Source: Aquipuribacter hungaricus (GTDB lineage: Bacteria; Actinomycetota; Actinomycetes; Actinomycetales; JBBAYJ01). Taken from it: a stretch of DNA of 64,000 nucleotides. The first letter of the stretch is position 1. The number at the start of each line of letters is the position of its first letter. The DNA is taken from contig NZ_JBBEOI010000004.1 in NCBI RefSeq assembly GCF_037860755.1, forward strand, positions 1-64,000, written 5' to 3'. Below, piece by piece: positions 1 to 64,000 of the stretch. The notes under the pieces were generated by a model. It was not told the DNA's origin, did not search any database, and worked only from the letters and a program-made list of their open reading frames with translations. The translations under genes and the position numbers were made by a program.

Positions 1-1
1 G

Positions 2-1894
2 GACGGCGGGGCGACCGACCCCCGCGCCGACCCGGCCGGCACCCGCCCCGGCGACCCGCTCGCCGAGCTGGCCGCCGCGGCCGGGTACGACGACGCCGAG
101 CGGTGGTGGGACGCCGTGGTCGAGGGCCGGGAGCACGCCACCGCCCCGTTCGAGGAGCTCACCGCCGCCATGACCGTGCTGCGCGAGGGGCACGGGCTGT
201 CGCTGCGCGAGGCCCGCCGCGAGGCCCACATGCGCCGCGTCCTCCGCCAGACGATCACCGGGGGCGCCTCGTCGGTCGCCTGCGTCGTGGGGGCCTGGCA
301 CGCGCCGGCGCTCACCGGCCGGCTCCCCACGGCCGCGGCGGACACGAAGCTCCTCACCCGGCTGCCCCGGCGCAAGGTGGCGCTCACCTGGGTGCCGTGG
401 ACGCACTCCCGGCTCGGGGTCTGGTCCGGCTACGGCGCCGGCATCACGTCGCCCGGCTGGTACGAGCACCTCTTCGCCGGCACCGGGGACCCGCTGGCCG
501 GGTGGTTCACCCGGGTCGCCGGCGTGCTGCGAGAGGAGGACCTGCCGGTGTCGACGGCGTCGGTCATCGAGGCCGTCCGGTCCGCCCGCACCCTCGCCGC
601 CCTGCGCGGGCGCGCCGCCGCCGGCCTGGCCGAGGTCCAGGACGTCACCCGGGCCGTGCTCGTCGACGGCGACGAGGGCCTGCTCGGCCTGGTCACCGAC
701 CGGCTGGTGGTGGGTGAGCGGCTCGGCGCCGTGCCCGACGACGTCGCGACCACGCCGCTCGAGGCCGACCTGCGCGCCACGGCCCGGCGTCTCCGGCTGC
801 CGGTGGCGGCGGCCCCGAAGACCCTGGACCTCGACCTGCGCGAGCCGACCGGCGCCGAGCGGTCCCGGTTCCTGCGCCGGCTGCTGCTGCTCGACCTGCC
901 GTGGGGGCGGCCCGGCCGCGACGAGGTCCGCTCGACCGGGACGTTCCGCGAGACATGGACGCTGGAGTGGGACCCGACCCTGTCCGTCCGGCTCGTCGAA
1001 GCGTCGCTGTGGGGGACGACGGTCGCCTCGGCCGCGACCGCCCGGATGGTGTCCCGGGCCGAGGGCACCGGCTCGTCGCTCGTCGACCTCGCCGAGGGCG
1101 TCGAGACCTGCCTGCTCGCCGACCTGCCCGACGCGCTGCCCGCCGTGCTCACCGCCCTGGACGAGCGGGCCGGCCACGCCGGCGACGCCGGGCACCTCAT
1201 GGACGCGCTGTCCCCGGTGGTCCGGTCGCTGCGCTACGGCGACGTCCGCGGTACCCGCACCCCCGCGCTCGGCCGTGTCGCCGACGCGCTGCTGGCCAGG
1301 GTCTGCGCGGTGCTGCCGGTCGCCGTCCAGGGCGTCGACGACGACGCGGCCGGGGCGCTCCGGACCCGGCTCGAGGCTGTCCACCGGGCGGTCAGCCTGC
1401 GCGACGACCCCGATGCCACCCGGCTGTGGTCGGCGACCCTGCACGGGCTCGTCGAGCGCGCCGACCTGCACGGCCTGCTGCTCGGCCGCCTGGTCCGCCT
1501 GCTCCACGACGCGGGCGACCTGCCCGGCGACGACGTGGCCACCCGGCTCTCCCGGGCGCTGTCGGTAGGGGTGCCGGCCCCGGCCAAGGCCGCGTGGGTC
1601 GAGGGGTTCCTCGCCGGCGGCGGGCTGCTGCTCGTCCACGACCGGCAGCTGCTCGCGGCGCTCGACGGCTGGCTCGTCGGGCTCGGGCCGAGGGACCTCG
1701 TCGACGCCCTGCCCGCGCTGCGCCGTGCGTTCGGCGCGGTCGCCGCGGGGGAGCGCCGGGCGGTGGCCTCCGCCGTCGTCTCGCTCGGCGGCGGACCTCG
1801 TGCGGCGGCCGCAGACGACGGGCCCGACGTTGACTGGGAGCAGGCCGACGCGGCCCTGCGTGCGGTCGCGGCGCTGCTGGCAGGTGCCCGGTGA
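2..1894 (+). CDS. DUF5682 family protein (5' end outside the window)
   Basis: The reading frame is open from the first bases of the window, so the N-terminus lies outside it; the first in-window start codon is GTG at 116, but the frame upstream also looks like coding sequence. About 630 residues are visible. They are rich in Ala, Leu, Arg and Val with long helical stretches and show no catalytic motif I recognise. Large proteins of this kind (DUF5682) are known to be encoded next to MoxR-type AAA ATPases and VWA-domain proteins, and a VWA gene follows directly. The stop overlaps the GTG start of that gene by 4 bp (GTGA at 1891-1894), indicating translational coupling. The function of the family is unknown. 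The family name rests on the remembered sequence pattern plus the VWA neighbour. Confidence 0.7.
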   Translation, partial: DGGATDPRADPAGTRPGDPLAELAAAAGYDDAERWWDAVVEGREHATAPFEELTAAMTVLREGHGLSLREARREAHMRRVLRQTITGGASSVACVVGAWHAPALTGRLPTAAADTKLLTRLPRRKVALTWVPWTHSRLGVWSGYGAGITSPGWYEHLFAGTGDPLAGWFTRVAGVLREEDLPVSTASVIEAVRSARTLAALRGRAAAGLAEVQDVTRAVLVDGDEGLLGLVTDRLVVGERLGAVPDDVATTPLEADLRATARRLRLPVAAAPKTLDLDLREPTGAERSRFLRRLLLLDLPWGRPGRDEVRSTGTFRETWTLEWDPTLSVRLVEASLWGTTVASAATARMVSRAEGTGSSLVDLAEGVETCLLADLPDALPAVLTALDERAGHAGDAGHLMDALSPVVRSLRYGDVRGTRTPALGRVADALLARVCAVLPVAVQGVDDDAAGALRTRLEAVHRAVSLRDDPDATRLWSATLHGLVERADLHGLLLGRLVRLLHDAGDLPGDDVATRLSRALSVGVPAPAKAAWVEGFLAGGGLLLVHDRQLLAALDGWLVGLGPRDLVDALPALRRAFGAVAAGERRAVASAVVSLGGGPRAAAADDGPDVDWEQADAALRAVAALLAGAR

Positions 1895-3111
1895 GCGACG
1901 GCCAGGCGGTCGACCGGCCCGTCGAGGACGGTCCTGTCCACGAGGGACCCACCGCTGCAGCGTCCGTTGAGGAGCGCGCCCGTCGCTGGCGGCTCGTCCT
2001 CGGCGGGGCGTCGGCCGAGGCGCTCGGCGCCACCCTGTCCGGTGCCGACGCGGGGATGGACCGGGCGCTGGCCGCGGTGTACGAGCCGGGCGAGGACCGG
2101 GCGGCGGGGCTGCAAGGCTCTGCCCCCCGGGTGGCGCGCTGGCTCGGCGACATCCGCACGTACTTCCCCTCGACCGTCGTGCAGGTCGTGCAGCGCGACG
2201 CCGTCGACCGGCTCGGCCTGCACCGGCTGCTGCTGGAGCCGGAGCTGCTGGGCAGCGTCGAGCCCGACGTCCACCTCGTCGGCACCCTGCTCAGCCTCAC
2301 CCGCGCGCTGCCGGAGGCCACCCGTGCCACCGCCCGCCAGGTGGTCCGAACTGTCGTCGAGCAGATCGAGGCGCGGGTCGCCGACCGCACCCGCAGCGCC
2401 GTGAGCGGGGCCCTCGACCGTTCCGCCCGGACGTCACGGCCCCGGCTGCGCGACGTCGACTGGGACCGGACGATCCGCGCGAACCTGCGGCACTACCAGC
2501 CCGAGCAGCGCACCGTCGTCCCGGAGCGGCTCGTCGGCCACGCCCGGCGCAGCCAGGTCGTCGCCCGCGACGTCGTGCTCGCTGTCGACCAGTCCGGGTC
2601 GATGGCGGCCTCGGTCGTCTACTCCGCGGTGTTCGGCGCGGTGCTCGCGTCGATGCGGACGCTGCGGACCTCGCTCGTCGTGTTCGACACCGCCGTCGTC
2701 GACCTCACCGACCAGCTCGACGACCCCGTCGACGTCCTCTTCGCCACCCAGCTGGGCGGCGGTACCGACATCAACCGGGCCGTGGCGTACTGCCAGGGCC
2801 TGGTGCGGCGCCCCGGCGACACCCTGTTCGTCCTCATCAGCGACCTGTACGAGGGCGGCGTCCGGGAGGAGCTCCTGCGCCGGGTGCAGGCCATGCTCGG
2901 CGCCGGCGTGCAGGTACTCGTGCTGCTCGCGCTGTCGGACGAGGGTGCGCCGTCGTACGACGGCGAGCTCGCCGCCGAGCTGGCGGCCCTGGGGGCGCCG
3001 GCCTTCGCCTGCACGCCCGACGCCTTCCCGGACCTGCTCGCCGTGGCGCTGGCGCGCGGTGACGTGGATGCCTGGGTGCAGCGGGAGCAGCGGGCCGCCC
3101 GGGGACGGTGA
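1891..3111 (+). CDS. VWA domain-containing protein
   Basis: 406 residues. The first ~220 residues are helical with no clear domain. A von Willebrand factor A domain follows, starting with the metal-binding MIDAS motif D-Q-S-G-S-M at about residue 233 and continuing with the GGTDI segment that supplies the distal MIDAS threonine at about residue 291. It starts with GTG overlapping the stop of the DUF5682 gene, so the two are probably translated together. In related operons a MoxR AAA ATPase lies upstream and the trio is thought to act as a chaperone-like or metal-insertion machine. That role is inferred from the family; the ATPase gene is not in this window. No signal peptide, so cytoplasmic. 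Confidence 0.85.
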   Translation: MSDGQAVDRPVEDGPVHEGPTAAASVEERARRWRLVLGGASAEALGATLSGADAGMDRALAAVYEPGEDRAAGLQGSAPRVARWLGDIRTYFPSTVVQVVQRDAVDRLGLHRLLLEPELLGSVEPDVHLVGTLLSLTRALPEATRATARQVVRTVVEQIEARVADRTRSAVSGALDRSARTSRPRLRDVDWDRTIRANLRHYQPEQRTVVPERLVGHARRSQVVARDVVLAVDQSGSMAASVVYSAVFGAVLASMRTLRTSLVVFDTAVVDLTDQLDDPVDVLFATQLGGGTDINRAVAYCQGLVRRPGDTLFVLISDLYEGGVREELLRRVQAMLGAGVQVLVLLALSDEGAPSYDGELAAELAALGAPAFACTPDAFPDLLAVALARGDVDAWVQREQRAARGR

Positions 3112-3225
3112 CGTCTGGTCCGCCCCTCGGGCGCAGCAGGCAGCCGCCGGTGTCCCGTACCCACGGCCGGCGCTGACGCCATGCGTCCTCGTGCGGCGCC
3201 GCGACCCTGCTCGCACGATGGGCCG

Positions 3226-3870
3226 GTGACCCAGGACCACGCACGGACCGTCGCCGCGCTCCTCGAGCGGTACGGGACCACGTACGCCGAGGAGGCCGGC
3301 ATCACGCTCAAGGACACGCCGTCGCCGCTATTCCGGCTGCTGGTGCTGAGCAACCTCCTCTCGGCGCAGATCAGCGCCGCCATCGCCGTGGCCACCGCGC
3401 GGGCGCTGTCCTCGGCCGGCATGCGCACGGCCGACGCCATAGCCGGGGCGACGTGGCAGCAGCGCGTCGACGTGCTCGGCGAGGGCGGGTACCGCCGCTA
3501 CGACGAGCGCACGTCGACGATGCTCGGCGACTGCGCCGACCTGGTCCGTGACCGGTGGAAGGGCGATCTCCGTCGTCTGCGCGACGAGGGCGCCGACGTC
3601 GACGGGGTCAGGGCGCTGCTGGAGGAGATGCCGGGCATCGGGCCGACCGGGTCGGCAATCTTCTGCCGCGAGGTGCAGGGCGTCTGGCCGGCCCTGGCGC
3701 CCTTCGTCGACGACCGGGTCGCCGAGGGGGCGCGAGCCGTCGGGCTGCCGACTGGACCCGACGAGCTCGCCGCGCTGGTGGACCCTGCCGACCTGCCGCG
3801 CCTGGCGTCGGCCTGCGTGCGGGTGACGCTCACCGACGGCGCGGCGGAAGAGGTCCTGCAGGGAGCGTGA
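3226..3870 (+). CDS. Endonuclease III-like HhH-GPD family protein, atypical active site
   Basis: 214 residues from GTG 3226; an in-frame ATG at 3181 is possible, but its extra 15 residues look non-coding. The HhH-GPD fold is recognisable from an N-terminal LLSAQ segment and a helix-hairpin-helix, PGIGPTGSAIF, followed by FVDDRV. In Nth/EndoIII the hairpin carries the catalytic lysine (G-V-G-R-K-T); here the aligned residue is Thr. The aspartate is kept (VDDR). The C-terminal four-cysteine iron-sulfur cluster of Nth is also absent. It is therefore a divergent member: perhaps a monofunctional glycosylase, or an inactive DNA-binding relative. It stands alone, convergent with the secreted-protein gene downstream across a hairpin. 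Confidence 0.7.
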   Translation: MTQDHARTVAALLERYGTTYAEEAGITLKDTPSPLFRLLVLSNLLSAQISAAIAVATARALSSAGMRTADAIAGATWQQRVDVLGEGGYRRYDERTSTMLGDCADLVRDRWKGDLRRLRDEGADVDGVRALLEEMPGIGPTGSAIFCREVQGVWPALAPFVDDRVAEGARAVGLPTGPDELAALVDPADLPRLASACVRVTLTDGAAEEVLQGA

Positions 3871-3893
3871 CGGACCGCCTGGGTGGTGACGCA

Positions 3894-3922
3894 GCGGCGG
3901 CGGCCCGAGGGACCGCCGCCGC
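3894..3922. terminator. GC-rich hairpin between convergent genes
   Basis: Perfect 10-bp inverted repeat (GCGGCGGCGG at 3894-3903 and its complement at 3913-3922) around a 9-nt loop, between the stop codons of two convergent genes. It has no T-tract, as is common in high-GC actinobacteria. Probably a bidirectional terminator. Confidence 0.6.
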
Positions 3923-3934
3923 CGCCCGGCCGGG

Positions 3935-4726
3935 TCAGCCGTGCGTCTTGCCGCCCGAGGCGTAGTAGCTGACGCAGTCGCCCTGGTTGACGAACGTGTC
4001 GGCCGGGAAGTTCGTCGCCCAGCCACCGTCCTTGCAGTCGACCTTGGTGAACACGCGCGGCTCGAAGTCGTACGTCGTGCCGCCGACGGTGAGTCCGTCG
4101 ACCGCGGCGAGCAGGTCGGGGTTGCCGCTGCCCTGGTTGACGCCGAACGACGAGATCCGCGCGGCCGGGTTCGCGGCGATGATGTCGTCGAGCGCGACGA
4201 AGCTGCTGAAGCTGGTGGGGACGCCGGGGATGGCCCGGGTCGACCACCACTTGGCCTGACCCTTCGCCGACCAGGTCTCCCACGAGCCCTCCGGCGAGGT
4301 GCCGTAGGTGTAGTACGGCTCGAAGACGAGGACGGCGAAGCCACCGTCCACCGTCGGGCCGTTGTGGTCGATGGTGACGTTGATGGCCGGCGTCTGGACG
4401 TCCGGGGCTGTGGACGAGGCCGCCCGGAACGTCGAGAATGAGGCGTCCTGGAGCGCCGACAGGGGGAGGTCGGCGGAGGTGACCAGTTGCGCCTTGGCCC
4501 CGAAGTCGGGCGTCGACAGCTGCAGGGCGCCGGTGCCCAGCCCGGCGGGGGCGCCGAAAGCCGTGGTGAAGGCGAGGCCGCCGGTACCGCCGGTAGCGCC
4601 GGTGCTCCAGGTGGAGCCGAGGGCGGTCTCGGTGACGGTGGTGGTCGCGGCGGTGGCGGGGGTTGCCGACATGCCGAGGGTGAGCAGTGCCACCGCGGCG
4701 GCGGCGAACGCGGACGTGAGTCGCAT
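3935..4726 (-). CDS. Secreted protein of unknown function
   Basis: 263 residues from ATG 4726. The upstream extension of the frame is a non-coding shadow. A clear signal peptide runs from the start (MRLTSAFAAAAVALL...) to an Ala-rich cleavage site near residue 28 (TPATAA). The mature part is beta-rich, with W, Y and F spread along it and a C-terminal module containing a pair of cysteines (VDCKDGGW ... NQGDCVSY). That ending recurs in actinobacterial exported proteins of unknown role. The preceding ~200 residues resemble a carbohydrate-binding or concanavalin-like sandwich, which is an impression only. Monocistronic, with the regulator gene upstream reading the same way. Confidence 0.75.
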   Translation of the reverse strand: MRLTSAFAAAAVALLTLGMSATPATAATTTVTETALGSTWSTGATGGTGGLAFTTAFGAPAGLGTGALQLSTPDFGAKAQLVTSADLPLSALQDASFSTFRAASSTAPDVQTPAINVTIDHNGPTVDGGFAVLVFEPYYTYGTSPEGSWETWSAKGQAKWWSTRAIPGVPTSFSSFVALDDIIAANPAARISSFGVNQGSGNPDLLAAVDGLTVGGTTYDFEPRVFTKVDCKDGGWATNFPADTFVNQGDCVSYYASGGKTHG

Positions 4727-4836
4727 GGGGGTCCTTCTCGTCGGTGAGGGGGTCGCCGCAGTCAAGCCTGCCGCTGGGCCGGACGGGTGGTGTTTGGCGG
4801 AAGTCGTCCGAGGACCGTCGGAAGCACCACGAGTTC

Positions 4837-5472
4837 TCAGGGGGTGCGCGTCTCCGCGGCTGCCTCGGCGCGGTCGAGCACCCGGTCGACAGCCTCGTCG
4901 GCGAGCCGGCGCGCCCGCCCCGGCGGCATCCGCCCCGGCTCGAGCAGGACGGAGACGGCGAGCCCGTCCATGAGCGCGAGCAGCTCGGCCGCCGCGTCGC
5001 GCGCCCACGGCGGGGGAGCAGCAGGGGTGCCATCACCCTCGGACAAAGCACCGCAGGCGAGCACGAGCCAGGCGATGCCGTCCTCCGCCCGCTGCCACGT
5101 CTCCCGGTGCAGCGCGGCGGTCGGGCCGTGCACGGCGGCGCGTGCCACGAAGGCGAGCCACAGCGCGGTGTCGGACCGGTCGTCGGGCTCGGCGGGCACG
5201 AGGCTGCGGACGGTCGCGCGCAGCCGGGCGTCCGGCCGGTCGGGCAGCTGCGACGCCTCCTCGTCGAGGCGCCGCCGGTAGACCTCCTCCAGCCGCACCA
5301 TCGCCCCGGCGAGCATGGCGTCCTTGGTGGGGAAGTGGTGCTGCACCGCCCCGATCGACACGCCTGCGCGGGCGGCGACCCGGCGGACCGACGTGCCCTC
5401 GAGCCCCTGCTCGGAGATGACCGCGACCACGGCGTCGCGCACCGTGTCCGACGGGGAGGGTGGGTCCGGCAC
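4837..5472 (-). CDS. TetR/AcrR family transcriptional regulator
   Basis: 211 residues from GTG 5472. The longer open frame upstream runs through the divergent promoter and is not coding. The N-terminal helix-turn-helix is typical of TetR: the GLEGTSVRRVAARAGVS recognition region followed by HHFPTKDAML, at about residues 25-55. A helical ligand-binding domain follows. It is divergently transcribed from a membrane-protein gene, with a perfect 16-bp palindrome between them, so it very likely represses that gene and itself. The ligand is unknown. Confidence 0.9.
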   Translation of the reverse strand: MPDPPSPSDTVRDAVVAVISEQGLEGTSVRRVAARAGVSIGAVQHHFPTKDAMLAGAMVRLEEVYRRRLDEEASQLPDRPDARLRATVRSLVPAEPDDRSDTALWLAFVARAAVHGPTAALHRETWQRAEDGIAWLVLACGALSEGDGTPAAPPPWARDAAAELLALMDGLAVSVLLEPGRMPPGRARRLADEAVDRVLDRAEAAAETRTP

Positions 5473-5488
5473 GGCAGGATCGTCGCAC

Positions 5489-5504
5489 CCATACGATCGT
5501 ATGG
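5489..5504. promoter_or_regulatory. 16-bp palindromic TetR operator
   Basis: CCATACGATCGTATGG is a perfect palindrome lying 16 bp upstream of the tetR GTG and 12 bp upstream of the divergent membrane-protein ATG. The position, symmetry and AT-containing core fit a TetR dimer site covering both promoters. The membrane-protein transcript must have a very short leader. Confidence 0.85.
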
Positions 5505-5516
5505 CACCCTGGTCGC

Positions 5517-6335
5517 ATGGACTGGAGCACCCTGGCGGCGCTGCCCGTCCTCGCCCTCGTCGACAGCACGAGCGTGGGGACGCTGCTCCTGCCCGCGTGG
5601 CTCCTGCTCGCTCCGACCATCCGTCCACGGGCGGTGCTCGGCTACCTCGCCGTCGTCGCGGTCGTGTACTGGCTGCTGGGGCTGGCCCTGCTCGCAGGCG
5701 CCGACGTGGTCGTCGAGGCGGTGTCCGGTGCCTCCGACGGTGGCGGGGCCGACCGGCCGAGGGCGGTGCTGGTCGCTCAGCTGGTGGTCGGTGTGCTGCT
5801 GCTGGCGTGGGCGCTGCTGCCGGAGCGGTGGCGCCGTCGGCTCGGGCGGCGTCGCAGTCCCGCCGTCGACGTGGCCGACGGTGCTGCCGACGCGGGGAGA
5901 CAGGAAGCACAGGGAGGCACGTTCGCCCCGGCGCCCGCGCACGCACCAAGCGCGCCCACCGGGCGGCTGGTCCGCTGGCGCGACCGTGCCGCCGAGGGCG
6001 GGTCCCCGACCGGGCTGCTCGCCCTGGCGGCCGTGGCCGTGCTGCTCGAGGCCGCGACGATGCTGCCGTACCTGGGCGCGGTGACCCTGCTCGCCTCCAC
6101 CCCGCTCGCCACCGGCACGCAGGTGCTCGTGCTCGTCGGCTACTGCCTCGTCATGGTGCTGCCGGCGCTGCTCCTGGTCGCCTTCCGCGTGCTGGCCGCA
6201 AAGCGCGTGGAGCCGCTGCTGCGTCGGCTCGAGGGCTGGTCGAGGCGGGCGGGCGGCGAGGCCGTGCTGTGGGTGGCGGCGATCGCCGGGTTCCTCCTGG
6301 CGCGCGACGCGGCGGTCGCCCTCCGGCTGTTCTGA
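5517..6335 (+). CDS. GAP/Sap family multi-pass membrane protein
   Basis: 272 residues from ATG 5517, just after the operator palindrome. At least six hydrophobic segments are visible, including an N-terminal LPVLALVDSTSVGTLLLPAW helix and a middle cytoplasmic Arg/Pro-rich linker (about residues 100-160) followed by further helices. The pattern of an N-terminal half ending in a charged linker matches the GAP (Sap, sulfolipid-1-addressing protein) family, thought to act in export or lipid trafficking in actinobacteria. It is probably controlled by the adjacent TetR. It ends 4 bp before the convergent dehydrogenase gene. Confidence 0.75.
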   Translation: MDWSTLAALPVLALVDSTSVGTLLLPAWLLLAPTIRPRAVLGYLAVVAVVYWLLGLALLAGADVVVEAVSGASDGGGADRPRAVLVAQLVVGVLLLAWALLPERWRRRLGRRRSPAVDVADGAADAGRQEAQGGTFAPAPAHAPSAPTGRLVRWRDRAAEGGSPTGLLALAAVAVLLEAATMLPYLGAVTLLASTPLATGTQVLVLVGYCLVMVLPALLLVAFRVLAAKRVEPLLRRLEGWSRRAGGEAVLWVAAIAGFLLARDAAVALRLF

Positions 6336-6339
6336 GCGG

Positions 6340-7251
6340 TCAGTACTCGTCCCCGACGGTGTTCGACGGGCGCTCGCCGCGGGCCAGCGCGAGCAGCTGC
6401 TCCCGCACGACGCCCCACGCCCGCTCGGTGGAGCCGCCGGTCTGCCCGCCGACGTGCGGGGTCAGCAGCAAGCCTGGGGCGTCCCACAGCGGGTGGTCCT
6501 CCGGCAGCGGCTCGGGGTCGGTGACGTCGAGTCCGGCGACGAGGCGGCCGGCCTGCAGCTCGGCGAGCAGGGCGTCGGTGTCGACGACCTGGCCGCGCGC
6601 GGCGTTGACCAGAGCGGCGCCGTCCTTCATCCGTGCCAGGAACGCCGCGTCGACCAGGCCGCGGGTGGCGTCGGTGAGCGGGACGACGAGCACCACGGCG
6701 TCGGCGTCGGGCAGCAGCTCGGGAAGCTCGTCGGTGCCGCGGACGCCCTCGCGGGCGGTCCGGGCGACGAGCGTCACGGTGCAGCCGAACCCGTCGAGCC
6801 GCAGCCGGGTCTGCTCGCCCAGGTCGCCGGCGCCGACGACGAGGACGTGGGCGCCCTGCAGGCCGGGGGAGCCGGCGTCGGACCAGTCGTGCCGGTCCTG
6901 CTGGCGGACGAAGCCGGGGATGCCGCGGCGCATCGCGAGCAGCACGGTGACGGCCCACTCCGCGGTCGCGCCGCCGTGCGCCCCGCGGCCGTTGACCAGC
7001 GACACCCCGTCGGGGAGCCGGCCGAGCCAGGTCTCGACCCCGGCGGACAGGGTCTGGACGACCTCGACGCCCTCGACGGCACGCACGACCTCGAGCACGT
7101 CGTCGCTCGACGCCCCCGCGGCGACGACCGCGCGGGCCGACCCGGGCCACGTGCTCCGGTCGCCGGCGTCGACGAGCACCGGCTCCAGCTCGTCGGCCCC
7201 GGACAGCGCGTCGAGGCCCTCCTGCGTGAACACGATGACGGTCGAGGGCAT
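6340..7251 (-). CDS. D-isomer specific 2-hydroxyacid dehydrogenase family protein
   Basis: 303 residues. An NAD(P)-binding Rossmann domain sits in the middle with the motif GAGDLGEQT at about residue 142, followed by the family signature LVNAARGQVVDTDALLAEL and the DVTDPEPLPEDHPLW segment. The catalytic Arg (VNAARG), Glu (DPEPLP) and His (TPHVGG) are all present. It reduces a 2-oxoacid, or oxidises a D-2-hydroxyacid, with NAD(P)H; the substrate cannot be read from sequence. Single gene, convergent with the membrane-protein gene. Confidence 0.9.
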   Translation of the reverse strand: MPSTVIVFTQEGLDALSGADELEPVLVDAGDRSTWPGSARAVVAAGASSDDVLEVVRAVEGVEVVQTLSAGVETWLGRLPDGVSLVNGRGAHGGATAEWAVTVLLAMRRGIPGFVRQQDRHDWSDAGSPGLQGAHVLVVGAGDLGEQTRLRLDGFGCTVTLVARTAREGVRGTDELPELLPDADAVVLVVPLTDATRGLVDAAFLARMKDGAALVNAARGQVVDTDALLAELQAGRLVAGLDVTDPEPLPEDHPLWDAPGLLLTPHVGGQTGGSTERAWGVVREQLLALARGERPSNTVGDEY

Positions 7252-7334
7252 GGGTCGACCGTAGGTGCCCGTCCCGCCGGCCCGCTCCCCGGGGCAGACC
7301 GGCGTGACGGGGTCACCGGGTCCTCAGCCGGCCG

Positions 7335-7895
7335 TCACCACCGGTGGGCGACGTCGACGACGACCCGGGACGACGTGCCCGGCCCGTCCAGGGCGAGGAC
7401 CCGGAACGGCAGCCGCGCCCGGACGCCCAGGCCGGCGGTCGACTGGCCCTCGAAGGAGCCGGCCCACGTCACCTCGCGGAAGGTGGCGTAGCCGCCCACG
7501 TCGAGCAGGCGCTGGCCGGTCGGCGGCACGAAGGTCGCCATCCCCTCGTCGTCGTAGGCGGGGGCACCGACGACGACCTCGAGGCGTGCGCCCCCGGCGG
7601 TGGGGACCACAGTGCCCGAGCCGTCGGAGCGGACCTGGTCGACGTAGCGGACGGAGTACCCCTGCGTCGAGCCGTCGACGTCGACGACGAGGCGGTCGAA
7701 GCAGGCGTGGCGGCCGGAGCGGAGGGCGACCAGGTCGCCCGGCGCGGAGGAGGGGGAGACGGTGGCGGCGGAGGTCTTCGGGAGAGATCCCCAGCCGGTG
7801 CCGCAGGACGCGGCGGCACCAGCGGTGGCGGGGACCAGGAGAGCCGGCAGGAGGAGCGCCAGCACAGCGACGGTGCGGGAGACGGCGGTCTTCAT
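7335..7895 (-). CDS. Secreted AMIN-like domain protein
   Basis: 186 residues from ATG 7895. The longer frame upstream overlaps the alcohol dehydrogenase gene and is not real. A signal peptide with a run of Leu and Ala ends near residue 30 (ATAGAAAS). The mature domain has the pattern of actinobacterial AMIN-like (lipo)proteins: an opening Cys-Gly-x-Gly-W, then RSGRHACFDRLVVDVDG, RYVDQV and a final RVVVDVAHRW strand. There is no lipobox, so it is probably released or wall-associated. AMIN domains are linked to peptidoglycan binding, which is inference here. Confidence 0.7.
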   Translation of the reverse strand: MKTAVSRTVAVLALLLPALLVPATAGAAASCGTGWGSLPKTSAATVSPSSAPGDLVALRSGRHACFDRLVVDVDGSTQGYSVRYVDQVRSDGSGTVVPTAGGARLEVVVGAPAYDDEGMATFVPPTGQRLLDVGGYATFREVTWAGSFEGQSTAGLGVRARLPFRVLALDGPGTSSRVVVDVAHRW

Positions 7896-8127
7896 GCCCC
7901 GTACACGCGCGGCGACCCGCGCAGGTTGACGCCACCCGGGCGGTCGCAAGGGTGTACTGACAGGGCATCCTCCGGGGGCCTCCTCGGCGGGCACCGGCGG
8001 CCCCGGTCTGGTTGCATGAGGGACACCGCATACGAGCGCGCGCTGCCCGTGCCCCCACCGGGCGCAGCCGCGAGGCCCCTGCCGGGGCCGCCCGCTGCGG
8101 TGACCGAGCCACCGAGAGGACTCCACC

Positions 8128-9174
8128 ATGCCCACGACCGTCAACGCCGTCGCCGCCCTCACCCCCGACGGCCCCCTCGAGCGCACCACCATCGAGCGCC
8201 GCGACGTCGGCCCGCACGAGGTCCGCATCGACATCGCCTTCGCCGGGATCTGCCACTCAGACATCCACACCGCCCGCGGCGAGTGGGGCGACGTCACCTA
8301 CCCCATCGTCGTCGGCCACGAGATCGCCGGCACCGTCGCCGAGGTCGGCGCCGAGGTCACCAAGCACCAGGTCGGCGACCGCGTCGGCGTCGGCTGCATG
8401 GTCGACTCCTGCCGCGAGTGCTCCAGCTGCACCCAGGGCCTCGAGCAGTACTGCCTGGAGGGCAACATCGGCACGTACGCCGCGGTCGGCCGCGACGGCG
8501 AGCCCACGATGGGCGGGTACTCCCAGCAGATCGTCGTCACCGAGGACTTCGTGCTCCGCATCCCCGAGGGCATCGAGCTCGACGAGGCTGCGCCGCTGCT
8601 GTGCGCCGGCGTCACCCTGTACTCCCCGCTGCACCACTGGGGCGCCGGTCCCGGCAAGCGCGTCGCGATCGTCGGCCTCGGCGGCCTCGGCCACATGGGC
8701 GTCAAGATCGCCGCCGCCATGGGCGCCGAGGTCACGGTGCTGTCGCAGTCGCTGAAGAAGCAGGAGGACGGCCTGCGCCTGGGCGCCACCAGCTACCACG
8801 CCACCTCCGACCCCGACACGTTCACCTCGCTCGCCGGGTCCTTCGACCTCATCGTCAACACCGTGAGCGCCAAGCTCGACCTGGACCAGTACCTCGGCCT
8901 GCTCGCCGTCGACGGCACGATGGTCAACGTCGGTGCGCCGCCGGAGCCCCTCGACGTCGCCGTGTTCTCGCTCATCCCGTTCCGCCGCTCGTTCGCCGGC
9001 TCGGCCATCGGCGGCATCCCCGAGACCCAGGAGATGCTCGACTTCTGCGCCGAGAAGGGCATCGGCGCCGAGATCGAGGTCATCGGCGCGGACCAGGTCA
9101 ACGAGGCCTGGGAGCGTGTCGTCGCCTCCGACGTGCGCTACCGCTTCGTCATCGACACCTCAACTCTGGCCTGA
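8128..9174 (+). CDS. Zinc-dependent NAD(P) alcohol dehydrogenase (YahK/cinnamyl-type)
   Basis: 348 residues. GroES-like N-terminal domain with catalytic zinc ligands Cys41 (AGICHSD) and His63 (VVGHEIAG), and a structural zinc site built from four cysteines ([15 protein letters not shown]). The Rossmann motif GLGGLGHMG follows at about residue 187. The length and the NVGAPPEP and YRFVIDTS ending match the YahK/AdhC group of broad-specificity aldehyde reductases, usually NADPH-linked. The ATG is preceded by GAGAGGA. It is followed by a strong terminator hairpin, so probably monocistronic. Confidence 0.93.
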
Positions 9175-9188
9175 CCCCAGCGACCCTG

Positions 9189-9220
9189 ACGGCCCGTCCC
9201 CCTGCTGGGGGGCGGGCCGT
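9189..9220 (+). terminator. Rho-independent-type hairpin after the alcohol dehydrogenase
   Basis: The arms ACGGCCCG (9189-9196) and CGGGCCGT (9213-9220) are perfectly complementary, and the inner CCCCC/GGGGG also pairs, leaving a 4- to 6-nt loop. It starts 15 bp after the stop codon. No T-tract follows. Confidence 0.75.
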
Positions 9221-9248
9221 CGTCGTACCCGGCTGCGAGGGTGTGCCC

Positions 9249-9842
9249 GTGGCGGAGCAGGCGGAAGAGCTGACGGTCCCCGACGTCGACGCGTGGCGGG
9301 AGTGGCTCGCCGAGCACGTGCACGAGCAGCCCGGCGTGTGGCTCACGCTGGCCAAGAAGGGCACGACGGAGCCGACGAGCCTGACGTACGCCCAGGCGCT
9401 GCAGGAGGCGCTGTGCCAGGGGTGGATCGACGGGCAGGCCAAGAGCGTCGACGACCAGGTCTACCGGCAGCGCTTCACCCCGCGCCGGGCCCGCAGCATC
9501 TGGTCCAAGCGCAACGTCGGGTACGTGGCCGCGCTCATCGAGGCCGGCCGGATGCAGCCCAACGGCCATGCCGAGATCGAGCGCGCCAAGGCCGACGGCC
9601 GTTGGGACGCGGCGTACTCGGGCCCCGCGACGATCGAGGTGCCCGAGGACCTGGTCGCCGCGCTCGCCGCCGAGCCCGCAGCCCAGGCGCTGTTCGCCGA
9701 GCTCGACGCCACGAACCGGTACGCGGTCCTGCACCGGGTGGTCACCGCGGTCAAGCCGGAGACCCGGGCCCGGCGGATCCAGGCCAACGTGGCGATGCTC
9801 GCGCGGGGGGAGACGGTGTACCCGCGCAAGCAGGCTCGGTAG
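9249..9842 (+). CDS. YdeI/OmpD-associated family protein
   Basis: 197 residues. GTG 9249 was chosen because GAGG lies 8 nt upstream; GTG 9243 would add two residues. The protein matches the YdeI family: W-x-x-W at the start (DAWREWLAEH), CQGWIDGQ, the RFTPRRARSIWSKRN box and an N-terminal alpha/beta fold followed by a helical tail. Members are cytoplasmic and some are annotated as bacteriocin-protection or OmpD-associated proteins; the biochemical role is unknown. It lies alone between two terminator-like hairpins. Confidence 0.85.
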   Translation: MAEQAEELTVPDVDAWREWLAEHVHEQPGVWLTLAKKGTTEPTSLTYAQALQEALCQGWIDGQAKSVDDQVYRQRFTPRRARSIWSKRNVGYVAALIEAGRMQPNGHAEIERAKADGRWDAAYSGPATIEVPEDLVAALAAEPAAQALFAELDATNRYAVLHRVVTAVKPETRARRIQANVAMLARGETVYPRKQAR

Positions 9843-9938
9843 GACCGGCGACCGGTACGTCCGTATCACCTCCGCTCGACGACCCCGCCGCCTACGCTCC
9901 GTCCACTGGCATCGGCCCGACCGACGGAGGTAGGCCCC

Positions 9939-11063
9939 GTGCACGAGCCCCGCTCTCTCACCCGCCGAGCGTTCGGCGTGCTGACCGCCGCGCTCACCGC
10001 CGCACTGGTCGCCGCGGTCCCGGCAGTGCCGGCGTCCGCCGCCCCCGGCTCGGACCCCGACCTGGTCGTCATGACCCGGAACCTGTACCTGGGCTCGAGC
10101 CTGGCGCCCGCGCTGACCGCGACCACCCCCGAGGGCTTCGTCGCCGCCGTCGCGCGGATCTACGCGACCGTGCAGTACACCGACTTCCCCGCCCGCGCCG
10201 AGGCGCTCGCCGACGAGATCGAGGCCACCTCGCCCGACCTCGTCGGGCTGCAGGAGGTGACGCGCTGGACGACGTCGGGCGTCAACCCGCCCCCCGGCTA
10301 CGACTTCCTCCCGGTCCTGCAGGAGGCGCTCGAGGCGCGCGGGCTCGACTACTCGGTCGCCGCCACGGTGGACAACGCCTCGATCGGTCCCGCCCCGCTG
10401 GCGCTGGCTACGCAGGGCTGCGTACAGCCGGGCCCGACCATCACGTGCGCGGTCCGGCTCCAGGACCGCGACGTCATCCTCGTCAACGACGACACCCCCG
10501 GACTGACCTGGAGCAACCCGCAGAGCGGCCGGTACCGGGCGCAGGCGCTGCTGCCGTCGCCGGTCGGGCCGCTGTCGTTCGACCGCGGCTGGGTGAGCAT
10601 CGACGCGCGGCTGGACAGGAAGCCGTTCCGCTTCGTGAACACCCACCTGGAGACCGAGGCGTTCCCGGCCGTGCAGCAGGCCCAGGCCGCGGAGTTCCTC
10701 GCCGGCCCCGGCAGGCGCGGGACGGTCATCGCCACCGGCGACTTCAACTCCGCCGCGGACGGGTCCTCGACGACGTCGTACGCGCAGCTGACCGCCCGGG
10801 GCAGGTTCCGCGACGCCTGGGACGAGCGTCTCCTCGGCGCTGGCCTCACCTGCTGCCAGACCTCGAGCACCCCGCCGCTGGCGCCGGGAGCCCTGAACAA
10901 CCCGGTGTCCACGTTGCGCACCCGGATCGACCTGGTCCTCAGCCGCGGTGCGGCGCGAGCGGTGCCCGGTGAGGCCGTCGTGGTCGGTGACGTGCCGTTC
11001 CAGGGGGTGCCGCCGTTCTGGGCGTCGGACCATGCGGGGGTCGTCGCGGGGTTCGACCTGTAG
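9939..11063 (+). CDS. Secreted endonuclease/exonuclease/phosphatase (EEP) family protein
   Basis: 374 residues from GTG 9939, with a GGAGG site 8-12 nt upstream. A twin-arginine-like signal (TRRAFGVLTAAL) ends near residue 36 (ASAAPG). Active-site elements of the EEP fold appear in order: the catalytic Asn in MTRNLYLG, Glu in VGLQEVTRW, the ATGDFNS Asp-x-Asn pair and the C-terminal SDHAGV Asp-His. It should hydrolyse phosphodiester or phosphomonoester bonds outside the cell; DNA, sphingomyelin and inositol phosphates are all known substrates of the family. A terminator hairpin follows. Confidence 0.88.
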   Translation: MHEPRSLTRRAFGVLTAALTAALVAAVPAVPASAAPGSDPDLVVMTRNLYLGSSLAPALTATTPEGFVAAVARIYATVQYTDFPARAEALADEIEATSPDLVGLQEVTRWTTSGVNPPPGYDFLPVLQEALEARGLDYSVAATVDNASIGPAPLALATQGCVQPGPTITCAVRLQDRDVILVNDDTPGLTWSNPQSGRYRAQALLPSPVGPLSFDRGWVSIDARLDRKPFRFVNTHLETEAFPAVQQAQAAEFLAGPGRRGTVIATGDFNSAADGSSTTSYAQLTARGRFRDAWDERLLGAGLTCCQTSSTPPLAPGALNNPVSTLRTRIDLVLSRGAARAVPGEAVVVGDVPFQGVPPFWASDHAGVVAGFDL

Positions 11064-11081
11064 CCGCGCAGCGCGCTGACC

Positions 11082-11115
11082 CAGCCGGACGGCCGCGCGC
11101 GCTGCCGTCCGGCTG
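11082..11115 (+). terminator. 12-bp perfect stem terminator hairpin
   Basis: CAGCCGGACGGC (11082-11093) and GCCGTCCGGCTG (11104-11115) form a perfect 12-bp stem with a 10-nt loop, 19 bp after the EEP gene. It separates the housekeeping genes from the accessory island that begins with the DUF3427 helicase. Confidence 0.78.
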
Positions 11116-11178
11116 ACGGCTCAGGACTTGCGCACGTTCCGCCCACCGAGCGTCACCGTCCGTGCCAAGCTGCCGGCT

Positions 11179-14100
11179 GTGGCCGACGACGCTCTCCCGA
11201 CCGGCATCTACGAGAGCCTCCTCACCCGCGACCTGCTCGCCCGCCTCGCGGACCTGCGGGCCATCACCGAGGACGTGCCCGACGGTCAGCAGGCCACGGC
11301 TCTCGGCGACCACGTCGGCCGCCGCGTCGCCCGTGCGCTCGCCGGCCTCGCACCTGCCGACCGGGTCGCGATGGTCAACACGCTCCTCGCGCAGATCGAC
11401 AGCGACGCGGTCGAGCCCGGCCCTCAGCAGCTGCTGTCCGTGGCCCGGCAGGAGCAGCCCGGCGTCTGGACCCTCCTCGGCACCCGTCCGGCCGTCCCGC
11501 TGTCCCGGCCCGCGCTGCTCACCAACTCCACGACCGACCCCAAGCTCGGTGCCGAGCTGCGGGCCGAGCTGGCCACGGCCGACCGCGTCGACCTGCTCTG
11601 CGCGTTCGTCAAGTGGTACGGCCTCCGTGTCCTCGAGGACCAGCTGGCGGACCTGCGGCAGCGAGGCGTCCCGCTCCGCGTCCTCACCACGACGTACATG
11701 GGCGCCACCGATCGCACGGCACTCGACCGGCTGGTGCGCGACTTCGGCGCCGAGGTCAAGGTCAACTACGAGACGCAGTCGACCCGGCTGCACGCCAAGG
11801 CCTGGCTGTTCCGCCGCCGCAGCGGCTACGACACCGCCTACGTCGGCTCGTCCAACCTCAGCCGTGCGGCCCTGCTCGACGGGCTGGAGTGGAACGTCAA
11901 GCTCGCCGGCTCCCACACGCCGGAGCTGACGGCCAAGTTCGAGGCGACGTTCGACACCTACTGGGCCGACCCCGCCTTCGTCACCTACGACCCGGACACA
12001 GACCGCGAGAGGCTCGACCAGGCGCTCGCCGTCGCCGGCGGGCATCAGGAGCGCAGCACCGTCACCCGGACGATCAGCGGTCTCGAGGTCCGTCCCTACC
12101 CGCACCAAGAGGCGATCCTCGACAAGCTCCGGGTGGAGCGCGAGACGCACGGGCACCACCGCAACCTCGTGGTGGCCGCGACCGGCACCGGGAAGACCGT
12201 CATCGCGGCCCTGGACTACGCCCGCATGCCGGGCCGGCCCTCCCTGCTCTTCGTGGCGCACCGCAAGGAGATCCTCGAGCAGTCGCTCCGGACCTACCGC
12301 GAGGTCCTGGCCGACGGGGCGTTCGGCGAGCTGTACGTCGGGGGCGAGGTGCCGGACCGGTGGCGGCACGTCTTCGCCAGCGTGCAGAGCCTGTCCGCGG
12401 ACGGGCTGCAGCGCCTGGCCCCCGACCAGTTCGAGGTCGTGGTCGTCGACGAGTTCCACCACGCCGGGGCAGCGACCTACCGCCGGCTGCTGGAGCACCT
12501 GCAGCCCGACGAGCTGCTCGGCCTGACCGCCACCCCCGAACGTGGCGACGACTTCGACATCCTGTCCTTCTTCGGCGGCAGGATCGCGTCCGAGCTGCGC
12601 CTGTGGGACGCCCTGGAGAACGACCTGCTGTGCCCGTTCCACTACTTCGGCATCAGCGACCTGACCGACCTGTCCCGCCTCGACTGGCGTGCGGGGGAGT
12701 ACAGCACCGGCGACCTGGAAAACTTCTACACCGCTGACGACGCCCGGGTCCGGATCGTCCTCAAGGAGCTCCGCGACAAGGTCCTGGACCCGACCCGCAT
12801 GCGCGCGCTGGGGTTCTGCGTGTCCGTCAAGCACGCGCAGTTCATGGCCGACCGGTTCAACGCGGCGGGCATCCCCGCGCGCTCCGTCTCCGGCGCCACC
12901 TCCCGTGAGGACCGTGCCGACTCCCTCCAGGCGCTGAAGGACGGCACGGTCAACGTGCTCTTCGCGGTCGACCTCTTCAACGAGGGCCTCGACGTCCCCG
13001 ACGTCGACACCCTTCTCCTGCTCCGCCCGACGCAGAGCGCGACGGTCTTCCTCCAGCAGCTGGGTCGCGGGCTGCGCCGGACCGCCGACAAGCCGGTGCT
13101 CACGGTGCTGGACTTCATCGGGCAGCAGAGCCGTCAGTTCCGGTTCGACCTCAAGTACCGCGCCCTCACCGGTGCCAGCCGTTCGGGGCTCGAGCGCCAG
13201 CTCGAGACAGGCTTCGGGCTCCTGCCGTCGGGGTGCGAGCTCGTGCTCGACGCGGTGGCCCGGGACGTCGTGCTCGACAACGTCCGCCGCCAGCTCAGGC
13301 TCAACCGCAAGGAGCTGCTGCACGAGGTCCGCAGCCACGGCGACCTGCCCCTGGCCGGCTGGCTGCGGGAGGCCGGGCGCGAGCTGGCGGACGTGTTCCG
13401 GGCCGGGTCCTGGACACAGCTGCGTCGGCAGGCTGGCCTCCCCACGCCCGAGGCCGGACCGGTCGAGCAGCAGCTGCTCGGGCGGACGAGCGCCTTCGCC
13501 CACGTCGACGACCCGGAGCGGGCAGCGCTGTACGTCCGCCTGCTCGGCGACGGGTGGCGCTACGACCAGCTGTCCGAGCGGGAGCAGCGCCTCGCGCGGA
13601 TGATGTTCTTCTCGCTGTGGCCCAACGGGGGCGGCCACGTCACCTACCAGGAGGGTTTCGACGTCCTCGCTGCCCACCCCGCCGTACGGGACGAGCTCCG
13701 TCAGCTCGTCGAGCTAGGACTGGCAGGCGCGGAGCACGTCACCGCGCCCTTGGAGGCCGGGCTGCAGCAGGTCACGCTTCAGACCCATGCCCACTACAGC
13801 CGAGACGAGATTCTCGCTGCCCTCGGCTGGGCGGGGATCGACGGCGTCTCGCCGCGCAAGACCCAGGGGCACGCGTCCGGCGTGGTCTGGGCCCCCGAGG
13901 CTCGGACAGACGCGTTCCTGGTGACGCTGACCAAGGACGAGAGGCACTTCTCGCCGCAGACCATGTACAGCGACTACGCCATCAGCCGGGACACGTTCCA
14001 CTGGGAGTCCCAGAACGCCACCGCGGATTCATCCGCCACGGGGCAGCGGTACGTCCACCACGCGGAGCGGGGGAGCCACGTGCTGCTGTTCGTCCGGCCC

Positions 14101-14256
14101 ACGAGGAGCACCGGCTGGGGCGGTGCGGCCACCTACCAGTGCCTGGGGCCGGCGACATACGTGTCGCACGAGGGGGAGCGGCCGATGGCGATCACCTGGC
14201 GGCTGCGGCACGGGATGCCGGTGGACACGTTCCGGGCGGCGTCCGTGGTGGCGTGA
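11179..14256 (+). CDS. PLD-like / SF2 helicase / DUF3427 multidomain protein
   Basis: 1025 residues from GTG 11179; an in-frame ATG at 11128 would add 17 unlikely residues. Domains in order: a helical N-terminus; a phospholipase D-like nuclease region with one HKD-type motif (H-A-K-A-W-L-F near residue 203, followed by GSSNLS); and an SF2 helicase with Walker A ATGTGKT near 335, a DEFH box (VVVDEFHHA) near 424, GLTATPE, and the C-terminal lobe with FNEGLDVPDV and QQLGRGLRR. A DUF3427 C-terminal domain covers roughly residues 690-1020, ending with YVSHEGERPM. The architecture recalls RadD/YejH-like helicases fused to a nuclease, and such proteins recur in defence islands. It probably unwinds and cuts foreign or damaged DNA, which is inference. 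It stands alone at the island edge. Confidence 0.9.
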   Translation: MADDALPTGIYESLLTRDLLARLADLRAITEDVPDGQQATALGDHVGRRVARALAGLAPADRVAMVNTLLAQIDSDAVEPGPQQLLSVARQEQPGVWTLLGTRPAVPLSRPALLTNSTTDPKLGAELRAELATADRVDLLCAFVKWYGLRVLEDQLADLRQRGVPLRVLTTTYMGATDRTALDRLVRDFGAEVKVNYETQSTRLHAKAWLFRRRSGYDTAYVGSSNLSRAALLDGLEWNVKLAGSHTPELTAKFEATFDTYWADPAFVTYDPDTDRERLDQALAVAGGHQERSTVTRTISGLEVRPYPHQEAILDKLRVERETHGHHRNLVVAATGTGKTVIAALDYARMPGRPSLLFVAHRKEILEQSLRTYREVLADGAFGELYVGGEVPDRWRHVFASVQSLSADGLQRLAPDQFEVVVVDEFHHAGAATYRRLLEHLQPDELLGLTATPERGDDFDILSFFGGRIASELRLWDALENDLLCPFHYFGISDLTDLSRLDWRAGEYSTGDLENFYTADDARVRIVLKELRDKVLDPTRMRALGFCVSVKHAQFMADRFNAAGIPARSVSGATSREDRADSLQALKDGTVNVLFAVDLFNEGLDVPDVDTLLLLRPTQSATVFLQQLGRGLRRTADKPVLTVLDFIGQQSRQFRFDLKYRALTGASRSGLERQLETGFGLLPSGCELVLDAVARDVVLDNVRRQLRLNRKELLHEVRSHGDLPLAGWLREAGRELADVFRAGSWTQLRRQAGLPTPEAGPVEQQLLGRTSAFAHVDDPERAALYVRLLGDGWRYDQLSEREQRLARMMFFSLWPNGGGHVTYQEGFDVLAAHPAVRDELRQLVELGLAGAEHVTAPLEAGLQQVTLQTHAHYSRDEILAALGWAGIDGVSPRKTQGHASGVVWAPEARTDAFLVTLTKDERHFSPQTMYSDYAISRDTFHWESQNATADSSATGQRYVHHAERGSHVLLFVRPTRSTGWGGAATYQCLGPATYVSHEGERPMAITWRLRHGMPVDTFRAASVVA

Positions 14257-14347
14257 GGGGGTGGCCTTATGCATGCGCAACCGGAGGACTAACAGGCTCT
14301 CCGCCGTCGCCGAAGCCCGCCTGCTAGGCGCGACAGAGGTGCGCCCC

Positions 14348-15355
14348 TCAGAAGTCGTGGCCTAGATCCTCCGCTACGTCGCCCTTCCTGAGCGCCGCTG
14401 GTAGTTCCAAGCCGTACTTCTCAGCCAGGAATCGAGTCCGGCAGTACCGCTGCGCGTGCGAGGACACACGCCCGAGCGTGGTCGCGTTCACACCAGCTCC
14501 CACCACGATGGCGAAGACCGAAAGTGCCTTCGACATGTGCTGCACGGGCACCTTTCCGCCCGTGTACCACTTGGCCATGAACTGCTCCAGCTTCGCGACT
14601 AGCACGTGGTCGTCGCGCAATTTCGGAGACCAGCGCACACGCTTGGCAGCCGCCTGATGGGCGCGCCCAGCGTCTCGCAGCGGCACGATCTTCGTCGCCT
14701 GCCGCGCAAGAGCACCGGTTGCCAGCTCCGTGATGAAATCACTTTCCGCGGGTGATGCGCCATCAATCCCGTATGAGTAAGCGATGCGGGTGGCGATGGA
14801 GACACTCAAGATCTGCAGTATCACCACGTCAGCGGTGACAGACAGCGGTAGCCCCGCAACCGGGATCAGCGCGACGGCGCCCATCCCGGCTCCTTCCAGG
14901 GCCCCGGCCGTCCGCCACTTGAGCGTGTCCCGAGCGACCAGTCGGTCGCAGTCACGTAGGTCCCGTCCACTGAGTTCCGAAAAGTCTCCGATGTCCACTC
15001 CGCGGGCGCGTGCCAGCTTGACGACGGAAGCAGGGTCGATGAGGTCCGTGGCCCACGCGTCAACCAGTTCGATCAGTCCCACGGCGCCCTTGAGGGCTGG
15101 CTGCAGCGCATGATCGGCGATCGTGTCGCCGACGCTCGTCGCCGCGGCTTTGACCGGCCCCGGGACCACTCGACCCGCGGCAGCAGCGGCCCCGCCGGCT
15201 GCTCGCGACACCGCCCGACCGCTACTGGCCACCGCCTTCGGCATGCCACGCCGGCTGGACTTCCGCTCCCAATACTTATTGAGATCCTGCCACTGCTCCC
15301 GCTCGTACGGGGACATGGCCCCCGGCCCCCGGTTTGGCTGTCCGTCCAGATTCAC
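14348..15355 (-). CDS. EcsC family protein
   Basis: 335 residues from GTG 15355, chosen because AGGAGG lies 4 nt upstream; ATG 15316 is an alternative. It opens with the EcsC-type SPYEREQWQDLNKYW segment, followed by an Ala-rich amphipathic stretch, then the hydrophobic GAGMGAVALIPVAGLPLSVTADVVILQIL region that is the hallmark of EcsC, and a helical C-terminus. EcsC proteins are peripheral or membrane-embedded and of unknown biochemistry. The gene follows the DUF262 operon by 53 bp on the same strand and may be its last member. Base composition is visibly less GC-rich than in the flanking core genes, suggesting transfer. Confidence 0.85.
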   Translation of the reverse strand: MNLDGQPNRGPGAMSPYEREQWQDLNKYWERKSSRRGMPKAVASSGRAVSRAAGGAAAAAGRVVPGPVKAAATSVGDTIADHALQPALKGAVGLIELVDAWATDLIDPASVVKLARARGVDIGDFSELSGRDLRDCDRLVARDTLKWRTAGALEGAGMGAVALIPVAGLPLSVTADVVILQILSVSIATRIAYSYGIDGASPAESDFITELATGALARQATKIVPLRDAGRAHQAAAKRVRWSPKLRDDHVLVAKLEQFMAKWYTGGKVPVQHMSKALSVFAIVVGAGVNATTLGRVSSHAQRYCRTRFLAEKYGLELPAALRKGDVAEDLGHDF

Positions 15356-15408
15356 GCCGCCTCCTGCTGTTCTTCCACCACAGCAACACGCCATGGCCAC
15401 GTGTTGAG

Positions 15409-17409
15409 TTAGGTTGCCGTGCCTTGGTCGCCGCTGCCGGGCTGGCTCACAGCGCCGAGGTGGTGATCGGGCGGCGGCGCGTTCGCCACGTCCTCCCCCA
15501 GCAGTCGCTCCATCTCTCGGCAGTGGGCGTCGATCGCCTCGTCGTCCCACGTCTCAGCGTGCTGGGCCATGAGCTGCAGCTTCGGGCTCTGAGCGATCAA
15601 CCTGATGAAGTCGCTCTTGCGGCGCGGCGTGTTGTTGCTGAACTTGGAGTTGGCGCCGACGCTGATGAGAGCGAGGTTGCCCAGCGAGTTGAGCCCCTGC
15701 GGGAGTTCTACGTCGTCCGCCTGGTCCCGGTCGGGTTGCTGCGGGAAGAAGTGCTCGACGGAGTTGCGGAACGTGAACCGGTAGCCCGTCCTGCTGTCCC
15801 GCTGTAGTAGCAGGTAGTCGAGGTAGGTGAAGACGATTCGCTCGATTGCGAAGCCTGAGGGCGTCTTACCGGCGAAGTAGGCGGCGCGGACCCGCGCCCT
15901 GGCGAAGTCCTCGAGCCGTGAGACTACGGCCGCGCCGGACGTACTGCCGTCTCTGTCGAGCTCGGGCATGCGCAGCACCGCGGTGATCCAGTGCATCGTC
16001 CGCGGCGAGGTGTACGTGATGCGGAGCATGGACTGCAGCAATAGCGCTCGGCGATGCAGGGCGTGATCCTCTTCGGAGGCCTCGGTACCTGCGAAGGCGT
16101 TCTGGTAGGTCACCGAGGACGGCTTCGTGCCCTGGGTCAGCCGGCGCAGCGACCAGTCTCCATCGTCGCCGTTCCTGCCCGTGTACTCCCGCTTGAGCAC
16201 GAAGTTGTCGAAGACGAACCGGCACCTGAGCAGGGTCTCGGCGAAGCGCTTTACGGCGTCGCGGCTCCCTGTGTGATCCGTCTGGCTCCCGAACCGCTTG
16301 TCGAACAACACAATCAGCTTGTTGTCGTCGAGTCCACCGTCGTCCGTGTCGTCATCGGCCGAAGGGCCGGTGTCGAGGACCTTAAGTACATGGAGCAGGA
16401 AGCTGGCAAAGATGATGGGGGAACGGAAGCGGTCAGAGCCCTCCCCGTCGGCTGCTGCCGAGGGCTCAGGCGCTCGTGCGTAGGCGACCAAGGCCTCCTC
16501 GAGGCCGCCGTCCTCGTGGCTGCCGACCACGACGACGCCTTCGCCACGAAAGCGTTGCAGGAACGTGTTGAGCGTGGCGAAGTCATGTCCCTGCAGCGTG
16601 TCGTAGCTCGGCCCAAAGATCTGCCTCCGCAGGCTGACGGGGTCGACCGCCCTGGCCACGCGGGTGAGGCTCATCTGGACGTAGGTGTCCATGTCGGCGC
16701 AGGCGTCCCAGATCCAAGCGAAGCAGTTCTGGTCGTCGGGCTCGTCGCCGAGCAGGCGCATCAGCCGTGCCTTGACGATGTCGACCTGCTCCAGCTGCTG
16801 GCCCCTGGTGTTCATGATCTCGAAGTAGCGGTTGAGGTCGGTGGACGCGTCGAGGGTCGCCCGCACCAGGCGGACCCGTTGCAACAGGAAGGTGGCGAAC
16901 GCCTGACGTGCCGTCCCGTTGTCGTCTTTGCCGAGATGGGTGGCCAGGGACTGCTGGATGATCCGGAATGCCGTGTGCACCGACGCGGCCGGGCCGCCAC
17001 CCCCGTCTGGCGAGCCGGGGTTTGCCAGGGCGGCTGCAGCCCCGGGCCGGGATGCGTACAGGAGGTAGGGCCCCGGCCGGTGGGGGTCAGCCTGGGTGTC
17101 GAGGGCTTCGAGTAGCAGTGACAGCGTGGTGAGCCGCTGCTGGCCGTCGATGACGTCGAAGTGCCGGAGTTCTGTCTGTGTCGTCCCGTCGGGCCGCTCG
17201 GCCACCACGAGGTTGCCGAGGAAGTACGTGGCCGCGTCGTCGACCTCCGCGCCCGCGTCCCTGGCGGCGCTCCAGATGTCGTCGATGAGCTGCCCGATCT
17301 CCTCCTCGCTCCAGGAGTAGTTCCGCTGGTAGATCGGGACCTGGTACGAGGCATCCTGGAAGACCTCGCCGATGGAAAGCAGTTCGGCCTGTACCGGGCG
17401 CTCAGTCAT
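15409..17409 (-). CDS. DUF262 and DUF1524 (GmrSD-like) protein
   Basis: 666 residues from ATG 17409; GGGAGG lies about 5 nt upstream. The N-terminal DUF262 domain has the motifs VPIYQRNYSW and FDVIDGQQR (the ParB-like nucleotide-binding site), and the C-terminal part has the DUF1524 HNH-type motif SVEHFFPQ followed by LGNLALIS and SNNTPRRK. The DUF262 plus DUF1524 combination defines GmrSD/SspE-type enzymes, NTP-dependent nucleases that attack modified or phosphorothioate-sensed DNA. It overlaps the stop of the upstream DUF262 gene by 8 bp and is the third downstream partner of the helicase gene. Nuclease activity is expected from the family but is not proven here. Confidence 0.9.
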   Translation of the reverse strand: MTERPVQAELLSIGEVFQDASYQVPIYQRNYSWSEEEIGQLIDDIWSAARDAGAEVDDAATYFLGNLVVAERPDGTTQTELRHFDVIDGQQRLTTLSLLLEALDTQADPHRPGPYLLYASRPGAAAALANPGSPDGGGGPAASVHTAFRIIQQSLATHLGKDDNGTARQAFATFLLQRVRLVRATLDASTDLNRYFEIMNTRGQQLEQVDIVKARLMRLLGDEPDDQNCFAWIWDACADMDTYVQMSLTRVARAVDPVSLRRQIFGPSYDTLQGHDFATLNTFLQRFRGEGVVVVGSHEDGGLEEALVAYARAPEPSAAADGEGSDRFRSPIIFASFLLHVLKVLDTGPSADDDTDDGGLDDNKLIVLFDKRFGSQTDHTGSRDAVKRFAETLLRCRFVFDNFVLKREYTGRNGDDGDWSLRRLTQGTKPSSVTYQNAFAGTEASEEDHALHRRALLLQSMLRITYTSPRTMHWITAVLRMPELDRDGSTSGAAVVSRLEDFARARVRAAYFAGKTPSGFAIERIVFTYLDYLLLQRDSRTGYRFTFRNSVEHFFPQQPDRDQADDVELPQGLNSLGNLALISVGANSKFSNNTPRRKSDFIRLIAQSPKLQLMAQHAETWDDEAIDAHCREMERLLGEDVANAPPPDHHLGAVSQPGSGDQGTAT

Positions 17410-18778
17410 GGTGGCCTCCCTCAATGATGCGTAGTGAGGCGGTCAGCGTCGGGTCGGTATCAGGATCGCTGGCCGGTGTGGCTGGCGTAAGCACGAGGCG
17501 ACGGAGTTCGCGGGGCCTCGACGCCGCCTTGGTGATGGCGAAAGCGGACCCCGCCTCGCGAGCCCGGTTGTCGACCGAAGCGAATTGCACGCGTGCCTTC
17601 GTCACGCGCAAGAAGTACGCCCAGTGGAACAGGCGGTCGCGATGCTCGTCGATGTCCTTGTCGCCGAACTTGTTGGTGCACTGCAGCACCGCAGCGAGGA
17701 ACAGCTCGGAGACGTAGCGGAAGCGGCTCTTGCCCGATCGCTCGCGGAAGTCCGCGTCGGTGGAGGCGAAGTCGTCGTGCTCCGGCGGATAGTGCTCCTT
17801 GCGGAGCCGCCGAAGCTCTTCGTCCATGAAGGCGACCATGTCGAAGAAGGCGCGCCCCGCGGTGACCGGCGCGTCGAGCTGAAAGCGGGCGCGCTGAGCG
17901 TCCCGAATGGCTGCGGCGGCTTCGTCACCGGCGCCGGATTGCGTGCGGTTCCACGCCGCCAGCATCGGCACGGCGGCCTGTGCCGCGAGGTGGTACCGAT
18001 CGGCGGGCGATGCCACACCGTGAGGTGAGATGCCCTTGAAGAGGTCGATGTCGCGAACGGTGAAGCGCCGGGCGGGCAGCCCGTTGGACCACTGCCGGAT
18101 CCGGTAGAGGTAGGCGGAGAACAGCCGGTCGAGCTGGTCGTCGGGGATCCTCTCCCAACCTTCGACGACGGCGGACTGCATGGCCTCGCTCTCGTCCTGC
18201 ATCGCCCGCAGGTGGTGCGCCTTGAGCAGGTCGTGCGGCAGAAGCGGCTTGCCGCGGTAATTCTGGGAGTCGAATACGCGGAAGGCCTCGTCCGCATCGT
18301 CTGTCTGCACCTGGACGAGCCAACAGCTCGACCGGATGTACTCCTTCAGGGCCTGTCGCTTGTCGATCTTCCTGATCCGAGCGGCGAGCTGCGTGCGAAC
18401 GAGGACGACCGGTGAGGTGGGCGCTTCGCTAGGCAGCACCTTCCCGTCGTGTCGGCCGTCAAGGAGCTGAACGATCATCAGGAGGGTGAGGAGGCGCTGC
18501 TGTCCGTCGATCACGTCGAGGCGGTCGTCGCCGTGGCGGTGCAGGATTAGCGCGCCGAGCACGTACGAAGGTGCGCCGGTGGTGGTAAAGGCGTCATGGA
18601 TGTCGTCCAGGAGCTGCAGCGCGGTCGCGGGGGTCCAGCTGTAGGGCCGCTGGTAGCGGGGGATGGAGAGCCTACGCTGGTCGAGCACGCTGCCGACCGT
18701 GACGACGTCCACCCGCCGGAGCTCGGGGGCGGTCGAACCACGGGTGTCCGTTGTCACCGTGAGTTCGTCGATGCTCAT
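17402..18778 (-). CDS. DUF262 domain-containing protein (no clear HNH)
   Basis: 458 residues from ATG 18778, with GAGGAG upstream. The DUF262 core is present: IPRYQRPYSW near residue 39 and LDVIDGQQR near 82. The C-terminal part is shorter than in the neighbouring gene and lacks the DUF1524 HEFFP/HNH motif; it instead has a helical region with KSRFRYVSELF and DEHRDRLFHW. It is translationally coupled on both sides: its ATG overlaps the TGA of the 103-aa gene (ATGA) and its end overlaps the next DUF262 gene. The pair probably forms a hetero-complex in which one subunit binds nucleotide and the other also cuts, by analogy with split GmrS/GmrD. Confidence 0.88.
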   Translation of the reverse strand: MSIDELTVTTDTRGSTAPELRRVDVVTVGSVLDQRRLSIPRYQRPYSWTPATALQLLDDIHDAFTTTGAPSYVLGALILHRHGDDRLDVIDGQQRLLTLLMIVQLLDGRHDGKVLPSEAPTSPVVLVRTQLAARIRKIDKRQALKEYIRSSCWLVQVQTDDADEAFRVFDSQNYRGKPLLPHDLLKAHHLRAMQDESEAMQSAVVEGWERIPDDQLDRLFSAYLYRIRQWSNGLPARRFTVRDIDLFKGISPHGVASPADRYHLAAQAAVPMLAAWNRTQSGAGDEAAAAIRDAQRARFQLDAPVTAGRAFFDMVAFMDEELRRLRKEHYPPEHDDFASTDADFRERSGKSRFRYVSELFLAAVLQCTNKFGDKDIDEHRDRLFHWAYFLRVTKARVQFASVDNRAREAGSAFAITKAASRPRELRRLVLTPATPASDPDTDPTLTASLRIIEGGHHD

Positions 18779-19086
18779 GCGCTCCTCGCCGGTTCGATGT
18801 TGTGCCTGGGCAGCAGGTGGGTCGCCATCCCTTCGACTTGCGCCTCGACGGCCTTGAGGTCGGGGGTGATGTCGACGGCGTGCACGTGCAGGGTGACGCC
18901 GGCGCCGGGGATGGCGTACCGGGCGGGGACCTCGCCGGCGGTGCCGGCGTGTATAAGGTGCGCGTCGGGCAGGCGAAAGCGTCTCGCTGGTGGGGCGAAG
19001 GGCACGGGGCGTTCCGGACGCAGCATCATGCCTGCCGTTGCTGAGCCTCCCAGTCGGCATAAGTAAGCCCTTCCTTGGTGACTCAA
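18775..19086 (-). CDS. Uncharacterised 103-aa protein in the helicase-DUF262 operon
   Basis: I do not recognise this protein. The frame opens with TTG 19086 overlapping the helicase stop (TTGA), or with ATG 19029 or 19026; it ends in an ATGA overlap with the DUF262 gene. Visible parts are a Pro/Arg-rich segment (RPERPVPFAPPARRFR), a beta-like region around IPGAGVTLHVHAVDITPDL, and a C-terminal helix VEAQVEGMATHLL. No Cys clusters, membrane segment or catalytic motif are evident. Double overlap with both neighbours and natural-looking composition argue that it is a real, coupled gene, perhaps a small adaptor. The start codon is uncertain. Confidence 0.55.
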   Translation of the reverse strand: MSHQGRAYLCRLGGSATAGMMLRPERPVPFAPPARRFRLPDAHLIHAGTAGEVPARYAIPGAGVTLHVHAVDITPDLKAVEAQVEGMATHLLPRHNIEPARSA

Positions 19087-22000
19087 CGGATGCGCCCGTT
19101 GTCGCTACCCGCATTCATGATGCTGGCGGCCTGGCTGGGGCTGGTGAATCGTTGGTCGTTCACTAGGCGAAGCACCGAGCGCTCGCTAGGGACGGTCTGA
19201 AGCTGTCCGTTGCGGATCAGGTGATCCCGGCGGCTCTTGTATCCGGGAAGCATCACGCCCACCACGTTGCTGGCGTACGAGCCACCAAGCACGACGAAGC
19301 CTTCCTCGGTCAGCCGTGCCTCGGCATGACGCTCGGGACTGCGTGAAACGCGAAGCCTGAAGACGGGGGAATCGATGTCTCCAATCGGATCGGCGTGCGT
19401 CGCAATGACGTGATTCTCGGATTCTACGGTCGGTCTGAGTGCCTCCGGCCCGGTGTCCGGTGGACTGGTCGGCGTCGCATTAGGTGCCACATCCCCGGTT
19501 GCATGCTCGTCAACGTGGTCGAGTCTGACAGTCGGCTCATCCTTCTCCCCGGTCGCTTCGAGGACACTCGTGGCGGTTGCCTCGGCAGGGGAATACCACC
19601 CCGCCGGTCGCACCCCCCGCTCGTCCAGCAGGGCCCACAGCCCGGCCAGCGCCGCCGCCTTGTCGACGTAGAAGTCAGACTCCCGAACCCGGAAGAACGT
19701 CCACCCGCACCGCTCGAGCTCACGCTGCCGCCCGAGGTCGCGCTGGTACTGAGCCGGTCCGTGCCAGTGGTCCCCGTCGCACTCCACCGCCACCCGGCTC
19801 TGCCCGCCGACCACGACAAGGTCGATCGAGTAGCCCATCGCCTCGTGCTGCGGCACGACCGTGTAACCGCGCTCCACGATCCGGTTGAACACCCGCTGCT
19901 CAAAGAGTGAGTCGAAGGGCGGGACGCGCTCGTCCTCGGGCACGACATGCTCCACCGCTCCCTCGACGGCCGTGTCGCCGCGTCGGGCGACCGACGTGCA
20001 GTACTCGAGCAGCCGGTAGCGCAGGTCCTCGGGGTTGGTCAGCTCCGCCAGGGTGACGGAGTGGAACAACCACAGCTGGTCCTTCGCCCGGCTGGCTGCG
20101 ACGTTGTACCGCTGGACGTACATCTCCTGCGTCTGCGGCATCAACCGTTGCCCCGGCTCGGCCGCTGCAACCATCGACAGGAACACGACGTCGCGCTCAG
20201 AGCCCTGGAAGTCGACGGAGTCTCCGCACCGCAGCTCGCGCACCTCCCACTCGTCCGGAATCCGGTCCAGGAGCGCTTTCTCGATCGTGCGCGCCTGCGC
20301 CTTTCCCAGCAGCGAGATCACGCCCATGGTCAGCCCGTCGTACCGGGGGTCGGCGCAGCACTTCACGACCTGCTCGACGATGGCGTCCACCTCCGGCTGG
20401 TTGATCTTCTGGGTGACGCCGCGGGTGAAGCCGCCCGGCACGTGCACCGGCACGATCGGGTCCAGCCGGTCAGCGCCGTACTGCCGCACCGGCAACAGGC
20501 GGATGCCGTCGGGCTCGTAGGCAATGGCGTTGGAGAAGCCGATGATCTCTGGCACGCAGCGGCGGTGCTCAGTCAACGTGATCATGCCGCCGAATCGCAT
20601 CCGAGCAGAGTCGAACAGGCTGACCTTCGGGTCCTCCCAGGTCGCGCGGTACCGGTCGTCCGGGATGTACCGCATCGCCAGGTCGCGCAGCTGCTGCTGC
20701 TCCACCCCCACCGCGGACGGCGACACCTGCCGGTCGTCGCCGATGACGACGATCCGCCTGGCCAGGTATTGCAGGAACGTCGCCTCGGCACCTGCCTGCG
20801 ACGCCTCGTCGATGATCACGACGTCGAACATGTCTGGCTCGACGCGAAGCTGCTCTGCGATCCGGTACAGCGGCATGATCCAGACGGGTACCGCCGGGCG
20901 ACACCTCGCCATGGCATCGCGGATGTCGGCCTGGCGCTGCCCGGCGTACTTGCCAGTGCCCTTGCCCAGTCGTCGGACCAGCTGGGCGTACTGGAGCAGG
21001 TCCGCCTTGCGCTGACCGCTGAGCCGCTCGTCGGACACTGCGTGCGCCCACGCCCGGGTGGACGCAATCGTCTGGACGTGTGTGCGGATCTCCGTCTCGA
21101 GCCCGGCCAGCCGCTCCTGCAGGGCGTTGACGTCCGCGGACTGGATGCTGAGGATCCAGGTGCCGGTGGCAGCCCATCGCCAGGCCTCGGGCAGCGACCG
21201 GAGCCGTCCCGCCCACAGCGCTGCGTCACGGTCCTGGGAGACGGCTGCCGCAAGGCCAGGCAGGTGCCGGCCGATCCGTTCGGTCAGGCTGGTGTGACGG
21301 GCGAGGTCGGAACGGACACGGAGCACGTGAGTCACCCGGCGGTGCGCGGTGTCGTAGGCCTGCGGGTCACGGTTGTCGACCGCGGTGGCGAGGTGCCCGA
21401 CGGCCGGTGCTGCGTCAGCCCACTGCACCACGTCGGTGAGGTCACGGTTGAGCCGTTCAAGCGGTGCGGTCGCGTTGGACAGCGCATCGGCTGCCGAAGC
21501 CGCGTCGACGGTGGCCGCGTACGCGGTGACGGCGTCGAGGGCGTCCCAACGGGGGGTGGGCAGCCCAAGCTGGGCGAGCCGAGTCTGTTGTCCAGCGAGC
21601 TCGTCTGCCAGGGCCAGGACCCGATCGAGGATGGACAGCTCTGTCACGTGCCAGCGCAACCGCTCCCCTGGGGTGTCCTCCTGCGGTATCCGCAGCCCGA
21701 CCGGCCACTGTCGGTCGAGGTCGTCGAGAAGGCGGGTGACGTTGCACCACGTGACGAACGCGTCGAGCGTCTCGTGCGACGTCGGGGGCAGCCCGTTCAC
21801 GCGGACCGAGTCGAACAACGGTTGGCTCTCCTTGACGACCTTGGTCGTCAGCCACCCGATCTTGGGTTCACCGGCGGTATCGGTCTTGAGGGCACCGCCG
21901 GGGGCGAGGTGGTCTCGGACGGCTGCGGCCATCCGCGCCAGCGGGTCCAGGCGGTCCTCGTCCACCGTGACCGCGAAGGGTCGGGGCAGCAACCGGAGGA

Positions 22001-24068
22001 GCTGCTCCACCTGGGGGACGCGGGAGGCCACCTCGTCGCGGCGGGCGCGCCAGCCGTGGTCGCGTCCCTTCTGGACATCGCCCAGGGCGTCGCCGATCCA
22101 CTGCTCCCGGCGCTCGGACAGCTCACGTGCCTCGGCGGCCAACCGGTGCAGCGTGGTCTGCACCTCCGTGCGGGCCCCGGGGGACAGGGTGCGCATGACG
22201 TCGAAGGCGCCGTGGCTGCGGACGGCCTCGTGCGTCGCGTTTCGTGATACGGCCTCCCGCTCCGCGTGGACCAGCGCGGCGAAGTCAGCAGGGGAGGGGA
22301 GCCGGTCGAGGTCGACCAGGCGTGCCCCGGCCTCCCCCCTGTCCTCTGGGGTGTGCTCCTGAAGGTGAAGGTGCAGCCACTCGGCGGCGTCGGTCACCCT
22401 CAGCAGGCAGTCACCGCGGACCAGACCACCTAGCACGTCCTCGACCCACTCGTGCTGGGGGCGCTCCTCCTGGTGGCGGGCGGCGATGACAGCCAGCGAG
22501 CCTCGGTACCCCAGGTGCTCGTGCTGGCGCACGTCCCCCTCACGAGCAGCGAGCAGCTCAGAGAAGGTGTTCGACCGTCGACGACGCAGGTCCTCGATTG
22601 AGGCGAGGGCGCGGTCCACGACCCGTCGCGACGTTGCGCCGTCATGGTCGGCCGCCCGTGAGGCAATCGACTCGACCGCGGTCTTGAGGCTGGCCATGTC
22701 CTCCCGACCTGCGCCCACGACGGAGACCGCCAGAGACCGCACCTGCTCCGGCAGCTTCTCGCGAACCTCTTTCAGGGCCCGGTCCGTCTGCGCCGTGACG
22801 AGCACACGCTGTCCGCGAGCGAGCAGGTGCGAGATGAGCACCGCCGCGGTGTGGGTCTTGCCGGTGCCGGGTGGTCCCTGGACCAGGGTCTGAGCCTTTC
22901 GGTCCACGGTCTCGACTACCTCACGCTGCCGGTCGTTGACCGGCATCGGCAGGAACACCTCGTCGTCGACGGGGATGACAGCGCCGTCGGCGCTGATCGC
23001 CTGCACCGGCGGGACGTGATCAGGGTCGATCAGGGGGAGTAGTCCGTCAGGTACCACGCCCGTGCTCTCGAGCTGCTTCACGATGGCCTTGTAGATGTCG
23101 GCGATGCCGTTGCGGGACCGGTTGCGCAGGATCAGTGCGGGGGCGAACGAGGCCCTGGCCTCGACCCCGGTCGCCGGCGCCTCCAATGCCGTGTCATACG
23201 ACCCGGCTGCCGAGACCGAGTGGGCGAGGGCGCTCAGCGGGCCATGGAGCGCTGCGGAGTCCAGGGGGTGGCCGGCATACTCCTCGAGCGCCCTCTGCGC
23301 CCGGGTAGCGTCCGGCCAGCTGGGCACGACCTCGGGGTCGAGCATCTCCAGCTCGACGTTGAGGGTCTGCAGAGCCGCGTTCACGCGGACCGACAGGCCA
23401 CCGGTGGCCGCATCGAAGTCGATGGCGCACGGGCTCGTGACCAGGTGCCGCCGCACGGTCTCGTGACCGAGCGGACGCCATCCCAGCAGGCCGACCCCCA
23501 GCACCAGCTCGAACTCCTCTGGTTGGGCGGTCGACCGGGTGTAGGCGTGGTGCAGGTCGGCGTACAGGTCACGGACAGGTTGGGCCGCGAGCTCCTGCTC
23601 GGCCCAGGCTTGCCAGCGAGGAAGCCACCCCTCGAAGAGGTTGGTGATGCCGGGAACGTCGGTGACGTCGACCGATGAGCCGGGTCCGTCCAGGTCTTCG
23701 CTCGGCACCAGCCGCGAGGGACGGAGCTCCGGCGCGCGCGCCGGGTCGTCCCAGTCGAGCGAGGTGAGCCACGGCGTCAGGCGCTCGTCAGGCACGGGTG
23801 CCACGACGACCGGAACACGTCGGACGAAGAGGACGGGCGCACCGTCGGCCGGGGGGTCCTCAGCCAGAAGGGGGTGCTCGACGGCGTCGTGCTCCGGCAG
23901 GTCGACGAACCAGAGGAGCCGCTGCTCCTCGCGCCGGTACACGCTGATATCGCGGACCGGGGTGCTGCGCAGCTCCTGGGCGGCACGCAGGTAGCGGAAG
24001 AGTCCGAGCGCCGACTGCAGGCGCGGGTCCGTCATGTCACTACTGGGCCGTTCGATGGCGCTGGTCAC
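19083..24068 (-). CDS. Upf1-like SF1 helicase with Vsr-like nuclease and DUF4357
   Basis: 1661 residues from GTG 24068, with GGAGG 7 nt upstream; the longer upstream frame is not coding. A novel N-terminal region of about 350 residues precedes AAA_11/AAA_12 helicase motifs: Walker A GPPGTGKTHTAA near residue 397, a long helical insertion, then Walker B VVIIDEASQAG near 1082, GDDRQVSPS, the TEHRR motif and a final NVAASRAKDQLWLF. Next comes a Vsr/MTES_1575-like PD-(D/E)XK nuclease (FEQRVFNRIVERGY ... YSIDLVV ... VAVECDGDHWHG) at about residues 1380-1470. A linker and a DUF4357 domain (EEGFVVLGGSYAS, SPSQAASIM, NGRIR) end the protein. First gene of the coupled operon; it probably translocates on and cleaves nucleic acid. 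Confidence 0.88.
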   Translation of the reverse strand: MTSAIERPSSDMTDPRLQSALGLFRYLRAAQELRSTPVRDISVYRREEQRLLWFVDLPEHDAVEHPLLAEDPPADGAPVLFVRRVPVVVAPVPDERLTPWLTSLDWDDPARAPELRPSRLVPSEDLDGPGSSVDVTDVPGITNLFEGWLPRWQAWAEQELAAQPVRDLYADLHHAYTRSTAQPEEFELVLGVGLLGWRPLGHETVRRHLVTSPCAIDFDAATGGLSVRVNAALQTLNVELEMLDPEVVPSWPDATRAQRALEEYAGHPLDSAALHGPLSALAHSVSAAGSYDTALEAPATGVEARASFAPALILRNRSRNGIADIYKAIVKQLESTGVVPDGLLPLIDPDHVPPVQAISADGAVIPVDDEVFLPMPVNDRQREVVETVDRKAQTLVQGPPGTGKTHTAAVLISHLLARGQRVLVTAQTDRALKEVREKLPEQVRSLAVSVVGAGREDMASLKTAVESIASRAADHDGATSRRVVDRALASIEDLRRRRSNTFSELLAAREGDVRQHEHLGYRGSLAVIAARHQEERPQHEWVEDVLGGLVRGDCLLRVTDAAEWLHLHLQEHTPEDRGEAGARLVDLDRLPSPADFAALVHAEREAVSRNATHEAVRSHGAFDVMRTLSPGARTEVQTTLHRLAAEARELSERREQWIGDALGDVQKGRDHGWRARRDEVASRVPQVEQLLRLLPRPFAVTVDEDRLDPLARMAAAVRDHLAPGGALKTDTAGEPKIGWLTTKVVKESQPLFDSVRVNGLPPTSHETLDAFVTWCNVTRLLDDLDRQWPVGLRIPQEDTPGERLRWHVTELSILDRVLALADELAGQQTRLAQLGLPTPRWDALDAVTAYAATVDAASAADALSNATAPLERLNRDLTDVVQWADAAPAVGHLATAVDNRDPQAYDTAHRRVTHVLRVRSDLARHTSLTERIGRHLPGLAAAVSQDRDAALWAGRLRSLPEAWRWAATGTWILSIQSADVNALQERLAGLETEIRTHVQTIASTRAWAHAVSDERLSGQRKADLLQYAQLVRRLGKGTGKYAGQRQADIRDAMARCRPAVPVWIMPLYRIAEQLRVEPDMFDVVIIDEASQAGAEATFLQYLARRIVVIGDDRQVSPSAVGVEQQQLRDLAMRYIPDDRYRATWEDPKVSLFDSARMRFGGMITLTEHRRCVPEIIGFSNAIAYEPDGIRLLPVRQYGADRLDPIVPVHVPGGFTRGVTQKINQPEVDAIVEQVVKCCADPRYDGLTMGVISLLGKAQARTIEKALLDRIPDEWEVRELRCGDSVDFQGSERDVVFLSMVAAAEPGQRLMPQTQEMYVQRYNVAASRAKDQLWLFHSVTLAELTNPEDLRYRLLEYCTSVARRGDTAVEGAVEHVVPEDERVPPFDSLFEQRVFNRIVERGYTVVPQHEAMGYSIDLVVVGGQSRVAVECDGDHWHGPAQYQRDLGRQRELERCGWTFFRVRESDFYVDKAAALAGLWALLDERGVRPAGWYSPAEATATSVLEATGEKDEPTVRLDHVDEHATGDVAPNATPTSPPDTGPEALRPTVESENHVIATHADPIGDIDSPVFRLRVSRSPERHAEARLTEEGFVVLGGSYASNVVGVMLPGYKSRRDHLIRNGQLQTVPSERSVLRLVNDQRFTSPSQAASIMNAGSDNGRIR

Positions 24069-24100
24069 GTGTAGTCCTCCCCGTCGCGCGCAGGGCGCGG

Positions 24101-24113
24101 TGTCAGCCTGACA
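24101..24113. promoter_or_regulatory. 13-bp inverted repeat in divergent promoter region
   Basis: TGTCAG-C-CTGACA is a perfect inverted repeat around one central base in the 183-bp gap between the divergent helicase operon and the SIR2 gene. It lies 33 bp upstream of the helicase GTG. It could be an operator for shared control; no regulator gene is adjacent, so this is inferred from symmetry and position only. Confidence 0.4.
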
Positions 24114-24251
24114 GTCTGGAGCAGCCAGGCGCGGCGTGACCGGTTTTCCGCACCTACCCGAACAGATGGATGGTGTCAGCAGTCGGTCGCCTGCTGTCCA
24201 GGTGCCAGGTAGCGTCGCGGCCACCACCGGGACCATCGAGGGAGACAGACC

Positions 24252-25853
24252 ATCGGCGCCGACCGCCTCGGGCAACTGCTCGCCCTCCGAGGGGACCTGA
24301 CGCGACTGGAGTGCCACGCCGTCGTCGTCCCCATGTCCGGGGACCTGGCCGTCACGACGCCCTGGCTCCCGCTGGTGGGTGCGCACGCCCCCCGGGCGGA
24401 CGGGCAGGGATGGCACCACCTCACGATGGAGCGCCCTCAAGGCTGGGGCACGGAGGACCGTGTGCTCCGGGCGGACAAGGTAGGCCGGCGTCAGATCTGG
24501 CTCGCCCGCACGGACGCCTGGGACAAGGACGGTGCCTGGGTGGCCGCGAGCCTCGTCCAGGCCATCGAGCGGGCGGCTGCCGAGCTGGTCGGCGTGACCG
24601 ACCGCGCGCTCCCACTGGTCGGGGTGCCGCTCGCCGGCTCAGGGGCAGGTGGGCTGGCGGAGCGTCGCGGGGAGGTGGTGGCGGCCGCCGTCCCGGCCCT
24701 CCAAGACGCCGCAGAACGGCTGGGAGTCGACGTGGCACTCGTCCTGTACGACGACCAGGACTTCGCCGCCGTCCAGGCGGCCCGGGTGGGCGCGCACGTG
24801 CCAGGCTCGGACGCCCTGACGCCTGTTGAGCTCGACCGGGCGGACGAGATGGGTCACAAGGCCGCCCGGGGGGAGCTGGTCCTCTTCCTCGGTGCCGGGG
24901 TCAGCATGGCCGCAGGCTTGCCGAGCTGGAGGGGCCTGCTGCACGAGCTGGCGGAGCGGGCGGAGCAGGACCCCAAAGAGCTGAGCTCGCTGGCACCACC
25001 AGACGCCGCGCAGATCCTGAGCGACATCTTGGGAGACGACTTCCACCAGTTCATGGCGCAGCGGTTCCGGCTCTCGACCTGCGCGCCGGCGCACATGCTG
25101 CTGGCGGGCCTGCGTACCGACGCCGTGGTCACGACCAACTACGACAACGGCTACGAGCTCGCATCCGAGAGCCTGCACCCGAAGGAGCACCCGCTCCGGG
25201 TCCTACCCCGCCAGCACGCTCAAGCGGGGTCACCGTGGCTGCTGAAGATGCACGGCGACGTCGAAGCTCCCAAAGACATCGTCCTCACGAAGTCGCACTA
25301 TCTGGACTACGCCGACGCACGCTCTCCCGTGACCGGCATGGTGCAGGCGCTCCTCATGACCCGGCACATGCTCTTCGTCGGGTTCTCCCTCGTCGACGAC
25401 AACTTCGCTCGTCTCGCTCACCAGGTCCGCCGCCTGATGCACGACGCGCACCCGCAAGGCCGAAAAGCGGGGACAGTGCTCGCGCTGCAGGCCGATAGGG
25501 CCAGGGAGCGGTTGTGGCGAGACGACCTCGATCGCGTGTGCCTGGCCGACGAGGACCCTGGTGTAGAGCCTGATCGCAGGGTCCTGGTGGCCGCGAGACG
25601 GCTAGAACTCTTCCTCGACCGGCTGTCCTGGTGTGCAGAGTCCGCCCGACACGGTCGCGAGGTGCTCCTCCTGGACGGTCGGTACGACGCCATGCCACGC
25701 ACTCCCGCGGAGACATCCCTTCGAGACAAGCTCAACGATCTTCGCGGCGAGGTGAGTGCCGACGAGCAGCAGACCGCCGCCTGGCACGTCGTGGAAGAGG
25801 CTCTCGCCACGTTGGGTGGACGGAACCGGGCCCCCGGCCCGGAACGGCGCTGA
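24252..25853 (+). CDS. Macro-like domain fused to SIR2-family NADase
   Basis: 534 residues if read from ATC 24252, 506 from the first canonical start, ATG 24333. The upstream part is included because it completes a macro-domain opening (LRGDLTRLECHAVVVPMSGDL) and because GAGGGAG sits 7 nt before the ATC; ATG 24333 has no such site. The macro-like part (about residues 10-175) continues with PLVGVPLAGSGAGG and VDVALVLYDDQDF. The SIR2 domain follows: FLGAGVSMAAGLPSW, VVTTNYDNGYE, KMHGDVEAP and LFVGFSLVDDNF, with the catalytic Asn and His kept. SIR2 effectors destroy NAD and macro domains bind ADP-ribose-type ligands. A sensor-effector fusion for abortive defence is inferred. It is divergent from the helicase operon. 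Confidence 0.8.
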   Translation: MGADRLGQLLALRGDLTRLECHAVVVPMSGDLAVTTPWLPLVGAHAPRADGQGWHHLTMERPQGWGTEDRVLRADKVGRRQIWLARTDAWDKDGAWVAASLVQAIERAAAELVGVTDRALPLVGVPLAGSGAGGLAERRGEVVAAAVPALQDAAERLGVDVALVLYDDQDFAAVQAARVGAHVPGSDALTPVELDRADEMGHKAARGELVLFLGAGVSMAAGLPSWRGLLHELAERAEQDPKELSSLAPPDAAQILSDILGDDFHQFMAQRFRLSTCAPAHMLLAGLRTDAVVTTNYDNGYELASESLHPKEHPLRVLPRQHAQAGSPWLLKMHGDVEAPKDIVLTKSHYLDYADARSPVTGMVQALLMTRHMLFVGFSLVDDNFARLAHQVRRLMHDAHPQGRKAGTVLALQADRARERLWRDDLDRVCLADEDPGVEPDRRVLVAARRLELFLDRLSWCAESARHGREVLLLDGRYDAMPRTPAETSLRDKLNDLRGEVSADEQQTAAWHVVEEALATLGGRNRAPGPERR

Positions 25854-25961
25854 GAGGGCTGACGCTGCACTCGCGGGGGCCCCTTGACGACTCCATGGTC
25901 GTGCATGCTCTAGCGCTGTCCCGGCCAGCTCACTGCAATCAGGCCCCATGGCACGAAGCCG

Positions 25962-28900
25962 TCAGGGGTTCTCGGGTAGGCGCCCTCCGGGGCGGGCGAA
26001 CACGAGCCCCGTCGAGCTCGGCGCCGTCCCGGTGACCTGCTCGACGGCACGGGCGTAGGCGTCGAGCTGGGGGCCGTACCGGGCCTGCTTAGCCGCGACC
26101 TCCTCCGCCGTCACGGCGCGGTCGGTCTTGTAGTCCAGGACAGTGAGACCACGGTCCTTCGAGTCGACGAGCAAGTCGATGTACCCCTCGAGGAAACGGT
26201 CTGCGTCGCGCACCACGAGGTAGACCTCGCGCAGGGCGCGGGCGTCGTCGGTCAGCGCCTCGGTGAGCGAGGGTGACTCCAGCGCCGACCACACCCGCCC
26301 GGCCACGTCGGACTCCAGGTCCGGGATGTCGGCCTCGGCGCACGCGAGCCGGCTCAGGCCCGCCACCTGGGCCGTGGTCGCGGCGGTGAGGCTCGGCAGG
26401 AGCTCCAGCACCCGGTGGGTGGCGGTGCCGATCGCGGCCCCGCGACTGGACCCGCGGCGCACCACCGGCGCGATGTCCTCCGGCGCCTCCTTGTCCGGCT
26501 CGGGGTCCGCGGCGGCGACGGTGAGGGAGGTAGGGCTCGTGGCCACCCGGGTCGCCAGGTCCTCGAGCAGGTCGGCGCGCCCTTCTAGGAACACGACCCG
26601 GTCCGGCAGGGGATCGTGGGCGACGGCCAGGTGCGCGGGCTCGGCGGGGGAGGGTACGGCGGGCGCCCCGTTCGGGGGCTGGAGCTCCCGGCGGGCGATG
26701 CCCTCGTCGGCCAGCAGTCCCCAGAGCTGCTGGGCCGACGACCGCTGAGCCTCTGCCCCCTTCGGGGGCGAGTGGTAGCAGCCCAGTACGAGGTGGTCCT
26801 CGGCGCGGGTCGCGGCCACGTACAGCAGCCGGATGTCCTCCTGGCGGCGAGCCAGCTTCTCCTGGGTGACCGCCTGCGCGTACCCGCTGGTCTCCAGCAG
26901 ACCGGTCTTGAGGCGGATCTGCGGTCCGTCGTCGGTCCACAGGACGGTGTCCTGCCGGGTGACGATGCTCCCCAGCCCGGCGACCATGGTGATGGGGAAC
27001 TCCAGCCCCTTCGCGCCGTGGATCGTGAGGATGCGGACGGCGTCGTCGTCGGGCTCGGGGACGACGGTCTCCAGCACGTCGGCGTCCTCGGCGATCTGCC
27101 GGACGGCCCAGGCGACGAACCGCCCCAGGCCGGACCCCCCGCTGTCGCACCAGGCGCGCGCCTGGTCGACGAGGAACCGCAGCCGCCGCCAGTGGTCGCG
27201 GGGCCGGTCCTCGACGGTCGTGAGCTCCACCAGCCGCAGCTCGCGGGTGATCGCGTCGAGGAGCTGGTTGACCGGCACCCACCACCGCTGGTCGTGCCAG
27301 CCGCGCAACGTCGCCAGGGCCGCGGCGACCGGGTGCCCTTCCAGACCCGCGGGGACGTCGGCGAAGAGCGACCAGCGACCGCCGGCCGCCCGCCAGGTCA
27401 CCAGGTCGACGTCGGAGCAGGCCAGCCCGGGGTGGCGGAGCGAGGCCAGCAGGGCGACCTCGTCGGCCGGGTCGTCGACGGCCTGGAGCAGGGTGACGAG
27501 GCCGCGGACTGCGTCGGTACCCCACACCAAGGAGCGGCTCTCGATCCGGTAAGGCACCTGGCGCTCCTGCAGCGCACGCTCCAGCGCGGGCAGCGAGGCG
27601 CGGGTCGGCAGTAGCACCGCCATGTCCTGATAGCGCGCCGGCCGGCCGTCGCGGACCTGCCACCGCCCCTTTGCGCGCACCATGACGTCGGCCAGGTGGG
27701 TTGCTTCGGCGAGCCGCAGGTCCTTGGCCTTCACGCCAGCTTGCGGTCCGCCGAGCAGCAGCACCGGAGGAACGTCGTCGACGGCCGTCCGGGAGGGCAG
27801 CAGGTCGGCGTACACGATGCCGTCGCCGGGGTCGAACAGGGTGCGGAAGGCGGTGTTGGCCGCGGTCAGGACGCCGGGCACGCTCCGGAAGTTGACCTCC
27901 AGCCGGGGCCCGGCCGCGTGACGCGCCCCGACGGCGTTGAACAGGGTGACGTCCGCGCCGCGGAACCGGTAGATCGACTGCTTGGGGTCCCCGACGAAGA
28001 ACAGCCGCGCGCCCTCGACCTGGGTCTGGCTCCAGTCCGACCCGAGCCCGCCGGGGTCGCCGGCGAGCAGATAGGCGATCTCGACCTGCAGCCGGTCGGT
28101 GTCCTGGAACTCGTCGACGAGCAGCGCCGGCCAGCGGGCGTGCAGCCGTGCGCGCACCTCGGGGTCGTCGCGGAGCACGTCGCGGGCCAGCACCAGCAGG
28201 TCGTGGTAGTCCAGCTCGCCGGTGTCTCGGCGGCGCTCGGACTCCGCGAGGAGCCAGTCCTGCACCCGCGCCGTCAGGGCCTCGGTGGCGGCGGCGCCGA
28301 CCGTCTGGAGCACGGCCGCGCGGGCGGCGTCGGCCTCTTTCAGATCCGCGACGATCGCCTGCTTGTCCAGGCCGGCGCGGGCCCAGTCAAGGCCAGTGCC
28401 CTTGTTGCCGGAGGGGAGATTCACGGTGGTGAGCCGTTCGAGCAGGTCGAGGGGGTCGGTCAAGCCGGTTAGGTCATTGAGCAGGGGCGCGACGGTGGAC
28501 CGCAGGTGCGCGGCGAGCTTGTCGTCCGGCCAGGCGTCGGGGTCACGGAGCGCTCGGCGCAGCGGTGCGGCGATCTCCTCGACGCCGATCGGCGGGGCGG
28601 GCCTGTCGACGAGTGGCCGGTCGCGCAGCCGGTCCCAGGACGCGCCGAGCGCGGTGGCGACATCGGCGAGCCTGTCGATCGTGAGCCCCAGGGTCAGGGC
28701 GCGGAGCAGGTGCTCCCGGATCGCCCCGTCGTCCAGGAGGGCGTCGAGGAAGTCCTCCCAGGACCGTTCGGCGCCGTCGCTGCCGGCCAGGGCACCGGCG
28801 ACGGAGAAGCCCGGCGGCAGCCCGGCCTCCAGCGCGGCGTCGGCCAGGATGCGCGAGGCGAAGCCGTGCAGGGTGGTGAGGACCGCGTCGTCGAGGTCGT

Positions 28901-29201
28901 GGCCCGCGGTGAGGAGCCGGTCCCGCTCCGTGGCGTCGAAGTCGCGGCCGTGCAGGTGACCCTCCGCCGCGGTGGCCAGGGCCTCCCGGAGCCGGTTGCG
29001 GAGCTCGGCGGCCGCGTTCTCCGTGAACGTGATGGCTGCGAGCCCGGCGGTCGAGGTGAGGTGCCCGGTCGCGAGCAGCTCCACCACCCGGTCGACGAGA
29101 GCGTGGGTCTTGCCGGTGCCGGCTCCGGCCTCCACGAACAGGACCTCGGCGACGTCGGTGCGGATGCGGTGGCGGGCGGCGTGGTCGGAGGGGTCGGTCA
29201 C
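25962..29201 (-). CDS. AddA-like helicase-nuclease (UvrD/RecB family)
   Basis: 1079 residues from GTG 29201, overlapping the AddB stop (GTGA). SF1A helicase motifs appear in order: Walker A EAGAGTGKTHAL near residue 26, LLVDEFQDTD, FVGDPKQSIYRFRGAD, TIHGAKGLEFP and LYVAATRAEDHLV. A C-terminal RecB-type nuclease is present (FLEGYIDLLVDS ... LTVLDYKTDRAV, with the Asp, Glu and Lys ligands). AddAB complexes process double-strand breaks and also degrade foreign DNA ends. The gene order addB-addA is the usual one. Actinobacteria mostly rely on AdnAB or RecBCD, so this pair may be a laterally acquired or defence-associated copy; that is inference. Confidence 0.88.
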   Translation of the reverse strand: MTDPSDHAARHRIRTDVAEVLFVEAGAGTGKTHALVDRVVELLATGHLTSTAGLAAITFTENAAAELRNRLREALATAAEGHLHGRDFDATERDRLLTAGHDLDDAVLTTLHGFASRILADAALEAGLPPGFSVAGALAGSDGAERSWEDFLDALLDDGAIREHLLRALTLGLTIDRLADVATALGASWDRLRDRPLVDRPAPPIGVEEIAAPLRRALRDPDAWPDDKLAAHLRSTVAPLLNDLTGLTDPLDLLERLTTVNLPSGNKGTGLDWARAGLDKQAIVADLKEADAARAAVLQTVGAAATEALTARVQDWLLAESERRRDTGELDYHDLLVLARDVLRDDPEVRARLHARWPALLVDEFQDTDRLQVEIAYLLAGDPGGLGSDWSQTQVEGARLFFVGDPKQSIYRFRGADVTLFNAVGARHAAGPRLEVNFRSVPGVLTAANTAFRTLFDPGDGIVYADLLPSRTAVDDVPPVLLLGGPQAGVKAKDLRLAEATHLADVMVRAKGRWQVRDGRPARYQDMAVLLPTRASLPALERALQERQVPYRIESRSLVWGTDAVRGLVTLLQAVDDPADEVALLASLRHPGLACSDVDLVTWRAAGGRWSLFADVPAGLEGHPVAAALATLRGWHDQRWWVPVNQLLDAITRELRLVELTTVEDRPRDHWRRLRFLVDQARAWCDSGGSGLGRFVAWAVRQIAEDADVLETVVPEPDDDAVRILTIHGAKGLEFPITMVAGLGSIVTRQDTVLWTDDGPQIRLKTGLLETSGYAQAVTQEKLARRQEDIRLLYVAATRAEDHLVLGCYHSPPKGAEAQRSSAQQLWGLLADEGIARRELQPPNGAPAVPSPAEPAHLAVAHDPLPDRVVFLEGRADLLEDLATRVATSPTSLTVAAADPEPDKEAPEDIAPVVRRGSSRGAAIGTATHRVLELLPSLTAATTAQVAGLSRLACAEADIPDLESDVAGRVWSALESPSLTEALTDDARALREVYLVVRDADRFLEGYIDLLVDSKDRGLTVLDYKTDRAVTAEEVAAKQARYGPQLDAYARAVEQVTGTAPSSTGLVFARPGGRLPENP

Positions 29202-32200
29202 AGGGTGGCCTCCGGGTCGACGACGCGATCAGCGGCGGGGTGGGTGGCGGGGTCAGCGGCGGGCTCGGGGTCGACGAGCGTGGCGTAGGGGCGGACCGGG
29301 GCCGCGGTGCGGAGGCGGGTCCAGGCCTCGGCGCGCCCGGTGGGGCAGACCCGGTCGAAGGGGCAGTAGGTGCAGTTCTCCCAGCCCTGCCTGTTACTCC
29401 GCCACGACTCGGGGCCGGGGTGGGCGGGGTATACGCCGTCGCGGATGCCCCCGACGGTGACGTCGAGGACCTCCAGCAGGCGCCGCTCCTGGTGGGCGCC
29501 GACCGGGCCGCCCCGCTGCAGGGCGCCCTGCTCGACGAACCAGAACCAGGCCTGCACCGCCGCCTCCGGCAGCCCCTCGAGCTGGCGGGCGGCGAGGCCG
29601 TACAGCAGCAGCTGGAGCTTCTTGCCGCGGTCGACCAGGTCGGCGGCCTCGTCCAGCGACGGGTGCTTGGGGATGGCGTCGTAGCCGCTGCCGCTGCCGG
29701 TCTTGTAGTCGATGACGACCAGATCACCGTCGTCGGTGCGGTCCACCCGGTCGATGGAGCCCGTGAACGGCACTTGTCCCTGACGGGGCAGGGTGACGAC
29801 GAGCGGGTCGGCTCCGTCGCGTCCGAAGGCGGCCTCGGTCGCGACCGGGGTGGAGCGGCGGGAGCGCCGCAGGTCCGAGTCGACCGCGAGGATGCGGAGC
29901 AGGGTCCGCCGCAACCGGGACAGCTGCGCCGCCCACAGAATTTCGCGACCGGTCAGGCCCCGCTGGGTGAGGTCGGCGGCCTTGGCCTCCAGCAGCGCGA
30001 CAGCCTCGGCGACGTCCTCCGGGGTCCACTCCTGCTGCGGGTCCAGGCCCGCCGTGCCGTCCTCGGGCAACCGGCTGCGGACCAGCGTCTCCAGCACGTC
30101 GTGCACCAGGGTGCCCTTGTCTCGGGCGTCGATGGTGTCGCCGGCGCCGCGGTCCTCCAGCGGTCGGACCCGCAGGACCGTGCCGAAGAGGTGCTGGGCG
30201 GGGCAGGTAGCCCAGACCTGCAGCTTGGTCGCCGACAGGTGCGCGTCGACCCCCGCCCGCAGCTCCGCGGGGAGGGCGTCCACGCCGCCGGACCAGGCGT
30301 CGAAGCTGCCTGCCCGACGGCTCCGGGCTGCCTCCAGGCCGCGCTGGAGCCGGGGGTCGGCGGCGGCGAGCGCGTCCACGTCCCCGTGCAGCGCGGCGGC
30401 GACGTCGAGCTCCTGCAGGTTCAGCCGTGTGGTCGCACCCCGGAGGGAGGCCTCGAACGACGGCGGGCAGGCGAGCCAGGGCGCGTCGACGATGTCGCCG
30501 TCCAGGGCCGCGGCGGTCACGGTGCTGCCGTGCAGGCGGCTCGCCTCGGCGAGGAGCCAGGGGGAGGCGAACTGGCGTCGCTGCGAGCGGGGGTCGGCCC
30601 GCGGGTAGGACAGCCGGACCTCACCGGAGCAGGCCAGGGCCGCCGCCCACCGGGTCCGCTCGACGACCCGGCGGGAGGCCACCGTGGCCAGCGACGGCGA
30701 GAGCGCGGTCCGGTCGTCGTCCCGCAGCAGCGGGTTCTCCCGGCGTCGGGCCGGGAGGGCGTCCTCGGTGCAGCCGAGGACGAGCAGCAGGTCCAGGTCG
30801 GCCCCGGTGAAAGACGCCACCGGGGCAAGGAGGAGCCCACGGCCCAGGGTCGTCGCGCTGCGGACCCCTGAGCCCAGGGCGTCCTCCAGCTCCGACCTCA
30901 GGGCGGCGTCGCTGAAGGGGGTGGGGGTGGTGGACACCGCGCGCAGGCTGTCGAGCACGGCGTCGCACGCGGCCTGCTCGAGCGCGACCTCGGGGGAGTC
31001 CGACCCCTCGCGGGCGGACCAGCCGTCGACCTGCGCGCGGGTGCCCATGACCCCGCGCACCAGGACGACGAGCGCGTCGCTCGCCTCGCGCCAGCCGGGA
31101 GCGGCGTCGACGGCGGTGACCAGGGCGTCGAGGCGCTGCACCTCGACCAGCAGGCTCTCTGCGTCCGCGACCTCCCGGTCGAGGCGAGCGGTGTCCGCCC
31201 CCTCGGTGAGGGCGCGGGCGCGCAGCTCGTCCGCGTGCCGGGAGAGCCGCTGCTGCCACTGCGCCGGCCCCCGGGAGACCCCGGCCTCGCGAGACACCCG
31301 CTCCCAGCGGGTCACCGGCAGCCGCCGACCGTCGCCGTCCACGCGGGGACCGTCGGACATCCACCGCAGCAGGTCCGCCCGGGGCAGGCCGCGGGCGTGC
31401 AGCGCCATGAGGCCGGTGAGGGCCCGGCCGGTGAGCGTCTGGGCGAGGTTCCGGTCCCCCGTCACGTGGTGCGGGAGGCCGGCGGCCGTGAGCTGCTCGG
31501 ACAGCAGCCGGGTGTAGGGCTCGGGGGAGACGTAGGCAATACCGATCCGCTCGGGCCGGCACCCGTGCTCCTGCAGGTGCGCCACCGCGGCGCGGACGGC
31601 GATCCTGACCTCCTCCTCCGGATCGGGGGCCAGCGTCACGGCCGTCACCGGGGAGGCCGGGGACGTCGGCTCCGCCCCGAGCCACTCCAGGGTCCCGGGG
31701 TGGGCAGCCGGGGCGATGACGACGGTCAGGCGCGCCCCGAACGCGTCCAGGAACGACCGCTCGTCGGGCCGCAGTGGACCGGCCGCCACGAGGACGACCG
31801 GCGGCAGCGGGTCACGGGAGGCCACGGCGGCGGCGAGCGCCATCACCTCCGGCCCGGTCAGCAGGCCTGCGATCTGCGACCGGTAGGCGGTGTGCAGGAG
31901 CCGCACCTCGTCGCCGCGAGGGCTCAGCGCGGCCTGGCCCGGGCCGACCCTGGCGTCGTCGAGCTCGGTGAACGCCCCAGCGAGCAGGTCGGCGGTCGCG
32001 CGTTGGCGTCGGGCGGCCGCCACCAGCGGTGAGGTGGCCGCGGCGGCGAGCATCTCTGCGACGGCCCGGCGCCGGTCGAGGGCGGTCAGCGGGCGGCGGG
32101 CGGGGCCCGGCCCGAGGGCGAGCTCCACCGTGCAGAGGCGCTCCGCCAGCTGCGGCAGAGAGCCGAACCGCACGTTGGCCCACCCCCGCGGCCCGGCCGA

Positions 32201-32359
32201 CCCCCGGCGCAGGGTGACCCCCGCCAGCGAGGTCGGCACCACGACCTCCACCGGGGCGAGCGGGTCGCCCGCCTGGGCTGCGGTGACGGCCCGGCCCAGC
32301 GCTGCGGCGAGGCTCCCACCGGCCTCGGGGCGGATGACGGTCCCGCGGGAAAAGGCCAT
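29198..32359 (-). CDS. AddB-like PD-(D/E)XK nuclease with Fe-S cysteines
   Basis: 1053 residues from ATG 32359, with no clear Shine-Dalgarno site. The N-terminal and middle parts follow the AddB/RexB helicase-like layout, but the first ATP-binding loop is degenerate (RPEAGGSLAAAL instead of G-x-x-G-x-G-K-T). The C-terminal nuclease domain has the Fe-S staple cysteines typical of AddB, one in WATCPAQHLF and three in CTYCPFDRVC, around the catalytic FTGSIDRVDR ... LVVIDYKTGSG. It is coupled to the AddA gene by a 4-bp overlap. The protein should form a heterodimer with AddA, with AddA as the motor. Confidence 0.85.
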   Translation of the reverse strand: MAFSRGTVIRPEAGGSLAAALGRAVTAAQAGDPLAPVEVVVPTSLAGVTLRRGSAGPRGWANVRFGSLPQLAERLCTVELALGPGPARRPLTALDRRRAVAEMLAAAATSPLVAAARRQRATADLLAGAFTELDDARVGPGQAALSPRGDEVRLLHTAYRSQIAGLLTGPEVMALAAAVASRDPLPPVVLVAAGPLRPDERSFLDAFGARLTVVIAPAAHPGTLEWLGAEPTSPASPVTAVTLAPDPEEEVRIAVRAAVAHLQEHGCRPERIGIAYVSPEPYTRLLSEQLTAAGLPHHVTGDRNLAQTLTGRALTGLMALHARGLPRADLLRWMSDGPRVDGDGRRLPVTRWERVSREAGVSRGPAQWQQRLSRHADELRARALTEGADTARLDREVADAESLLVEVQRLDALVTAVDAAPGWREASDALVVLVRGVMGTRAQVDGWSAREGSDSPEVALEQAACDAVLDSLRAVSTTPTPFSDAALRSELEDALGSGVRSATTLGRGLLLAPVASFTGADLDLLLVLGCTEDALPARRRENPLLRDDDRTALSPSLATVASRRVVERTRWAAALACSGEVRLSYPRADPRSQRRQFASPWLLAEASRLHGSTVTAAALDGDIVDAPWLACPPSFEASLRGATTRLNLQELDVAAALHGDVDALAAADPRLQRGLEAARSRRAGSFDAWSGGVDALPAELRAGVDAHLSATKLQVWATCPAQHLFGTVLRVRPLEDRGAGDTIDARDKGTLVHDVLETLVRSRLPEDGTAGLDPQQEWTPEDVAEAVALLEAKAADLTQRGLTGREILWAAQLSRLRRTLLRILAVDSDLRRSRRSTPVATEAAFGRDGADPLVVTLPRQGQVPFTGSIDRVDRTDDGDLVVIDYKTGSGSGYDAIPKHPSLDEAADLVDRGKKLQLLLYGLAARQLEGLPEAAVQAWFWFVEQGALQRGGPVGAHQERRLLEVLDVTVGGIRDGVYPAHPGPESWRSNRQGWENCTYCPFDRVCPTGRAEAWTRLRTAAPVRPYATLVDPEPAADPATHPAADRVVDPEATL

Positions 32360-32609
32360 GGGGCGGAGGCTAGCGATCGGGCGAGGGCGGGTGGTCGGTC
32401 TCATGCAGATCAGACGTAGGGAGAGGCGTTTCCAACTGAGTCCGCGCGAGCTCGCTTACGACACCCTGCTCGCCCGAGCCTCCGCCATGTGCACGGTGGA
32501 CTGCTCGGGTGAGCGTCATGACGAGAAGCGCCTGACGGCGAAGACACCGGCGTGGGCGTAACAGTGTCCTGCGTCTCGTGTGGTCGCAGCTCGGTGGCGG
32601 TACCAGCGC

Positions 32610-32615
32610 TACGTT
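32610..32615 (+). promoter_or_regulatory. Putative -10 box of a leaderless gene
   Basis: TACGTT fits the actinobacterial -10 pattern TANNNT and ends 6 nt before ATG 32622, the spacing expected for a leaderless transcript. The 262-bp gap it lies in (32360-32621) holds nothing else I can identify. Confidence 0.45.
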
Positions 32616-32621
32616 ACCCAT

Positions 32622-33491
32622 ATGGAGCGAAACCGGACGTGGCTCAGGGACGGCCGGGTAGTTGTCCTTGCGCGCGGCGCCAAGACACAGACGATCAATG
32701 TCTGCACCTCGGCCAACAAGGACGGCAAGTACGAGCACATCTATCGGCTGCCCATCACTGAGGATGTCGAGCTGGCCGACATCGCTGAGCTGGCCGACGC
32801 CGGGGCAGTGCACGACTGGGTGCCCACCCGCAACGGAGTGGAGGAGCAGCGGGACGGTCAAGGCGGACAAGCGGTGCTGCCTCTTGTCGATGTCGACATC
32901 GATCTCGATCAGGTATGGCTCGCTGACGCGACCGCGGCCGTGGAGGTCGTGCTGGACGATGTCGTGATCGAATTCCTCGATCACCCGTACCTGCACCGGG
33001 TCGAGCACTCGTTGCACGCCGAGATCTACCGACGGCTCAAGGATCAGCCTGCCTTGCAGGGGCAATTTCCTATAGCCACCGGGGAGCTGACCCAGGTCGC
33101 TCACAAGGAGTGGCCCGAGACCTTCCCCGATCGCAGCGTCGGGGCCACCCAGCGCGGTTCGTTCGACCTCGCGGTGGTGAGCCCGCAGCAGTTAGCGTCG
33201 GCCAGCCGCCAGAAGTTCCGGCAGGGACGGATCGCCGCGCCGGTCGTGGTTGAGGTCGGGCTGGACTACGGGTTGGAGCATCTTCAAGCCGACGGAAAGA
33301 AGATGCTCGACAGCCACGTCAAAGCCCCCTACATCCTGCATCTTTCCCGGGTGGGCAGCCTGGACGTGGACGCGATCGAGGCTTACGCCGTGGCGCCTCC
33401 TGGACATCTTCGCGTCGCCTACGTGCACCACAATCCGAGCGGTCGTACGCGCTACAAGCGGCTGGGTGACAGCGCGATGCGCACCAGGTGA
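32622..33491 (+). CDS. Restriction-endonuclease-like protein, uncharacterised
   Basis: 289 residues from ATG 32622 (METRNR-like opening, MERNRTWLRDG). An N-terminal beta-rich half ends in a PDZ-like or regulatory region of unknown type. The C-terminal half has the shape of a PD-(D/E)XK nuclease: a conserved-looking helix HSLHAEIYRRL, then HKEWPE, RGSFDLAVV and PVVVEVGLDYG. The third motif is E-x-G instead of E-x-K, with lysines downstream (ADGKKML), so activity is uncertain. The protein is acidic and its gene is less GC-rich than its neighbours, suggesting recent transfer. It lies alone between the AddAB pair and the macro/REase genes and is likely transcribed without a leader. Confidence 0.6.
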   Translation: MERNRTWLRDGRVVVLARGAKTQTINVCTSANKDGKYEHIYRLPITEDVELADIAELADAGAVHDWVPTRNGVEEQRDGQGGQAVLPLVDVDIDLDQVWLADATAAVEVVLDDVVIEFLDHPYLHRVEHSLHAEIYRRLKDQPALQGQFPIATGELTQVAHKEWPETFPDRSVGATQRGSFDLAVVSPQQLASASRQKFRQGRIAAPVVVEVGLDYGLEHLQADGKKMLDSHVKAPYILHLSRVGSLDVDAIEAYAVAPPGHLRVAYVHHNPSGRTRYKRLGDSAMRTR

Positions 33492-33501
33492 ATAATACCT
33501 G
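33485..33501. terminator. Small inverted repeat between convergent genes
   Basis: CAGGT-7 nt-ACCTG includes the stop codon of the REase-like gene and lies before the convergent macro-domain gene. With only five-base arms it is a weak terminator candidate. Confidence 0.3.
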
Positions 33502-33527
33502 ATGAGGCACGCGCTAAGGGCTCCGAC

Positions 33528-34022
33528 CTACGGTCCGTCCAGCGCCTGCTCCCACAACTCGGCCATCTCGGCGCCGAACGCAACCAGCAGCACCGTCTCC
33601 ACCGCAGTCGTCGCCCCGCGCAGCGCCCCGACCGACACGCGTGCCGCCTCCTCGGCCGGGTAGCCGTAGACGCCCGTCGAGATGGAGGGGAACGCCACCG
33701 ACCGGGCGCCGACGTCGTCCGCCCGCGCGAGCGCCGCCGCGTACGCCGAGGCGAGCGTCACCGCGTCCTGCGGCCCCCGGTACTTCGGGCCGACGGCATG
33801 GATCACCCAGCGGGCGGTCGCGAGGTCGAAGGCCGGTGTGACGACGGCCTGCCCGGGCGGGCAGGGGGCCAGCGCGCGTGAGGCGGCCAGCAGCCGGGGT
33901 CCCGCCGCGGCATGAACGGCACCGTTCACACCGCTCCCGCCGCGCAGCGACCGGTTGCCGGCGGTCACGACCGCGTCGACGCTCTGCTGGGTGATGTCGC
34001 CCCGGACGACGAAGATCCTCAT
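33528..34022 (-). CDS. Macro domain protein (ADP-ribose binding/hydrolysing)
   Basis: 164 residues from ATG 34022, which overlaps the stop of the REase gene (ATGA). A complete single macro domain is visible: VVRGDITQQSVDAVVTAGN at the start, the phosphate-binding SGVNGAVHAAAG loop, RWVIHAVGP and the second loop FPSISTGVYGYP. The pattern is that of OARD/MacroD-type enzymes, which remove ADP-ribose from proteins or nucleic acids or hydrolyse O-acetyl-ADP-ribose. The usual catalytic Asp/Asn positions are broadly conserved. It is coupled to a restriction-type nuclease, and a decayed relative lies at 38.5 kb. Confidence 0.9.
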   Translation of the reverse strand: MRIFVVRGDITQQSVDAVVTAGNRSLRGGSGVNGAVHAAAGPRLLAASRALAPCPPGQAVVTPAFDLATARWVIHAVGPKYRGPQDAVTLASAYAAALARADDVGARSVAFPSISTGVYGYPAEEAARVSVGALRGATTAVETVLLVAFGAEMAELWEQALDGP

Positions 34023-35431
34023 TCGGCGCCGCCAGGTGCCGACCGAGACCTGTCCGGCGGGTCGTCGGGGGACCCGATCCAGTCGCAGCTGGGGCAGCCG
34101 TGGCGAGGAGGGTCGGGGAGGACGACGCAGCCGCCCAGGATGACGTCCGGCGGCGGCGGGCCGGCCGGCATGCCGTACATCACCCGGAGGAGTGGGGAGT
34201 GCCCGCATCGCGGGCAGGTGAGCTCGTCCTCGTCCACGTCCACGTCCGTGACCATCTCTTCGGCCAACGCCTGCTCGTCAGCGAGGTCACGCAGCTCGGT
34301 GGCCGTGAACGGGTAGGTCCAGCCGATGCTGTCCCGCCCGACGAAGAGTTCGACCCCTTCATCGGTGACCAGGACGTTGCCGTCGAACTCGTGGTCGGCG
34401 TACAGGACGTCCTCCAGATCGTCGGCGCGCTCGAGATCGAACGCCTCGAGCAGGTCCACCTCGTCGTGGATCACGTCCTCGGCGTAGCGGAGCAGGTACT
34501 CCCGCGACGTCACCTCCTGGTCGAGGAAGAGACGCGGGTCCAGCGACGTGAACCTGTCGGTCCGCCGCAGCAGCCGCTGCCACACCTCGCCGACGGTGCG
34601 ACCGAGGGCCCGCTGCTCCGGCCGGTGCAGGGACTGCTGGTATTCCTCGTTGCCCGGGTGCAGGACGTGGAGGACACGGACCCGGTCGGCGCCCTCGGCG
34701 TGGTCCTGCTCGAGGGCATGGGCGAGCAGCTGCTGCCGGACCAGCTGGTAGACGGGCTCGTCCAGCAGCAGGTCGAACGGCAGCAGGTCCCCGCGGACCG
34801 GACCTTCCGGGTCGGCGACCGCGCGCTCGTACCGTCGCTCGCGGACCTTGTCCTTGGCGGGGTCAGGTCGCCGAAGCCGGTAGGACTCGGTGTACTTCCA
34901 CTCCACCAGCACGAGCTCCACCGCCCCGTCCCGCGCCCGGTGCAGGAAGGCGGCGTCGATGCTGGTGCAGCGGGCGCCGCGGACCCGTTGCCCGTCGGGC
35001 ACCTCTCCGAAGTAGTCCGTGGGCCCGATGTATTCGAAGGTGAGGTAGCGGCCGGGCTCGACCTGCAGCACCTCCTCGATGCCGAGCAGGTCGCCGAACG
35101 CTCGGACGACGCGTGCCGGGTCGTGCACCATCGGCATCGGTGCGTTGACGCACTGCACCTGCGAGGACAGCAGGTGGTTGCTTGGACCGTCGCCGACGCC
35201 GGCGTGCCACGGGATGTCCAGCTCGTCGAACAGCGCCAGCGCCGGCTCCCGGACCGCCTCGAGCAGCGAGTGCTCGGCGTAGGCGGCGGGGAGGCAGTAG
35301 TGGTGCTGCGTCGCGCTGGTGGTCCCGTTCTGGTGGACGTAGCCGGCAGGCAGCTTCGCCGCGAACGGCAGGGTGGCCGTGCGGGCCTTCCACGTCGCGG
35401 CGCGGACCTTCTCGTGCTCGGTGTATGTCAT
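34019..35431 (-). CDS. PGN_0703-type restriction endonuclease-like protein with zinc ribbon
   Basis: 470 residues from ATG 35431. The core resembles PGN_0703-family REases: NHLLSSQVQCVN, then the PD-(D/E)XK motifs CTSIDAAFLHR and ELVLVEWKYTESY, giving the Asp and the E-x-K pair near residues 177 and 195. A C-terminal zinc ribbon is formed by CPRCGHSP and HGCPSCDW. The gene has a promoter matching the PafBC/RecA-NDp damage motif directly upstream and a probably leaderless start. It overlaps the macro gene, so both should respond to DNA damage. Target DNA is unknown. About 25 residues of a relative survive as a relic at 38.9 kb. Confidence 0.75.
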   Translation of the reverse strand: MTYTEHEKVRAATWKARTATLPFAAKLPAGYVHQNGTTSATQHHYCLPAAYAEHSLLEAVREPALALFDELDIPWHAGVGDGPSNHLLSSQVQCVNAPMPMVHDPARVVRAFGDLLGIEEVLQVEPGRYLTFEYIGPTDYFGEVPDGQRVRGARCTSIDAAFLHRARDGAVELVLVEWKYTESYRLRRPDPAKDKVRERRYERAVADPEGPVRGDLLPFDLLLDEPVYQLVRQQLLAHALEQDHAEGADRVRVLHVLHPGNEEYQQSLHRPEQRALGRTVGEVWQRLLRRTDRFTSLDPRLFLDQEVTSREYLLRYAEDVIHDEVDLLEAFDLERADDLEDVLYADHEFDGNVLVTDEGVELFVGRDSIGWTYPFTATELRDLADEQALAEEMVTDVDVDEDELTCPRCGHSPLLRVMYGMPAGPPPPDVILGGCVVLPDPPRHGCPSCDWIGSPDDPPDRSRSAPGGAE

Positions 35432-35439
35432 CTACGGCC

Positions 35440-35461
35440 ACGGTAAGAGGGGGGTCGGACA
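35440..35461 (-). promoter_or_regulatory. PafBC/RecA-NDp-type DNA-damage promoter
   Basis: Read on the minus strand: TGTCCGAC, eight bases, then TACCGT. This matches the actinobacterial RecA-independent damage promoter (TGTCRGTG-N8-TANNNT) in the TGTC core, the spacing and the -10. The -10 ends 8 nt before the ATG of the PGN_0703-type gene. Confidence 0.65.
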
Positions 35462-35586
35462 TAGCCGTGAGCGCTGTTGGGCAGGCAACTGTGCCCGATC
35501 CTCTCGCGACCGCGTGCTGCCGGTGAGCTCCCTCGGCGGGACGGGCGAGGCGAGGCGACCCGATCCGTGCGGCAGGAGGCTGCGCC

Positions 35587-36279
35587 TCAGCGCTTCCGCC
35601 CGTACACCTGCGACGGTCGGCCCACGGTCCCGCTCGACATCCGTGACGTCGCCCGGAGCTGCGGCTCCATCAACCGACGGAAGGTGTCCTTCTGCTGCAC
35701 CCGGCTCAGCACTGCCTCGTGGACCTGGCGCAGCTCGGTCATCGTGAACGCGGGACCGAGCAGCGTGAACGGGTCGGGGTGGCGGGTGTAGTGCCGCTGG
35801 AGCTCCTCCCGCGCTCGCCGCACGATCGCACCGTGGTCCCAGAGCAGGGACGGCGGTCGCGAGGCCGGGACCAGGCGTAGTCCTCCGTCCGAGGCCTCCA
35901 CGGCAGGAAGGACGGCCTCCAGGGGCAGCGCCGCGAGGTGGGCCGCGCTGAGGACCCAGCCCCGGTCGTCGCGGTAGGGGTCGTCGAAGACGCCGATCTC
36001 GGTCGTCCGGGCGCGCTGGCGGATGCCGACCTTGGTCGCCAGCGATCGCATGACCGCGTCCTGGAGCCGCTCCCGCTCGTGGAGGAACGTGCCGGGCAGG
36101 GACCACGTCGCACGTCCGTCGGCGCCGTCCCGGCGCACCAGCAGCACCTGGAGCTGGAGGACGGGCTGGTCGGCGGCCGGGTCGGCGCGGGGGGCGACGG
36201 TCAGCACCGCCGTGTCGACCGCTACCGACGGACGGGGGAACGCAAGCAGGTCGCTGGTCGGTGCGGTGCCGGGAACCAC
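35587..36279 (-). CDS. nrtR: NrtR-type NUDIX/winged-helix transcriptional regulator
   Basis: 230 residues from GTG 36279, with GGAGG 5 nt upstream. The N-terminal NUDIX-like domain has a degenerate NUDIX box (WSLPGTFLHERERLQDAVMR), as usual in NrtR, which binds ADP-ribose rather than hydrolysing it. The C-terminal winged helix shows LGPAFTMTELRQVHEAV, then DTFRRLMEPQL and the closing GRPSQVYGRKR, the typical NrtR signature. NrtR represses NAD-biosynthesis genes and is released by ADP-ribose. It is divergent from the ARPP-1 gene, with AT-richer symmetrical DNA between them, so it probably controls the ARPP-1/phosphatase operon and itself. Confidence 0.82.
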   Translation of the reverse strand: MVPGTAPTSDLLAFPRPSVAVDTAVLTVAPRADPAADQPVLQLQVLLVRRDGADGRATWSLPGTFLHERERLQDAVMRSLATKVGIRQRARTTEIGVFDDPYRDDRGWVLSAAHLAALPLEAVLPAVEASDGGLRLVPASRPPSLLWDHGAIVRRAREELQRHYTRHPDPFTLLGPAFTMTELRQVHEAVLSRVQQKDTFRRLMEPQLRATSRMSSGTVGRPSQVYGRKR

Positions 36280-36299
36280 GGGGACCTCCGAGGGAAGCA

Positions 36300-36345
36300 G
36301 TTAGCGCGCTACCGCGTTATTAGAGGTTAGCGTTCGAGTAAGCGC
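36300..36345. promoter_or_regulatory. Putative NrtR operator region
   Basis: The 99-bp divergent gap contains a perfect palindrome TAGCGCGCTA (36302-36311) and a second GTTAGCG-containing copy about 28 bp further on, ending in GTAAGCGC. It is distinctly AT-richer than its surroundings. This suggests two regulator half-site pairs covering both promoters; the assignment to NrtR is by position only. Confidence 0.4.
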
Positions 36346-36378
36346 AGTCCTGATCCAACCATCGGAAGGTCGTGTCAC

Positions 36379-37125
36379 ATGTCCATCGTCCCCCTGCCCC
36401 GGCTGCACCTCGGCAGCCCCACCCACCGCGGCGGCCTCAGCGTCTTCCCCCGTCTGGGCCGCCGGGACCCCGGTCCGGGGTCTGTCCAGCGGCGGGGCCG
36501 TCGCCGTCGACGAGCGCGAGGTGCTCCAGTGGTCGGGGAGCTCGTGGCCCACAACCAGGGCGCGCAGCCTGCGCTCCTCCTGGCTGGCGAGCTGTTCGAG
36601 GGCGGCTGGCAGCACCGGGCCCTCGTGCACGACGTCGTGCTCGCCCCCGGCAACCTGGCCGTCGTGGTCGTGTCCCGCTACGACCGGGCCTACGGCCCCT
36701 CGAGCACCGGCACCCTCTTGCACCACCTGACGACCGTTCTGCCGAGCGTCCCCCCGTCGCCGGACGTGCTGGCGGGTCAGCGGGGTGTGCTGATCGGCAT
36801 CGGGGGGCAGCCGGCCCTGCTCGAGCTGTTCCCCGACCCGCGGTCGCTGCGTCGTCACCTGCCGGCGCTGATCGCGTCGGCTTGGCTGGACGCGGGGATG
36901 CGGCCGTCCGTCCCGACCCCAGGCCGTCAGGCGCGAGCGTTCGTCGCAGCACTGGCGGCATCGGGAGGCAGGCGCTTCCGGACGGTCTCCACCGTCGACG
37001 CGGTCGACGGCCGGGCCGTCGCCGGTGAGAGCGACCACGTGCTGGCCCGCGGGGTGCTGTGGCAAGACCAGCTGGCGCACCTGACGGTGCTCAACCCGCG
37101 CCACGACCTCATGCTGGCCGCGTGA
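36379..37125 (+). CDS. ARPP-1 domain protein with an internal compensated frameshift
   Basis: 248 residues from ATG 36379. The ARPP-1 family (ARG and rhodanese/phosphatase-associated protein) is recognised by the opening LHLGSPTHRGGLSVFP and by the later LVAHNQGAQPALLLAGELFEGGWQHR region, with HDVVLAPGN after it. Between them, residues about 25-47 are Arg/Gly-rich and out of character. Reading the other frame from 36452 to 36520 restores VWAAGTPVRGL and AVAVDERE, so an extra C in the CCCCC run (36447-36451) and a missing base near 36520 are likely. ARPP-1 is linked by gene context to NAD and ADP-ribose metabolism. The stop overlaps the phosphatase start (TGATG). Confidence 0.75.
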   Translation: MSIVPLPRLHLGSPTHRGGLSVFPRLGRRDPGPGSVQRRGRRRRRARGAPVVGELVAHNQGAQPALLLAGELFEGGWQHRALVHDVVLAPGNLAVVVVSRYDRAYGPSSTGTLLHHLTTVLPSVPPSPDVLAGQRGVLIGIGGQPALLELFPDPRSLRRHLPALIASAWLDAGMRPSVPTPGRQARAFVAALAASGGRRFRTVSTVDAVDGRAVAGESDHVLARGVLWQDQLAHLTVLNPRHDLMLAA

Positions 37126-37745
37126 TGACGCCCGGGACACCGCGGCTCACCCGCCTCAACGACCAGCTCTTCACCAGTGCCGACCTGCCGCAGTGGGACG
37201 GACGCGCCTGGTCCGCCGAGCTCGACCGCTGGGAGGCGCTGGGCATCACCCACGTGGTCGACAACCGCATCGAGGCGAGCGACCTCGACCTGCTGGCGGA
37301 GTACGCGCCGGCCATCACGTACCTGGAGAACGGCGCGGACGACGCCGGGCAGCGGATGCCCGACGCGTGGTTCGACCGCGGGGTGGACTTCACGCTGGAG
37401 GCGATGGCGGACCCGTCGGCCAAGGTCCACGTGCACTGCCACATGGGGATCAACCGCGGACCGTCCATGGCGTTCGCGGTCCTGCTCGCGACGGGTATGA
37501 GCCCCGCGGCTGGGGTACGGACTATCCGCGACGCCAGGCCGAGGGCGGCCATCGGGTACGCGGGGGACGCGCTGTCGTGGTGGCACCGGCGCTCGAGTGC
37601 CTCCGCGGTGCAGCGACGCCAGCAGCGGACACAGCTGCGCGCGTTCTGGGCGGCAAACCCGCACCACACTGTGCGCGTCATCCAGGAGGTCCGCGACGAG
37701 GAGATGCGCGGGCTGCTGGAGGCGGCTGCGATCGATCGGGGCTGA
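37125..37745 (+). CDS. Dual-specificity-phosphatase-like cysteine phosphatase
   Basis: 206 residues from ATG 37125 (GTG 37122 is possible), coupled to the ARPP-1 gene through TGATG. The catalytic P-loop C-x5-R is seen as VHCHMGINRGPS at about residues 104-115, preceded by the ITHVVDNRIE strand with the general-acid region nearby. The C-terminal ~60 residues are helical and charged. The ARPP-1 family is named for association with phosphatase-fold genes, and this pair fits. Substrate unknown; a phosphorylated nucleotide or ADP-ribose derivative is plausible from the NrtR neighbour, but this is inference. Confidence 0.83.
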   Translation: MTPGTPRLTRLNDQLFTSADLPQWDGRAWSAELDRWEALGITHVVDNRIEASDLDLLAEYAPAITYLENGADDAGQRMPDAWFDRGVDFTLEAMADPSAKVHVHCHMGINRGPSMAFAVLLATGMSPAAGVRTIRDARPRAAIGYAGDALSWWHRRSSASAVQRRQQRTQLRAFWAANPHHTVRVIQEVRDEEMRGLLEAAAIDRG

Positions 37746-37782
37746 TCGAGGTGTGCCGCAGCTGACCCGGCCGGTCCCGTTG

Positions 37783-37804
37783 TGTCCGGCCCCGCTCGTA
37801 ATCT
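37783..37804 (+). promoter_or_regulatory. PafBC/RecA-NDp-type DNA-damage promoter
   Basis: TGTCCGGC, eight bases, then TAATCT: the TGTC core, N8 spacing and TANNNT -10 of the RecA-independent damage motif are all present. The -10 ends 6 nt before ATG 37811, so the transcript is probably leaderless. Confidence 0.65.
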
Positions 37805-37810
37805 GCGGTC

Positions 37811-38362
37811 ATGTCCACTGCAGGTGCGCCGCAGTCGTCCTTCACCGCTCGCCAGGCCATGACGCACGTCGCGCCCGACGTCCTGCTCCGGCCGCTGACC
37901 GGTTCTCGGCTGCACCTGTCGCAGTGCTACCGACTGGAGCGTGGTGCGACGGTGTTGGTCGTGGCGAACGAAGCTGACCTCGAGGCCTGGCAGGTCTGTT
38001 CTACGTGTCAGGCGGAACTAGGCGGTCACGGTCGGCAGTACTTCGACAATCTCGAGCGGGCGCTGGAGGCGTACGTTCCCCTGCAGGCGCGGCAGAAGGT
38101 GCGGAACTTGGCCCGAGACGTCGACTACGACGCAGTGTGGGCTCCGAACAGCCGCTCCTACATCGCGTTGGGCTCGGACGGCACCGCCGTCGCGTATGTG
38201 GGCAAGACGTACTGGAGGAGCGGGGGTGCTCTCACCGAGCTGCCCGGCTACGACTCCGGCGCGGGCGGGGGACCCGCGGCGGCCGGGGCCCGACAGGGCC
38301 GCGAGTGCCCGACCTGCAACGTCCTGATGCCGGTCGCCGGTGGGTGCGGCACGTGCGACTGA
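37811..38362 (+). CDS. Zinc-binding protein of unknown function
   Basis: 183 residues. I do not recognise the family. Two metal sites are visible. Near residues 34-66 there is an H-x3-C (HLSQC) followed 28 residues later by C-x2-C (CSTCQ). At the C-terminus there is a CPTCN ... CGTC zinc-ribbon pair in the last 20 residues. The middle part has a helix LQARQKVRNLARDVDYDAVW and a strand-rich YIALGSDGTAVAYVGKTYW. The damage-type promoter and the position after the phosphatase operon suggest a DNA-related role, but no catalytic residues can be named. Confidence 0.6.
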   Translation: MSTAGAPQSSFTARQAMTHVAPDVLLRPLTGSRLHLSQCYRLERGATVLVVANEADLEAWQVCSTCQAELGGHGRQYFDNLERALEAYVPLQARQKVRNLARDVDYDAVWAPNSRSYIALGSDGTAVAYVGKTYWRSGGALTELPGYDSGAGGGPAAAGARQGRECPTCNVLMPVAGGCGTCD

Positions 38363-38476
38363 CTGGTCGGTGATGCAAGGGCGCGTCGTCCCATTGGACG
38401 GGTTCTCGACGCCGGGGCAGCGGGCTACGTCACATGGGCCCTCCAGCACGCTCGCTGTTCGGTAGCGCCCGCTCCA

Positions 38477-38836
38477 TCAGCTCGGCATTCGGTGGACGAG
38501 CGCCACCAGCAGCACGACCTCGACCGCCGTTGTCGCCCCTAGCAGCGCCTCGACCGACACCCTTGACGCCGCGTCGGCGGGGTAGCCGTAGGCACCGGTC
38601 GAGATGGAGGGGAAGGCCACCGACCGTGCGCCGACCTCGTCAGCCCGCGCGAGGCTCGCCTTGTCCGCCGACGCGAGCGTGCTGCGTCCTCCGGTCCGCG
38701 GGAGGGGGCCGACGGCATGGATCACCCAGCGGACCGTCGTCAGGTCGAAGGCGGGAGTCATGGCCGCCTGTCCCGGCGGGCACGGCGCCAACGCCCGCGG
38801 TGCCTTCAGCAGCCTGGGTGCTGCCGCAGCGTGCAT
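38477..38836 (-). pseudogene. Truncated macro-domain gene (decayed paralogue)
   Basis: A frame of 119 residues that closely follows the intact macro protein at 33.5 kb: ALAPCPPGQA, WVIHAVGP, ADEVGARSVAFPSISTGAYGYP and VSVEAL. The first ~40 residues, including the VVRGDIT strand and the SGVNGA loop, are missing, a short stretch after HAVGP is altered, and the C-terminus runs into a different frame (LVALVHRMPS). Without the ligand-binding start it cannot be a functional macro domain. It lies next to a relic of the same REase gene that precedes the intact copy, so the whole pair was once duplicated or acquired twice. Confidence 0.75.
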
Positions 38837-38887
38837 GACCTCGCCGGTATACGTGCTGCGGTACGGCGACAGTCCTTCCGCCGCAGC

Positions 38888-38962
38888 GGCCCACTGCTAC
38901 ACCTCGCCGACGGTGCCGCCCGCCGCCAGGTGCTCTGGGCGGGGCAGTGACTGCTGGTACCG
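38888..38962 (-). pseudogene. Relic of a PGN_0703-type REase gene
   Basis: About 75 bp matching the REase gene around 34.57-34.65 kb. The translated relic YQQSLPRPEHLAAGGTVGEV aligns with YQQSLHRPEQRALGRTVGEV of the intact protein, and the next codon, TGG (Trp) in the intact gene, is TAG here (38897-38899). No other part of the gene is left. It sits in the 612-bp gap between the zinc-protein gene and the NERD gene, next to the truncated macro relic. Confidence 0.7.
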
Positions 38963-38975
38963 CGGCGCCCCGGCG

Positions 38976-39963
38976 TCACGCAGCTCGCAGACAGCGGTCC
39001 AGCGCCCCCGCCACGTCAGCCAACTGCTGCCGGGTCCCGAGGGTCCCGGTCGGCAGCGCCGCCCAGAGCTGGTCCGCACCGCAGACCGTGACGCCCTTGA
39101 CCTGCAGCGCCACCCGAGGTCGTGCCTGTCCCACGAGGCACACGACGGCGTGGACCGGGACGTCGCGCACCCCCTCCGCGACGAGCGCTCGACGCACAGT
39201 AGCGGCCTGCCGGTTCGCCTGGACGGCGGCCTTGTCGACCGAGGACCGTTGGCCTGCGTAGTACGAGCTTTTGTGGACCCGCGCGCAACCGGACCAGTTC
39301 TTTGCCTCGACCACCGTCACGCCGGCAGAGGCGACCACGACGTGGTCGGCGTTCTCGCTGCCCCGGCACCCGCGGTCGAGGAGAACCCCAGCCCCACGCC
39401 CCAGCGCCTGCTGCCGCTCGACGACGGCCTGCAGCCACCGACCGACCTCAAGCTCTCCGATAACGCCGGTCCGGTGGTGCATCGTCTCGGCCGTCGGGGA
39501 GCTCCAGATCGGCAGGGCCACGACCGCGGCGCCGACGAGGAGGCCCAACGCCGACGCCAGAGGTCCGAAGGGGACGATCGCTGGGAGACTCAGCAGCAGG
39601 AGGACGACGCCGGCAGGCACCCGTCGCGGCCAGGATCGTGTCCGCGTGACCTTCTCTGCGGCAGCCCTGGTCCTGTACTCCCGGAGCGCTGAGGCACCCG
39701 GGACACCGGCGTCCGGCCACCCGGTCGCCGATGTCGCCGGCGTGTGCGCGCCCAGGTCGGAGGGAGCCGGTGCGGGCGATGCCGCCGCAGTCACCACGGC
39801 GTCCGTGGACCCGCTCCCGGCCCGCAGCGGTGCGACGCCTCTGCCGCAGGACTCCAGGCACAGGACCCCCGGACTGCGGCGACCACTCGACCCGCTCCCC
39901 GACAGGGACCGCGCGACCACACCGGCGGCACTGGTCGGCTCTGGGTGTGGTGATGACGCTCAT
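38976..39963 (-). CDS. NERD domain membrane protein, apparently frameshifted
   Basis: The continuous frame runs from 39920 to 38976 (314 residues). It has two close hydrophobic helices (VLLLLSLPAIVPFG, ALGLLVGAAVVAL) and then a NERD nuclease-related domain: GVIGELEVGRWL, NADHVVVASAGVTVVEAKNWSG. The true start is probably ATG 39963 in another frame, which encodes a zinc-ribbon opening (QCRRCGRAVPVGERVEW). Removing one base from the run of five C at 39866-39870 joins it to VLCLESCGRG and completes a C-x2-C ... C-x3-C pair. NERD domains are PD-(D/E)XK-like and occur in DNA-processing or phage-defence contexts. Function unknown. Confidence 0.65.
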
Positions 39964-40083
39964 CGCACCCCCGGACATGGCTCTCCGCCGGGTCGTACGG
40001 AGCCGACCCGGCGCTCGGGGCCGTATCGGTGAACCCGTCCCAGGTGCCCACCTGTGTCCCCCGGTCCCTGCTATCACCTCCTG

Positions 40084-41011
40084 GTGAGGGGAAGCGTCCG
40101 GTCGCTGCGCGACGCGACAGTGCTCCTGACCGGCATGCTGCTCGGGGGGTGCGTGGTCGGGGTGACGATGTCGGGGGAGCCGGGGGAGGTCCCGGTCGCC
40201 TCCGCACCGTCGTCCGACACCTCGCCCGCCGAGCCGACCCGCTCGGCCATCCCGACCGGCGACGAGCCCACTGACGAGCCGACCGGCTCTCCGTCCGCGG
40301 CGCCGGAGGGGACGGTGGCCAGCGCGGCCGCGCTCGTCCCGGCCATGTCGCCCACCCCGACGCCGGCTCCGCCCCCGCCGGCACCTCCGCCCTCGCCGGC
40401 ACCCCAGCCGGACGCATGGGTCGTGGTCGACGTCATCGACGGCGACACCCTGGACGCCCGCCGCGACGGCGTGGTCGAGCGGGTGCGAGTGGTCGGCCTC
40501 GACACCCCGGAGCAGGGGCAGTGCGGGTTCGACGAGGCCGCGCGGCGCTCACCTTCCTCGCGCAGGACCGGCAGGTGCTCCTGACGCCCGGTGCCCGCGA
40601 CAGCCGGGACCGTTACGACCGGCTGCTGGCCTATGTGGACGTCGTCGAGGACGCCGCGTCAGGAGCGACCCTGGACGCGGGACTCAGCCTGATCACCGAC
40701 GGCTACGGCATCGCCCGCTACGACTCCCGCGACGGCTACGGCGCCCACGCGAGGGAGGCGGAGTACATCGAGGCCGACGCCGGGTCACCGTCACGCGTCG
40801 ACTGCGGCGCCGCACCTGCCCCCCAGGTCGTACCGGCACCCGCAGGACCAGCCGCCGCCGGGTGCGACGCGGCGTACCCCGGCGTCTGCATCCCGCGGCG
40901 CCGCCGGATCTGGACTGCGGTGACGTGCCTCACCGCAGCTTCGCTGTCGTAGCCCCGGACCCGCACCGCTTCGACGCTGACGGGGACGGCCGCGGCTGCA
41001 CGTCGGGGTGA
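40084..41011 (+). pseudogene. Lipoprotein thermonuclease (SNase)-Excalibur gene with two frameshifts
   Basis: The product can be reassembled from three frames. GTG 40084 (or 40054) starts a lipoprotein signal with lipobox LLGGC, then a long Pro/Ser/Thr linker and the SNase opening VVVDVIDGDTLDA and RVVGLDTPEQG. One base is missing near 40541-40546, after which the second frame continues ALTFLAQDRQVLL, DRYDRLLAYVDV and DGYGIARYD. A second missing base near 40894-40900 leads to the Excalibur calcium-binding end, DLDCGD ... DPHRFDADGDGRGC, with stop at 41009-41011. As written the gene is broken. If the indels are errors, it encodes a complete surface-anchored thermonuclease. Confidence 0.75.
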
Positions 41012-41060
41012 CCACGGCCGGGGGCTGGTGGCGCTGCTGGAGGTGGGGCTGGCGGGCGTC

Positions 41061-41130
41061 TTGTGTCCGACCCCCTCGAGACGATGGTCGCCGTCGAGCG
41101 GAAGAGGGTGGTGGCTTGTCGTACCTGGAC
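41061..41130 (+). repeat. Diverged ~70-bp upstream repeat, copy A
   Basis: Begins TTGTGTCCGACCCC and ends GGCTTGTCGT plus nine bases. About 11 differences in 58 aligned positions from copy B at 42705, with a 1-bp gap in the middle. It starts with the same TGTCCGAC core as the damage promoters, but the -10 position reads GACGAT, so promoter function is doubtful. Confidence 0.55.
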
Positions 41131-41550
41131 ATGGCGCGGTCGCACGTCAAGGAGCTGGCGCGCGAGGCGTTCGAGCTGGCCGAGGTCGTCGTGGACCCCG
41201 ACGGCGACCTGGCGTTCCCGTTCGGGACTGCGGTGCTGTACGTCTCGGTCGTGACGGACGGAAGGCTGGTGCGGGTCTGGGCCCGGGCCGCGGACGGGAT
41301 CGCGGTCACCAAGCCGGTGCTCCGCGAGGTCAACGACGCCAACGCCTGGCTGGTCCTGGCGCGCGCGTGGATGCACGGCGGCGCGCTCATGATCGAGGGC
41401 TGCCTGCCCGTCGAGACGCTCCGTGCCGAGGACCTGCGCGCCCTCGTCTCCGAGGTCGGCGGGACCGCCGACCGCCTCGGCGCGCTGGTCGCCACCGTGC
41501 ACGGCGGGAAGGTGGCGCTGCCCGTCGGACCGGTGCCGGGGGCGGAGTGA
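41131..41550 (+). CDS. YbjN-like small protein
   Basis: 139 residues from ATG 41131; TTG 41116, with GAAGAGGG upstream, would add five residues but lies inside a repeat. The single alpha/beta domain opens with ARSHVKELAREAFEL, then FPFGTAVLYVSVVTD, RVWARAADGI, a LVLARAWMHGGALMIEG strand and a final helix VSEVGGTADRLG. This follows the YbjN / type III secretion chaperone-like fold, often linked to stress or protein handling in actinobacteria. No catalytic residues. Preceded by the repeat and the broken SNase gene. Confidence 0.65.
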   Translation: MARSHVKELAREAFELAEVVVDPDGDLAFPFGTAVLYVSVVTDGRLVRVWARAADGIAVTKPVLREVNDANAWLVLARAWMHGGALMIEGCLPVETLRAEDLRALVSEVGGTADRLGALVATVHGGKVALPVGPVPGAE

Positions 41551-41565
41551 TGACTCTGTGCGGTC

Positions 41566-42186
41566 GTGTTTCACATCCTGAATGACAGTATTCAGGATGT
41601 GGGCCAGGCTGCCCCGGCCCTGCTGCCCGCCCTGCGCAGCGTCGCGCAGGCCCGGGTCCTGACCCGGCTGTTGCTTGCGCCCGAGGTGACCTGGACCGTG
41701 CCCGCCCTCGCCGAGGCCGCGGACGTGTCCCAGCCGACCGCGAGCCGCGAGGTCCGCCGGCTGAAGCAGACCGGGGTCGTGACCGTCGACGGCGACCGGA
41801 ACCTCCGCTCGGTAGCCGTGGACACGAACGCGCTGCTCTACCCGGAGCTCGCCGGGCTGGTCCTCAAGGCCTTCGGGCCGGCTGCCGTCCTGGGCCCAGA
41901 GCTCGCCGCGGTGGACGGGGTGGAGGCGGCATGGGTGTTCGGCAGTTGGGTGCGCCGCTACCTCGGCGACCCGGGGTCCTCTCCGTCGGACATCGACCTG
42001 CTCGTGGTGGGCCGGCCGGACATGGACGAGCTCGCCGACGCAGTGACCCGGGCCGGGTCTCGGCTCGGGCGTCCTGTCGGTCTGTCGTTCCTCGCCCCCG
42101 GGGAGTGGGAGGACCCCCGGGACGGGTTCGTCCGTGACGTGCGTGACGATGCCCGGGTACCCGTCGCCCGGGTGAGCGGCCCGTGA
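41566..42186 (+). CDS. Winged-helix / minimal nucleotidyltransferase (MNT) antitoxin
   Basis: 206 residues from GTG 41566. The N-terminal winged HTH (VPALAEAADVSQPTASREVRRLKQTG) is followed by an MNT domain with the pol-beta signature G-S-x10-D-x-D, seen as VFGSWVRRYLG ... SDIDLLVVG, at about residues 124-147. MNT proteins adenylylate and neutralise partner HEPN toxins; the fused HTH would allow autoregulation. The stop overlaps the GTG of the next gene by 4 bp, and a HEPN domain follows. Confidence 0.83.
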   Translation: MFHILNDSIQDVGQAAPALLPALRSVAQARVLTRLLLAPEVTWTVPALAEAADVSQPTASREVRRLKQTGVVTVDGDRNLRSVAVDTNALLYPELAGLVLKAFGPAAVLGPELAAVDGVEAAWVFGSWVRRYLGDPGSSPSDIDLLVVGRPDMDELADAVTRAGSRLGRPVGLSFLAPGEWEDPRDGFVRDVRDDARVPVARVSGP

Positions 42187-42624
42187 GCCTCGACGACCTG
42201 CCGCGCAGCGGCCGGGTCGAGCGGGCGCCGGCCGGCCCCGCCTCGGCCCATGGACCGGCTCGCCGCCTGCGAGCAGCACCTGCGCAGCGCCGGCCTGCTG
42301 GCAGACGTCGATCCGGCCACGGCGTGCGCGGCCCTGTACGACGCCGCGCGCAAGGCCGTCACCGCCCACATGCTCGCCCGCGGGTACCGCGTCCAGAACC
42401 GGGCGGGCGCCCACGAGGCCGTCGGGCTGTACGCGGCGAGCGAGCTCGACGACCCGACGGGCAGCGTGGGGTGGTTGCAGGCCATGCGGTTGAAGCGGAA
42501 CCGCAGCGAGTACCACGACGTGCCCGTGGGCCGGCAGGAGGTGGCGGCCGACCTGACCCGTGCGTGGGGCATCGTCGCCGCCGTGCGCGCGGCGCTCGAG
42601 GAGCGGGCGGTGCCCGGCGAGTGA
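42183..42624 (+). CDS. HEPN toxin partner of MNT, apparently frameshifted near its start
   Basis: The uninterrupted frame starts at ATG 42250 (124 residues). The real start is probably GTG 42183, in a GTGA overlap with the MNT gene, encoding SLDDLPRSGRVERAPAGP, a typical HEPN opening. One extra C in the CCC run at 42247-42249 puts this out of frame with the rest. The HEPN domain shows helical segments ATACAALYDAARKAV and the RNase motif R-N-x4-H as KRNRSEYHD near its end. HEPN proteins of such pairs are ribonucleases. As read, the short form from 42250 could still fold. Confidence 0.72.
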
Positions 42625-42704
42625 GTGGAGCGGCACGGTGACGCTGGCGGCGACGTTGCGCGTCCGGCGGTCGGTGCTGGTGGAGGAGGGGGCTGATCCG
42701 CGAG

Positions 42705-42773
42705 TTGCGTCCGACCCCTCCGAGACGACGGCTTGGGCCGGTGGAAGGGGAGGGCGGCTTGTCGTGCACGGAC
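42705..42773 (+). repeat. Diverged ~70-bp upstream repeat, copy B
   Basis: Copy of the element at 41061. It begins TTGCGTCCGACCCC and contains the shared GGCTTGTCGT near its end. It lies upstream of the NERD-helicase gene, in a 231-bp gap that otherwise holds only a purine-rich stretch. The -10 position reads GACGAC. Confidence 0.5.
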
Positions 42774-42855
42774 GTACGAGTTCTGCCGCATGACGCTCGA
42801 TGGACAACTGACGGGGCCAGACTGTCGCGATGACGCCCTGGGGGAGGCAGACGAC

Positions 42856-44508
42856 ATGACTGCGCGCTCGGTGCCGGAGGTGCCCGACTTCGCGTCCGAC
42901 GCGGAGCGGGTGGTGTGGGAACGACTGCGCGAGCAGCTCCCGGACGACGCCGTCCTGTTCGCCAACCGCCGGTTCACGGACGCTGACGGCGACTGCGAGG
43001 CCGACCTGCTGGTGGCGTGGCCCGATGTGGGGTTCGTCGTCGTCGAGGTCAAGGGCGGCCACGTCAGCCTGGACCGGGACGGCCGGTGGCATCAGAGCGG
43101 CAAGGGCGGCGACCACGGCGTCGACCCCGTGCGACAGGCACAGCGGTGCCGCTACGCCCTGCGCGGCCACCTCGACGGCAACCCGACATGGACAGGCGGT
43201 CGGATCCGGACACAGCACCTCGTCGCGTTCCCGTACTCACGCGTGGCGCCAGACGTGTCAACCAGCGACTGCCCGCGCTGGATGGTCCTGGACCGGGACG
43301 ACGTCACCCACCTGGCGCGTCGGCTCGCAGACGCGGTCGACGCCGGTGCGGACCGGAGCCTTCCGACGCCCGGGACCGGTGAGGTCGCCCAGCTCGTCGA
43401 CTGCCTCGTCGGCCGCCCGGTCGCGCAGCGGGACCACGTCGCCGGGGAGGTCGAGGCCCGCGGGGCCGCGGTGGACCTGCTCACCCAGCGGCAGGCGGCT
43501 GTCCTCGACCACATCTCCCTGCTGCCGCGGGTGGAGGTCAGGGGCGGGGCGGGCAGCGGTAAGACGTGGCTCGCCGTGGAGCAGGCACGTCGGTTCGCCG
43601 CCGACAAGATGCGGGTCGCACTGCTGTCGTACTCGCGGGGCCTGGCGATGTACCTGCGCGAACGCTGCGACCTGCTGTCCGCCCGGCAGCGCCCCGCCTA
43701 TGTCGGTACCTTCCACGGTCTCGGTCTGGAGTGGGGCGCGAAGCCGGGTGCTGACGACGACCCGGTCTACTGGGAGGACGAGCTGCCACGCGCGATGACC
43801 GCGCTGGCCGCCGACCTGCCCGACGGTGAACGATTCGACGCCCTGGTGGTGGACGAGGGTCAGGACTTCGACGACACCTGGTGGCCGGCCCTGCTGGCCG
43901 GTCTGCGCGAGCCCGGTCGGCTCGTGGTGTTCGCCGACGAGGGGCAGCGCGTGTTCGCCCGCGCGGGACGCCCGCCCGTGGACCTCGTCCCGATCCCGCT
44001 GGACGAGAACCTCCGGAACACCAGGCAGATCGCCCAGGCCTTCAGCAGCCTCGTGCCCACCCAGCAGCGCATCCGCGGCGGCGACGGCGAGGCGGTCCGC
44101 TTCGTCCCGTGCAGCAGCGAGGACGCGCTCGACACGGCGGACGAGATGGTCGACGAGCTGCTGGAACGCGTGGGCTACGAGCCGCACCACGTCGCGCTGC
44201 TCACCACCGGCCGTCGGCACCCGGTGCAGCGGGAGGGTCAGGAGGAGGGGCACGACGTCTACTGGCGTGACTTCTTCGACGCCCGGTCGACGTTCTACGG
44301 GCACGTCCTCGGGTTCAAGGGGCTCGAGCGGCCGGTCGTGGTGCTGGCCGTCAACGGCTTCGGCAGCGGTGACGGCGCCGAGCGGGCCCGGGAGAAGCTG
44401 TACGTCGGTCTGTCGCGGGCGCGCGACCTGCTGGTCGTCTGCGGCGACCCCCGCCTGATCCGTTCGGCCGGTGGGGACGGGGTGGCACGTCGGCTGGGGA
44501 TCAGGTGA
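42856..44508 (+). CDS. NERD domain and UvrD/Rep-like helicase protein
   Basis: 550 residues from ATG 42856, with GGGGAGG 8 nt upstream; the open frame before it is not coding. The N-terminal NERD nuclease-like domain has ERVVWERLREQL, CEADLLVAWPDVGFVVVEVKGG (Asp and E-x-K) and a WHQSGKG segment. The helicase part has Walker A RGGAGSGKTWLAV near residue 230, Walker B LVVDEGQDFDD near 331, FADEGQRVF, NLRNTRQIA and the final KLYVGLSRARDLLVV. NERD-helicases are known single-gene defence candidates and appear in plasmid and phage restriction contexts. It stands alone before the toxin-antitoxin genes. Confidence 0.9.
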   Translation: MTARSVPEVPDFASDAERVVWERLREQLPDDAVLFANRRFTDADGDCEADLLVAWPDVGFVVVEVKGGHVSLDRDGRWHQSGKGGDHGVDPVRQAQRCRYALRGHLDGNPTWTGGRIRTQHLVAFPYSRVAPDVSTSDCPRWMVLDRDDVTHLARRLADAVDAGADRSLPTPGTGEVAQLVDCLVGRPVAQRDHVAGEVEARGAAVDLLTQRQAAVLDHISLLPRVEVRGGAGSGKTWLAVEQARRFAADKMRVALLSYSRGLAMYLRERCDLLSARQRPAYVGTFHGLGLEWGAKPGADDDPVYWEDELPRAMTALAADLPDGERFDALVVDEGQDFDDTWWPALLAGLREPGRLVVFADEGQRVFARAGRPPVDLVPIPLDENLRNTRQIAQAFSSLVPTQQRIRGGDGEAVRFVPCSSEDALDTADEMVDELLERVGYEPHHVALLTTGRRHPVQREGQEEGHDVYWRDFFDARSTFYGHVLGFKGLERPVVVLAVNGFGSGDGAERAREKLYVGLSRARDLLVVCGDPRLIRSAGGDGVARRLGIR

Positions 44509-44524
44509 CCGTGCCGCCGACCGC

Positions 44525-44893
44525 CTACCAGGCCGTCGGGACCCCGTAGCGACGCACGACCTCGTCCTTCGACACCAGGACGAGGTTCTCCAGCTGCGCC
44601 TGAGCGACGAGCATCCGGTCGAACGGGTCACGGTGGTGCAGGGCCAGGTGGGCGGCGGCCTGGGCGTGCTCCGCGGTGATCGCCAGCACGTCGACGTCCG
44701 CGCGGCGCGCCGCCTCGGTGACCGGCGGGACCGAGAGGCGTCCCGCCGCACGCTTGATCTCGGCCTCCCACACCGACGCCGCGGACAGCAGGACCAGCTC
44801 CGCGCCGGCCACGAGCGTCCGCGCGCTGGCCGGCAGGCGTTCGTCGCCCGCGACGAGCCACAGGAACGCGTGGGTGTCGAGCAGGAGCCTCAC
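44525..44893 (-). CDS. PIN domain ribonuclease toxin (type II TA)
   Basis: 122 residues from ATG 44893, overlapping the antitoxin stop by 4 bp. The PIN active-site acidic residues are present: LLLDTHAFLWL (Asp6), SVWEAEIKR (Glu) and HRDPFDRMLVAQA (Asp pair). The short length and LVSKDEVVRRYGV ending match the PilT-like/VapC toxins paired with Phd antitoxins. It should cleave RNA and is held inactive by the upstream antitoxin. Confidence 0.92.
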   Translation of the reverse strand: MRLLLDTHAFLWLVAGDERLPASARTLVAGAELVLLSAASVWEAEIKRAAGRLSVPPVTEAARRADVDVLAITAEHAQAAAHLALHHRDPFDRMLVAQAQLENLVLVSKDEVVRRYGVPTAW

Positions 44894-45129
44894 GCCGCAG
44901 GGATCCCGAAGAGGTCGGCCATGTCGTCGTCGCCGACCCAGTCGCCCGGGTCGTCGATCTCGCCCCGGAGCGCCCCGAACCGCTCGGCGTGCACCGGGGC
45001 GCCCGTCACCGGGACCAGGCGGGCAACTGCTCGGCCGCCCCTGGTGACGACCACCTCACCGCCCGCCTCGACCTCGCGCAGGAGCTCGGACAGCCTGGTC
45101 TTGGCCTCGTGCACGCCTACCTCGGTCAT
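44890..45129 (-). CDS. Phd/YefM-type antitoxin
   Basis: 79 residues from ATG 45129. The Phd fold is visible in VGVHEAKTRLSELLREVEAGGEVVVTRGGRAVARLVP, and the acidic C-terminus (DDPGDWVGDDDMADLFGIP) is the toxin-binding arm. A TAACCT -10 (minus strand, 45136-45141) ends 6 nt before the ATG, suggesting a leaderless transcript, and a palindrome just upstream is the probable autoregulatory site. Confidence 0.92.
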   Translation of the reverse strand: MTEVGVHEAKTRLSELLREVEAGGEVVVTRGGRAVARLVPVTGAPVHAERFGALRGEIDDPGDWVGDDDMADLFGIPAA

Positions 45130-45161
45130 CTGGTCAGGTTAGTCCTGCTGCACCCAGCGAA

Positions 45162-45176
45162 CAACCAGAATGGTTG
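45162..45176. promoter_or_regulatory. Palindromic operator upstream of the Phd/PIN pair
   Basis: CAACCA-GAA-TGGTTG is a perfect 6-bp inverted repeat around three bases, 33 bp upstream of the antitoxin ATG and just before its predicted -10. Type II antitoxins bind such sites to repress their own operon. Confidence 0.6.
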
Positions 45177-45238
45177 GCGCTGATGCCGGCAGTTCCGAGG
45201 GCGTGGCGGTCCGGCAGACGGTCGCGACATGAGGCTCG

Positions 45239-45652
45239 TCAGGCGGGCTCGGCCGGGACCGCTCGCGACCCCTCGGGTGTGATGACGTACACCCCGATCA
45301 GACGCGGCCCCTCCGCGCACGCCGTAGTGGCGGCCCGGCGCCAGGCCTGGTCCCCGGGGCGGATGCTCAGGCCCTGTCGTCGCGCGACCGCGACGAGCAC
45401 GGAGCCCCGCTCGTCCGCTGCCGCGACGAGGCTGCGCAGAGCCGTCTCCCGCTCGGCTTCGGACAGGTCGTCAGGCAGCTCGCCGACGATCGCCGGCACC
45501 AGCAGCCGGTCCTCGTCGTCGCAGAGCAGCACAGCGATCGCGCCGCGATGCCGATCGCGCTCAGGAACCACGAGGTCGAGGACGTCGGCGGTGTAGGCCG
45601 GGTCTGACAGGGGGAGGTCTTGTGGGTCGTCGGGGAGGTCGGTGAACGCCAT
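45239..45652 (-). CDS. Actinobacterial hypothetical protein (possible RadC/JAB-like)
   Basis: 137 residues from ATG 45652. The protein has an acidic opening (DLPDDPQDLPLSDP), a strand GAIAVLLCDDEDRLLVPAIV, a helix DLSEAERETALRSLVAAAD and GSVLVAVARRQGLSIRPGDQAW, ending in LIGVYVITPEG. The last part resembles short actinobacterial proteins with a RadC/JAB-like core in which the metal ligands are lost. The assignment is tentative. Single gene, convergent with nothing close. Confidence 0.55.
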   Translation of the reverse strand: MAFTDLPDDPQDLPLSDPAYTADVLDLVVPERDRHRGAIAVLLCDDEDRLLVPAIVGELPDDLSEAERETALRSLVAAADERGSVLVAVARRQGLSIRPGDQAWRRAATTACAEGPRLIGVYVITPEGSRAVPAEPA

Positions 45653-45844
45653 GCCCGGAGGCTGTCCCGGCGAGGCCCCGCTTCGTCAGCGTCGTCCACA
45701 GACCCGACCTCCGTCAGGGGCTCCGACAGCGGGGCGCGCCGCGCATGACCCGCCCGCGGGTGCAGCGACCCTGCGCGCTGCGCTACACACGGTGCCGGCG
45801 CCTCCACCGAGCCGCGCCGGCGCCCGACTGACGAAAGGCACTCT

Positions 45845-46540
45845 GTGAAGGACAAGCGAGCTCTCGTCGTCCGAGGCGGCTGGGACGGCCACCAGCCCGT
45901 CGCAGCCACCGACCGCTTCAGCCCGTACTTGCGGGACAACGGCTACGACGTCCGCGTCGAGGAGTCCGCGGCCGCCTTCGCCGACAGCGACTACATGGCC
46001 GGCGTCGACCTGGTCCTGCACTGCGTGAGCATGGGCAGCATCGAGAAGGACGAGGTGGCCGGCCTGCGCGCTGCCGTCGAGGCCGGGACCGGCCTGGCCG
46101 GCTGGCACGGCGGGATCGCCGACTCCTACCGCGACGTGTCCGACTACCTGCAGCTGGTCGGCGGGCAGTTCGGCGGCCACCCCGGCAAGCACCCCGATGA
46201 GTGCACCGGCGAGCAGTCCGACAACTACGTGCCGCACCGGATCACCATGCTGCCCGCCGCGGCCGAGCACCCGGTCACGGCCGGCATCGCCGACTTCGAC
46301 CTGGTGACCGAGCAGTACTGGGTGCTGGCGGACTCCTACTGCGACGTGCTCGCCACCACCACGCAGGCGGTCCGGGAGTGGGACCCGTGGCACCGGCCGG
46401 TGACGTCGCCGGCGGTGTGGACGCGTAGCTGGGGCCGGGGTCGGGTCTTCGTCTGCACCCCCGGCCATGACCTCGAGACACTTGACAACCCCAACGTGCG
46501 CACCCTCGTCGAGCGGGGGCTGCTGTGGGCGAGCCGATGA
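45845..46540 (+). CDS. ThuA family (trehalose utilisation-like) protein
   Basis: 231 residues from GTG 45845, with GAAAGG upstream. The class I glutamine-amidotransferase-like fold is shown by ALVVRGGWDGHQP, LVLHCVSMG, TGLAGWHGGIADSY, the QFGGHPGKH loop and RGRVFVCTPGHDLETL. ThuA proteins act in sugar or disaccharide catabolism; the exact reaction is unknown. It overlaps the next gene (ATGA at 46537-46540), a Gfo/Idh/MocA oxidoreductase, the usual partner. Confidence 0.88.
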   Translation: MKDKRALVVRGGWDGHQPVAATDRFSPYLRDNGYDVRVEESAAAFADSDYMAGVDLVLHCVSMGSIEKDEVAGLRAAVEAGTGLAGWHGGIADSYRDVSDYLQLVGGQFGGHPGKHPDECTGEQSDNYVPHRITMLPAAAEHPVTAGIADFDLVTEQYWVLADSYCDVLATTTQAVREWDPWHRPVTSPAVWTRSWGRGRVFVCTPGHDLETLDNPNVRTLVERGLLWASR

Positions 46541-47619
46541 GGGTCGGTGTCGTCGGCTGCGGCGCGATCCTGCCGCAGTACCTGCAGACCTTCGCCGGCC
46601 TGACCTCCGTGCAGCTGGTCGCCGTCGCGGACCTGGAACCCGCCCGTGCGGAGGCGGTCACGGCCGACCTGCGGGGGGTGCGCGCGCTGACGGTCGACGA
46701 CCTGCTGGCCGACGACGAGGTCGACGTCGTCCTCAACCTCACTGTCCCGGCCGCGCACGCCGAGGTGTCGCTCCGGGCCATGGCCGCGGGCAAGCACGTC
46801 TACACCGAGAAGCCGTTCACCTCGACGACGGAGCAGGCCACGCAGGTGCTCGACGCGGCGCGCGCGGCCGGCGTGCTCGTCGGGTGCGCCCCGGACACGG
46901 TGCTCGGCACGGGCGTGCAGACCGCGCGGAAGGCGGTCGACGACGGCCTGGTCGGGGCACCGGTCTTCGCGACGGCGACCATGCTCACCCCCGGCCACGA
47001 GCGGTGGCACCCGAACCCGGACTTCTACTACGTCCCGGGCGGCGGCCCGCTCATGGACATGGGGCCGTACTACGTCACCACGCTGGTCACGTTGCTCGGG
47101 CCCGTGGCCTCGGTCGTCGGCGCGGGCAGCCGGACGCGCGGCCTGCGGACCATCGGCACCGGCCCGCGCGAGGGGGAGCAGGTGCCCGTCAGCACCGACA
47201 GCCACGTCACCGCCGTCCTCGTCCATGAGTCCGGGGTGCTGTCCACCTTGGTCATGAGCTTCGACGGGGTCGCGACCCGTGCGCCGAACATCGAGGTGCA
47301 CGGCGAGCTGGGCAGCCTCGTGCTCCCCGACCCCAACTACTTCGACGGCGACGTCGAGCTGTGCACGCTGGCCGAGCGGGACGCCGGCTGGCAGGTGCTC
47401 CCGGTCAGCGCCGGCTACCGAGGAGCCGGTCGCGGGTACGGCCTCGCCGACATGGCGGTCACGCCGGCCGGGCAGCAGCACCGCGCGAACGAGGAGCTCG
47501 GGTTCCATGTGCTCGACGTCATGGAGTCGGTCCTCGCCTCCACCGCGAGCGGCGCGTCGGTACCCATGCGGAGCACGGCGGCCCGTCCTGCACCGGTCCC
47601 GCTGGGCGACCTGGCCTGA
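46537..47619 (+). CDS. Gfo/Idh/MocA family oxidoreductase
   Basis: 360 residues from ATG 46537. The N-terminal Rossmann domain has VGVVGCGAILPQYL, then VDVVLNLTVPAAH and the family signature GKHVYTEKPF with the catalytic Lys. The C-terminal alpha/beta domain contains PNPDFYYVPGGGPLMDMGPYY and SFDGVATRAPNIEVHGELGS. It should interconvert sugars or cyclitols using NAD(P). Coupled to ThuA and followed by a very strong terminator, the two form a two-gene sugar-metabolism operon. Confidence 0.92.
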   Translation: MRVGVVGCGAILPQYLQTFAGLTSVQLVAVADLEPARAEAVTADLRGVRALTVDDLLADDEVDVVLNLTVPAAHAEVSLRAMAAGKHVYTEKPFTSTTEQATQVLDAARAAGVLVGCAPDTVLGTGVQTARKAVDDGLVGAPVFATATMLTPGHERWHPNPDFYYVPGGGPLMDMGPYYVTTLVTLLGPVASVVGAGSRTRGLRTIGTGPREGEQVPVSTDSHVTAVLVHESGVLSTLVMSFDGVATRAPNIEVHGELGSLVLPDPNYFDGDVELCTLAERDAGWQVLPVSAGYRGAGRGYGLADMAVTPAGQQHRANEELGFHVLDVMESVLASTASGASVPMRSTAARPAPVPLGDLA

Positions 47620-47623
47620 ACGA

Positions 47624-47657
47624 CAGGGCCGCCGGACCAGACGGTCCGGCGGCCCTG
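47624..47657. terminator. 15-bp perfect stem bidirectional terminator
   Basis: CAGGGCCGCCGGACC (47624-47638) and its exact complement (47643-47657) flank a 4-nt loop, between two convergent genes. It is the strongest hairpin noted in the window. Confidence 0.85.
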
Positions 47658-47670
47658 GATCACCCTGCGG

Positions 47671-49023
47671 TCAGTCCCGCTCGTGGCTGAACAGCCAGTC
47701 GAGCATGACGGCGTTGGAGTACGTCGGCACCCACGAGAAGTGCGGGTTGACCGGCGTCGTCCCCGCGGTCCAGGTCGTGAACAGGTGGTCGGCACCGGCG
47801 GCCTCGGCGGCGTCCCACTGCGCCTGCGCCCGGGCCTCGTTCTCCGCGTCGGGCAGGTTGGCGGCCCACTCGTCGAACACGACGGGCGTGCCGAGCGAGG
47901 CGATGGTGCGGAACAGCGCGATGTCGGAGTCCGGCCGGTCGTAGAGGACGGTGCCGTCGTCGACGGAGTGCGTCGCCCAGATCGGGATGGTCGCGAGCAC
48001 GGGCGCCGCGGGCTGGTCGGCGTACCCGGTGGTGGGCAGCGCGGCCGCGAACAGGTCCGGGTGCTTCGGCAGGATGTCGAAGGTGCCCATGGAGCCCATG
48101 GACAGCCCGGTCAGGTAGACGCGGTCGGGGTCGACGGGCTGCTCGGCGATGGTGCGCTCGATGAGCTCCATGAGCGTCTGCTGCACCGCGGGCACCTCCC
48201 ACACCGAGCTGCCCGGCGTCACCGGCTGGATCGACGGCGGCGGGGCCTGCGGCGCGAGGACGATGCTGCGGTCGGTCGCCTGGCGCTCCGGCTCGGCGAA
48301 GGCCACGGCGAGCTCGTTCGCCATGAGCTGGACGGTGCCGTCGGTGCCGCGCTCGCCCGCACCGTGCAGGGCGACGACGAGAGGGAGCAGCTCCTCGCTC
48401 GCGCCGCGCTCGGCGGGCGGGGTGTAGAGGCCGTAGCGCAGCGTCGACCCGGACGTGCCCGTGGTGGAGCGGACCTGGAAGTCGTCGACGACCAGCCGCA
48501 CGACGTCGTCGTTGGCGACGGCGTCGCCGGTGGCGGGCACCTGTACGCGGCCGCGGGCGTCGACGACGTCCTCGTCGATCTCGAGCAGGTAGGCGCCGTC
48601 GAGGTCGAGCCGCTCGTTGACCGTGCCGTTGTAGGCCAGCGCGGCGGCGCCCGGCTCGGCGGTGGCGAGCTCGACGACCAGGTACTGCCCGACGCGGCGC
48701 TCCTCACCGGGCTCGGGGGAGTGGCTGAGGTAGACGTCGACGACCGTCCGCTCGACGGGGAGGCCGTCCACGGTGACGGACACCTCGAACGCCTCGGTCG
48801 GCAGGTCGGCGGCACGCACCCGCAGCCGGCTGTCGTACTCGACGACCAGCGCGCTGACGGCCGCCCCCAGCTCGTCCACCTCCACGACGGCGTCGACGCC
48901 GACGATCTCCGGGGCGGACGTCGTGCCGGCCGGGGCGGCCTGGGCCGCTCCCGTCGAGCCGGCCGTGAGGCCCACCAGGGCTGTCGCTGTCAGGACGCTC
49001 GCCCATCGCACCGTGCTCGTCAT
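47671..49023 (-). CDS. Secreted esterase with Ig-like N-terminal domain
   Basis: 450 residues from ATG 49023, with GGGGAG upstream. A signal peptide ends near residue 30 (GAAQAAPAG). A beta-rich Ig-like domain (about residues 40-190) precedes an alpha/beta hydrolase with LPLVVALHGAGERG (oxyanion region), the nucleophile motif GLSMGSMG and the IPIWATHSVDDGTV segment carrying the catalytic Asp, then a C-terminal His in NPHFSW. The architecture matches esterases with an Ig-like N-terminal domain and PHB-depolymerase-like enzymes. It acts outside the cell on an unknown ester, possibly plant polysaccharide. Confidence 0.85.
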   Translation of the reverse strand: MTSTVRWASVLTATALVGLTAGSTGAAQAAPAGTTSAPEIVGVDAVVEVDELGAAVSALVVEYDSRLRVRAADLPTEAFEVSVTVDGLPVERTVVDVYLSHSPEPGEERRVGQYLVVELATAEPGAAALAYNGTVNERLDLDGAYLLEIDEDVVDARGRVQVPATGDAVANDDVVRLVVDDFQVRSTTGTSGSTLRYGLYTPPAERGASEELLPLVVALHGAGERGTDGTVQLMANELAVAFAEPERQATDRSIVLAPQAPPPSIQPVTPGSSVWEVPAVQQTLMELIERTIAEQPVDPDRVYLTGLSMGSMGTFDILPKHPDLFAAALPTTGYADQPAAPVLATIPIWATHSVDDGTVLYDRPDSDIALFRTIASLGTPVVFDEWAANLPDAENEARAQAQWDAAEAAGADHLFTTWTAGTTPVNPHFSWVPTYSNAVMLDWLFSHERD

Positions 49024-49147
49024 CGAGGCTCCCCGTGCTCGCGTTGGTCGGCCGCCATGGCCGCGCAGCACCGATCCCACACCGTCGGGCGGAAGTGGTC
49101 AACACGCCGGTCAAAGTGTGTGAGCGGTCGCGGCACCGGAACCGCAG

Positions 49148-49178
49148 ACCGGCCCGCCCCCTGAGGGGACGGGCCGGT
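49148..49178 (-). terminator. Hairpin after the beta-helix gene
   Basis: ACCGGCCCG (49148-49156) pairs with CGGGCCGGT (49170-49178), with an inner CCCC/GGGG extension. It lies 16 bp downstream of the stop of the beta-helix gene, on the minus strand, and separates it from the esterase gene. Confidence 0.7.
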
Positions 49179-49194
49179 CGTCGTGCGGGAGGGC

Positions 49195-51129
49195 TCAGCC
49201 CACCGGGTACCGCACCAGGTATGCCGGGTCCTCGTAGCTGTCGGGGTCACCGGCGGGCGGGATGCCGTCCACCCGGTCGCCGACGCCGTTGACGATCGAC
49301 TCGATGATCCCGGGACCGCTGAGGTTCTTCGTCATGACGTGGTTGAGCACGACAAGCGGGGTCTCGGGGACCTCGTAGCCGTTGGCCGTGACGATCGACG
49401 GGTTGTTGCGGTTGAAGGCGTAGACGCCGCCGCCGGTGAGCGTGTGCCGCTGCACGTCGTCGGCAACCTTGTACGCGGCCCAGCCGAGCGTGCCGTCGTC
49501 GGCGGTCCAGTCCGCCTGGGTGGGCGGGTCGTAGGGCAGCTCGTTCTGGAAGAACACGACCTCGCCGTCCTCGCCGTTCCAGACCACGTTGTGCTCCTGG
49601 AAGTGCTCGACGAAGAACCCGGTCGCCGTGACCCGGTCACCGTTGACGACGACGCCGGTGCGGCCGATGTTGGTGCGCCAGCGCTCGTTGTCGCCGAACG
49701 TCCCGTCGGTGCGGTCGAAGCCCTCGATGCCGTGGTCGGCGCGCCACACCCAGGTGTGGTCGACGAGCACGTCGTCGCTGTTGACCTCGAGCGCGACGTC
49801 GGTCCGGCCGACGTAGGGCCCGCCGACGCGGAAGTACACGTCGGACAGCGTCGTCGGGTTGGCCGCCGACGACTTCCGCGGCGACGACGGGCTGTTGGGC
49901 CGGCCGACCTGGAGCAGGGCGGGGGACTCGACCTCGCCGGCGTCGACGGTGATGCCGGCGACGACCACGCCGGGCACGTCGGCGATGCGCAGCGGCACGG
50001 CGCCGCCGACGGAGTGCAGCGTCGCCAGGCCGAGGCCGAGCACGACCGTGTCGGCCCGCTTGACGGAGATGCTCCGGTCGATGTCGTACACGCCGGGGGT
50101 CAGCAGCAGGTGCTTGCCGCGGGCGAGCTGGCTGTTGACCTGCTGCTCCGAGACACCGGGCTCGGCGACGAAGAAGTCGCCGAGGGGGATGGTGCGGCCG
50201 GCGGTCAGACCCTCGTCCCAGGACAGGCCCCGGGTCTCGGTCGCGGCGGACGGGACACGGACCTGGTAGACGCCGGCGTCGTCGACGAAGAGGTACGGCT
50301 TCTCGCGGCTCACCGGCGTGGTCTCGAGCGTCGTGTACGGCGTGGTCGGGTAGTCGCGGTCGTCGGGGGCGCCGACGACGCCGGCGAAGACCTGGTTCCA
50401 CACGGCGTTGGACCAGGCGCCGACCTCGCTGTTGCGGGTGAACCACTGCTGCTGGGAGCCGTTGGTGATCGACGCCGAGCGGGAGTCGGCGATGAAGCCG
50501 CCGCTCGCGAACGACGGGCCGGTGCAGTAGTCCATCAGCGTGAGGTTGCCGCCGGTGACGTCGACGCGGCGCATGGACACCGCCTGCGACACGGCCCAGA
50601 AGTTGGCGCTGGACTCGCAGCCGCCCTGGCCGGCCTTGTTGACGTCGATGGTGAGGTTGGAGACGCCGCGCCAGAAGTTGTTGAGCGCGAAGCAGCCGAC
50701 GAACTCCGGGTTGCTCGGGTCGTCGAAGCACTGGTTGTAGACCTCGACCGCGCCATTGATCGTCACGTCGCCCGTGTCGGCGCCGAGGCCGACGACCTCG
50801 GTGTAGTAGCCGACCTTGATCTGCAGCGGCTCCTCGTCCGTACCGTAGACACCGGGCTCGAACAGCAGCGCGTACCGGTCGGAGCCCATCTCGGCGCTGA
50901 CCTGCTTCGCGTGGATGGCGTCGACGGTCGCCTGGATCTCGCTGACCGGCATGCTGGGGTCGAACACTGTGGTGCCGGGTCCGAGGTCGGGGTCCGTCGC
51001 CGAGGCCGACGGGGCGGGGGCGGCAGTCGCGGTGGCGGCCGAGACCAGGGTCAGCGCGACGCCGGCGGCCAGCGCCTGGCCGATCCGCCTGCTCACGCGT
51101 GCGCGGGGTGCGCGCAGGGTGCTTCTCAC
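49195..51129 (-). CDS. Secreted right-handed beta-helix (pectate-lyase-like) protein
   Basis: 644 residues from GTG 51129, with AAGGAG 8 nt upstream. The signal peptide begins with basic residues (RAPRARVSRR) and ends near residue 36 (TATAAPAP). The mature protein shows repeated short strand turns: LLFEPGVYG, LQIKVGYYTEVVGLG, FWRGVSNLTIDV, SVKRADTVVLGLG, VPGVVVAGITVDAG and DVALEVNSDDVLVDHTWVWRADHG. Such turns are typical of a two-lobed right-handed beta-helix. Actinobacterial relatives are annotated as coagulation factor 5/8-type or pectate lyase superfamily proteins. It probably binds or cuts polysaccharide; the catalytic residues cannot be named. Confidence 0.78.
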   Translation of the reverse strand: MRSTLRAPRARVSRRIGQALAAGVALTLVSAATATAAPAPSASATDPDLGPGTTVFDPSMPVSEIQATVDAIHAKQVSAEMGSDRYALLFEPGVYGTDEEPLQIKVGYYTEVVGLGADTGDVTINGAVEVYNQCFDDPSNPEFVGCFALNNFWRGVSNLTIDVNKAGQGGCESSANFWAVSQAVSMRRVDVTGGNLTLMDYCTGPSFASGGFIADSRSASITNGSQQQWFTRNSEVGAWSNAVWNQVFAGVVGAPDDRDYPTTPYTTLETTPVSREKPYLFVDDAGVYQVRVPSAATETRGLSWDEGLTAGRTIPLGDFFVAEPGVSEQQVNSQLARGKHLLLTPGVYDIDRSISVKRADTVVLGLGLATLHSVGGAVPLRIADVPGVVVAGITVDAGEVESPALLQVGRPNSPSSPRKSSAANPTTLSDVYFRVGGPYVGRTDVALEVNSDDVLVDHTWVWRADHGIEGFDRTDGTFGDNERWRTNIGRTGVVVNGDRVTATGFFVEHFQEHNVVWNGEDGEVVFFQNELPYDPPTQADWTADDGTLGWAAYKVADDVQRHTLTGGGVYAFNRNNPSIVTANGYEVPETPLVVLNHVMTKNLSGPGIIESIVNGVGDRVDGIPPAGDPDSYEDPAYLVRYPVG

Positions 51130-51279
51130 CGGTGGACTCCTTCGTCCTGGAGGGGTGGGGTCGTCAGCGGTGCACCGGTGGCTCGTCGCCTGGTACCTGC
51201 AGACCGCGGAACTGTCGCACGACCCCTGGTCAGATGCCACGGACGGTGCAGTGTCCGACGGCCCAGCCGTCCAGCGCGC

Positions 51280-51822
51280 TCAGGGGACGGGCGAGCCCAC
51301 CGGCTGAGCCGCACCCGCACGCCGGGCGGGGCGACGGCGGACCGCCCGGGCGCGGTCGCCGCGCACCCACAGGTGCGCCCCGCCGACCACGACGAGCCAG
51401 ACCAGCGCGAGCGCCGCCAGGGCCGCCGCCGCACCGGCCGGCTGCGTGACGACGAAGCTCGGGACCAGCCGGTCCGGGACCGCCACCGCGCCGACGAACG
51501 CGCCGGCCAGGCCGCTGTAGCTGCCGATCATGTTGCCGCGGTGGGCCCTGAGGTCGTGCCGCCTCGCGGCGCGGACCCCGAGGACCAGGGCTGTCAGCGT
51601 CACGAGCGACAGGACGTGCAGGACGCTGAAGCGACCGTCACGCAGGTCGCGGATCGCGAACGACGACGTGGCGACGAAGGTCATGCCCGCCACCCACGAC
51701 CACCCGACGAGGCGGTGGACGGTGTCGCCCTTGCGGCGGCGGAGCAGCGCGTAGGCACCCAGACCGAGGCAGAGGACGGCGGTGCTCGCGTGGGCGACGA
51801 GGAGGGCCAGCGGGGCGGTCAT
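51280..51822 (-). CDS. DUF2306-type four-helix membrane protein
   Basis: 180 residues from ATG 51822, overlapping the MarR stop (ATGA). Four or five hydrophobic helices are visible (LLVAHASTAVLCLGLGAYALL, GWSWVAGMTFVATSSFAI, SVLHVLSLVTLTALVLG, AALAALALVWLVVVGGAHLWV), with the histidines of DUF2306 (H11, H36, H94). The domain is thought to be related to heme- or quinone-binding membrane proteins. Coupling to a MarR regulator suggests controlled expression. Confidence 0.75.
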   Translation of the reverse strand: MTAPLALLVAHASTAVLCLGLGAYALLRRRKGDTVHRLVGWSWVAGMTFVATSSFAIRDLRDGRFSVLHVLSLVTLTALVLGVRAARRHDLRAHRGNMIGSYSGLAGAFVGAVAVPDRLVPSFVVTQPAGAAAALAALALVWLVVVGGAHLWVRGDRARAVRRRPARRAGAAQPVGSPVP

Positions 51823-52265
51823 GGGAGGACCTCCGGGTCGGGGGACGGCGCGCTGTCGAAGGTGCGGACCAGGTCCCGGGTGTCCTGGGCGTAGCGCTCG
51901 TAGTCCACGCCGCTGGCGCTGACCAGGCCCACGAGGCCGCCCTCGAGCAGGGTGGCGCAGGCCTCGACCTGCTCCTTGCCCGCGGGCGTGAGCGAGAGCC
52001 GGCGCCGGTTGCCGCCGGCCGGGTCGGGCGAGACGTCGAGCAGCCCCGCCTCGTGGAGCACGCCGACCATCCGGCTGGTCGAGGGCTCGGTGACCCCGAG
52101 CCGCTCGGCGAGGGCCTTCTGCGTCGGGGCGCCCTCGCCGACGAGGACGAGCGCGAGGAAGCGGCGGTAGGACAGCCCGGCGCTGGCCTGCAGCATCCGG
52201 TCGGCCGCGCGGTCCAGGCGAGCGGTGAGCGCGTGGAGGTCGAAGGCGAGCGAGCGGTCCGGCAC
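51819..52265 (-). CDS. MarR family transcriptional regulator
   Basis: 148 residues from ATG 52265. The winged helix is clear: SYRRFLALVLVGEGAPTQKALAERLGVTEPSTSRMVGVLHEAGLL, followed by the beta-wing NRRRLSLTPAGKEQVE. It overlaps the DUF2306 gene and has a small palindrome (CTAACTTAG) upstream, so it is likely autoregulated. The effector is unknown. Confidence 0.9.
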   Translation of the reverse strand: MPDRSLAFDLHALTARLDRAADRMLQASAGLSYRRFLALVLVGEGAPTQKALAERLGVTEPSTSRMVGVLHEAGLLDVSPDPAGGNRRRLSLTPAGKEQVEACATLLEGGLVGLVSASGVDYERYAQDTRDLVRTFDSAPSPDPEVLP

Positions 52266-52282
52266 CGCTCCACCATAGCGTC

Positions 52283-52291
52283 CTAACTTAG
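52283..52291. promoter_or_regulatory. Short MarR operator candidate
   Basis: CTAA-C-TTAG, a perfect inverted repeat flanked by two TAGCG direct repeats, in the divergent gap between the MarR and hydrolase genes and 18 bp upstream of the MarR ATG. AT-rich in a GC-rich context. Confidence 0.45.
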
Positions 52292-52372
52292 CGATGCAAG
52301 GTGCGCGCCGAGGTTCTGTCGTCGGGGCGGGCTAGCGTCCCGCCCCATCGACCACCGACGAAGGGGACCGTC

Positions 52373-52954
52373 ATGACCCACGTCCTGCTCTTCCACCACG
52401 CTCTCGGGCTCACCCCGGGACTGCACGAGATCGCCGACGTCCTGCGGGGGGACGGCCACGAGGTCACGCTGCCCGACCTCTTCGAGGGCCGGACCTTCGC
52501 CACCGTCGAGGAGGGGGTGGCGCACGCGTCCGAGGTCGGCTTCGGCGTCCTCACCGAGCGCGGTGTGGCAGCAGCCGACGCCCTGCCCGCCGACCTCGTC
52601 TACGCCGGCGTCTCGCTCGGGGTGATGCCCGCGCAGATGCTGGCGCAGACCCGGCCGGGTGCCCGCGCCGCGGTGCTGCTCGAGGCGGCCGTCCCGACGG
52701 GCGAGTTCGGCAGCTGGCCGGCGGGGGTGCCGGTGCAGGTGCACGGCATGGACGGCGACGAGTTCTTCGCCGGGGAGGACCTGCCCGCCGCGCGGGCGCT
52801 GGTGGAGGAGGCCTCGGCGACCGCGCGGGCCGAGCTGTTCCTCTACCCGGGCGACGGTCACCTCTTCGTCGACCCGTCGTCGCCGACGCATGACGCCGCG
52901 GCGAGCGGGCAGGTGCTGGACCGGGTGCGGGCGATGCTGCGGGAGGTGGGCTGA
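52373..52954 (+). CDS. Dienelactone hydrolase family protein
   Basis: 193 residues from ATG 52373, with AAGGGGA upstream. The alpha/beta hydrolase opens with THVLLFHHALGLTPG, followed by GHEVTLPDLFEG, the nucleophile region YAGVSLGVMPAQ, MDGDEFFAGED and the C-terminal YPGDGHLF carrying the catalytic His. The nucleophile elbow here is G-V-S-L-G, a normal serine version. It is a small cytoplasmic hydrolase of unknown ester substrate, divergent from the MarR operon and possibly controlled by it. Confidence 0.85.
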   Translation: MTHVLLFHHALGLTPGLHEIADVLRGDGHEVTLPDLFEGRTFATVEEGVAHASEVGFGVLTERGVAAADALPADLVYAGVSLGVMPAQMLAQTRPGARAAVLLEAAVPTGEFGSWPAGVPVQVHGMDGDEFFAGEDLPAARALVEEASATARAELFLYPGDGHLFVDPSSPTHDAAASGQVLDRVRAMLREVG

Positions 52955-52960
52955 GCCCGG

Positions 52961-54166
52961 CTACCCGACGACGCGGACGCCGTCCTTCCATACCTCGCGG
53001 ACCCGCTCGCGCAGCCCCTCGAGCTCGCGGGCGTCGCCCTCGACCACGACGACGTCGGCGCGCATGCCGGGGGCCAGCCGCCCGATCTCGTCCTGCATCC
53101 CCAGCAGCGCGGCCGCGCTCGACGTGGTCGCGGCGAGCACCTGGTCCGGCGTCATGCCGCCGGCGGCCATGAGGGGCAGCTCTTCGAGGTTGGTGCCGTG
53201 CGGGGACACCGCGGCGTCCGTGCCCATGGCGACCTTGACCCCGGCCTCGACGGCACGGGCGAAGGACTCGCGGTGGGTCTGCACGACGCCGCGCGCCTTG
53301 GCCACGCTCGACGGCGGGATGGACGCCCCGGCGTCGGCGGCGCGGATGACGGCCAGCGGCGCCGACAGCGTCGGTACCAGCCAGGTGCCGTGCTCGAGCA
53401 TGAGCTCGATGGCCTCGTCGTCCAGGTAGATGCCGTGCTCGATCGACCGGATGCCCGCCCGGACAGCGTTCTTGATGCCGGGCGCCCCCTGGGCGTGCGC
53501 CATGACCGACGCGCCCTGCGCGGCGGCCTCGGCGACCATGACGTCCAGCTCGGCGGGGGAGAAGTGGGCGTGCCGGGGGTCGTCCGTCGGCGACAGCACG
53601 CCGCCGGTGGTGTGCACCTTGATGACGTCGGCGCCGGCGCGCAGCATCTGCCGGACGGTCCGGCGGACCTCGTCGGGGCCGTCGCACAGCCCGGACGGCC
53701 GGCCCGGGTGGGGCACGAAGAACTCCAGGTGCGTCCCGGACGGCAGCCAGTCGTCGCCGTGGCCGCCCGTGATGCTCAGCGGCGCCACCGAGATCTGCAT
53801 CCGCGGCCCGGCCACCAGGCCGTCGTCGACAGCCTTCTTCACGCCGAGGTCCGCCCCGCCCGCGTCGCGGACGGTCGTGATGCCCGCACCGATCGTCGCC
53901 CGGAGGTTCTGCGCCGCCTCGTAGAAGGAGTAGCCGAACGGGGTGTACGCCATCCGCAGCGAGTCGACGCTCGTGACCATGACGTGCACGTGGCAGTCGA
54001 CGAACCCCGGCAGGACCGTCGCGCCGGCACAGTCCACCTCGACGTCGCCGTCCAGCCCGGGGCCCACCTCGACGACCCGACCGTCCTCGATGACGACGTC
54101 GGCCGCGGCCGCGGGGGCGCCGGTGCCGTCGACCACCCGGCCGCCGGTGAACAGGGTGCGCGTCAT
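52961..54166 (-). CDS. Metal-dependent amidohydrolase family protein
   Basis: 401 residues. The amidohydrolase barrel has the first metal pair H-x-H (FVDCHVHVM), a bridging Lys (DVIKVHTTGG), His in VMAHAQGA and IEHGIY, and the catalytic Asp in AMGTDAAVS. The N- and C-terminal strands form the usual composite beta-domain (TLFTGGRVVDGTGAP; LAPGMRADVVVVEGD). Relatives include prolidase-like Xaa-Pro and imidazolonepropionase-type enzymes. The substrate cannot be read from sequence. Cytoplasmic, ends 6 bp from the convergent hydrolase gene. Confidence 0.9.
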   Translation of the reverse strand: MTRTLFTGGRVVDGTGAPAAAADVVIEDGRVVEVGPGLDGDVEVDCAGATVLPGFVDCHVHVMVTSVDSLRMAYTPFGYSFYEAAQNLRATIGAGITTVRDAGGADLGVKKAVDDGLVAGPRMQISVAPLSITGGHGDDWLPSGTHLEFFVPHPGRPSGLCDGPDEVRRTVRQMLRAGADVIKVHTTGGVLSPTDDPRHAHFSPAELDVMVAEAAAQGASVMAHAQGAPGIKNAVRAGIRSIEHGIYLDDEAIELMLEHGTWLVPTLSAPLAVIRAADAGASIPPSSVAKARGVVQTHRESFARAVEAGVKVAMGTDAAVSPHGTNLEELPLMAAGGMTPDQVLAATTSSAAALLGMQDEIGRLAPGMRADVVVVEGDARELEGLRERVREVWKDGVRVVG

Positions 54167-54339
54167 GGTCGGGACCTCCGAGGCGTCGGGCTGCTACCGC
54201 GGCGTCGCGGCCGGTCGAGCCTAGGCCCGGGCCCGACGGGGGACCCTGCACGCGCGGACCGACCGGGCGCACCTGCCCGCGCGGGCGCGGTCGGACCGGG
54301 ACCGGTGTGCGGGCCGTGGTGGCGTGGTGGCGTGCCAGC

Positions 54340-54783
54340 ATGAGACCCGTGGACGCCGACGCGGTGCAGCAGCGACGGCTGCGCGACATCGCCGTCATGC
54401 GCCGCGTCCGGGACCGGATCGACCGCGACCACGCCCAGCCGCTCGACGTCCCCGCGCTCGCCGCCGAGGTGCACCTGTCCGTCGGCCACCTGAGCCGCGA
54501 GTTCCGGCGGGTGTACGGCGAGTCGCCCTACTCCTACCTCATGACCCGGCGCATCGAGCGGGCCATGACGCTGCTGCGGCGCGGGGACCTGAGCGTCACC
54601 GACGTCTGCTTCGCCGTCGGGTGCTCGTCGCTGGGGACGTTCAGCACGCGGTTCACCGAGCTGGTCGGGGTGCCGCCCAGCGTCTACCGCCGCCGCCACG
54701 CCGCGGACGCCGCCGGTATCCCGCCGTGCCTGGCCAAGCAGGTCACCCGACCGGTCAGGAATCGAGAAGCACGGGCCCGGTGA
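54340..54783 (+). CDS. AraC-type HTH transcriptional regulator
   Basis: 147 residues from ATG 54340; GTG 54307 is possible. The protein is little more than the two-HTH AraC DNA-binding domain: PLDVPALAAEVHLSVGHLSREFRRVYG and SVTDVCFAVGCSSLGTFSTRFTELVG, followed by PPSVYRRR. A short C-terminal tail follows. The gene lies 20 bp upstream of the VOC gene in the same direction, a common pairing in which the regulator controls or accompanies a glyoxalase-like protein. Confidence 0.9.
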   Translation: MRPVDADAVQQRRLRDIAVMRRVRDRIDRDHAQPLDVPALAAEVHLSVGHLSREFRRVYGESPYSYLMTRRIERAMTLLRRGDLSVTDVCFAVGCSSLGTFSTRFTELVGVPPSVYRRRHAADAAGIPPCLAKQVTRPVRNREARAR

Positions 54784-54803
54784 GGCTGCCTAGCGTGGCG
54801 GGC

Positions 54804-55211
54804 ATGGACATCACCATCCACCACGCGTTCGTCCCCCACACCGACGGCGAGGCCGCGCTCGGCTTCTACCGCGACCTGCTCGGGATGGAGGTGCTGAACG
54901 ACGTCGGCTACCAGGACATGCGCTGGATCACCGTGGCGCCGCCCGGGTCGACGACGTCCGTCGTGCTCCACCCGCCTGCGATCGACCCCGGGCTCACCGA
55001 CGAGGAGCGCCGCGTCATCCTCGACGTCGTCGCCAAGGGCGCGCACGCCGCGGTGACCCTGGCGACCGACGACCTCGACGGGCTGTTCGAGCGGCTGGTC
55101 GCGGCCGGCGCCGACGTCGTGCAGGAGCCCACCGACCAGGACTACGGCGTGCGCGACTGCGCGTTCCGCGACCCGACCGGCAACCTCGTCCGGGTCAACC
55201 AGCGGGCCTGA
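54804..55211 (+). CDS. VOC (glyoxalase/bleomycin-resistance-like) family protein
   Basis: 135 residues from ATG 54804. Vicinal oxygen chelate fold with two repeats: ITIHHAFVPHTDGEAALGFYRDLLGMEVLNDV and HAAVTLATDDLDGLFERLVAAGADVVQEP, ending with CAFRDPTGNLVRVNQ. The metal-site Glu of the last strand is replaced (VRVNQ), so it may bind rather than turn over its ligand. It is in a likely operon with the AraC gene. Confidence 0.9.
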   Translation: MDITIHHAFVPHTDGEAALGFYRDLLGMEVLNDVGYQDMRWITVAPPGSTTSVVLHPPAIDPGLTDEERRVILDVVAKGAHAAVTLATDDLDGLFERLVAAGADVVQEPTDQDYGVRDCAFRDPTGNLVRVNQRA

Positions 55212-55220
55212 CGCCCGCCG

Positions 55221-55245
55221 GCCCGCCCGCCCGCCCGCCCGCCGG
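55221..55245. repeat. GCCC tetranucleotide run
   Basis: About five tandem GCCC units between the convergent VOC and epimerase genes. Flanking GCCGGC blocks may let it fold as part of a terminator. Simple repeat, prone to length change. Confidence 0.5.
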
Positions 55246-55279
55246 CCCGTCCGCCGGGAGCGCGTCGGCACGCGCCTCG

Positions 55280-56188
55280 TCAGCGCTGCAGGCCGGTGCG
55301 GATCTCCGCCAGCGCGGCAGGCAGGTCGACCGTCGGGGCCCAGCCCCACGACCGTGCCCGTGCGGGCACGAGCCGGCCGGTCCACTCGGCCTCGTCGGTC
55401 CACCGCGGCTCGACGCCGAGCGCCTCGCACACCGTGCCCAGGTAGTCCCGCCAGGTGGCGTGCTCGCCGGCGACGACGACGGCCGTCGTCCCGCCCTGGA
55501 CCGGGCCGGCGTCCGGGTCGTCGGAGGAGGCGACCGCACCGGTGGCGACGTCGGCGAGGAACGCGGCGAGGTCGTCCACGTGCACCCACGACCACGACTT
55601 CTCGGGGCTGGTGCTGCGGTCGCGGTCGCTCTCGGCGGCGCGGGCCGGGCGGAGGGTGTTCCACACCGACGTCGGGCCGGCGCCGACGATGGCGGGCGGC
55701 CGTACCAGGACGAGCGTGAGCCCGCCGACCTCCGCGAGAGCGGCGTCGGTGTCGCGCTTGGTGACGGGGTAGTCCCCGCCGTCGTCGCCCACGAGGGGGC
55801 TGTCGTCGCTGACGTCGCCGACGCCGGGGGAGCGGTCGTACACCGCGGCGGTCGACACGTGGACGAACCGGTCGACGCCGGCGTCGCGGGCGGCGCGCGC
55901 GAGCACGGGGGTGCCGACGACGGCGACCTCGTGCTGCACCTGCAGGTCCGAGCCCATCGGGTGCACCGTGGTGACGACGGCCGTCGCGCCGTCGACCACG
56001 GTGGCGGCGAACCCCTCGTCGGCGAAGTCACCGACGTGCTCGGTCACCCCGTCGGCGGCGGGGGCGGTGCCGGCGCGGCGGACGACGGCGCGCACCTGCG
56101 CACCGCGCTCGACGAGGGCGTGGCAGGTCCGCTCGCCCACCAGGCCGTTCGCCCCGGTGACCACGACGACGGCAGGAGTGTCAGGCAT
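55280..56188 (-). CDS. NAD-dependent epimerase/dehydratase family protein
   Basis: 302 residues from ATG 56188; the longer upstream frame overlaps a lipoprotein gene. Extended SDR with the NAD-binding GANGLVGERT at residue 12, DRFVHVSTAAVY (catalytic Ser/Thr region), DYPVTKRDTD (Y-x-x-x-K, with Tyr and Lys spaced as Y-P-V-T-K) and VRPPAIVGAG. A C-terminal substrate-binding lobe follows. The substrate is probably a nucleotide sugar or related sugar derivative and cannot be named. Confidence 0.88.
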   Translation of the reverse strand: MPDTPAVVVVTGANGLVGERTCHALVERGAQVRAVVRRAGTAPAADGVTEHVGDFADEGFAATVVDGATAVVTTVHPMGSDLQVQHEVAVVGTPVLARAARDAGVDRFVHVSTAAVYDRSPGVGDVSDDSPLVGDDGGDYPVTKRDTDAALAEVGGLTLVLVRPPAIVGAGPTSVWNTLRPARAAESDRDRSTSPEKSWSWVHVDDLAAFLADVATGAVASSDDPDAGPVQGGTTAVVVAGEHATWRDYLGTVCEALGVEPRWTDEAEWTGRLVPARARSWGWAPTVDLPAALAEIRTGLQR

Positions 56189-56301
56189 GCGACGACACTG
56201 CCACCGTCCGCCCGGGCGGGCACCGTGAGGTCGGCCACGGCGCCGGGGAGCGTCCACGGGCCGCAGGCATGCACCGCCCCGACGGCGGGCACCCGGGGAG
56301 C

Positions 56302-56568
56302 ATGACACCGCCCAGCCCCACACCTCTGGACCTGCCCGAGGCCGTCGCTCCCGCGGCCGACCTGGCAGCGACCACCACCTCCCGTCGCCGGCGCCGACCG
56401 GTGCTCGGCGCCCTGGTGCTGTCCGCCGGCATGCTCCTGGCCGCGTGCGGCGGCGAGGCCGTCGAGCCCGCCGACGCCGAGACCGGCGTCCCCCTCAACT
56501 CCGGCGAGGCCGACCCCGCCGCCAGCCCCGAGGACAGCGGCGACCCGCTGACCGGTTCGAGCCCCTGA
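56302..56568 (+). CDS. Small lipoprotein of unknown function
   Basis: 88 residues from ATG 56302. After a Pro/Ala-rich start and RRRRRP there is a hydrophobic segment VLGALVLSAGMLLAAC ending in the lipobox L-A-A-C, then an acidic 35-residue tail (GGEAVEPADAETG). The long N-terminal part before the hydrophobic segment is unusual for a signal peptide; an internal start would be closer, but no better codon is evident. Divergent from the epimerase gene. Function unknown. Confidence 0.55.
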   Translation: MTPPSPTPLDLPEAVAPAADLAATTTSRRRRRPVLGALVLSAGMLLAACGGEAVEPADAETGVPLNSGEADPAASPEDSGDPLTGSSP

Positions 56569-56706
56569 CACCCGGCGCGAGGGCCCCCTCGCGCCTACGA
56601 CCACGGACCGTGCGTGCGGGGGCGCGGGGACGGCAGCTCGCGGGACCACCATGATGGCCGGGGCGCCGCCGCCCGGCGGGGCCACGCCGAGGAGAGGAGC
56701 GGTCCC

Positions 56707-58437
56707 GTGAGCACGTGGACCTCGACCGTGCAGGCCCCCTGGTGGACGCGGGCGGTGGTCTACCAGGTCTACCCGCGCTCGTTCGCGGACTCCGACGGCG
56801 ACGGCATCGGCGACCTGGGCGGCGTCATCGAGAAGCTCGACCACCTGTCCGACCTCGGGGTGGACGTGCTGTGGCTGTCGCCGGTGTACCCGTCCCCGCA
56901 GGACGACAACGGCTACGACATCAGCGACTACCAGGACGTCGACCCGCTGTTCGGCTCGCTGGAGCAGCTCGACGCGCTGGTCGAGGGCCTGCACGCCCGT
57001 GGCATGCGCCTGGTCATGGACCTGGTCGTCAACCACACCTCCGACGAGCACCCCTGGTTCCAGGAGTCGCGCTCCTCGCCCGACAGCCCCAAGCGGGACT
57101 GGTACTGGTGGCGGCCCGCCCGCGAGGGCATGGCCGCCGGTGCGCCCGGGGCCGAGCCCACCAACTGGGAGAGCTTCTTCTCCGGCCCTGCCTGGGAGCT
57201 CGACGAGGCCAGCGGCGAGTACTACCTGCACCTGTTCAGCCGCAAGCAGCCGGACCTCAACTGGGAGAACCCCGAGGTCCGCCAGGCCGTCTACGCGATG
57301 ATGCGGTGGTGGCTCGACCGGGGGGTCGACGGCTTCCGGATGGACGTCATCAACCTGGTCTCCAAGCGCGTCGAGCCCGACGGCTCCCTGCACGACGGGC
57401 CGCCCGTGCCCGGCACCCCGTACGGCGACCGGTCGCCGGAGACCGTGTGCGGGCCCCGCATCCACGAGTTCCTCGCCGAGATGCACCGCGAGGTGTTCGC
57501 CGGCCGCGACGGCGGGCTGCTCACCGTGGGGGAGACGCCCGGCGTGACGGTCGAGGACGCGCGCCTGTTCACCGACCCGGCGCGCGCCGAGGTCGACATG
57601 GTGTTCCAGTTCGAGCACGTCAGCCTCGACCACGGGCCGGGCGGCAAGTTCGACCCCCGCCCGCTGTCGCTGCTGGACCTCAAGGCCTCGTTCGGCCGCT
57701 GGCAGGCCGGGCTCGCCGACGTCGGCTGGAACTCGCTCTACTGGGACAACCACGACCAGCCGCGCGCGGTGTCCCGGTTCGGGGACGACTCCCCGGAGCA
57801 CCGGCGGGACTCCGCCTGCTGCCTGGCGACCCTGCTGCACCTGCACCGGGGGACGCCGTACGTCTACCAGGGCGAGGAGATCGGGATGGCGAACTACCCG
57901 TTCACGTCCCTGGACCAGGTCGCCGACATCGAGAGCGTCAACTGGGCGCGGGAGGCGCTCGCCGCCGGCGCCGACGAGGCCGCCGTGCTCGCCGCCGTGC
58001 GGCACTCCAGCCGGGACAACGCCCGGACCCCGGTGCAGTGGGACGCGGGCCCGCACGCCGGGTTCACCTCCGGCACGCCGTGGCTGGCGGTCAACCCTGA
58101 CTCGACCGGGTGGAACGTCGCCGCCCAGCGCGACGACGAGCGGTCGGTGCTCGCGCACCACCGCCGCCTCATCACCCTGCGGCACGAAGACCCGGTCGTG
58201 TCCCTCGGCAGCTTCACCATGCTGCTGCCCGAGCACGAGCAGGTGTACGCGTTCCGCCGCTCGCTCGGCGACGACGAGCTGCTCGTCGTGTGCAACGTCG
58301 GGTCCACGCCCGTCGACCTGGGCGAGGGGCTGCCGGAGGTCGCCGGGGCCGCGCTGGTGCTCGGCACGCACGAGCCCGCGGACGACGGGACGCTGCTGCG
58401 GCCCTGGGAGGCGAGGGTGCTGCGACCGGCGCGCTGA
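56707..58437 (+). CDS. GH13 alpha-glucosidase (oligo-1,6-glucosidase-like)
   Basis: 576 residues from GTG 56707, with GAGGAGCGG upstream. The (beta/alpha)8 barrel motifs of GH13 are in order: VVYQVYPRSFADSDGDGIGDL, DLVVNHTSDEHPWF, GFRMDVINLV (nucleophile Asp), LLTVGETPGVTVED (acid/base Glu) and LYWDNHDQPR (transition-state Asp). The QPDLNWENPEV segment is typical of oligo-1,6-glucosidase and trehalulose-hydrolase subfamilies. It is a cytoplasmic enzyme releasing glucose from short alpha-glucosides. Strong terminator downstream. Confidence 0.93.
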   Translation: MSTWTSTVQAPWWTRAVVYQVYPRSFADSDGDGIGDLGGVIEKLDHLSDLGVDVLWLSPVYPSPQDDNGYDISDYQDVDPLFGSLEQLDALVEGLHARGMRLVMDLVVNHTSDEHPWFQESRSSPDSPKRDWYWWRPAREGMAAGAPGAEPTNWESFFSGPAWELDEASGEYYLHLFSRKQPDLNWENPEVRQAVYAMMRWWLDRGVDGFRMDVINLVSKRVEPDGSLHDGPPVPGTPYGDRSPETVCGPRIHEFLAEMHREVFAGRDGGLLTVGETPGVTVEDARLFTDPARAEVDMVFQFEHVSLDHGPGGKFDPRPLSLLDLKASFGRWQAGLADVGWNSLYWDNHDQPRAVSRFGDDSPEHRRDSACCLATLLHLHRGTPYVYQGEEIGMANYPFTSLDQVADIESVNWAREALAAGADEAAVLAAVRHSSRDNARTPVQWDAGPHAGFTSGTPWLAVNPDSTGWNVAAQRDDERSVLAHHRRLITLRHEDPVVSLGSFTMLLPEHEQVYAFRRSLGDDELLVVCNVGSTPVDLGEGLPEVAGAALVLGTHEPADDGTLLRPWEARVLRPAR

Positions 58438-58460
58438 CGGACGGTCGGCAGCCGGCCGTG

Positions 58461-58491
58461 CCCGGGCCGCCCCGGTCAGGGGCGGCCCGGG
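58461..58491. terminator. 13-bp perfect stem bidirectional terminator
   Basis: CCCGGGCCGCCCC (58461-58473) pairs exactly with GGGGCGGCCCGGG (58479-58491) around a 5-nt loop, between the convergent GH13 and TAP-hydrolase genes. Confidence 0.82.
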
Positions 58492-58497
58492 GTCCGG

Positions 58498-60402
58498 TCA
58501 GCCGACGGGGGCGCCCGCCCCGGCAGGCCTGCCGACGTGCTGCATCACGGTCTCGCGCTGGCGCACGAGCGCGGCCAGCGCCGGGTCGAGCGTCGCCTCC
58601 GCCGCCTGGACCCGCGCGCGCGACTGCGGGTCGACGAGGGTCCCGTCCTCCTCGCCGGGCTCCTCGCCCGGTCCGTCGCCCGGCCCCGGCTCCTCCAGCT
58701 CGACGAACACCGGCAGGTCCTGCTGGCACGTGACGTCCTGGGCCGGCACCTGCCGGGTGAGGAAGTACGCCGTCCGGACCGCCTCCGCGCACAGCGACAG
58801 CCCGATGGTGGCGTGGCCCCAGCCCTCGACGGTCACCAGGCGGCTGCCCGGCATGTCCGCGTGCAGCGCCAGCGCGCCCGCGTACGGCGTCGCCGGGTCG
58901 AACGTCGTGTTCATGACCAGCAGCGGGGTGGCCGTCGTGCGGTCGAACGGCCCCCGGTAGACGCCGGTGGTGTCGACGTCCCACGCCGCGCACGGGCCGT
59001 CGGTCCACGCCCAGGCCGGGCCGAAGTACCCGGCGGAGCTGTCGGCGGCGGCCTCCCAGGCGGCAGCGCGGCGGGGCTGGACGCCGTCGGCGCACATCAC
59101 GCCCGTGGTCTGCGCGAGCGAGCCGACGTAGTCGGGCACCACGACCTCGGCGGCGAGCGCGCGCAGCCTGCCGAGCGCGTCCGCTCCGGGCTCGCCGGGC
59201 CCCTCGGGCTCCTCGGGGAGCGGCGGACCGCTGGCCAGCAGCTCCAGGAGCACCAGGTCCTCGGCCAGGAAGCTCCACCCGAAGCTGCTGTAGAGGGAGC
59301 CGAGCGTGATGGCGGTGAGGAGCTGGTGGTCGATGACGAACGGCTCGAACCCCTCCTCCGCCAGCACGACCGGGTCCGCCTGGAGCGTGGCGTGGAGGGC
59401 GGCGAACCGGGTGCGGCTGTCGCCGGCGAACGCGCACAGGTCGGGGCCGGACTCCTCGCAGAGCCGGAAGAACTCCTCGAGCGTCTGCTGGGCGCCGACG
59501 TCGCTGCCGACGCGGGCGGCCACGGGGCGGCGGTCGCCGTCCCGCCCGGTGGCCCACGCGACGGGGTCGATGACGGCGTCGACGACGATGGCACCGGCGT
59601 GCTGGGGGTAGCGGTTGGCGTAGACCGCGCCCACGTACGAGCCGTACGAGACGCCGAAGAAGTTGAGCTGCTCGTCCCCGACGGCCTGCCGCATGAGCTC
59701 GAGGTCGTCGGCGACGTCGGTCGTCGACATGCTGTCGCGCAACGCCTGGTCGTCGCGGCAGTCGCGGTCCACGGCCTTGTTGGCGCGCTGCACGACGCGC
59801 ATGTCCTCGCGGGACTCGGGCCACATGAACGGGTAGTACCCGCCGGCCTGCTGCAGCGAGGTGGCGCAGTCCAGGCCGGCGCTGCGGGCGATGCCGCGGG
59901 GGTCGAAGCCCACGAGGTCGTACTCCGCGGTGACCGCCGGGTCGAGGAGGAAGTCCCCGCCGAAGAGGACCGTCTCGAAGCCGGACCCGCCCGGGCCGCC
60001 CGGGTTGAAGAAGATCGTCCCCTGGCGGGCCGCGGGGTCGTCGGCCGGGCGCCGCACCAGGGCCAGGTCGAGAGTCGGGCCGTCCGGCTCGGCGTGGTCC
60101 AGCGGCACCGGGAACAGGGCGCACTCGTAGCCCGCCGGGAGCTCGGCCGGCTCGCCGGTGACCTCCTCGAGCCAGTCGAGGTACTCCTGCAGGTCGGGCA
60201 CCGAGCACGTGCCCCAGGCGATCTCCGGGACCTCCGCGACCTCCGCGACCTCGGCTGCCGCTGCTGGTGCGGCGGTCGCAGGCGCTGCGACCGCGCGTCG
60301 CGCCTGCGGGTCGGGCCGTGCGGTCGCGGCGCTCGTGGGCAGCACCAGCGCCCCCACGACCACGACCGAGCTGACCAGGACGGACCTGCGTCTGAGCATC
60401 AT
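58498..60402 (-). CDS. Secreted alpha/beta hydrolase with TAP-like C-terminal domain
   Basis: 634 residues from ATG 60402, with GGGGGAG upstream. A signal peptide (RRRSVLVSSVVVVGALVLPTSAATA) precedes a short Ala-Glu-Val repeat and the hydrolase core: IFFNPGGPGGSGFE (oxyanion), YDLVGFDPRGIARS, the nucleophile FFGVSYGSYVG, PLLVMNTTFDPATPY (Asp) and VEGWGHATI (His). The cysteine-bearing TAP C-terminal region (SLCAEAV ... DVTCQQDLPVF) marks the tripeptidyl aminopeptidase/Slp-type group of secreted actinobacterial peptidases. A helical cap lies between. It should cleave short peptides or esters outside the cell. Confidence 0.9.
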   Translation of the reverse strand: MMLRRRSVLVSSVVVVGALVLPTSAATARPDPQARRAVAAPATAAPAAAAEVAEVAEVPEIAWGTCSVPDLQEYLDWLEEVTGEPAELPAGYECALFPVPLDHAEPDGPTLDLALVRRPADDPAARQGTIFFNPGGPGGSGFETVLFGGDFLLDPAVTAEYDLVGFDPRGIARSAGLDCATSLQQAGGYYPFMWPESREDMRVVQRANKAVDRDCRDDQALRDSMSTTDVADDLELMRQAVGDEQLNFFGVSYGSYVGAVYANRYPQHAGAIVVDAVIDPVAWATGRDGDRRPVAARVGSDVGAQQTLEEFFRLCEESGPDLCAFAGDSRTRFAALHATLQADPVVLAEEGFEPFVIDHQLLTAITLGSLYSSFGWSFLAEDLVLLELLASGPPLPEEPEGPGEPGADALGRLRALAAEVVVPDYVGSLAQTTGVMCADGVQPRRAAAWEAAADSSAGYFGPAWAWTDGPCAAWDVDTTGVYRGPFDRTTATPLLVMNTTFDPATPYAGALALHADMPGSRLVTVEGWGHATIGLSLCAEAVRTAYFLTRQVPAQDVTCQQDLPVFVELEEPGPGDGPGEEPGEEDGTLVDPQSRARVQAAEATLDPALAALVRQRETVMQHVGRPAGAGAPVG

Positions 60403-60577
60403 CGCTCCCCCTGTGACGACGGGTGCGGTACCCCGAGCACCGTCGTGACCCCCGTCCCGCCGGACACTAGGGACGGCGCCACAGCGTGACCAGCCCCTCC
60501 GGCGGGTCGCTCCGGCCGGTCGTCGGCGGCCCGCCCGGGTGGCCCAGCAGGGGTCGTGCGGCGCGCTAGCGAAGGAC

Positions 60578-60600
60578 GTCCGGGGGCCTCAGCCCCGGAC
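60578..60600 (-). terminator. Hairpin overlapping the acsA stop
   Basis: GTCCGGGG (60578-60585) and CCCCGGAC (60593-60600) are perfect complements around a 7-nt loop. The loop contains part of the acsA stop codon (60589-60591). Confidence 0.5.
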
Positions 60601-62568
60601 GACCCGCACGATGGCCGGGACGACGGTCTCGTCCTGCAGCGACGTGGTGTCGCCGAGCGGCCGGTCCTCGAGGACGTCGCCCAGCAGCCGCCGCATGATC
60701 TTGCCCGAGCGGGTCTTGGGCAGGTCCGGCACGAGGAGGACGTGCGCCGGCTTGGCGACCGGGCCGATCGCCCGGGCGACGTGGGCGACCAGCTCCGCGC
60801 GGACCTCGTCCGCCAGGGCACGCCAGGCGGCCGCGTCGTCGGTCGGCGGCGGGCTGACCGGCACGACGAACACCGCGACGGACTGCCCCGTGAGCTCGTG
60901 GGCGACGCCGACGGCACCGGCCTCGGCGACGAGCGGGTGCTCGACGAGCGCGGACTCGATCTCGATGGTCGACAGGCGGTGCCCCGACACGTTGACGACC
61001 TCGTCGACGCGCCCCTGCAGGCGGACGTAGCCGTCGGCGTCCATGACCGCACCGTCCCCGGCGAGGAACAACCCCCGGGCGGCGAACCGGGCGAAGTACG
61101 TGTCGCGGTAGCGCTCGTGGTCGCCCCACACCGTGCGGGCCATCGCCGGCCACCTGCCGCCGACCGTGATGAGCCCGCTCGTGCCGGGCGGGACGTCGTC
61201 GCCGTGGTCGTCGACCACGTGCACCGTCTGCCCGGGCAGCGCGACGCCGGCCGCGCCCGGGACCCCGACGTGCACGCCGGGCAGCGTGGAGACCACCGCG
61301 GCGCCGGACTCCGACTGCCACCAGGTGTCGACGAGCGGCGCCCGCCCGCCGCCCACGTGGCGGTGCAGCCAGACGTACGCCTCGGGGTTGAGGGCCTCGC
61401 CGACGCTGCCGAGCAGCCGGACGCTGGACAGGTCGTGGGAGGCAGGGAACCCGTCCGGGAAGCGGGCCATGAAGGACCTCACCAGTGTCGGCGCCGTGTA
61501 GTAGACGGTGACGCCGAGCCGCTCGATCGTGGCGGGGTGCCGCTCGGGGGTGGGGTGGTCCGGCGAGCCCTCGGCGATGACGACGGTGACGCCGTTGCTC
61601 AGCGGGCCGTAGAGGACGTAGGTGTGCGCGGTGACCCACGCCAGGTCCGCGGTGCACCAGTACACGTCGTCGGGCTGGGCGTCGAAGACGGCGGCGTGCG
61701 TCCAGCTCGCCTGCACCAGGTAGCCGCCAATGGTGTGGACGACGCCCTTGGGCCGGCCGGTCGTGCCGGAGGTGTAGGTGATGAACAGCGGGTGCTCGGC
61801 GTCCAGGGCGGGGGCGTCGTGGCTGGTCGGGGCGTCGTCGACCACGTCGTGCCACCACACGTCGCGCCCGTCGGTCCACGGCACGTCCGGCGTCTCGTCC
61901 CCGGTGCGGCGGACGACCAGGACGTGCTCGACGCAGGCGAGCCCGGCGACGGCCTCGTCGACGGTGTGCTTGACCGCGACGGCGGCCCCGCGGCGGAACT
62001 GCCCGTCGGTGGTGACGACCAGCACGGCGCCGGTGTCCTCGACGCGGAAGCGGAGCGCCTCGGCGGAGAAGCCGCCGAACACCAGCGAGTGCACGGCGCC
62101 GACCCGGGCGCAGGCCAGGGCCACGACGACGGTCTCGACGAGCACGGGCAGGTAGACGACGACCCGGTCACCGGGCCGCACGCCGAGCCGCTCGAGCGCG
62201 TGGGCGGCCTGCGCGACCCGCCGCTGCAGGTCGGCGTAGGTGACGCGCTCGGTGTCGCCGCGCTCGCCCTCGAACAGCAGCGCCGGGTGCTCGCCCCGGC
62301 CCGCGTCGACGTGCTGGTCGACGCACACGACGCTGGCGTTGAGCGCGCCGCCGGCGAACCAGGTGGCGCGCGGGGTGGTCGGGTCGTCGGCGTCGGGCGG
62401 GGTCCAGGAGTGCACGTCGGTCCACGGCGCCGCCCAGGGCAGGCGGTGCGCCTGCGCCTCCCAGAACTCCAGCGGGTCCGTCGGCAGGGCCGCGAGGACC
62501 TCCGGCGTGACGTTCGCGCGGGCGGCGAAGGCGGGGGGCGGCGGGTAGCGGCGCGGGTCGTGGACCAT
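60589..62568 (-). CDS. acsA: Acetyl-CoA synthetase
   Basis: 659 residues from ATG 62568. It is the full-length acetate:CoA ligase type. N-terminal adenylation domain with LEFWEAQAHRL, GVRPGDRVVVYLPV, the P-loop-like ITYTSGTTGRPKG, DLAWVTAHTYVLYGPL and VDTWWQSESGAAV (Trp of the acetate pocket). C-terminal domain with the GRVDEVVNVSGHR hinge and PKTRSGKIMRR, whose Lys is the conserved catalytic and acetylation site. It makes acetyl-CoA from acetate, ATP and CoA. Divergent from the anti-sigma-like gene. Confidence 0.96.
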   Translation of the reverse strand: MVHDPRRYPPPPAFAARANVTPEVLAALPTDPLEFWEAQAHRLPWAAPWTDVHSWTPPDADDPTTPRATWFAGGALNASVVCVDQHVDAGRGEHPALLFEGERGDTERVTYADLQRRVAQAAHALERLGVRPGDRVVVYLPVLVETVVVALACARVGAVHSLVFGGFSAEALRFRVEDTGAVLVVTTDGQFRRGAAVAVKHTVDEAVAGLACVEHVLVVRRTGDETPDVPWTDGRDVWWHDVVDDAPTSHDAPALDAEHPLFITYTSGTTGRPKGVVHTIGGYLVQASWTHAAVFDAQPDDVYWCTADLAWVTAHTYVLYGPLSNGVTVVIAEGSPDHPTPERHPATIERLGVTVYYTAPTLVRSFMARFPDGFPASHDLSSVRLLGSVGEALNPEAYVWLHRHVGGGRAPLVDTWWQSESGAAVVSTLPGVHVGVPGAAGVALPGQTVHVVDDHGDDVPPGTSGLITVGGRWPAMARTVWGDHERYRDTYFARFAARGLFLAGDGAVMDADGYVRLQGRVDEVVNVSGHRLSTIEIESALVEHPLVAEAGAVGVAHELTGQSVAVFVVPVSPPPTDDAAAWRALADEVRAELVAHVARAIGPVAKPAHVLLVPDLPKTRSGKIMRRLLGDVLEDRPLGDTTSLQDETVVPAIVRVVRG

Positions 62569-62667
62569 CGCGCGCCAGGGTAGGGCGGGCGCCGCCCGGC
62601 CCCCCGGTACGTCTCGACGCGCGTCCGCCCGTGCACGCCCGAGGCTGTGAAGGTCCAGGCCGGCCCG

Positions 62668-62704
62668 CAGGTCGAGGCCGCCCGTGCGGCTCAGGTCGAG
62701 GCCG
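62668..62704. repeat. 13-bp direct repeat pair upstream of the RsbA-like gene
   Basis: CAGGTCGAGGCCG occurs at 62668-62680 and again at 62692-62704, in the 216-bp divergent gap between acsA and the RsbA-like gene. It may be a protein-binding repeat or just GC-rich noise. Confidence 0.3.
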
Positions 62705-62784
62705 TCGTGGCCGATCAGCCCCAGGGCGCACCCGGCGCCGCTCCACCGTCGACCGCCGCGGTCGACCCGTCACGAGGTCCGCCC

Positions 62785-63708
62785 ATGCCCAGCACCCCCG
62801 ACGCGCACCAGCTCGTCCTGCCCACCGCGCGCGAGCCCCTGGCGACCACGGTCGCCGCGTTCCTGGCCGCCCCGCTGCTGCGCGGCGAGGCGGTCGTCGT
62901 CGTGGCCACGCCCGAGCACCGCCGGCAGACCGCCGCCGCGCTCGTCGCCGCCGGGGCCGACCTCGCCGCCGCCCGGGCCGACGGCCGCTACCTGGAGCTC
63001 GACGCCGCGGCCACGCTGGCGAGCTTCTGCACCGACGACGGGCCGTCGGAGGAGCTGTTCTGCACGCACGTCGTCGGCCTCGTCGCCTCGCTGGCGGTGC
63101 GGTTCGGCGCCGTGCACGCCTACGGCGAGATGGTGGGCCTGCTGGCTGCCGCGGGCCACCTGGTCGCCGCGCTGGCGCTGGAGGACCTGTGGTCGGAGGC
63201 GATGGCCGAGCTGCCGCTCCGCCTGCTGTGCGGCTACCCGGAGGGCTCGCTCGACGGCCGGGAGCAGGTGTCGCACGTCTGCGCCGCGCACGACGTGCTC
63301 GCGCCGGTGCCGTCGGCGAGCGTCGCGGTCGGGCTCCCGGTCGGGTCCACCGCCGGCCTGCTGGCGCGGCGGACGCTGCTGGGTGCGTGCGTGACCTGGG
63401 GGCTGCACGACGTGGACTGGGTCGACGACGTCTCGCTGCTGGTCACCGAGCTCGTCGGCAACGCCGTGCGCCACACCGAGGGGGCCCGCGCGCTGCAGCT
63501 GGACCGCTACGGCGACGCCGTGGGCATCGTCGTCGTCGACGCCTCCGAGCGGTGGCCGCGGTCCGTCGCGCCGGAGGGGCTCGCCGAGTCCGGACGCGGC
63601 CTCACGGTCGTCGGCGCCCTCGCGGAACGGTGGGGTGTCGAGCCGCGGCCGGGCGGCAAGGCCGTGTGGGCGAGGACCCGGCCGTGCCCGGTGCCGGTGA
63701 CCGGCTGA
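62785..63708 (+). CDS. RsbA-like regulator: MEDS domain and anti-sigma-type ATPase
   Basis: 307 residues from ATG 62785, with GAGG upstream; the longer frame upstream lies in the promoter gap. The N-terminal MEDS domain is seen in HQLVLPTAREPLATTVAAFLAAPLLRGEAVVVVATPEHR and RFGAVHAYGEMVGLLAAAGH. The C-terminal GHKL/HATPase_c_2 domain has the N-box VTELVGNAVRHTE and the G-box SGRGLTVVGALAERWG. Proteins of this kind act as anti-sigma or regulatory kinases in actinobacterial stress and signalling networks. No partner sigma factor gene is visible nearby. Confidence 0.85.
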   Translation: MPSTPDAHQLVLPTAREPLATTVAAFLAAPLLRGEAVVVVATPEHRRQTAAALVAAGADLAAARADGRYLELDAAATLASFCTDDGPSEELFCTHVVGLVASLAVRFGAVHAYGEMVGLLAAAGHLVAALALEDLWSEAMAELPLRLLCGYPEGSLDGREQVSHVCAAHDVLAPVPSASVAVGLPVGSTAGLLARRTLLGACVTWGLHDVDWVDDVSLLVTELVGNAVRHTEGARALQLDRYGDAVGIVVVDASERWPRSVAPEGLAESGRGLTVVGALAERWGVEPRPGGKAVWARTRPCPVPVTG

Positions 63709-63712
63709 CCTG

Positions 63713-64000
63713 TCAGCCCCGGGCGGCCCGACGGACCGCGCGCCGGCGCCGCAGCGCGTCCCGGACCGGGGGCACGACCTGCCCGGCCTCGGCCATCCGC
63801 CGGCGCACCCGCCGGCGGCTGAGCAGGATCGCGACCACCCCGCCCGCCCACAGCACGTACTGCACGGACATGGCGGCCCGGAAGTCCGCGAGCGTGGCGG
63901 TCCCGCCGCAGGTGCGCAGGTCGAGCACCAGGCCGACCGCCGAGATCGTCACCAGCGAGGCGACGAACCCGCCGACGTTGACGATGCCCGTCGCCGTGCC
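63713..64000 (-). CDS. MFS transporter, C-terminal end (partial)
   Basis: The frame runs through the right edge of the window, so only the last ~95 residues are visible. They include a transmembrane helix with the typical GTATGIVNVGGFVASLVTISAVGLVLD segment and a second helix (YVLWAGGVVAILLSRRR), then a basic cytoplasmic tail. The A-T-G-I-V-N-V-G-G pattern is characteristic of the last helices of drug- or metabolite-type MFS permeases. Its substrate cannot be inferred. Convergent with the RsbA-like gene, with only 4 bp between the two stops. Confidence 0.75.
   Translation of the reverse strand, partial: GTATGIVNVGGFVASLVTISAVGLVLDLRTCGGTATLADFRAAMSVQYVLWAGGVVAILLSRRRVRRRMAEAGQVVPPVRDALRRRRAVRRAARG

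What the first reader, a model, noticed from the sequence alone, without database searches (positions are those of the whole stretch)
15409..24068. Four-gene overlapping operon: helicase-Vsr-DUF4357, unknown 103 aa, two DUF262 proteins
All four genes overlap by 4-8 bp (TTGA, ATGA, ATGACTGA), which implies one coupled system. It joins a Upf1-like helicase carrying a Vsr-like nuclease and DUF4357 with a GmrSD-like DUF262/DUF1524 nuclease and a second, nuclease-less DUF262 protein. I do not recognise this exact combination as a named defence system. Hhe-type helicase-Vsr proteins and GmrSD/SspE are the nearest known pieces. An EcsC gene 53 bp downstream could be a fifth member.
Basis: partly seen in the sequence, partly recalled or inferred. 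Interest (0 to 1): 0.88.

Follow-up and report, generated by a model that had tools for sequence, protein, structure and literature searches.

The report
Known two-gene restriction pair beside helicase
The two DUF262 genes are an actinobacterial copy of a known two-protein enzyme (TgvAB/GmrSD-ECOR17 type) that cuts phage DNA with modified bases; here they sit directly behind a separate helicase-nuclease defence gene, and no other genome examined links those two, so the four-gene 'system' is most likely two neighbouring defence modules.

Summary
The genes and overlaps are real. On the minus strand: helicase-nuclease 24068-19083, a 103-codon ORF 19086-18775, a DUF262-only gene 18778-17402, and a DUF262+DUF1524 gene 17409-15409. 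The proposed unified new system is not supported.

The two DUF262 genes form a strongly conserved pair on their own (same strand, adjacent, in 96 of 101 surveyed loci from many phyla). The pair carries the motifs of the published two-protein type IV restriction enzymes TgvAB (V. cholerae) and GmrSD-ECOR17 (E. coli). An E. coli homologue has E582/H583 exactly where the published GmrSD2 mutant lies and sits between hsdS and a type I R gene.

The helicase belongs to a different, stand-alone SF1 helicase-MTES/Vsr family near Hhe, ProA and PADLOC PDC-S37. None of its 20 sampled actinobacterial relatives or 4 viral-contig copies neighbours a DUF262 pair. No such helicase lies in the 80 species-spread pair loci; 3 of 15 other pair-bearing genomes of the same order have a different, non-orthologous helicase next door.

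The 103-aa ORF has no detectable homologue, no ribosome-binding site and a non-coding-like first half. EcsC is not conserved with the set. Verdict: new member of a known kind; modest interest.

The parts
19083..24068 (-). SF1 (Upf1-like) helicase with C-terminal MTES_1575/Vsr-like nuclease and weak DUF4357 tail, 1661 aa; stand-alone helicase-nuclease defence family (near Hhe / ProA / PDC-S37)
   Evidence: GPPGTGKT Walker A and nuclease residues D1416, E1429, D1431 nearly invariant among 18 relatives
19629..19904 (-). MTES_1575 / Vsr-like nuclease domain of the helicase (residues 1389-1480)
   Evidence: Pfam E 7e-30; present in 17 of 18 family members
19089..19229 (-). DUF4357 tail of the helicase (residues 1614-1660), sub-threshold
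   Evidence: Pfam 28 bits vs cut-off 38.4; PADLOC PDC-S14 54 bits over 1561-1660; no DUF4357 in the other 17 members, single members carry GreA_GreB or Lsr2 matches instead
18775..19086 (-). 103-codon ORF of doubtful reality (TTG start, no ribosome-binding site, first half non-coding-like)
   Evidence: no homologues
17402..18778 (-). TgvA/GmrS1-like protein, DUF262 (GmrSD_N)+DUF7834, no nuclease domain, 458 aa
   Evidence: 31% identity over 451 aa to E. coli GmrS1-like protein, E 2e-58; model pLDDT 85.5, nearest solved fold DndI, then BrxU
15409..17409 (-). TgvB/GmrSD2-like protein, DUF262+DUF1524 (His-Me nuclease), 666 aa; ATGACTGA overlap with the tgvA-like gene
   Evidence: 28.5% identity over 719 aligned positions to E. 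coli GmrSD2-like protein with E582/H583, E 3e-71; fold nearest SspE, DndI, BrxU
15511..15825 (-). DUF1524 His-Me nuclease domain (H553, N578, N587; N592 nearly invariant)
   Evidence: Pfam GmrSD_C E 2e-11; H553, N578, N587 invariant in 35 family members
14348..15355 (-). EcsC-family gene 53 bp downstream; not part of the conserved module
   Evidence: Pfam EcsC E 9.5e-10; no EcsC relative in any fetched locus

Best explanation
The locus is a stretch of defence island in which two independent defence modules lie head to tail, probably on one transcript. Module 1 is a stand-alone SF1 helicase-Vsr/MTES nuclease of the Hhe/ProA/PDC-S37 kind. Module 2 is a two-protein type IV (modification-dependent) restriction enzyme of the TgvAB/GmrSD-ECOR17 family. 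In module 2 the DUF262-only protein (TgvA/GmrS1) and the DUF262+DUF1524 protein (TgvB/GmrSD2) probably form a complex. The DUF262 domains sense modified (for example glucosylated 5-hydroxymethyl) cytosine in phage DNA and, with NTP hydrolysis at DGQQR, release the His-Me nuclease to cut that DNA. Shown here: gene order, overlaps, domains, catalytic motifs, homology to the E. coli/Vibrio-type pairs, conservation of the pair alone. Inferred: complex formation, substrate, co-transcription, activity in this host. For the helicase: loading on phage or damaged/replicating DNA and cleavage by the fused nuclease (inferred by analogy with Hhe-like proteins).
For: DUF262-only + DUF262/DUF1524 genes adjacent and co-directional in 96 of 101 loci in Actinomycetota, Bacteroidota, Bacillota, Pseudomonadota, Spirochaetota, an archaeal genome bin and others, and in the Klebsiella plasmid copy read. 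All QR, DGQQR and FxxxN motifs and the His-Me H/N residues are kept. Upstream neighbour is HsdS in 17 of 90 and downstream neighbour carries HSDR_N in 5 of 70, the arrangement published for tgvAB (PMC11411939). An E. coli pair sits hsdS-A-B-R and its nuclease motif is S580 V581 E582 H583, the residues mutated in GmrSD2-ECOR17 (PMC12373910). Published work: both genes required, T-even phages with modified cytosine restricted (PMC11411939, PMC12373910). Helicase relatives sit elsewhere without the pair: 20 of 20 actinobacterial loci and 4 of 4 viral contigs; no recurrent partner found. No SF1 helicase of this kind in the 80 species-spread pair loci.
Against: In the same order, 3 of 15 other pair-bearing genomes have an SF1 helicase gene next to the pair (two of them directly upstream on the same strand), against 0 of 79 elsewhere, Fisher p 0.003. 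A functional or regulatory link in this clade is therefore not excluded. The V. cholerae TgvA/TgvB sequences themselves could not be fetched; the link rests on an E. coli homologue with the published residue numbers, on architecture and on gene context.
Confidence: 0.82

Rival explanations
1. A genuinely coupled helicase + TgvAB system of some actinobacteria: the helicase-nuclease (with its DUF4357 tail) opens or extends the cut made by the modification-dependent restriction pair, or is licensed by it.
For: Overlapping or near-overlapping co-directional arrangement; non-orthologous SF1 helicases directly upstream of the pair on the same strand in L024 (45 bp) and L026 (117 bp), and convergent next to it in L022. 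DUF4357 is reported in some GmrSD proteins (PMC4619093).
Against: The three neighbouring helicases are of other types (two DUF4011-MTES-DUF3320, one without nuclease) and only 22-27% identical to P0006. None in the 80 species-spread loci. Published pairs work without a helicase (PMC11411939, PMC12373910).
Confidence: 0.1
2. The pair recognises phosphorothioate or another backbone modification, as SspE and DndI do, rather than modified cytosine.
For: Nearest solved folds are DndI (9jfl) and SspE; PADLOC SspE and Orf5 models match weakly.
Against: No DndC homologue found in the genome. The two-gene architecture matches TgvAB/GmrSD-ECOR17, which act on modified cytosine. All DUF262 nucleases share this fold.
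Confidence: 0.05
3. The pair is of the GrwAB type (wider range including 7-deazaguanine DNA).
For: Also two DUF262 proteins, one with DUF1524 (PMC12137116).
Against: [quoted passage not shown] here the nuclease-less gene is first and ends in DUF7834.
Confidence: 0.03

Closest known systems
TgvAB (V. cholerae VPI-2; PMC11411939, PMC12409362)
   Same: Two adjacent genes in the same order, DUF262-only then DUF262+DUF1524; same motifs; homologues commonly follow hsdS
   Different: Not embedded in a type I RM cluster here; preceded by a helicase-nuclease gene.
GmrSD-ECOR17 (GmrS1+GmrSD2, E. coli; PMC12373910)
   Same: Homologous over full length to an E. coli pair bearing E582/H583 at the published positions (31% and 28.5% identity)
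   Different: Sequence divergence; host range and substrate of the window pair unknown
Hhe (NCBIfam NF042953)
   Same: SF1 helicase core plus C-terminal MTES/Vsr-like nuclease
   Different: No DUF4011 or DUF3320; 98 bits vs cut-off 2000
ProA (NCBIfam NF058533) and PADLOC PDC-S37
   Same: Similarity spans helicase and nuclease (152 and 159 bits)
   Different: ProA score far below its cut-off of 1500; PDC-S37 is only a candidate
BrxU, SspE, DndI (GmrSD-family)
   Same: DUF262 NTPase fold, DGQQR; His-Me nuclease in BrxU and SspE; nearest solved structures
   Different: BrxU and SspE carry sensor and nuclease in one protein, and the PT systems need modification genes; DndC not found here

Membership tests
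TgvAB / GmrSD-ECOR17 two-gene type IV restriction | Adjacent gene pair: DUF262 without nuclease, then DUF262 + DUF1524 | tested here: met
   pair kept in 96 of 101 loci
[quoted passage not shown]
   Q43R44, D91GQQR95, F169-N173 in A; Q28R29, D88GQQR92, F196-N200 in B, invariant
TgvAB / GmrSD-ECOR17 two-gene type IV restriction | His-Me nuclease H...N...N in the second protein | tested here: met
   H553, N578, N587 invariant, N592 nearly invariant; matches E582/H583 motif of E. coli homologue
TgvAB / GmrSD-ECOR17 two-gene type IV restriction | Sequence homology to an experimentally tested member | tested here: met
   E 2e-58 and 3e-71 to an E. coli pair whose catalytic residue numbers equal those mutated in GmrSD2-ECOR17, though identity of that record with the ECOR17 protein itself was not checked letter for letter; V. 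cholerae sequences not reached
TgvAB / GmrSD-ECOR17 two-gene type IV restriction | Both genes required; restricts DNA with modified cytosine | not testable with these tools
   Experimental
GrwAB | Nuclease-bearing DUF262 gene first; second gene with extended multi-domain C-terminus | tested here: not met
   Order is reversed and the partner ends in DUF7834
Hhe | N-terminal DUF4011 and score above the Hhe equivalog cut-off | tested here: not met
   No DUF4011 hit; 98 vs 2000 bits
ProA (NF058533) | Score above the curated equivalog cut-off | tested here: not met
   151.8 vs 1500 bits
PADLOC PDC-S37 | Match to the single-gene candidate model | tested here: inconclusive
   159 bits, best stretch is residues 1044-1486 only, no cut-off given
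SspE / DndI phosphorothioate-sensing systems | Genome carries phosphorothioation genes | tested here: not met
   No DndC match in the genome; SspBCD not searched separately

The most novel reading that the evidence does not exclude
In some actinobacteria SF1 helicase(-nucleases) have repeatedly been recruited directly upstream of TgvAB-type pairs to make a combined modification-sensing restriction and DNA-degrading system; the window is the tightest case, with its own DUF4357-tailed helicase.
Probability: 0.1. Interest if true: 0.55.

Novelty: new member of a known kind. Interest (0 to 1): 0.25.

Why it matters
It shows that the two-gene TgvAB/GmrSD-ECOR17 restriction family, tested so far in V. 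cholerae and E. coli, is a phylum-spanning pair (including Actinomycetota and an archaeal genome bin) whose two genes are almost never separated. That supports an obligate two-protein machine and defines invariant residues in the nuclease-less partner (DUF7834). It also warns against reading overlapping genes in a defence island as one system.

Tried and rejected
1) One four-gene system: rejected by the co-occurrence surveys in both directions. 2) 103-aa ORF as a conserved small component: weak order-level hits proved to be a glycosidase-like gene and a stop-containing frame. 3) EcsC as fifth member: no EcsC relative in any fetched locus. 4) Mokosh: helicase matches MkoA/MkoC models, but this is shared SF1 similarity and no other Mokosh features were found. 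5) Fetching V. cholerae TgvAB through the Vibrio genus search: 12 pairs found, none with H571. The E. coli pair was used instead. 6) Phosphorothioate sensing: no DndC. 7) Empty-site comparison with the two same-genus genomes was only partial: neither has the helicase, the pair, or the UvrD/PDDEXK gene to the right. 9) Paper searches for Hhe/ProA mechanism gave nothing usable.

Full report
OBSERVATION. All four reading frames and their overlaps exist as described. The operon is on the minus strand. The helicase starts at GTG 24068 behind a good ribosome-binding site and stops at 19083. A TTG ORF of 103 codons begins inside its stop codon and ends in the start codon of the first DUF262 gene (18778-17402), which overlaps the second DUF262 gene (17409-15409) by ATGACTGA. 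Both DUF262 genes and the EcsC gene have clear ribosome-binding sites, so none depends on the 103-codon ORF for translation. That ORF has no ribosome-binding site, a first half whose codon usage scores as non-coding, and a second half that scores as coding. No homologue was found anywhere. It is best called doubtful: a decayed or very local gene, or chance in high-GC DNA.

THE DUF262 PAIR. Pfam gives GmrSD_N+DUF7834 for the first protein and GmrSD_N+GmrSD_C for the second. A search with the first protein found relatives in 12 of 297 genomes of the order, in about 1,000 plasmid records, mostly Klebsiella (the copy read has the same two overlapping genes), and, with an alignment, in at least 507 loci of species-representative genomes, of which the best 80 were examined. 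Profile searches on these loci, the order-level loci and 12 further regions (11 of them Vibrio) show both genes adjacent on one strand in 96 of 101; most pairs overlap. A few loci are the same genome fetched twice (L020=L084, L080=L177), and some exceptions are contig ends. One later locus (L210) has the first gene only. Motifs QR, DGQQR and FxxxN are invariant in both proteins, and the His-Me residues H553, N578 and N587 are invariant in the second.

IDENTITY OF THE PAIR. TgvAB of V. cholerae is a DUF262-only gene followed by a DUF262+DUF1524 gene, embedded between hsdS and hsdR. Both genes are needed, and it restricts T-even phages with modified cytosine (PMC11411939; PMC12409362). GmrSD-ECOR17 of E. 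coli has the same architecture and depends on E582/H583 (PMC12373910). In the survey the commonest identified upstream neighbour of the pair is HsdS (17 of 90), and downstream neighbours carry HSDR_N in 5 of 70. An E. coli pair lies hsdS-A-B followed by a type I R gene and has its motif at S580-V581-E582-H583, exactly the published residues. The window proteins match it at 31% over 451 aa (E 2e-58) and 28.5% over 719 aligned positions (E 3e-71). AlphaFold models (pLDDT 85.5 and 81.4) are nearest to DndI, BrxU and SspE, the GmrSD family. The pair is therefore a member of this described two-gene kind.

THE HELICASE. It is an SF1 Upf1-like helicase with a C-terminal MTES_1575/Vsr-like nuclease and a sub-threshold DUF4357 tail. 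Relatives at 1e-60 or better occur in 47 of 395 genomes of the class. In the 20 loci taken from that search, and in four viral contigs, it stands without any DUF262 gene and without a recurrent partner. Seventeen of 18 aligned members have the nuclease; DUF4357 is seen in the window protein only, while single relatives match GreA_GreB or Lsr2. NCBIfam ProA (152 bits) and Hhe (98 bits) models match well below their cut-offs, and PADLOC PDC-S37 gives 159 bits. It is a stand-alone helicase-nuclease near these families but not a member of Hhe or ProA by their own thresholds.

ARE THEY ONE SYSTEM? No orthologue of this helicase was found next to a DUF262 pair anywhere else. The 80 species-spread pair loci contain no helicase detectable by a profile that does detect distant SF1 helicases. 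In the same order, three of 15 other pair-bearing genomes have a different SF1 helicase beside the pair: L024 upstream at 45 bp (DUF4011-MTES-DUF3320), L026 upstream at 117 bp (no nuclease), L022 convergent (DUF4011-MTES). The contrast with 0 of 79 elsewhere gives Fisher p 0.003, but it is post hoc and confounded by defence-island clustering and by the abundance of such helicases in high-GC actinobacteria. I read this as two modules sharing a transcript, with about a 10% chance of a real functional link in this clade.

MECHANISM. For the pair, the established GmrSD-family picture applies (PMC11411939, PMC10952713): DUF262 domains bind and hydrolyse NTP and sense modified bases, and the DUF1524 His-Me nuclease then cuts. 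The requirement for two proteins is published; complex formation is inferred. The helicase is expected to act on DNA and cut with its fused nuclease, an inference from domain content only.

NOVELTY. New member of a known kind. Interest is modest: the pair's wide conservation and defined invariant residues are useful, but the proposed new four-gene system is not supported.

Noticed in passing
window 24333-25853 (+): SIR2_2 protein, ThsA-like (PADLOC 97 bits), divergent from the helicase; a relative lies near a helicase relative in L068.
   Followed up: partly
window 11128-14256 (+): PLD-ResIII-DUF3427 type IV methyl-directed restriction enzyme, 1237 bits to PADLOC mREase_IV; another defence gene of the island.
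   Followed up: no
window 25962-32404 (-): UvrD-PDDEXK and PDDEXK gene pair (AddAB/AdnAB-like in appearance); the UvrD-PDDEXK protein has no match in the two same-genus genomes, so it may be part of the island rather than housekeeping.
   Followed up: partly
window 34019-35431 (-): REase-ARP (PF22558) / PDDEXK_13 protein; the same family is the upstream neighbour of two DUF262 pairs elsewhere.
   Followed up: no
L020/L084 13347-15482, L023 5460-7589, L208 4512-6647: A third DUF262/DUF1524-like gene (709-711 aa, 89-98 bits to the TgvB profile) directly follows the pair in Brachybacterium epidermidis (L084) and other genomes of the same order: a possible three-gene variant.
   Followed up: no
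L015, L016, L017, L018 (viral contigs): Helicase-nuclease relatives (33% identity) on viral contigs, with a Phage_Mu_F-like gene just downstream in two of them: phage or prophage carriage of this family.
   Followed up: no
L019 (Klebsiella pneumoniae IncF plasmid) and ~900 Klebsiella plasmid records: Relatives of the DUF262-only protein are common on conjugative Klebsiella plasmids, in two main groups at about 51% and 30% identity to the window protein; such plasmids may carry modification-dependent phage restriction.
   Followed up: partly
L210 9305-10915 and L103: TgvA-like gene without a TgvB-like gene nearby: rare solo or decayed cases.
   Followed up: no

What the first reader, a model, noticed from the sequence alone, without database searches (positions are those of the whole stretch)
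35587..37745. NrtR, ARPP-1 and cysteine phosphatase: an NAD/ADP-ribose gene set inside a defence island
NrtR senses ADP-ribose and normally controls NAD synthesis; ARPP-1 and phosphatase-fold proteins have been linked to NAD metabolism by gene context. Here they lie between a macro-REase pair and a damage-promoter gene, and within reach of a SIR2 NADase. This may be a recovery or signalling arm for NAD-consuming defence. Symmetrical DNA between nrtR and ARPP-1 suggests direct control.
Basis: partly seen in the sequence, partly recalled or inferred. Interest (0 to 1): 0.7.

Follow-up and report, generated by a model that had tools for sequence, protein, structure and literature searches.

The report
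Stripped-down ADP-ribose-sensing defence operon
An actinobacterium carries a reduced version of a predicted but untested gene set that senses and processes ADP-ribose; its genetic switch looks intact, two usual enzymes are missing or damaged, and in relatives the set often sits beside an enzyme that destroys NAD, which hints at how the two may work together.

Summary
The three genes are real: nrtR (35587-36279, -), ARPP-1 (36379-37125, +) and a dual-specificity-type cysteine phosphatase (37125-37745, +). REase-ARP and Macro genes follow nrtR on the same strand, so the "macro-REase pair" probably belongs to the same unit. This toolkit was predicted as ARG-centred ADP-ribose systems (PMC9503650). 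Relatives show NrtR <- operator -> ARPP - ARG::phosphatase fusion. The window departs from it: no ARG, an unrelated stand-alone phosphatase in its place, and an ARPP that lost ~48 residues including the conserved cysteine and has two compensating frameshifts. This NrtR looks local, not an NAD-synthesis regulator. The SIR2 idea gained support: SIR2 NADase genes lie within about 5 kb of ARPP/ARG in 7 of 29 ARPP genomes, and once an operator lies at the SIR2 promoter. In the window itself SIR2 is 10 kb away. Verdict: an ARG-less, partly decayed variant of a known kind.

The parts
35587..36279 (-). nrtR: Nudix-domain (degenerate Nudix box) plus winged-helix repressor; the only NrtR_WHD protein in the genome
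   Evidence: PF21906 9.8e-11; single copy; intact in alignment with 24 relatives; PDB 3gz5 (MutT/nudix family protein) 1.3e-15
36301..36320 (.). operator 1, TTAGCGCGCTACCGCGTTAT
   Evidence: best match in 4.3 Mb
36339..36358 (.). operator 2 (weaker), TAAGCGCAGTCCTGATCCAA; tandem sites also occur in relatives
36379..37125 (+). ARPP-1, damaged: ~48 residues missing between VVV and SRYDRAY, including the conserved C-V-E-x-x-R-W; no cysteine left; conserved Gln (GGWQHR) kept
   Evidence: PF20208 4.4e-25; alignments; models
36465..36520 (+). stretch of ARPP read out of frame between two compensating 1-base shifts; the next frame reads PVRGLSSGGAVAVDERE, matching the family's V-x-E
37125..37745 (+). 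stand-alone dual-specificity-type cysteine phosphatase, ATGA-coupled to ARPP; sits where relatives have ARG::R-P
   Evidence: PF00782 9.3e-7, VHR 4.7e-9; relatives elsewhere not beside ARPP
34019..35431 (-). REase-ARP, PD-(D/E)XK nuclease with EWK motif; downstream of nrtR on the same strand
   Evidence: PF22558 1.8e-38; EWK
33528..34022 (-). Macro domain (O-acetyl-ADP-ribose deacetylase-like), 4-bp overlap with REase-ARP
   Evidence: PF01661; NF001664 6.8e-54, under that model's cut-off
41008..41550 (+). TY-Chap1 predicted chaperone, a component of the published system; membership here inferred
   Evidence: PF22551 4.7e-20
42733..44508 (+). NERD-UvrD helicase; homologues in 13 of 45 ARPP loci; membership here inferred
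24333..25853 (+). SIR2_2 NADase-like protein (catalytic TTNYD and KMHGDVE kept); same island, not same operon

Best explanation
A locally regulated ADP-ribose (ADPr) response unit, derived from the ARPP/ARG systems of actinobacteria by loss of ARG. NrtR binds two tandem palindromes in the 99-bp divergent promoter and represses both arms: nrtR - REase-ARP - Macro leftwards and ARPP - phosphatase rightwards (shown: conserved sites, gene order; inferred: binding, repression). Free ADPr, released when an infecting phage ADP-ribosylates host molecules or when an NADase fires, occupies the degenerate Nudix domain and lifts repression (inferred from known NrtR proteins). The Macro enzyme then removes ADPr adducts in place of the missing ARG, the phosphatase dephosphorylates ADPr-derived products, and the REase attacks DNA as a second line (inferred from families). 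ARPP here has probably lost its chemistry, so this copy is partly decayed or in transition.
For: Families present. Canonical NrtR <- -> ARPP - ARG::R-P: ARG::R-P follows ARPP in about 27 of 44 loci and a divergent nrtR precedes it in 25 relatives. Operator in those 25 relatives: summed best mismatches 98 v 172.5 shuffled, minimum 163. The window's two sites are the only ones in 64 kb, the first is the best in the genome, and nrtR is single, so regulation is local. No ARG in the window; the genome's only ARG is on another contig and no ARG::R-P match is found. ARPP cysteine segment deleted. REase and Macro are components of the published system.
Against: No biochemistry. A 155-bp gap separates nrtR from REase-ARP, so co-transcription is not shown. 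Macro standing in for ARG and the phosphatase's substrate are guesses; the phosphatase's relatives lie in unrelated contexts. A decayed second Macro copy (38477-38836) and the damaged ARPP also fit simple decay. The single-base indels could be assembly errors.
Confidence: 0.65

Rival explanations
1. Relic: the unit is a decaying remnant of a full NrtR-ARPP-ARG::R-P system. NrtR and operator survive, the enzymes are broken or gone, and nothing useful is made.
For: ARPP deletion plus two frameshifts, decayed second Macro copy, ARG absent, two congeneric genomes without ARPP.
Against: nrtR, both operators, Macro, REase-ARP and phosphatase look intact; the ARPP reading frame stays open through three lesions and keeps ATGA coupling to the phosphatase.
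Confidence: 0.25
2. Signalling or recovery arm of a SIR2 NADase defence: SIR2 cleaves NAD to ADPr, ADPr derepresses the NrtR unit, which clears ADPr products or limits damage.
For: SIR2 homologue within about 5 kb of ARPP/ARG in 7 of 29 ARPP genomes, one of them a fragment; also beside NrtR-ARG::R-P without ARPP in L096, L124, L128 and 5 kb off in L129; in L124 an operator with 1 mismatch lies between divergent ARG::R-P and SIR2; genome-level co-occurrence P 0.0009; catalytic Asn and His kept in the window SIR2; other island genes (GmrSD, MNT, EcsC) occur in 0 of 45 loci, SIR2 in 7.
Against: In this window SIR2 is 10 kb away with AddAB-like genes between and no operator. Some SIR2 relatives have no ARG nearby. 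Defence islands cluster genes anyway; NERD helicases (13 of 45) are linked even more often. The L124 SIR2 lacks the motif His (KINGD).
Confidence: 0.3
3. Ordinary NrtR regulation of NAD synthesis that happens to sit here.
For: NrtR is known for that role (PMC6800001).
Against: Single nrtR whose operator has no other site above background in 4.3 Mb (the others have 3 mismatches, no more than the control); motif unlike the mycobacterial GTTTTCGA-N7-TCGAAAAC.
Confidence: 0.05

Closest known systems
ARG-centred ADP-ribose conflict systems with Nudix TF, R-P phosphatase, ARPP, REase, Macro, TY-Chap (Iyer et al. 2022, PMC9503650)
   Same: NrtR-type regulator, ARPP, rhodanese-phosphatase-superfamily enzyme, rapidly evolving REase, Macro and TY-Chap1 all present in or near the unit
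   Different: No ARG; phosphatase is a separate, different subfamily; ARPP lacks the conserved cysteine; the authors selected systems without coupled sirtuins, whereas relatives here often carry a SIR2 NADase-like gene
NrtR regulators of NAD metabolism (e.g. MsNrtR, PMC6800001)
   Same: Nudix + winged helix, palindrome between nrtR and its target genes
   Different: Different operator sequence; target is an ADPr unit, not nad genes
SIR2-domain NADases ThsA, DSR2, KomC
   Same: Catalytic Asn/His motifs; 5e-14 to ThsA and DSR2 chains, 3.8e-13 to KomC
   Different: Own N-terminal part of about 140 residues; no known Thoeris or DSR2 partner was tested for

Membership tests
ARG-centred ADP-ribose system | ADP-ribosylglycohydrolase (ARG) gene in the unit | tested here: not met
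ARG-centred ADP-ribose system | Nudix or WYL transcription factor | tested here: met
ARG-centred ADP-ribose system | R-P superfamily phosphatase, fused or adjacent | tested here: met
   DSP-type, adjacent to ARPP, with CX5R
ARG-centred ADP-ribose system | Accessory REase / Macro / TY-Chap | tested here: met
ARPP-1 | Profile match over the curated cut-off | tested here: met
   89 v 27 bits
ARPP-1 | Conserved glutamine | tested here: met
   Q in GGWQHR
ARPP-1 | Conserved cysteine | tested here: not met
   segment deleted; no Cys in the protein
NrtR | Nudix domain plus winged-helix domain | tested here: met
NrtR | Palindromic operator at own divergent promoter | tested here: met
NrtR | Release by ADP-ribose | not testable with these tools
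   needs EMSA or ITC
NrtR of NAD synthesis | Operators at NAD biosynthesis genes | tested here: not met
   no further site above background in own genome
SIR2 NADase (ThsA/DSR2-like) | SIR2_2 domain with catalytic Asn and His | tested here: met
   window TTNYD, KMHGDVE
SIR2 coupled to this operon | Same operon or shared operator in the window | tested here: not met
   10 kb away, no site

The most novel reading that the evidence does not exclude
Actinobacteria have a two-armed immune module in which a SIR2 NADase and an NrtR-repressed ADP-ribose-processing operon work together: NADase activity makes ADP-ribose, which is the inducer of the clearing (and possibly limiting) operon, with NrtR also controlling the SIR2 gene in some strains. 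The window would be an ARG-less version of it.
Probability: 0.3. Interest if true: 0.75.

Novelty: new variant of a known kind. Interest (0 to 1): 0.5.

Why it matters
The ARPP/ARG systems have been predicted only from gene order. This work adds a concrete, testable operator (TTAGCGCA-N4-TGCGCTAA), shows a natural ARPP that has lost the cysteine proposed as its catalytic residue, and finds recurrent linkage to SIR2 NADase-like genes, which the published survey screened against. If the linkage is functional, it would bear on how cells sense and survive, or time, NAD-depleting defence.

Tried and rejected
Viral contigs for ARPP: none confirmed. Plasmids for the phosphatase: none; phages: one unannotated metagenomic phage hit, 39% over 68%. 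PDB fold search with a confident ARPP model (pLDDT 95): no clear match, best Foldseek E 0.22 and best Z 4.5 to F1-ATPase barrels, so no function was read from the fold. An HMM seeded on window gene 37811 drifted to antisense ORFs and was dropped. NrtR as NAD-synthesis regulator: rejected. Operator as a feature only of NrtR-bearing loci: mostly, but three closely related MAGs have perfect sites upstream of ARPP with no NrtR alongside. That the SIR2 tie is one inherited event: the tree needs at least 4 changes on well-supported branches, though the label is not clustered beyond shuffles. The '8 of 10' positional figure counted G176, which has ARG::R-P but no ARPP; the corrected ARPP count is 7 of 9 SIR2-bearing genomes. 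Literature search for NrtR-SIR2 coupling found none in the held library.

Full report
Observation. The window lies in contig C4 of a 4.3-Mb, 547-contig, high-GC actinobacterial genome (relatives named). Pfam confirms NrtR, ARPP-1 and a DSP-type phosphatase at the stated coordinates. The phosphatase falls a little below Pfam's cut-off, but its P-loop is intact and its best solved match is VHR. REase-ARP and Macro lie downstream of nrtR on the same strand with a 4-bp overlap between them. TY-Chap1 and a NERD-UvrD helicase follow on the right; SIR2_2 lies 10 kb to the left.

What it is. [quoted passage not shown] PMC9503650 described ARG-centred systems with Nudix TFs, R-P phosphatases, ARPP, REases, helicases, Macro and TY chaperones, predicted to undo viral ADP-ribosylation. 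I fetched 40 actinobacterial ARPP loci and others from whole genomes. In about 27 of 44 loci with a called ARPP it is followed by an ARG::R-P fusion, and in 25 a divergent nrtR precedes it; several loci are cut by contig ends. ARPP is rare: 14 of 394 genomes of the class. Two congeneric genomes lack it.

How the window differs. There is no ARG here; the genome's only ARG is on contig C8, not fused to R-P, and an ARG::R-P profile finds nothing in this genome. The phosphatase is not the fused R-P type; its nearest relatives (41-49%) lie in contexts with no ARPP, NrtR or ARG detected. ARPP has lost about 48 residues around the conserved C-V-E-x-x-R-W and has no cysteine; it keeps the conserved glutamine. 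Two single-base shifts around 36470-36515 cancel each other: the adjacent frame encodes the family-typical V-x-E stretch. An intact relative models at pLDDT 95 and the window copy at 82, with low confidence around both lesions. A second Macro copy at 38477-38836 is a frameshifted, truncated duplicate with 79% nucleotide identity. Decay is therefore part of the picture, although NrtR, Macro, REase and phosphatase look sound.

Control. In relatives' nrtR/ARPP gaps I read by eye a palindrome TTAGCGCA-N4-TGCGCTAA, then tested it. Summed best mismatches over 25 relatives were 98, against a shuffled mean of 172.5 and a minimum of 163 in 300; because the motif came from some of the same sequences, this overstates significance. 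For the window, which was not the source, the test is cleaner. The only two sites with <=4 mismatches in 64 kb are both in the 99-bp gap (random expectation 0.75 per 64 kb). With a degenerate form the site at 36301 is the best in the genome, and the remaining hits do not exceed the backwards control. nrtR is single copy and its Nudix box is degenerate across the family. So this NrtR most likely senses a ligand, presumably ADPr as shown for other NrtRs (PMC6800001), and controls this locus only.

SIR2 link. Homologues of the window SIR2 are uncommon: 20 of 394 genomes at E<=1e-10, 13 of them strong. Of 29 ARPP-bearing genomes 9 have one, and in 7 (one a fragment) it lies within about 5 kb of ARPP/ARG; G176, searched in the same call, has ARG::R-P with TY chaperones in ARPP's place and also a SIR2 next to its nrtR. 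In an unbiased class sample, 4 of 8 SIR2 genomes also have a full-length ARG::R-P (20 of 295 genomes; P 0.0009), 3 of them within 7 kb. Arrangements vary: convergent, co-directional or divergent. The tree needs at least four label changes on supported branches, so the link arose or was lost repeatedly. In L124 an operator with one mismatch lies between the divergent ARG::R-P and SIR2 genes. Island clustering is a confounder, but other genes of this island (GmrSD, MNT, EcsC) occur in 0 of 45 ARPP loci, against 7 for SIR2 and 13 for the NERD helicase. That control is small, and the positional probabilities assume independence and count G176 among the ARPP genomes.

Mechanism. Shown: gene order, conserved operators, missing ARG, damaged ARPP, recurrent SIR2 and helicase neighbours. 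Inferred: NrtR repression, ADPr induction, Macro standing in for ARG, phosphatase acting on ADPr products, REase as effector. Whether SIR2 feeds this unit in the window is open.

Verdict. A new variant of a known kind; the most interesting lead is the SIR2-NrtR tie in relatives, not the damaged copy here.

Noticed in passing
window 38477-38836 (-): Decayed second copy of the Macro gene at 33528-34022, 79% identical DNA with frameshifting indels and no N-terminus.
   Followed up: partly
window 42733-44508 (+): NERD-UvrD helicase whose homologues occur within 10 kb of ARPP in 13 of 45 loci, more often than SIR2.
   Followed up: partly
window 25962-32404 (-): AddAB-like helicase-nuclease pair between SIR2 and nrtR; the same pair lies beside ARPP in L037 and L040 (Nocardioides), possibly an insertion hotspot for such islands.
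   Followed up: partly
window 40054-40952 (+): Thermonuclease-like secreted protein that seems split by a frameshift (second half continues in another frame).
   Followed up: no
window 41566-42624 (+): HTH-nucleotidyltransferase followed by a HEPN-like small protein: looks like an MNT-HEPN toxin-antitoxin pair next to TY-Chap1.
   Followed up: no
window 11128-24440: Defence-type genes: PLD-helicase-DUF3427, EcsC, two GmrSD proteins, and a 1785-aa helicase matching PDC-S37/MkoC models; lower GC (0.67) at 14-20 kb.
   Followed up: no
L048, L051, L052 upstream of ARPP: Perfect operator TTAGCGCAAATCTGCGCTAA with no nrtR beside it; the neighbour is an alpha/beta hydrolase, so NrtR may act in trans in these MAGs.
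   Followed up: partly
L031, L034 (Nocardioides) upstream of ARPP: A co-directional ~235-aa protein with no Pfam match replaces nrtR; possibly a different regulator.
   Followed up: no
L124:8949-8968: Operator-like site between divergent ARG::R-P and SIR2 genes, suggesting NrtR controls a SIR2 gene there; that SIR2 has KINGD in place of the KLHGD histidine motif.
   Followed up: partly
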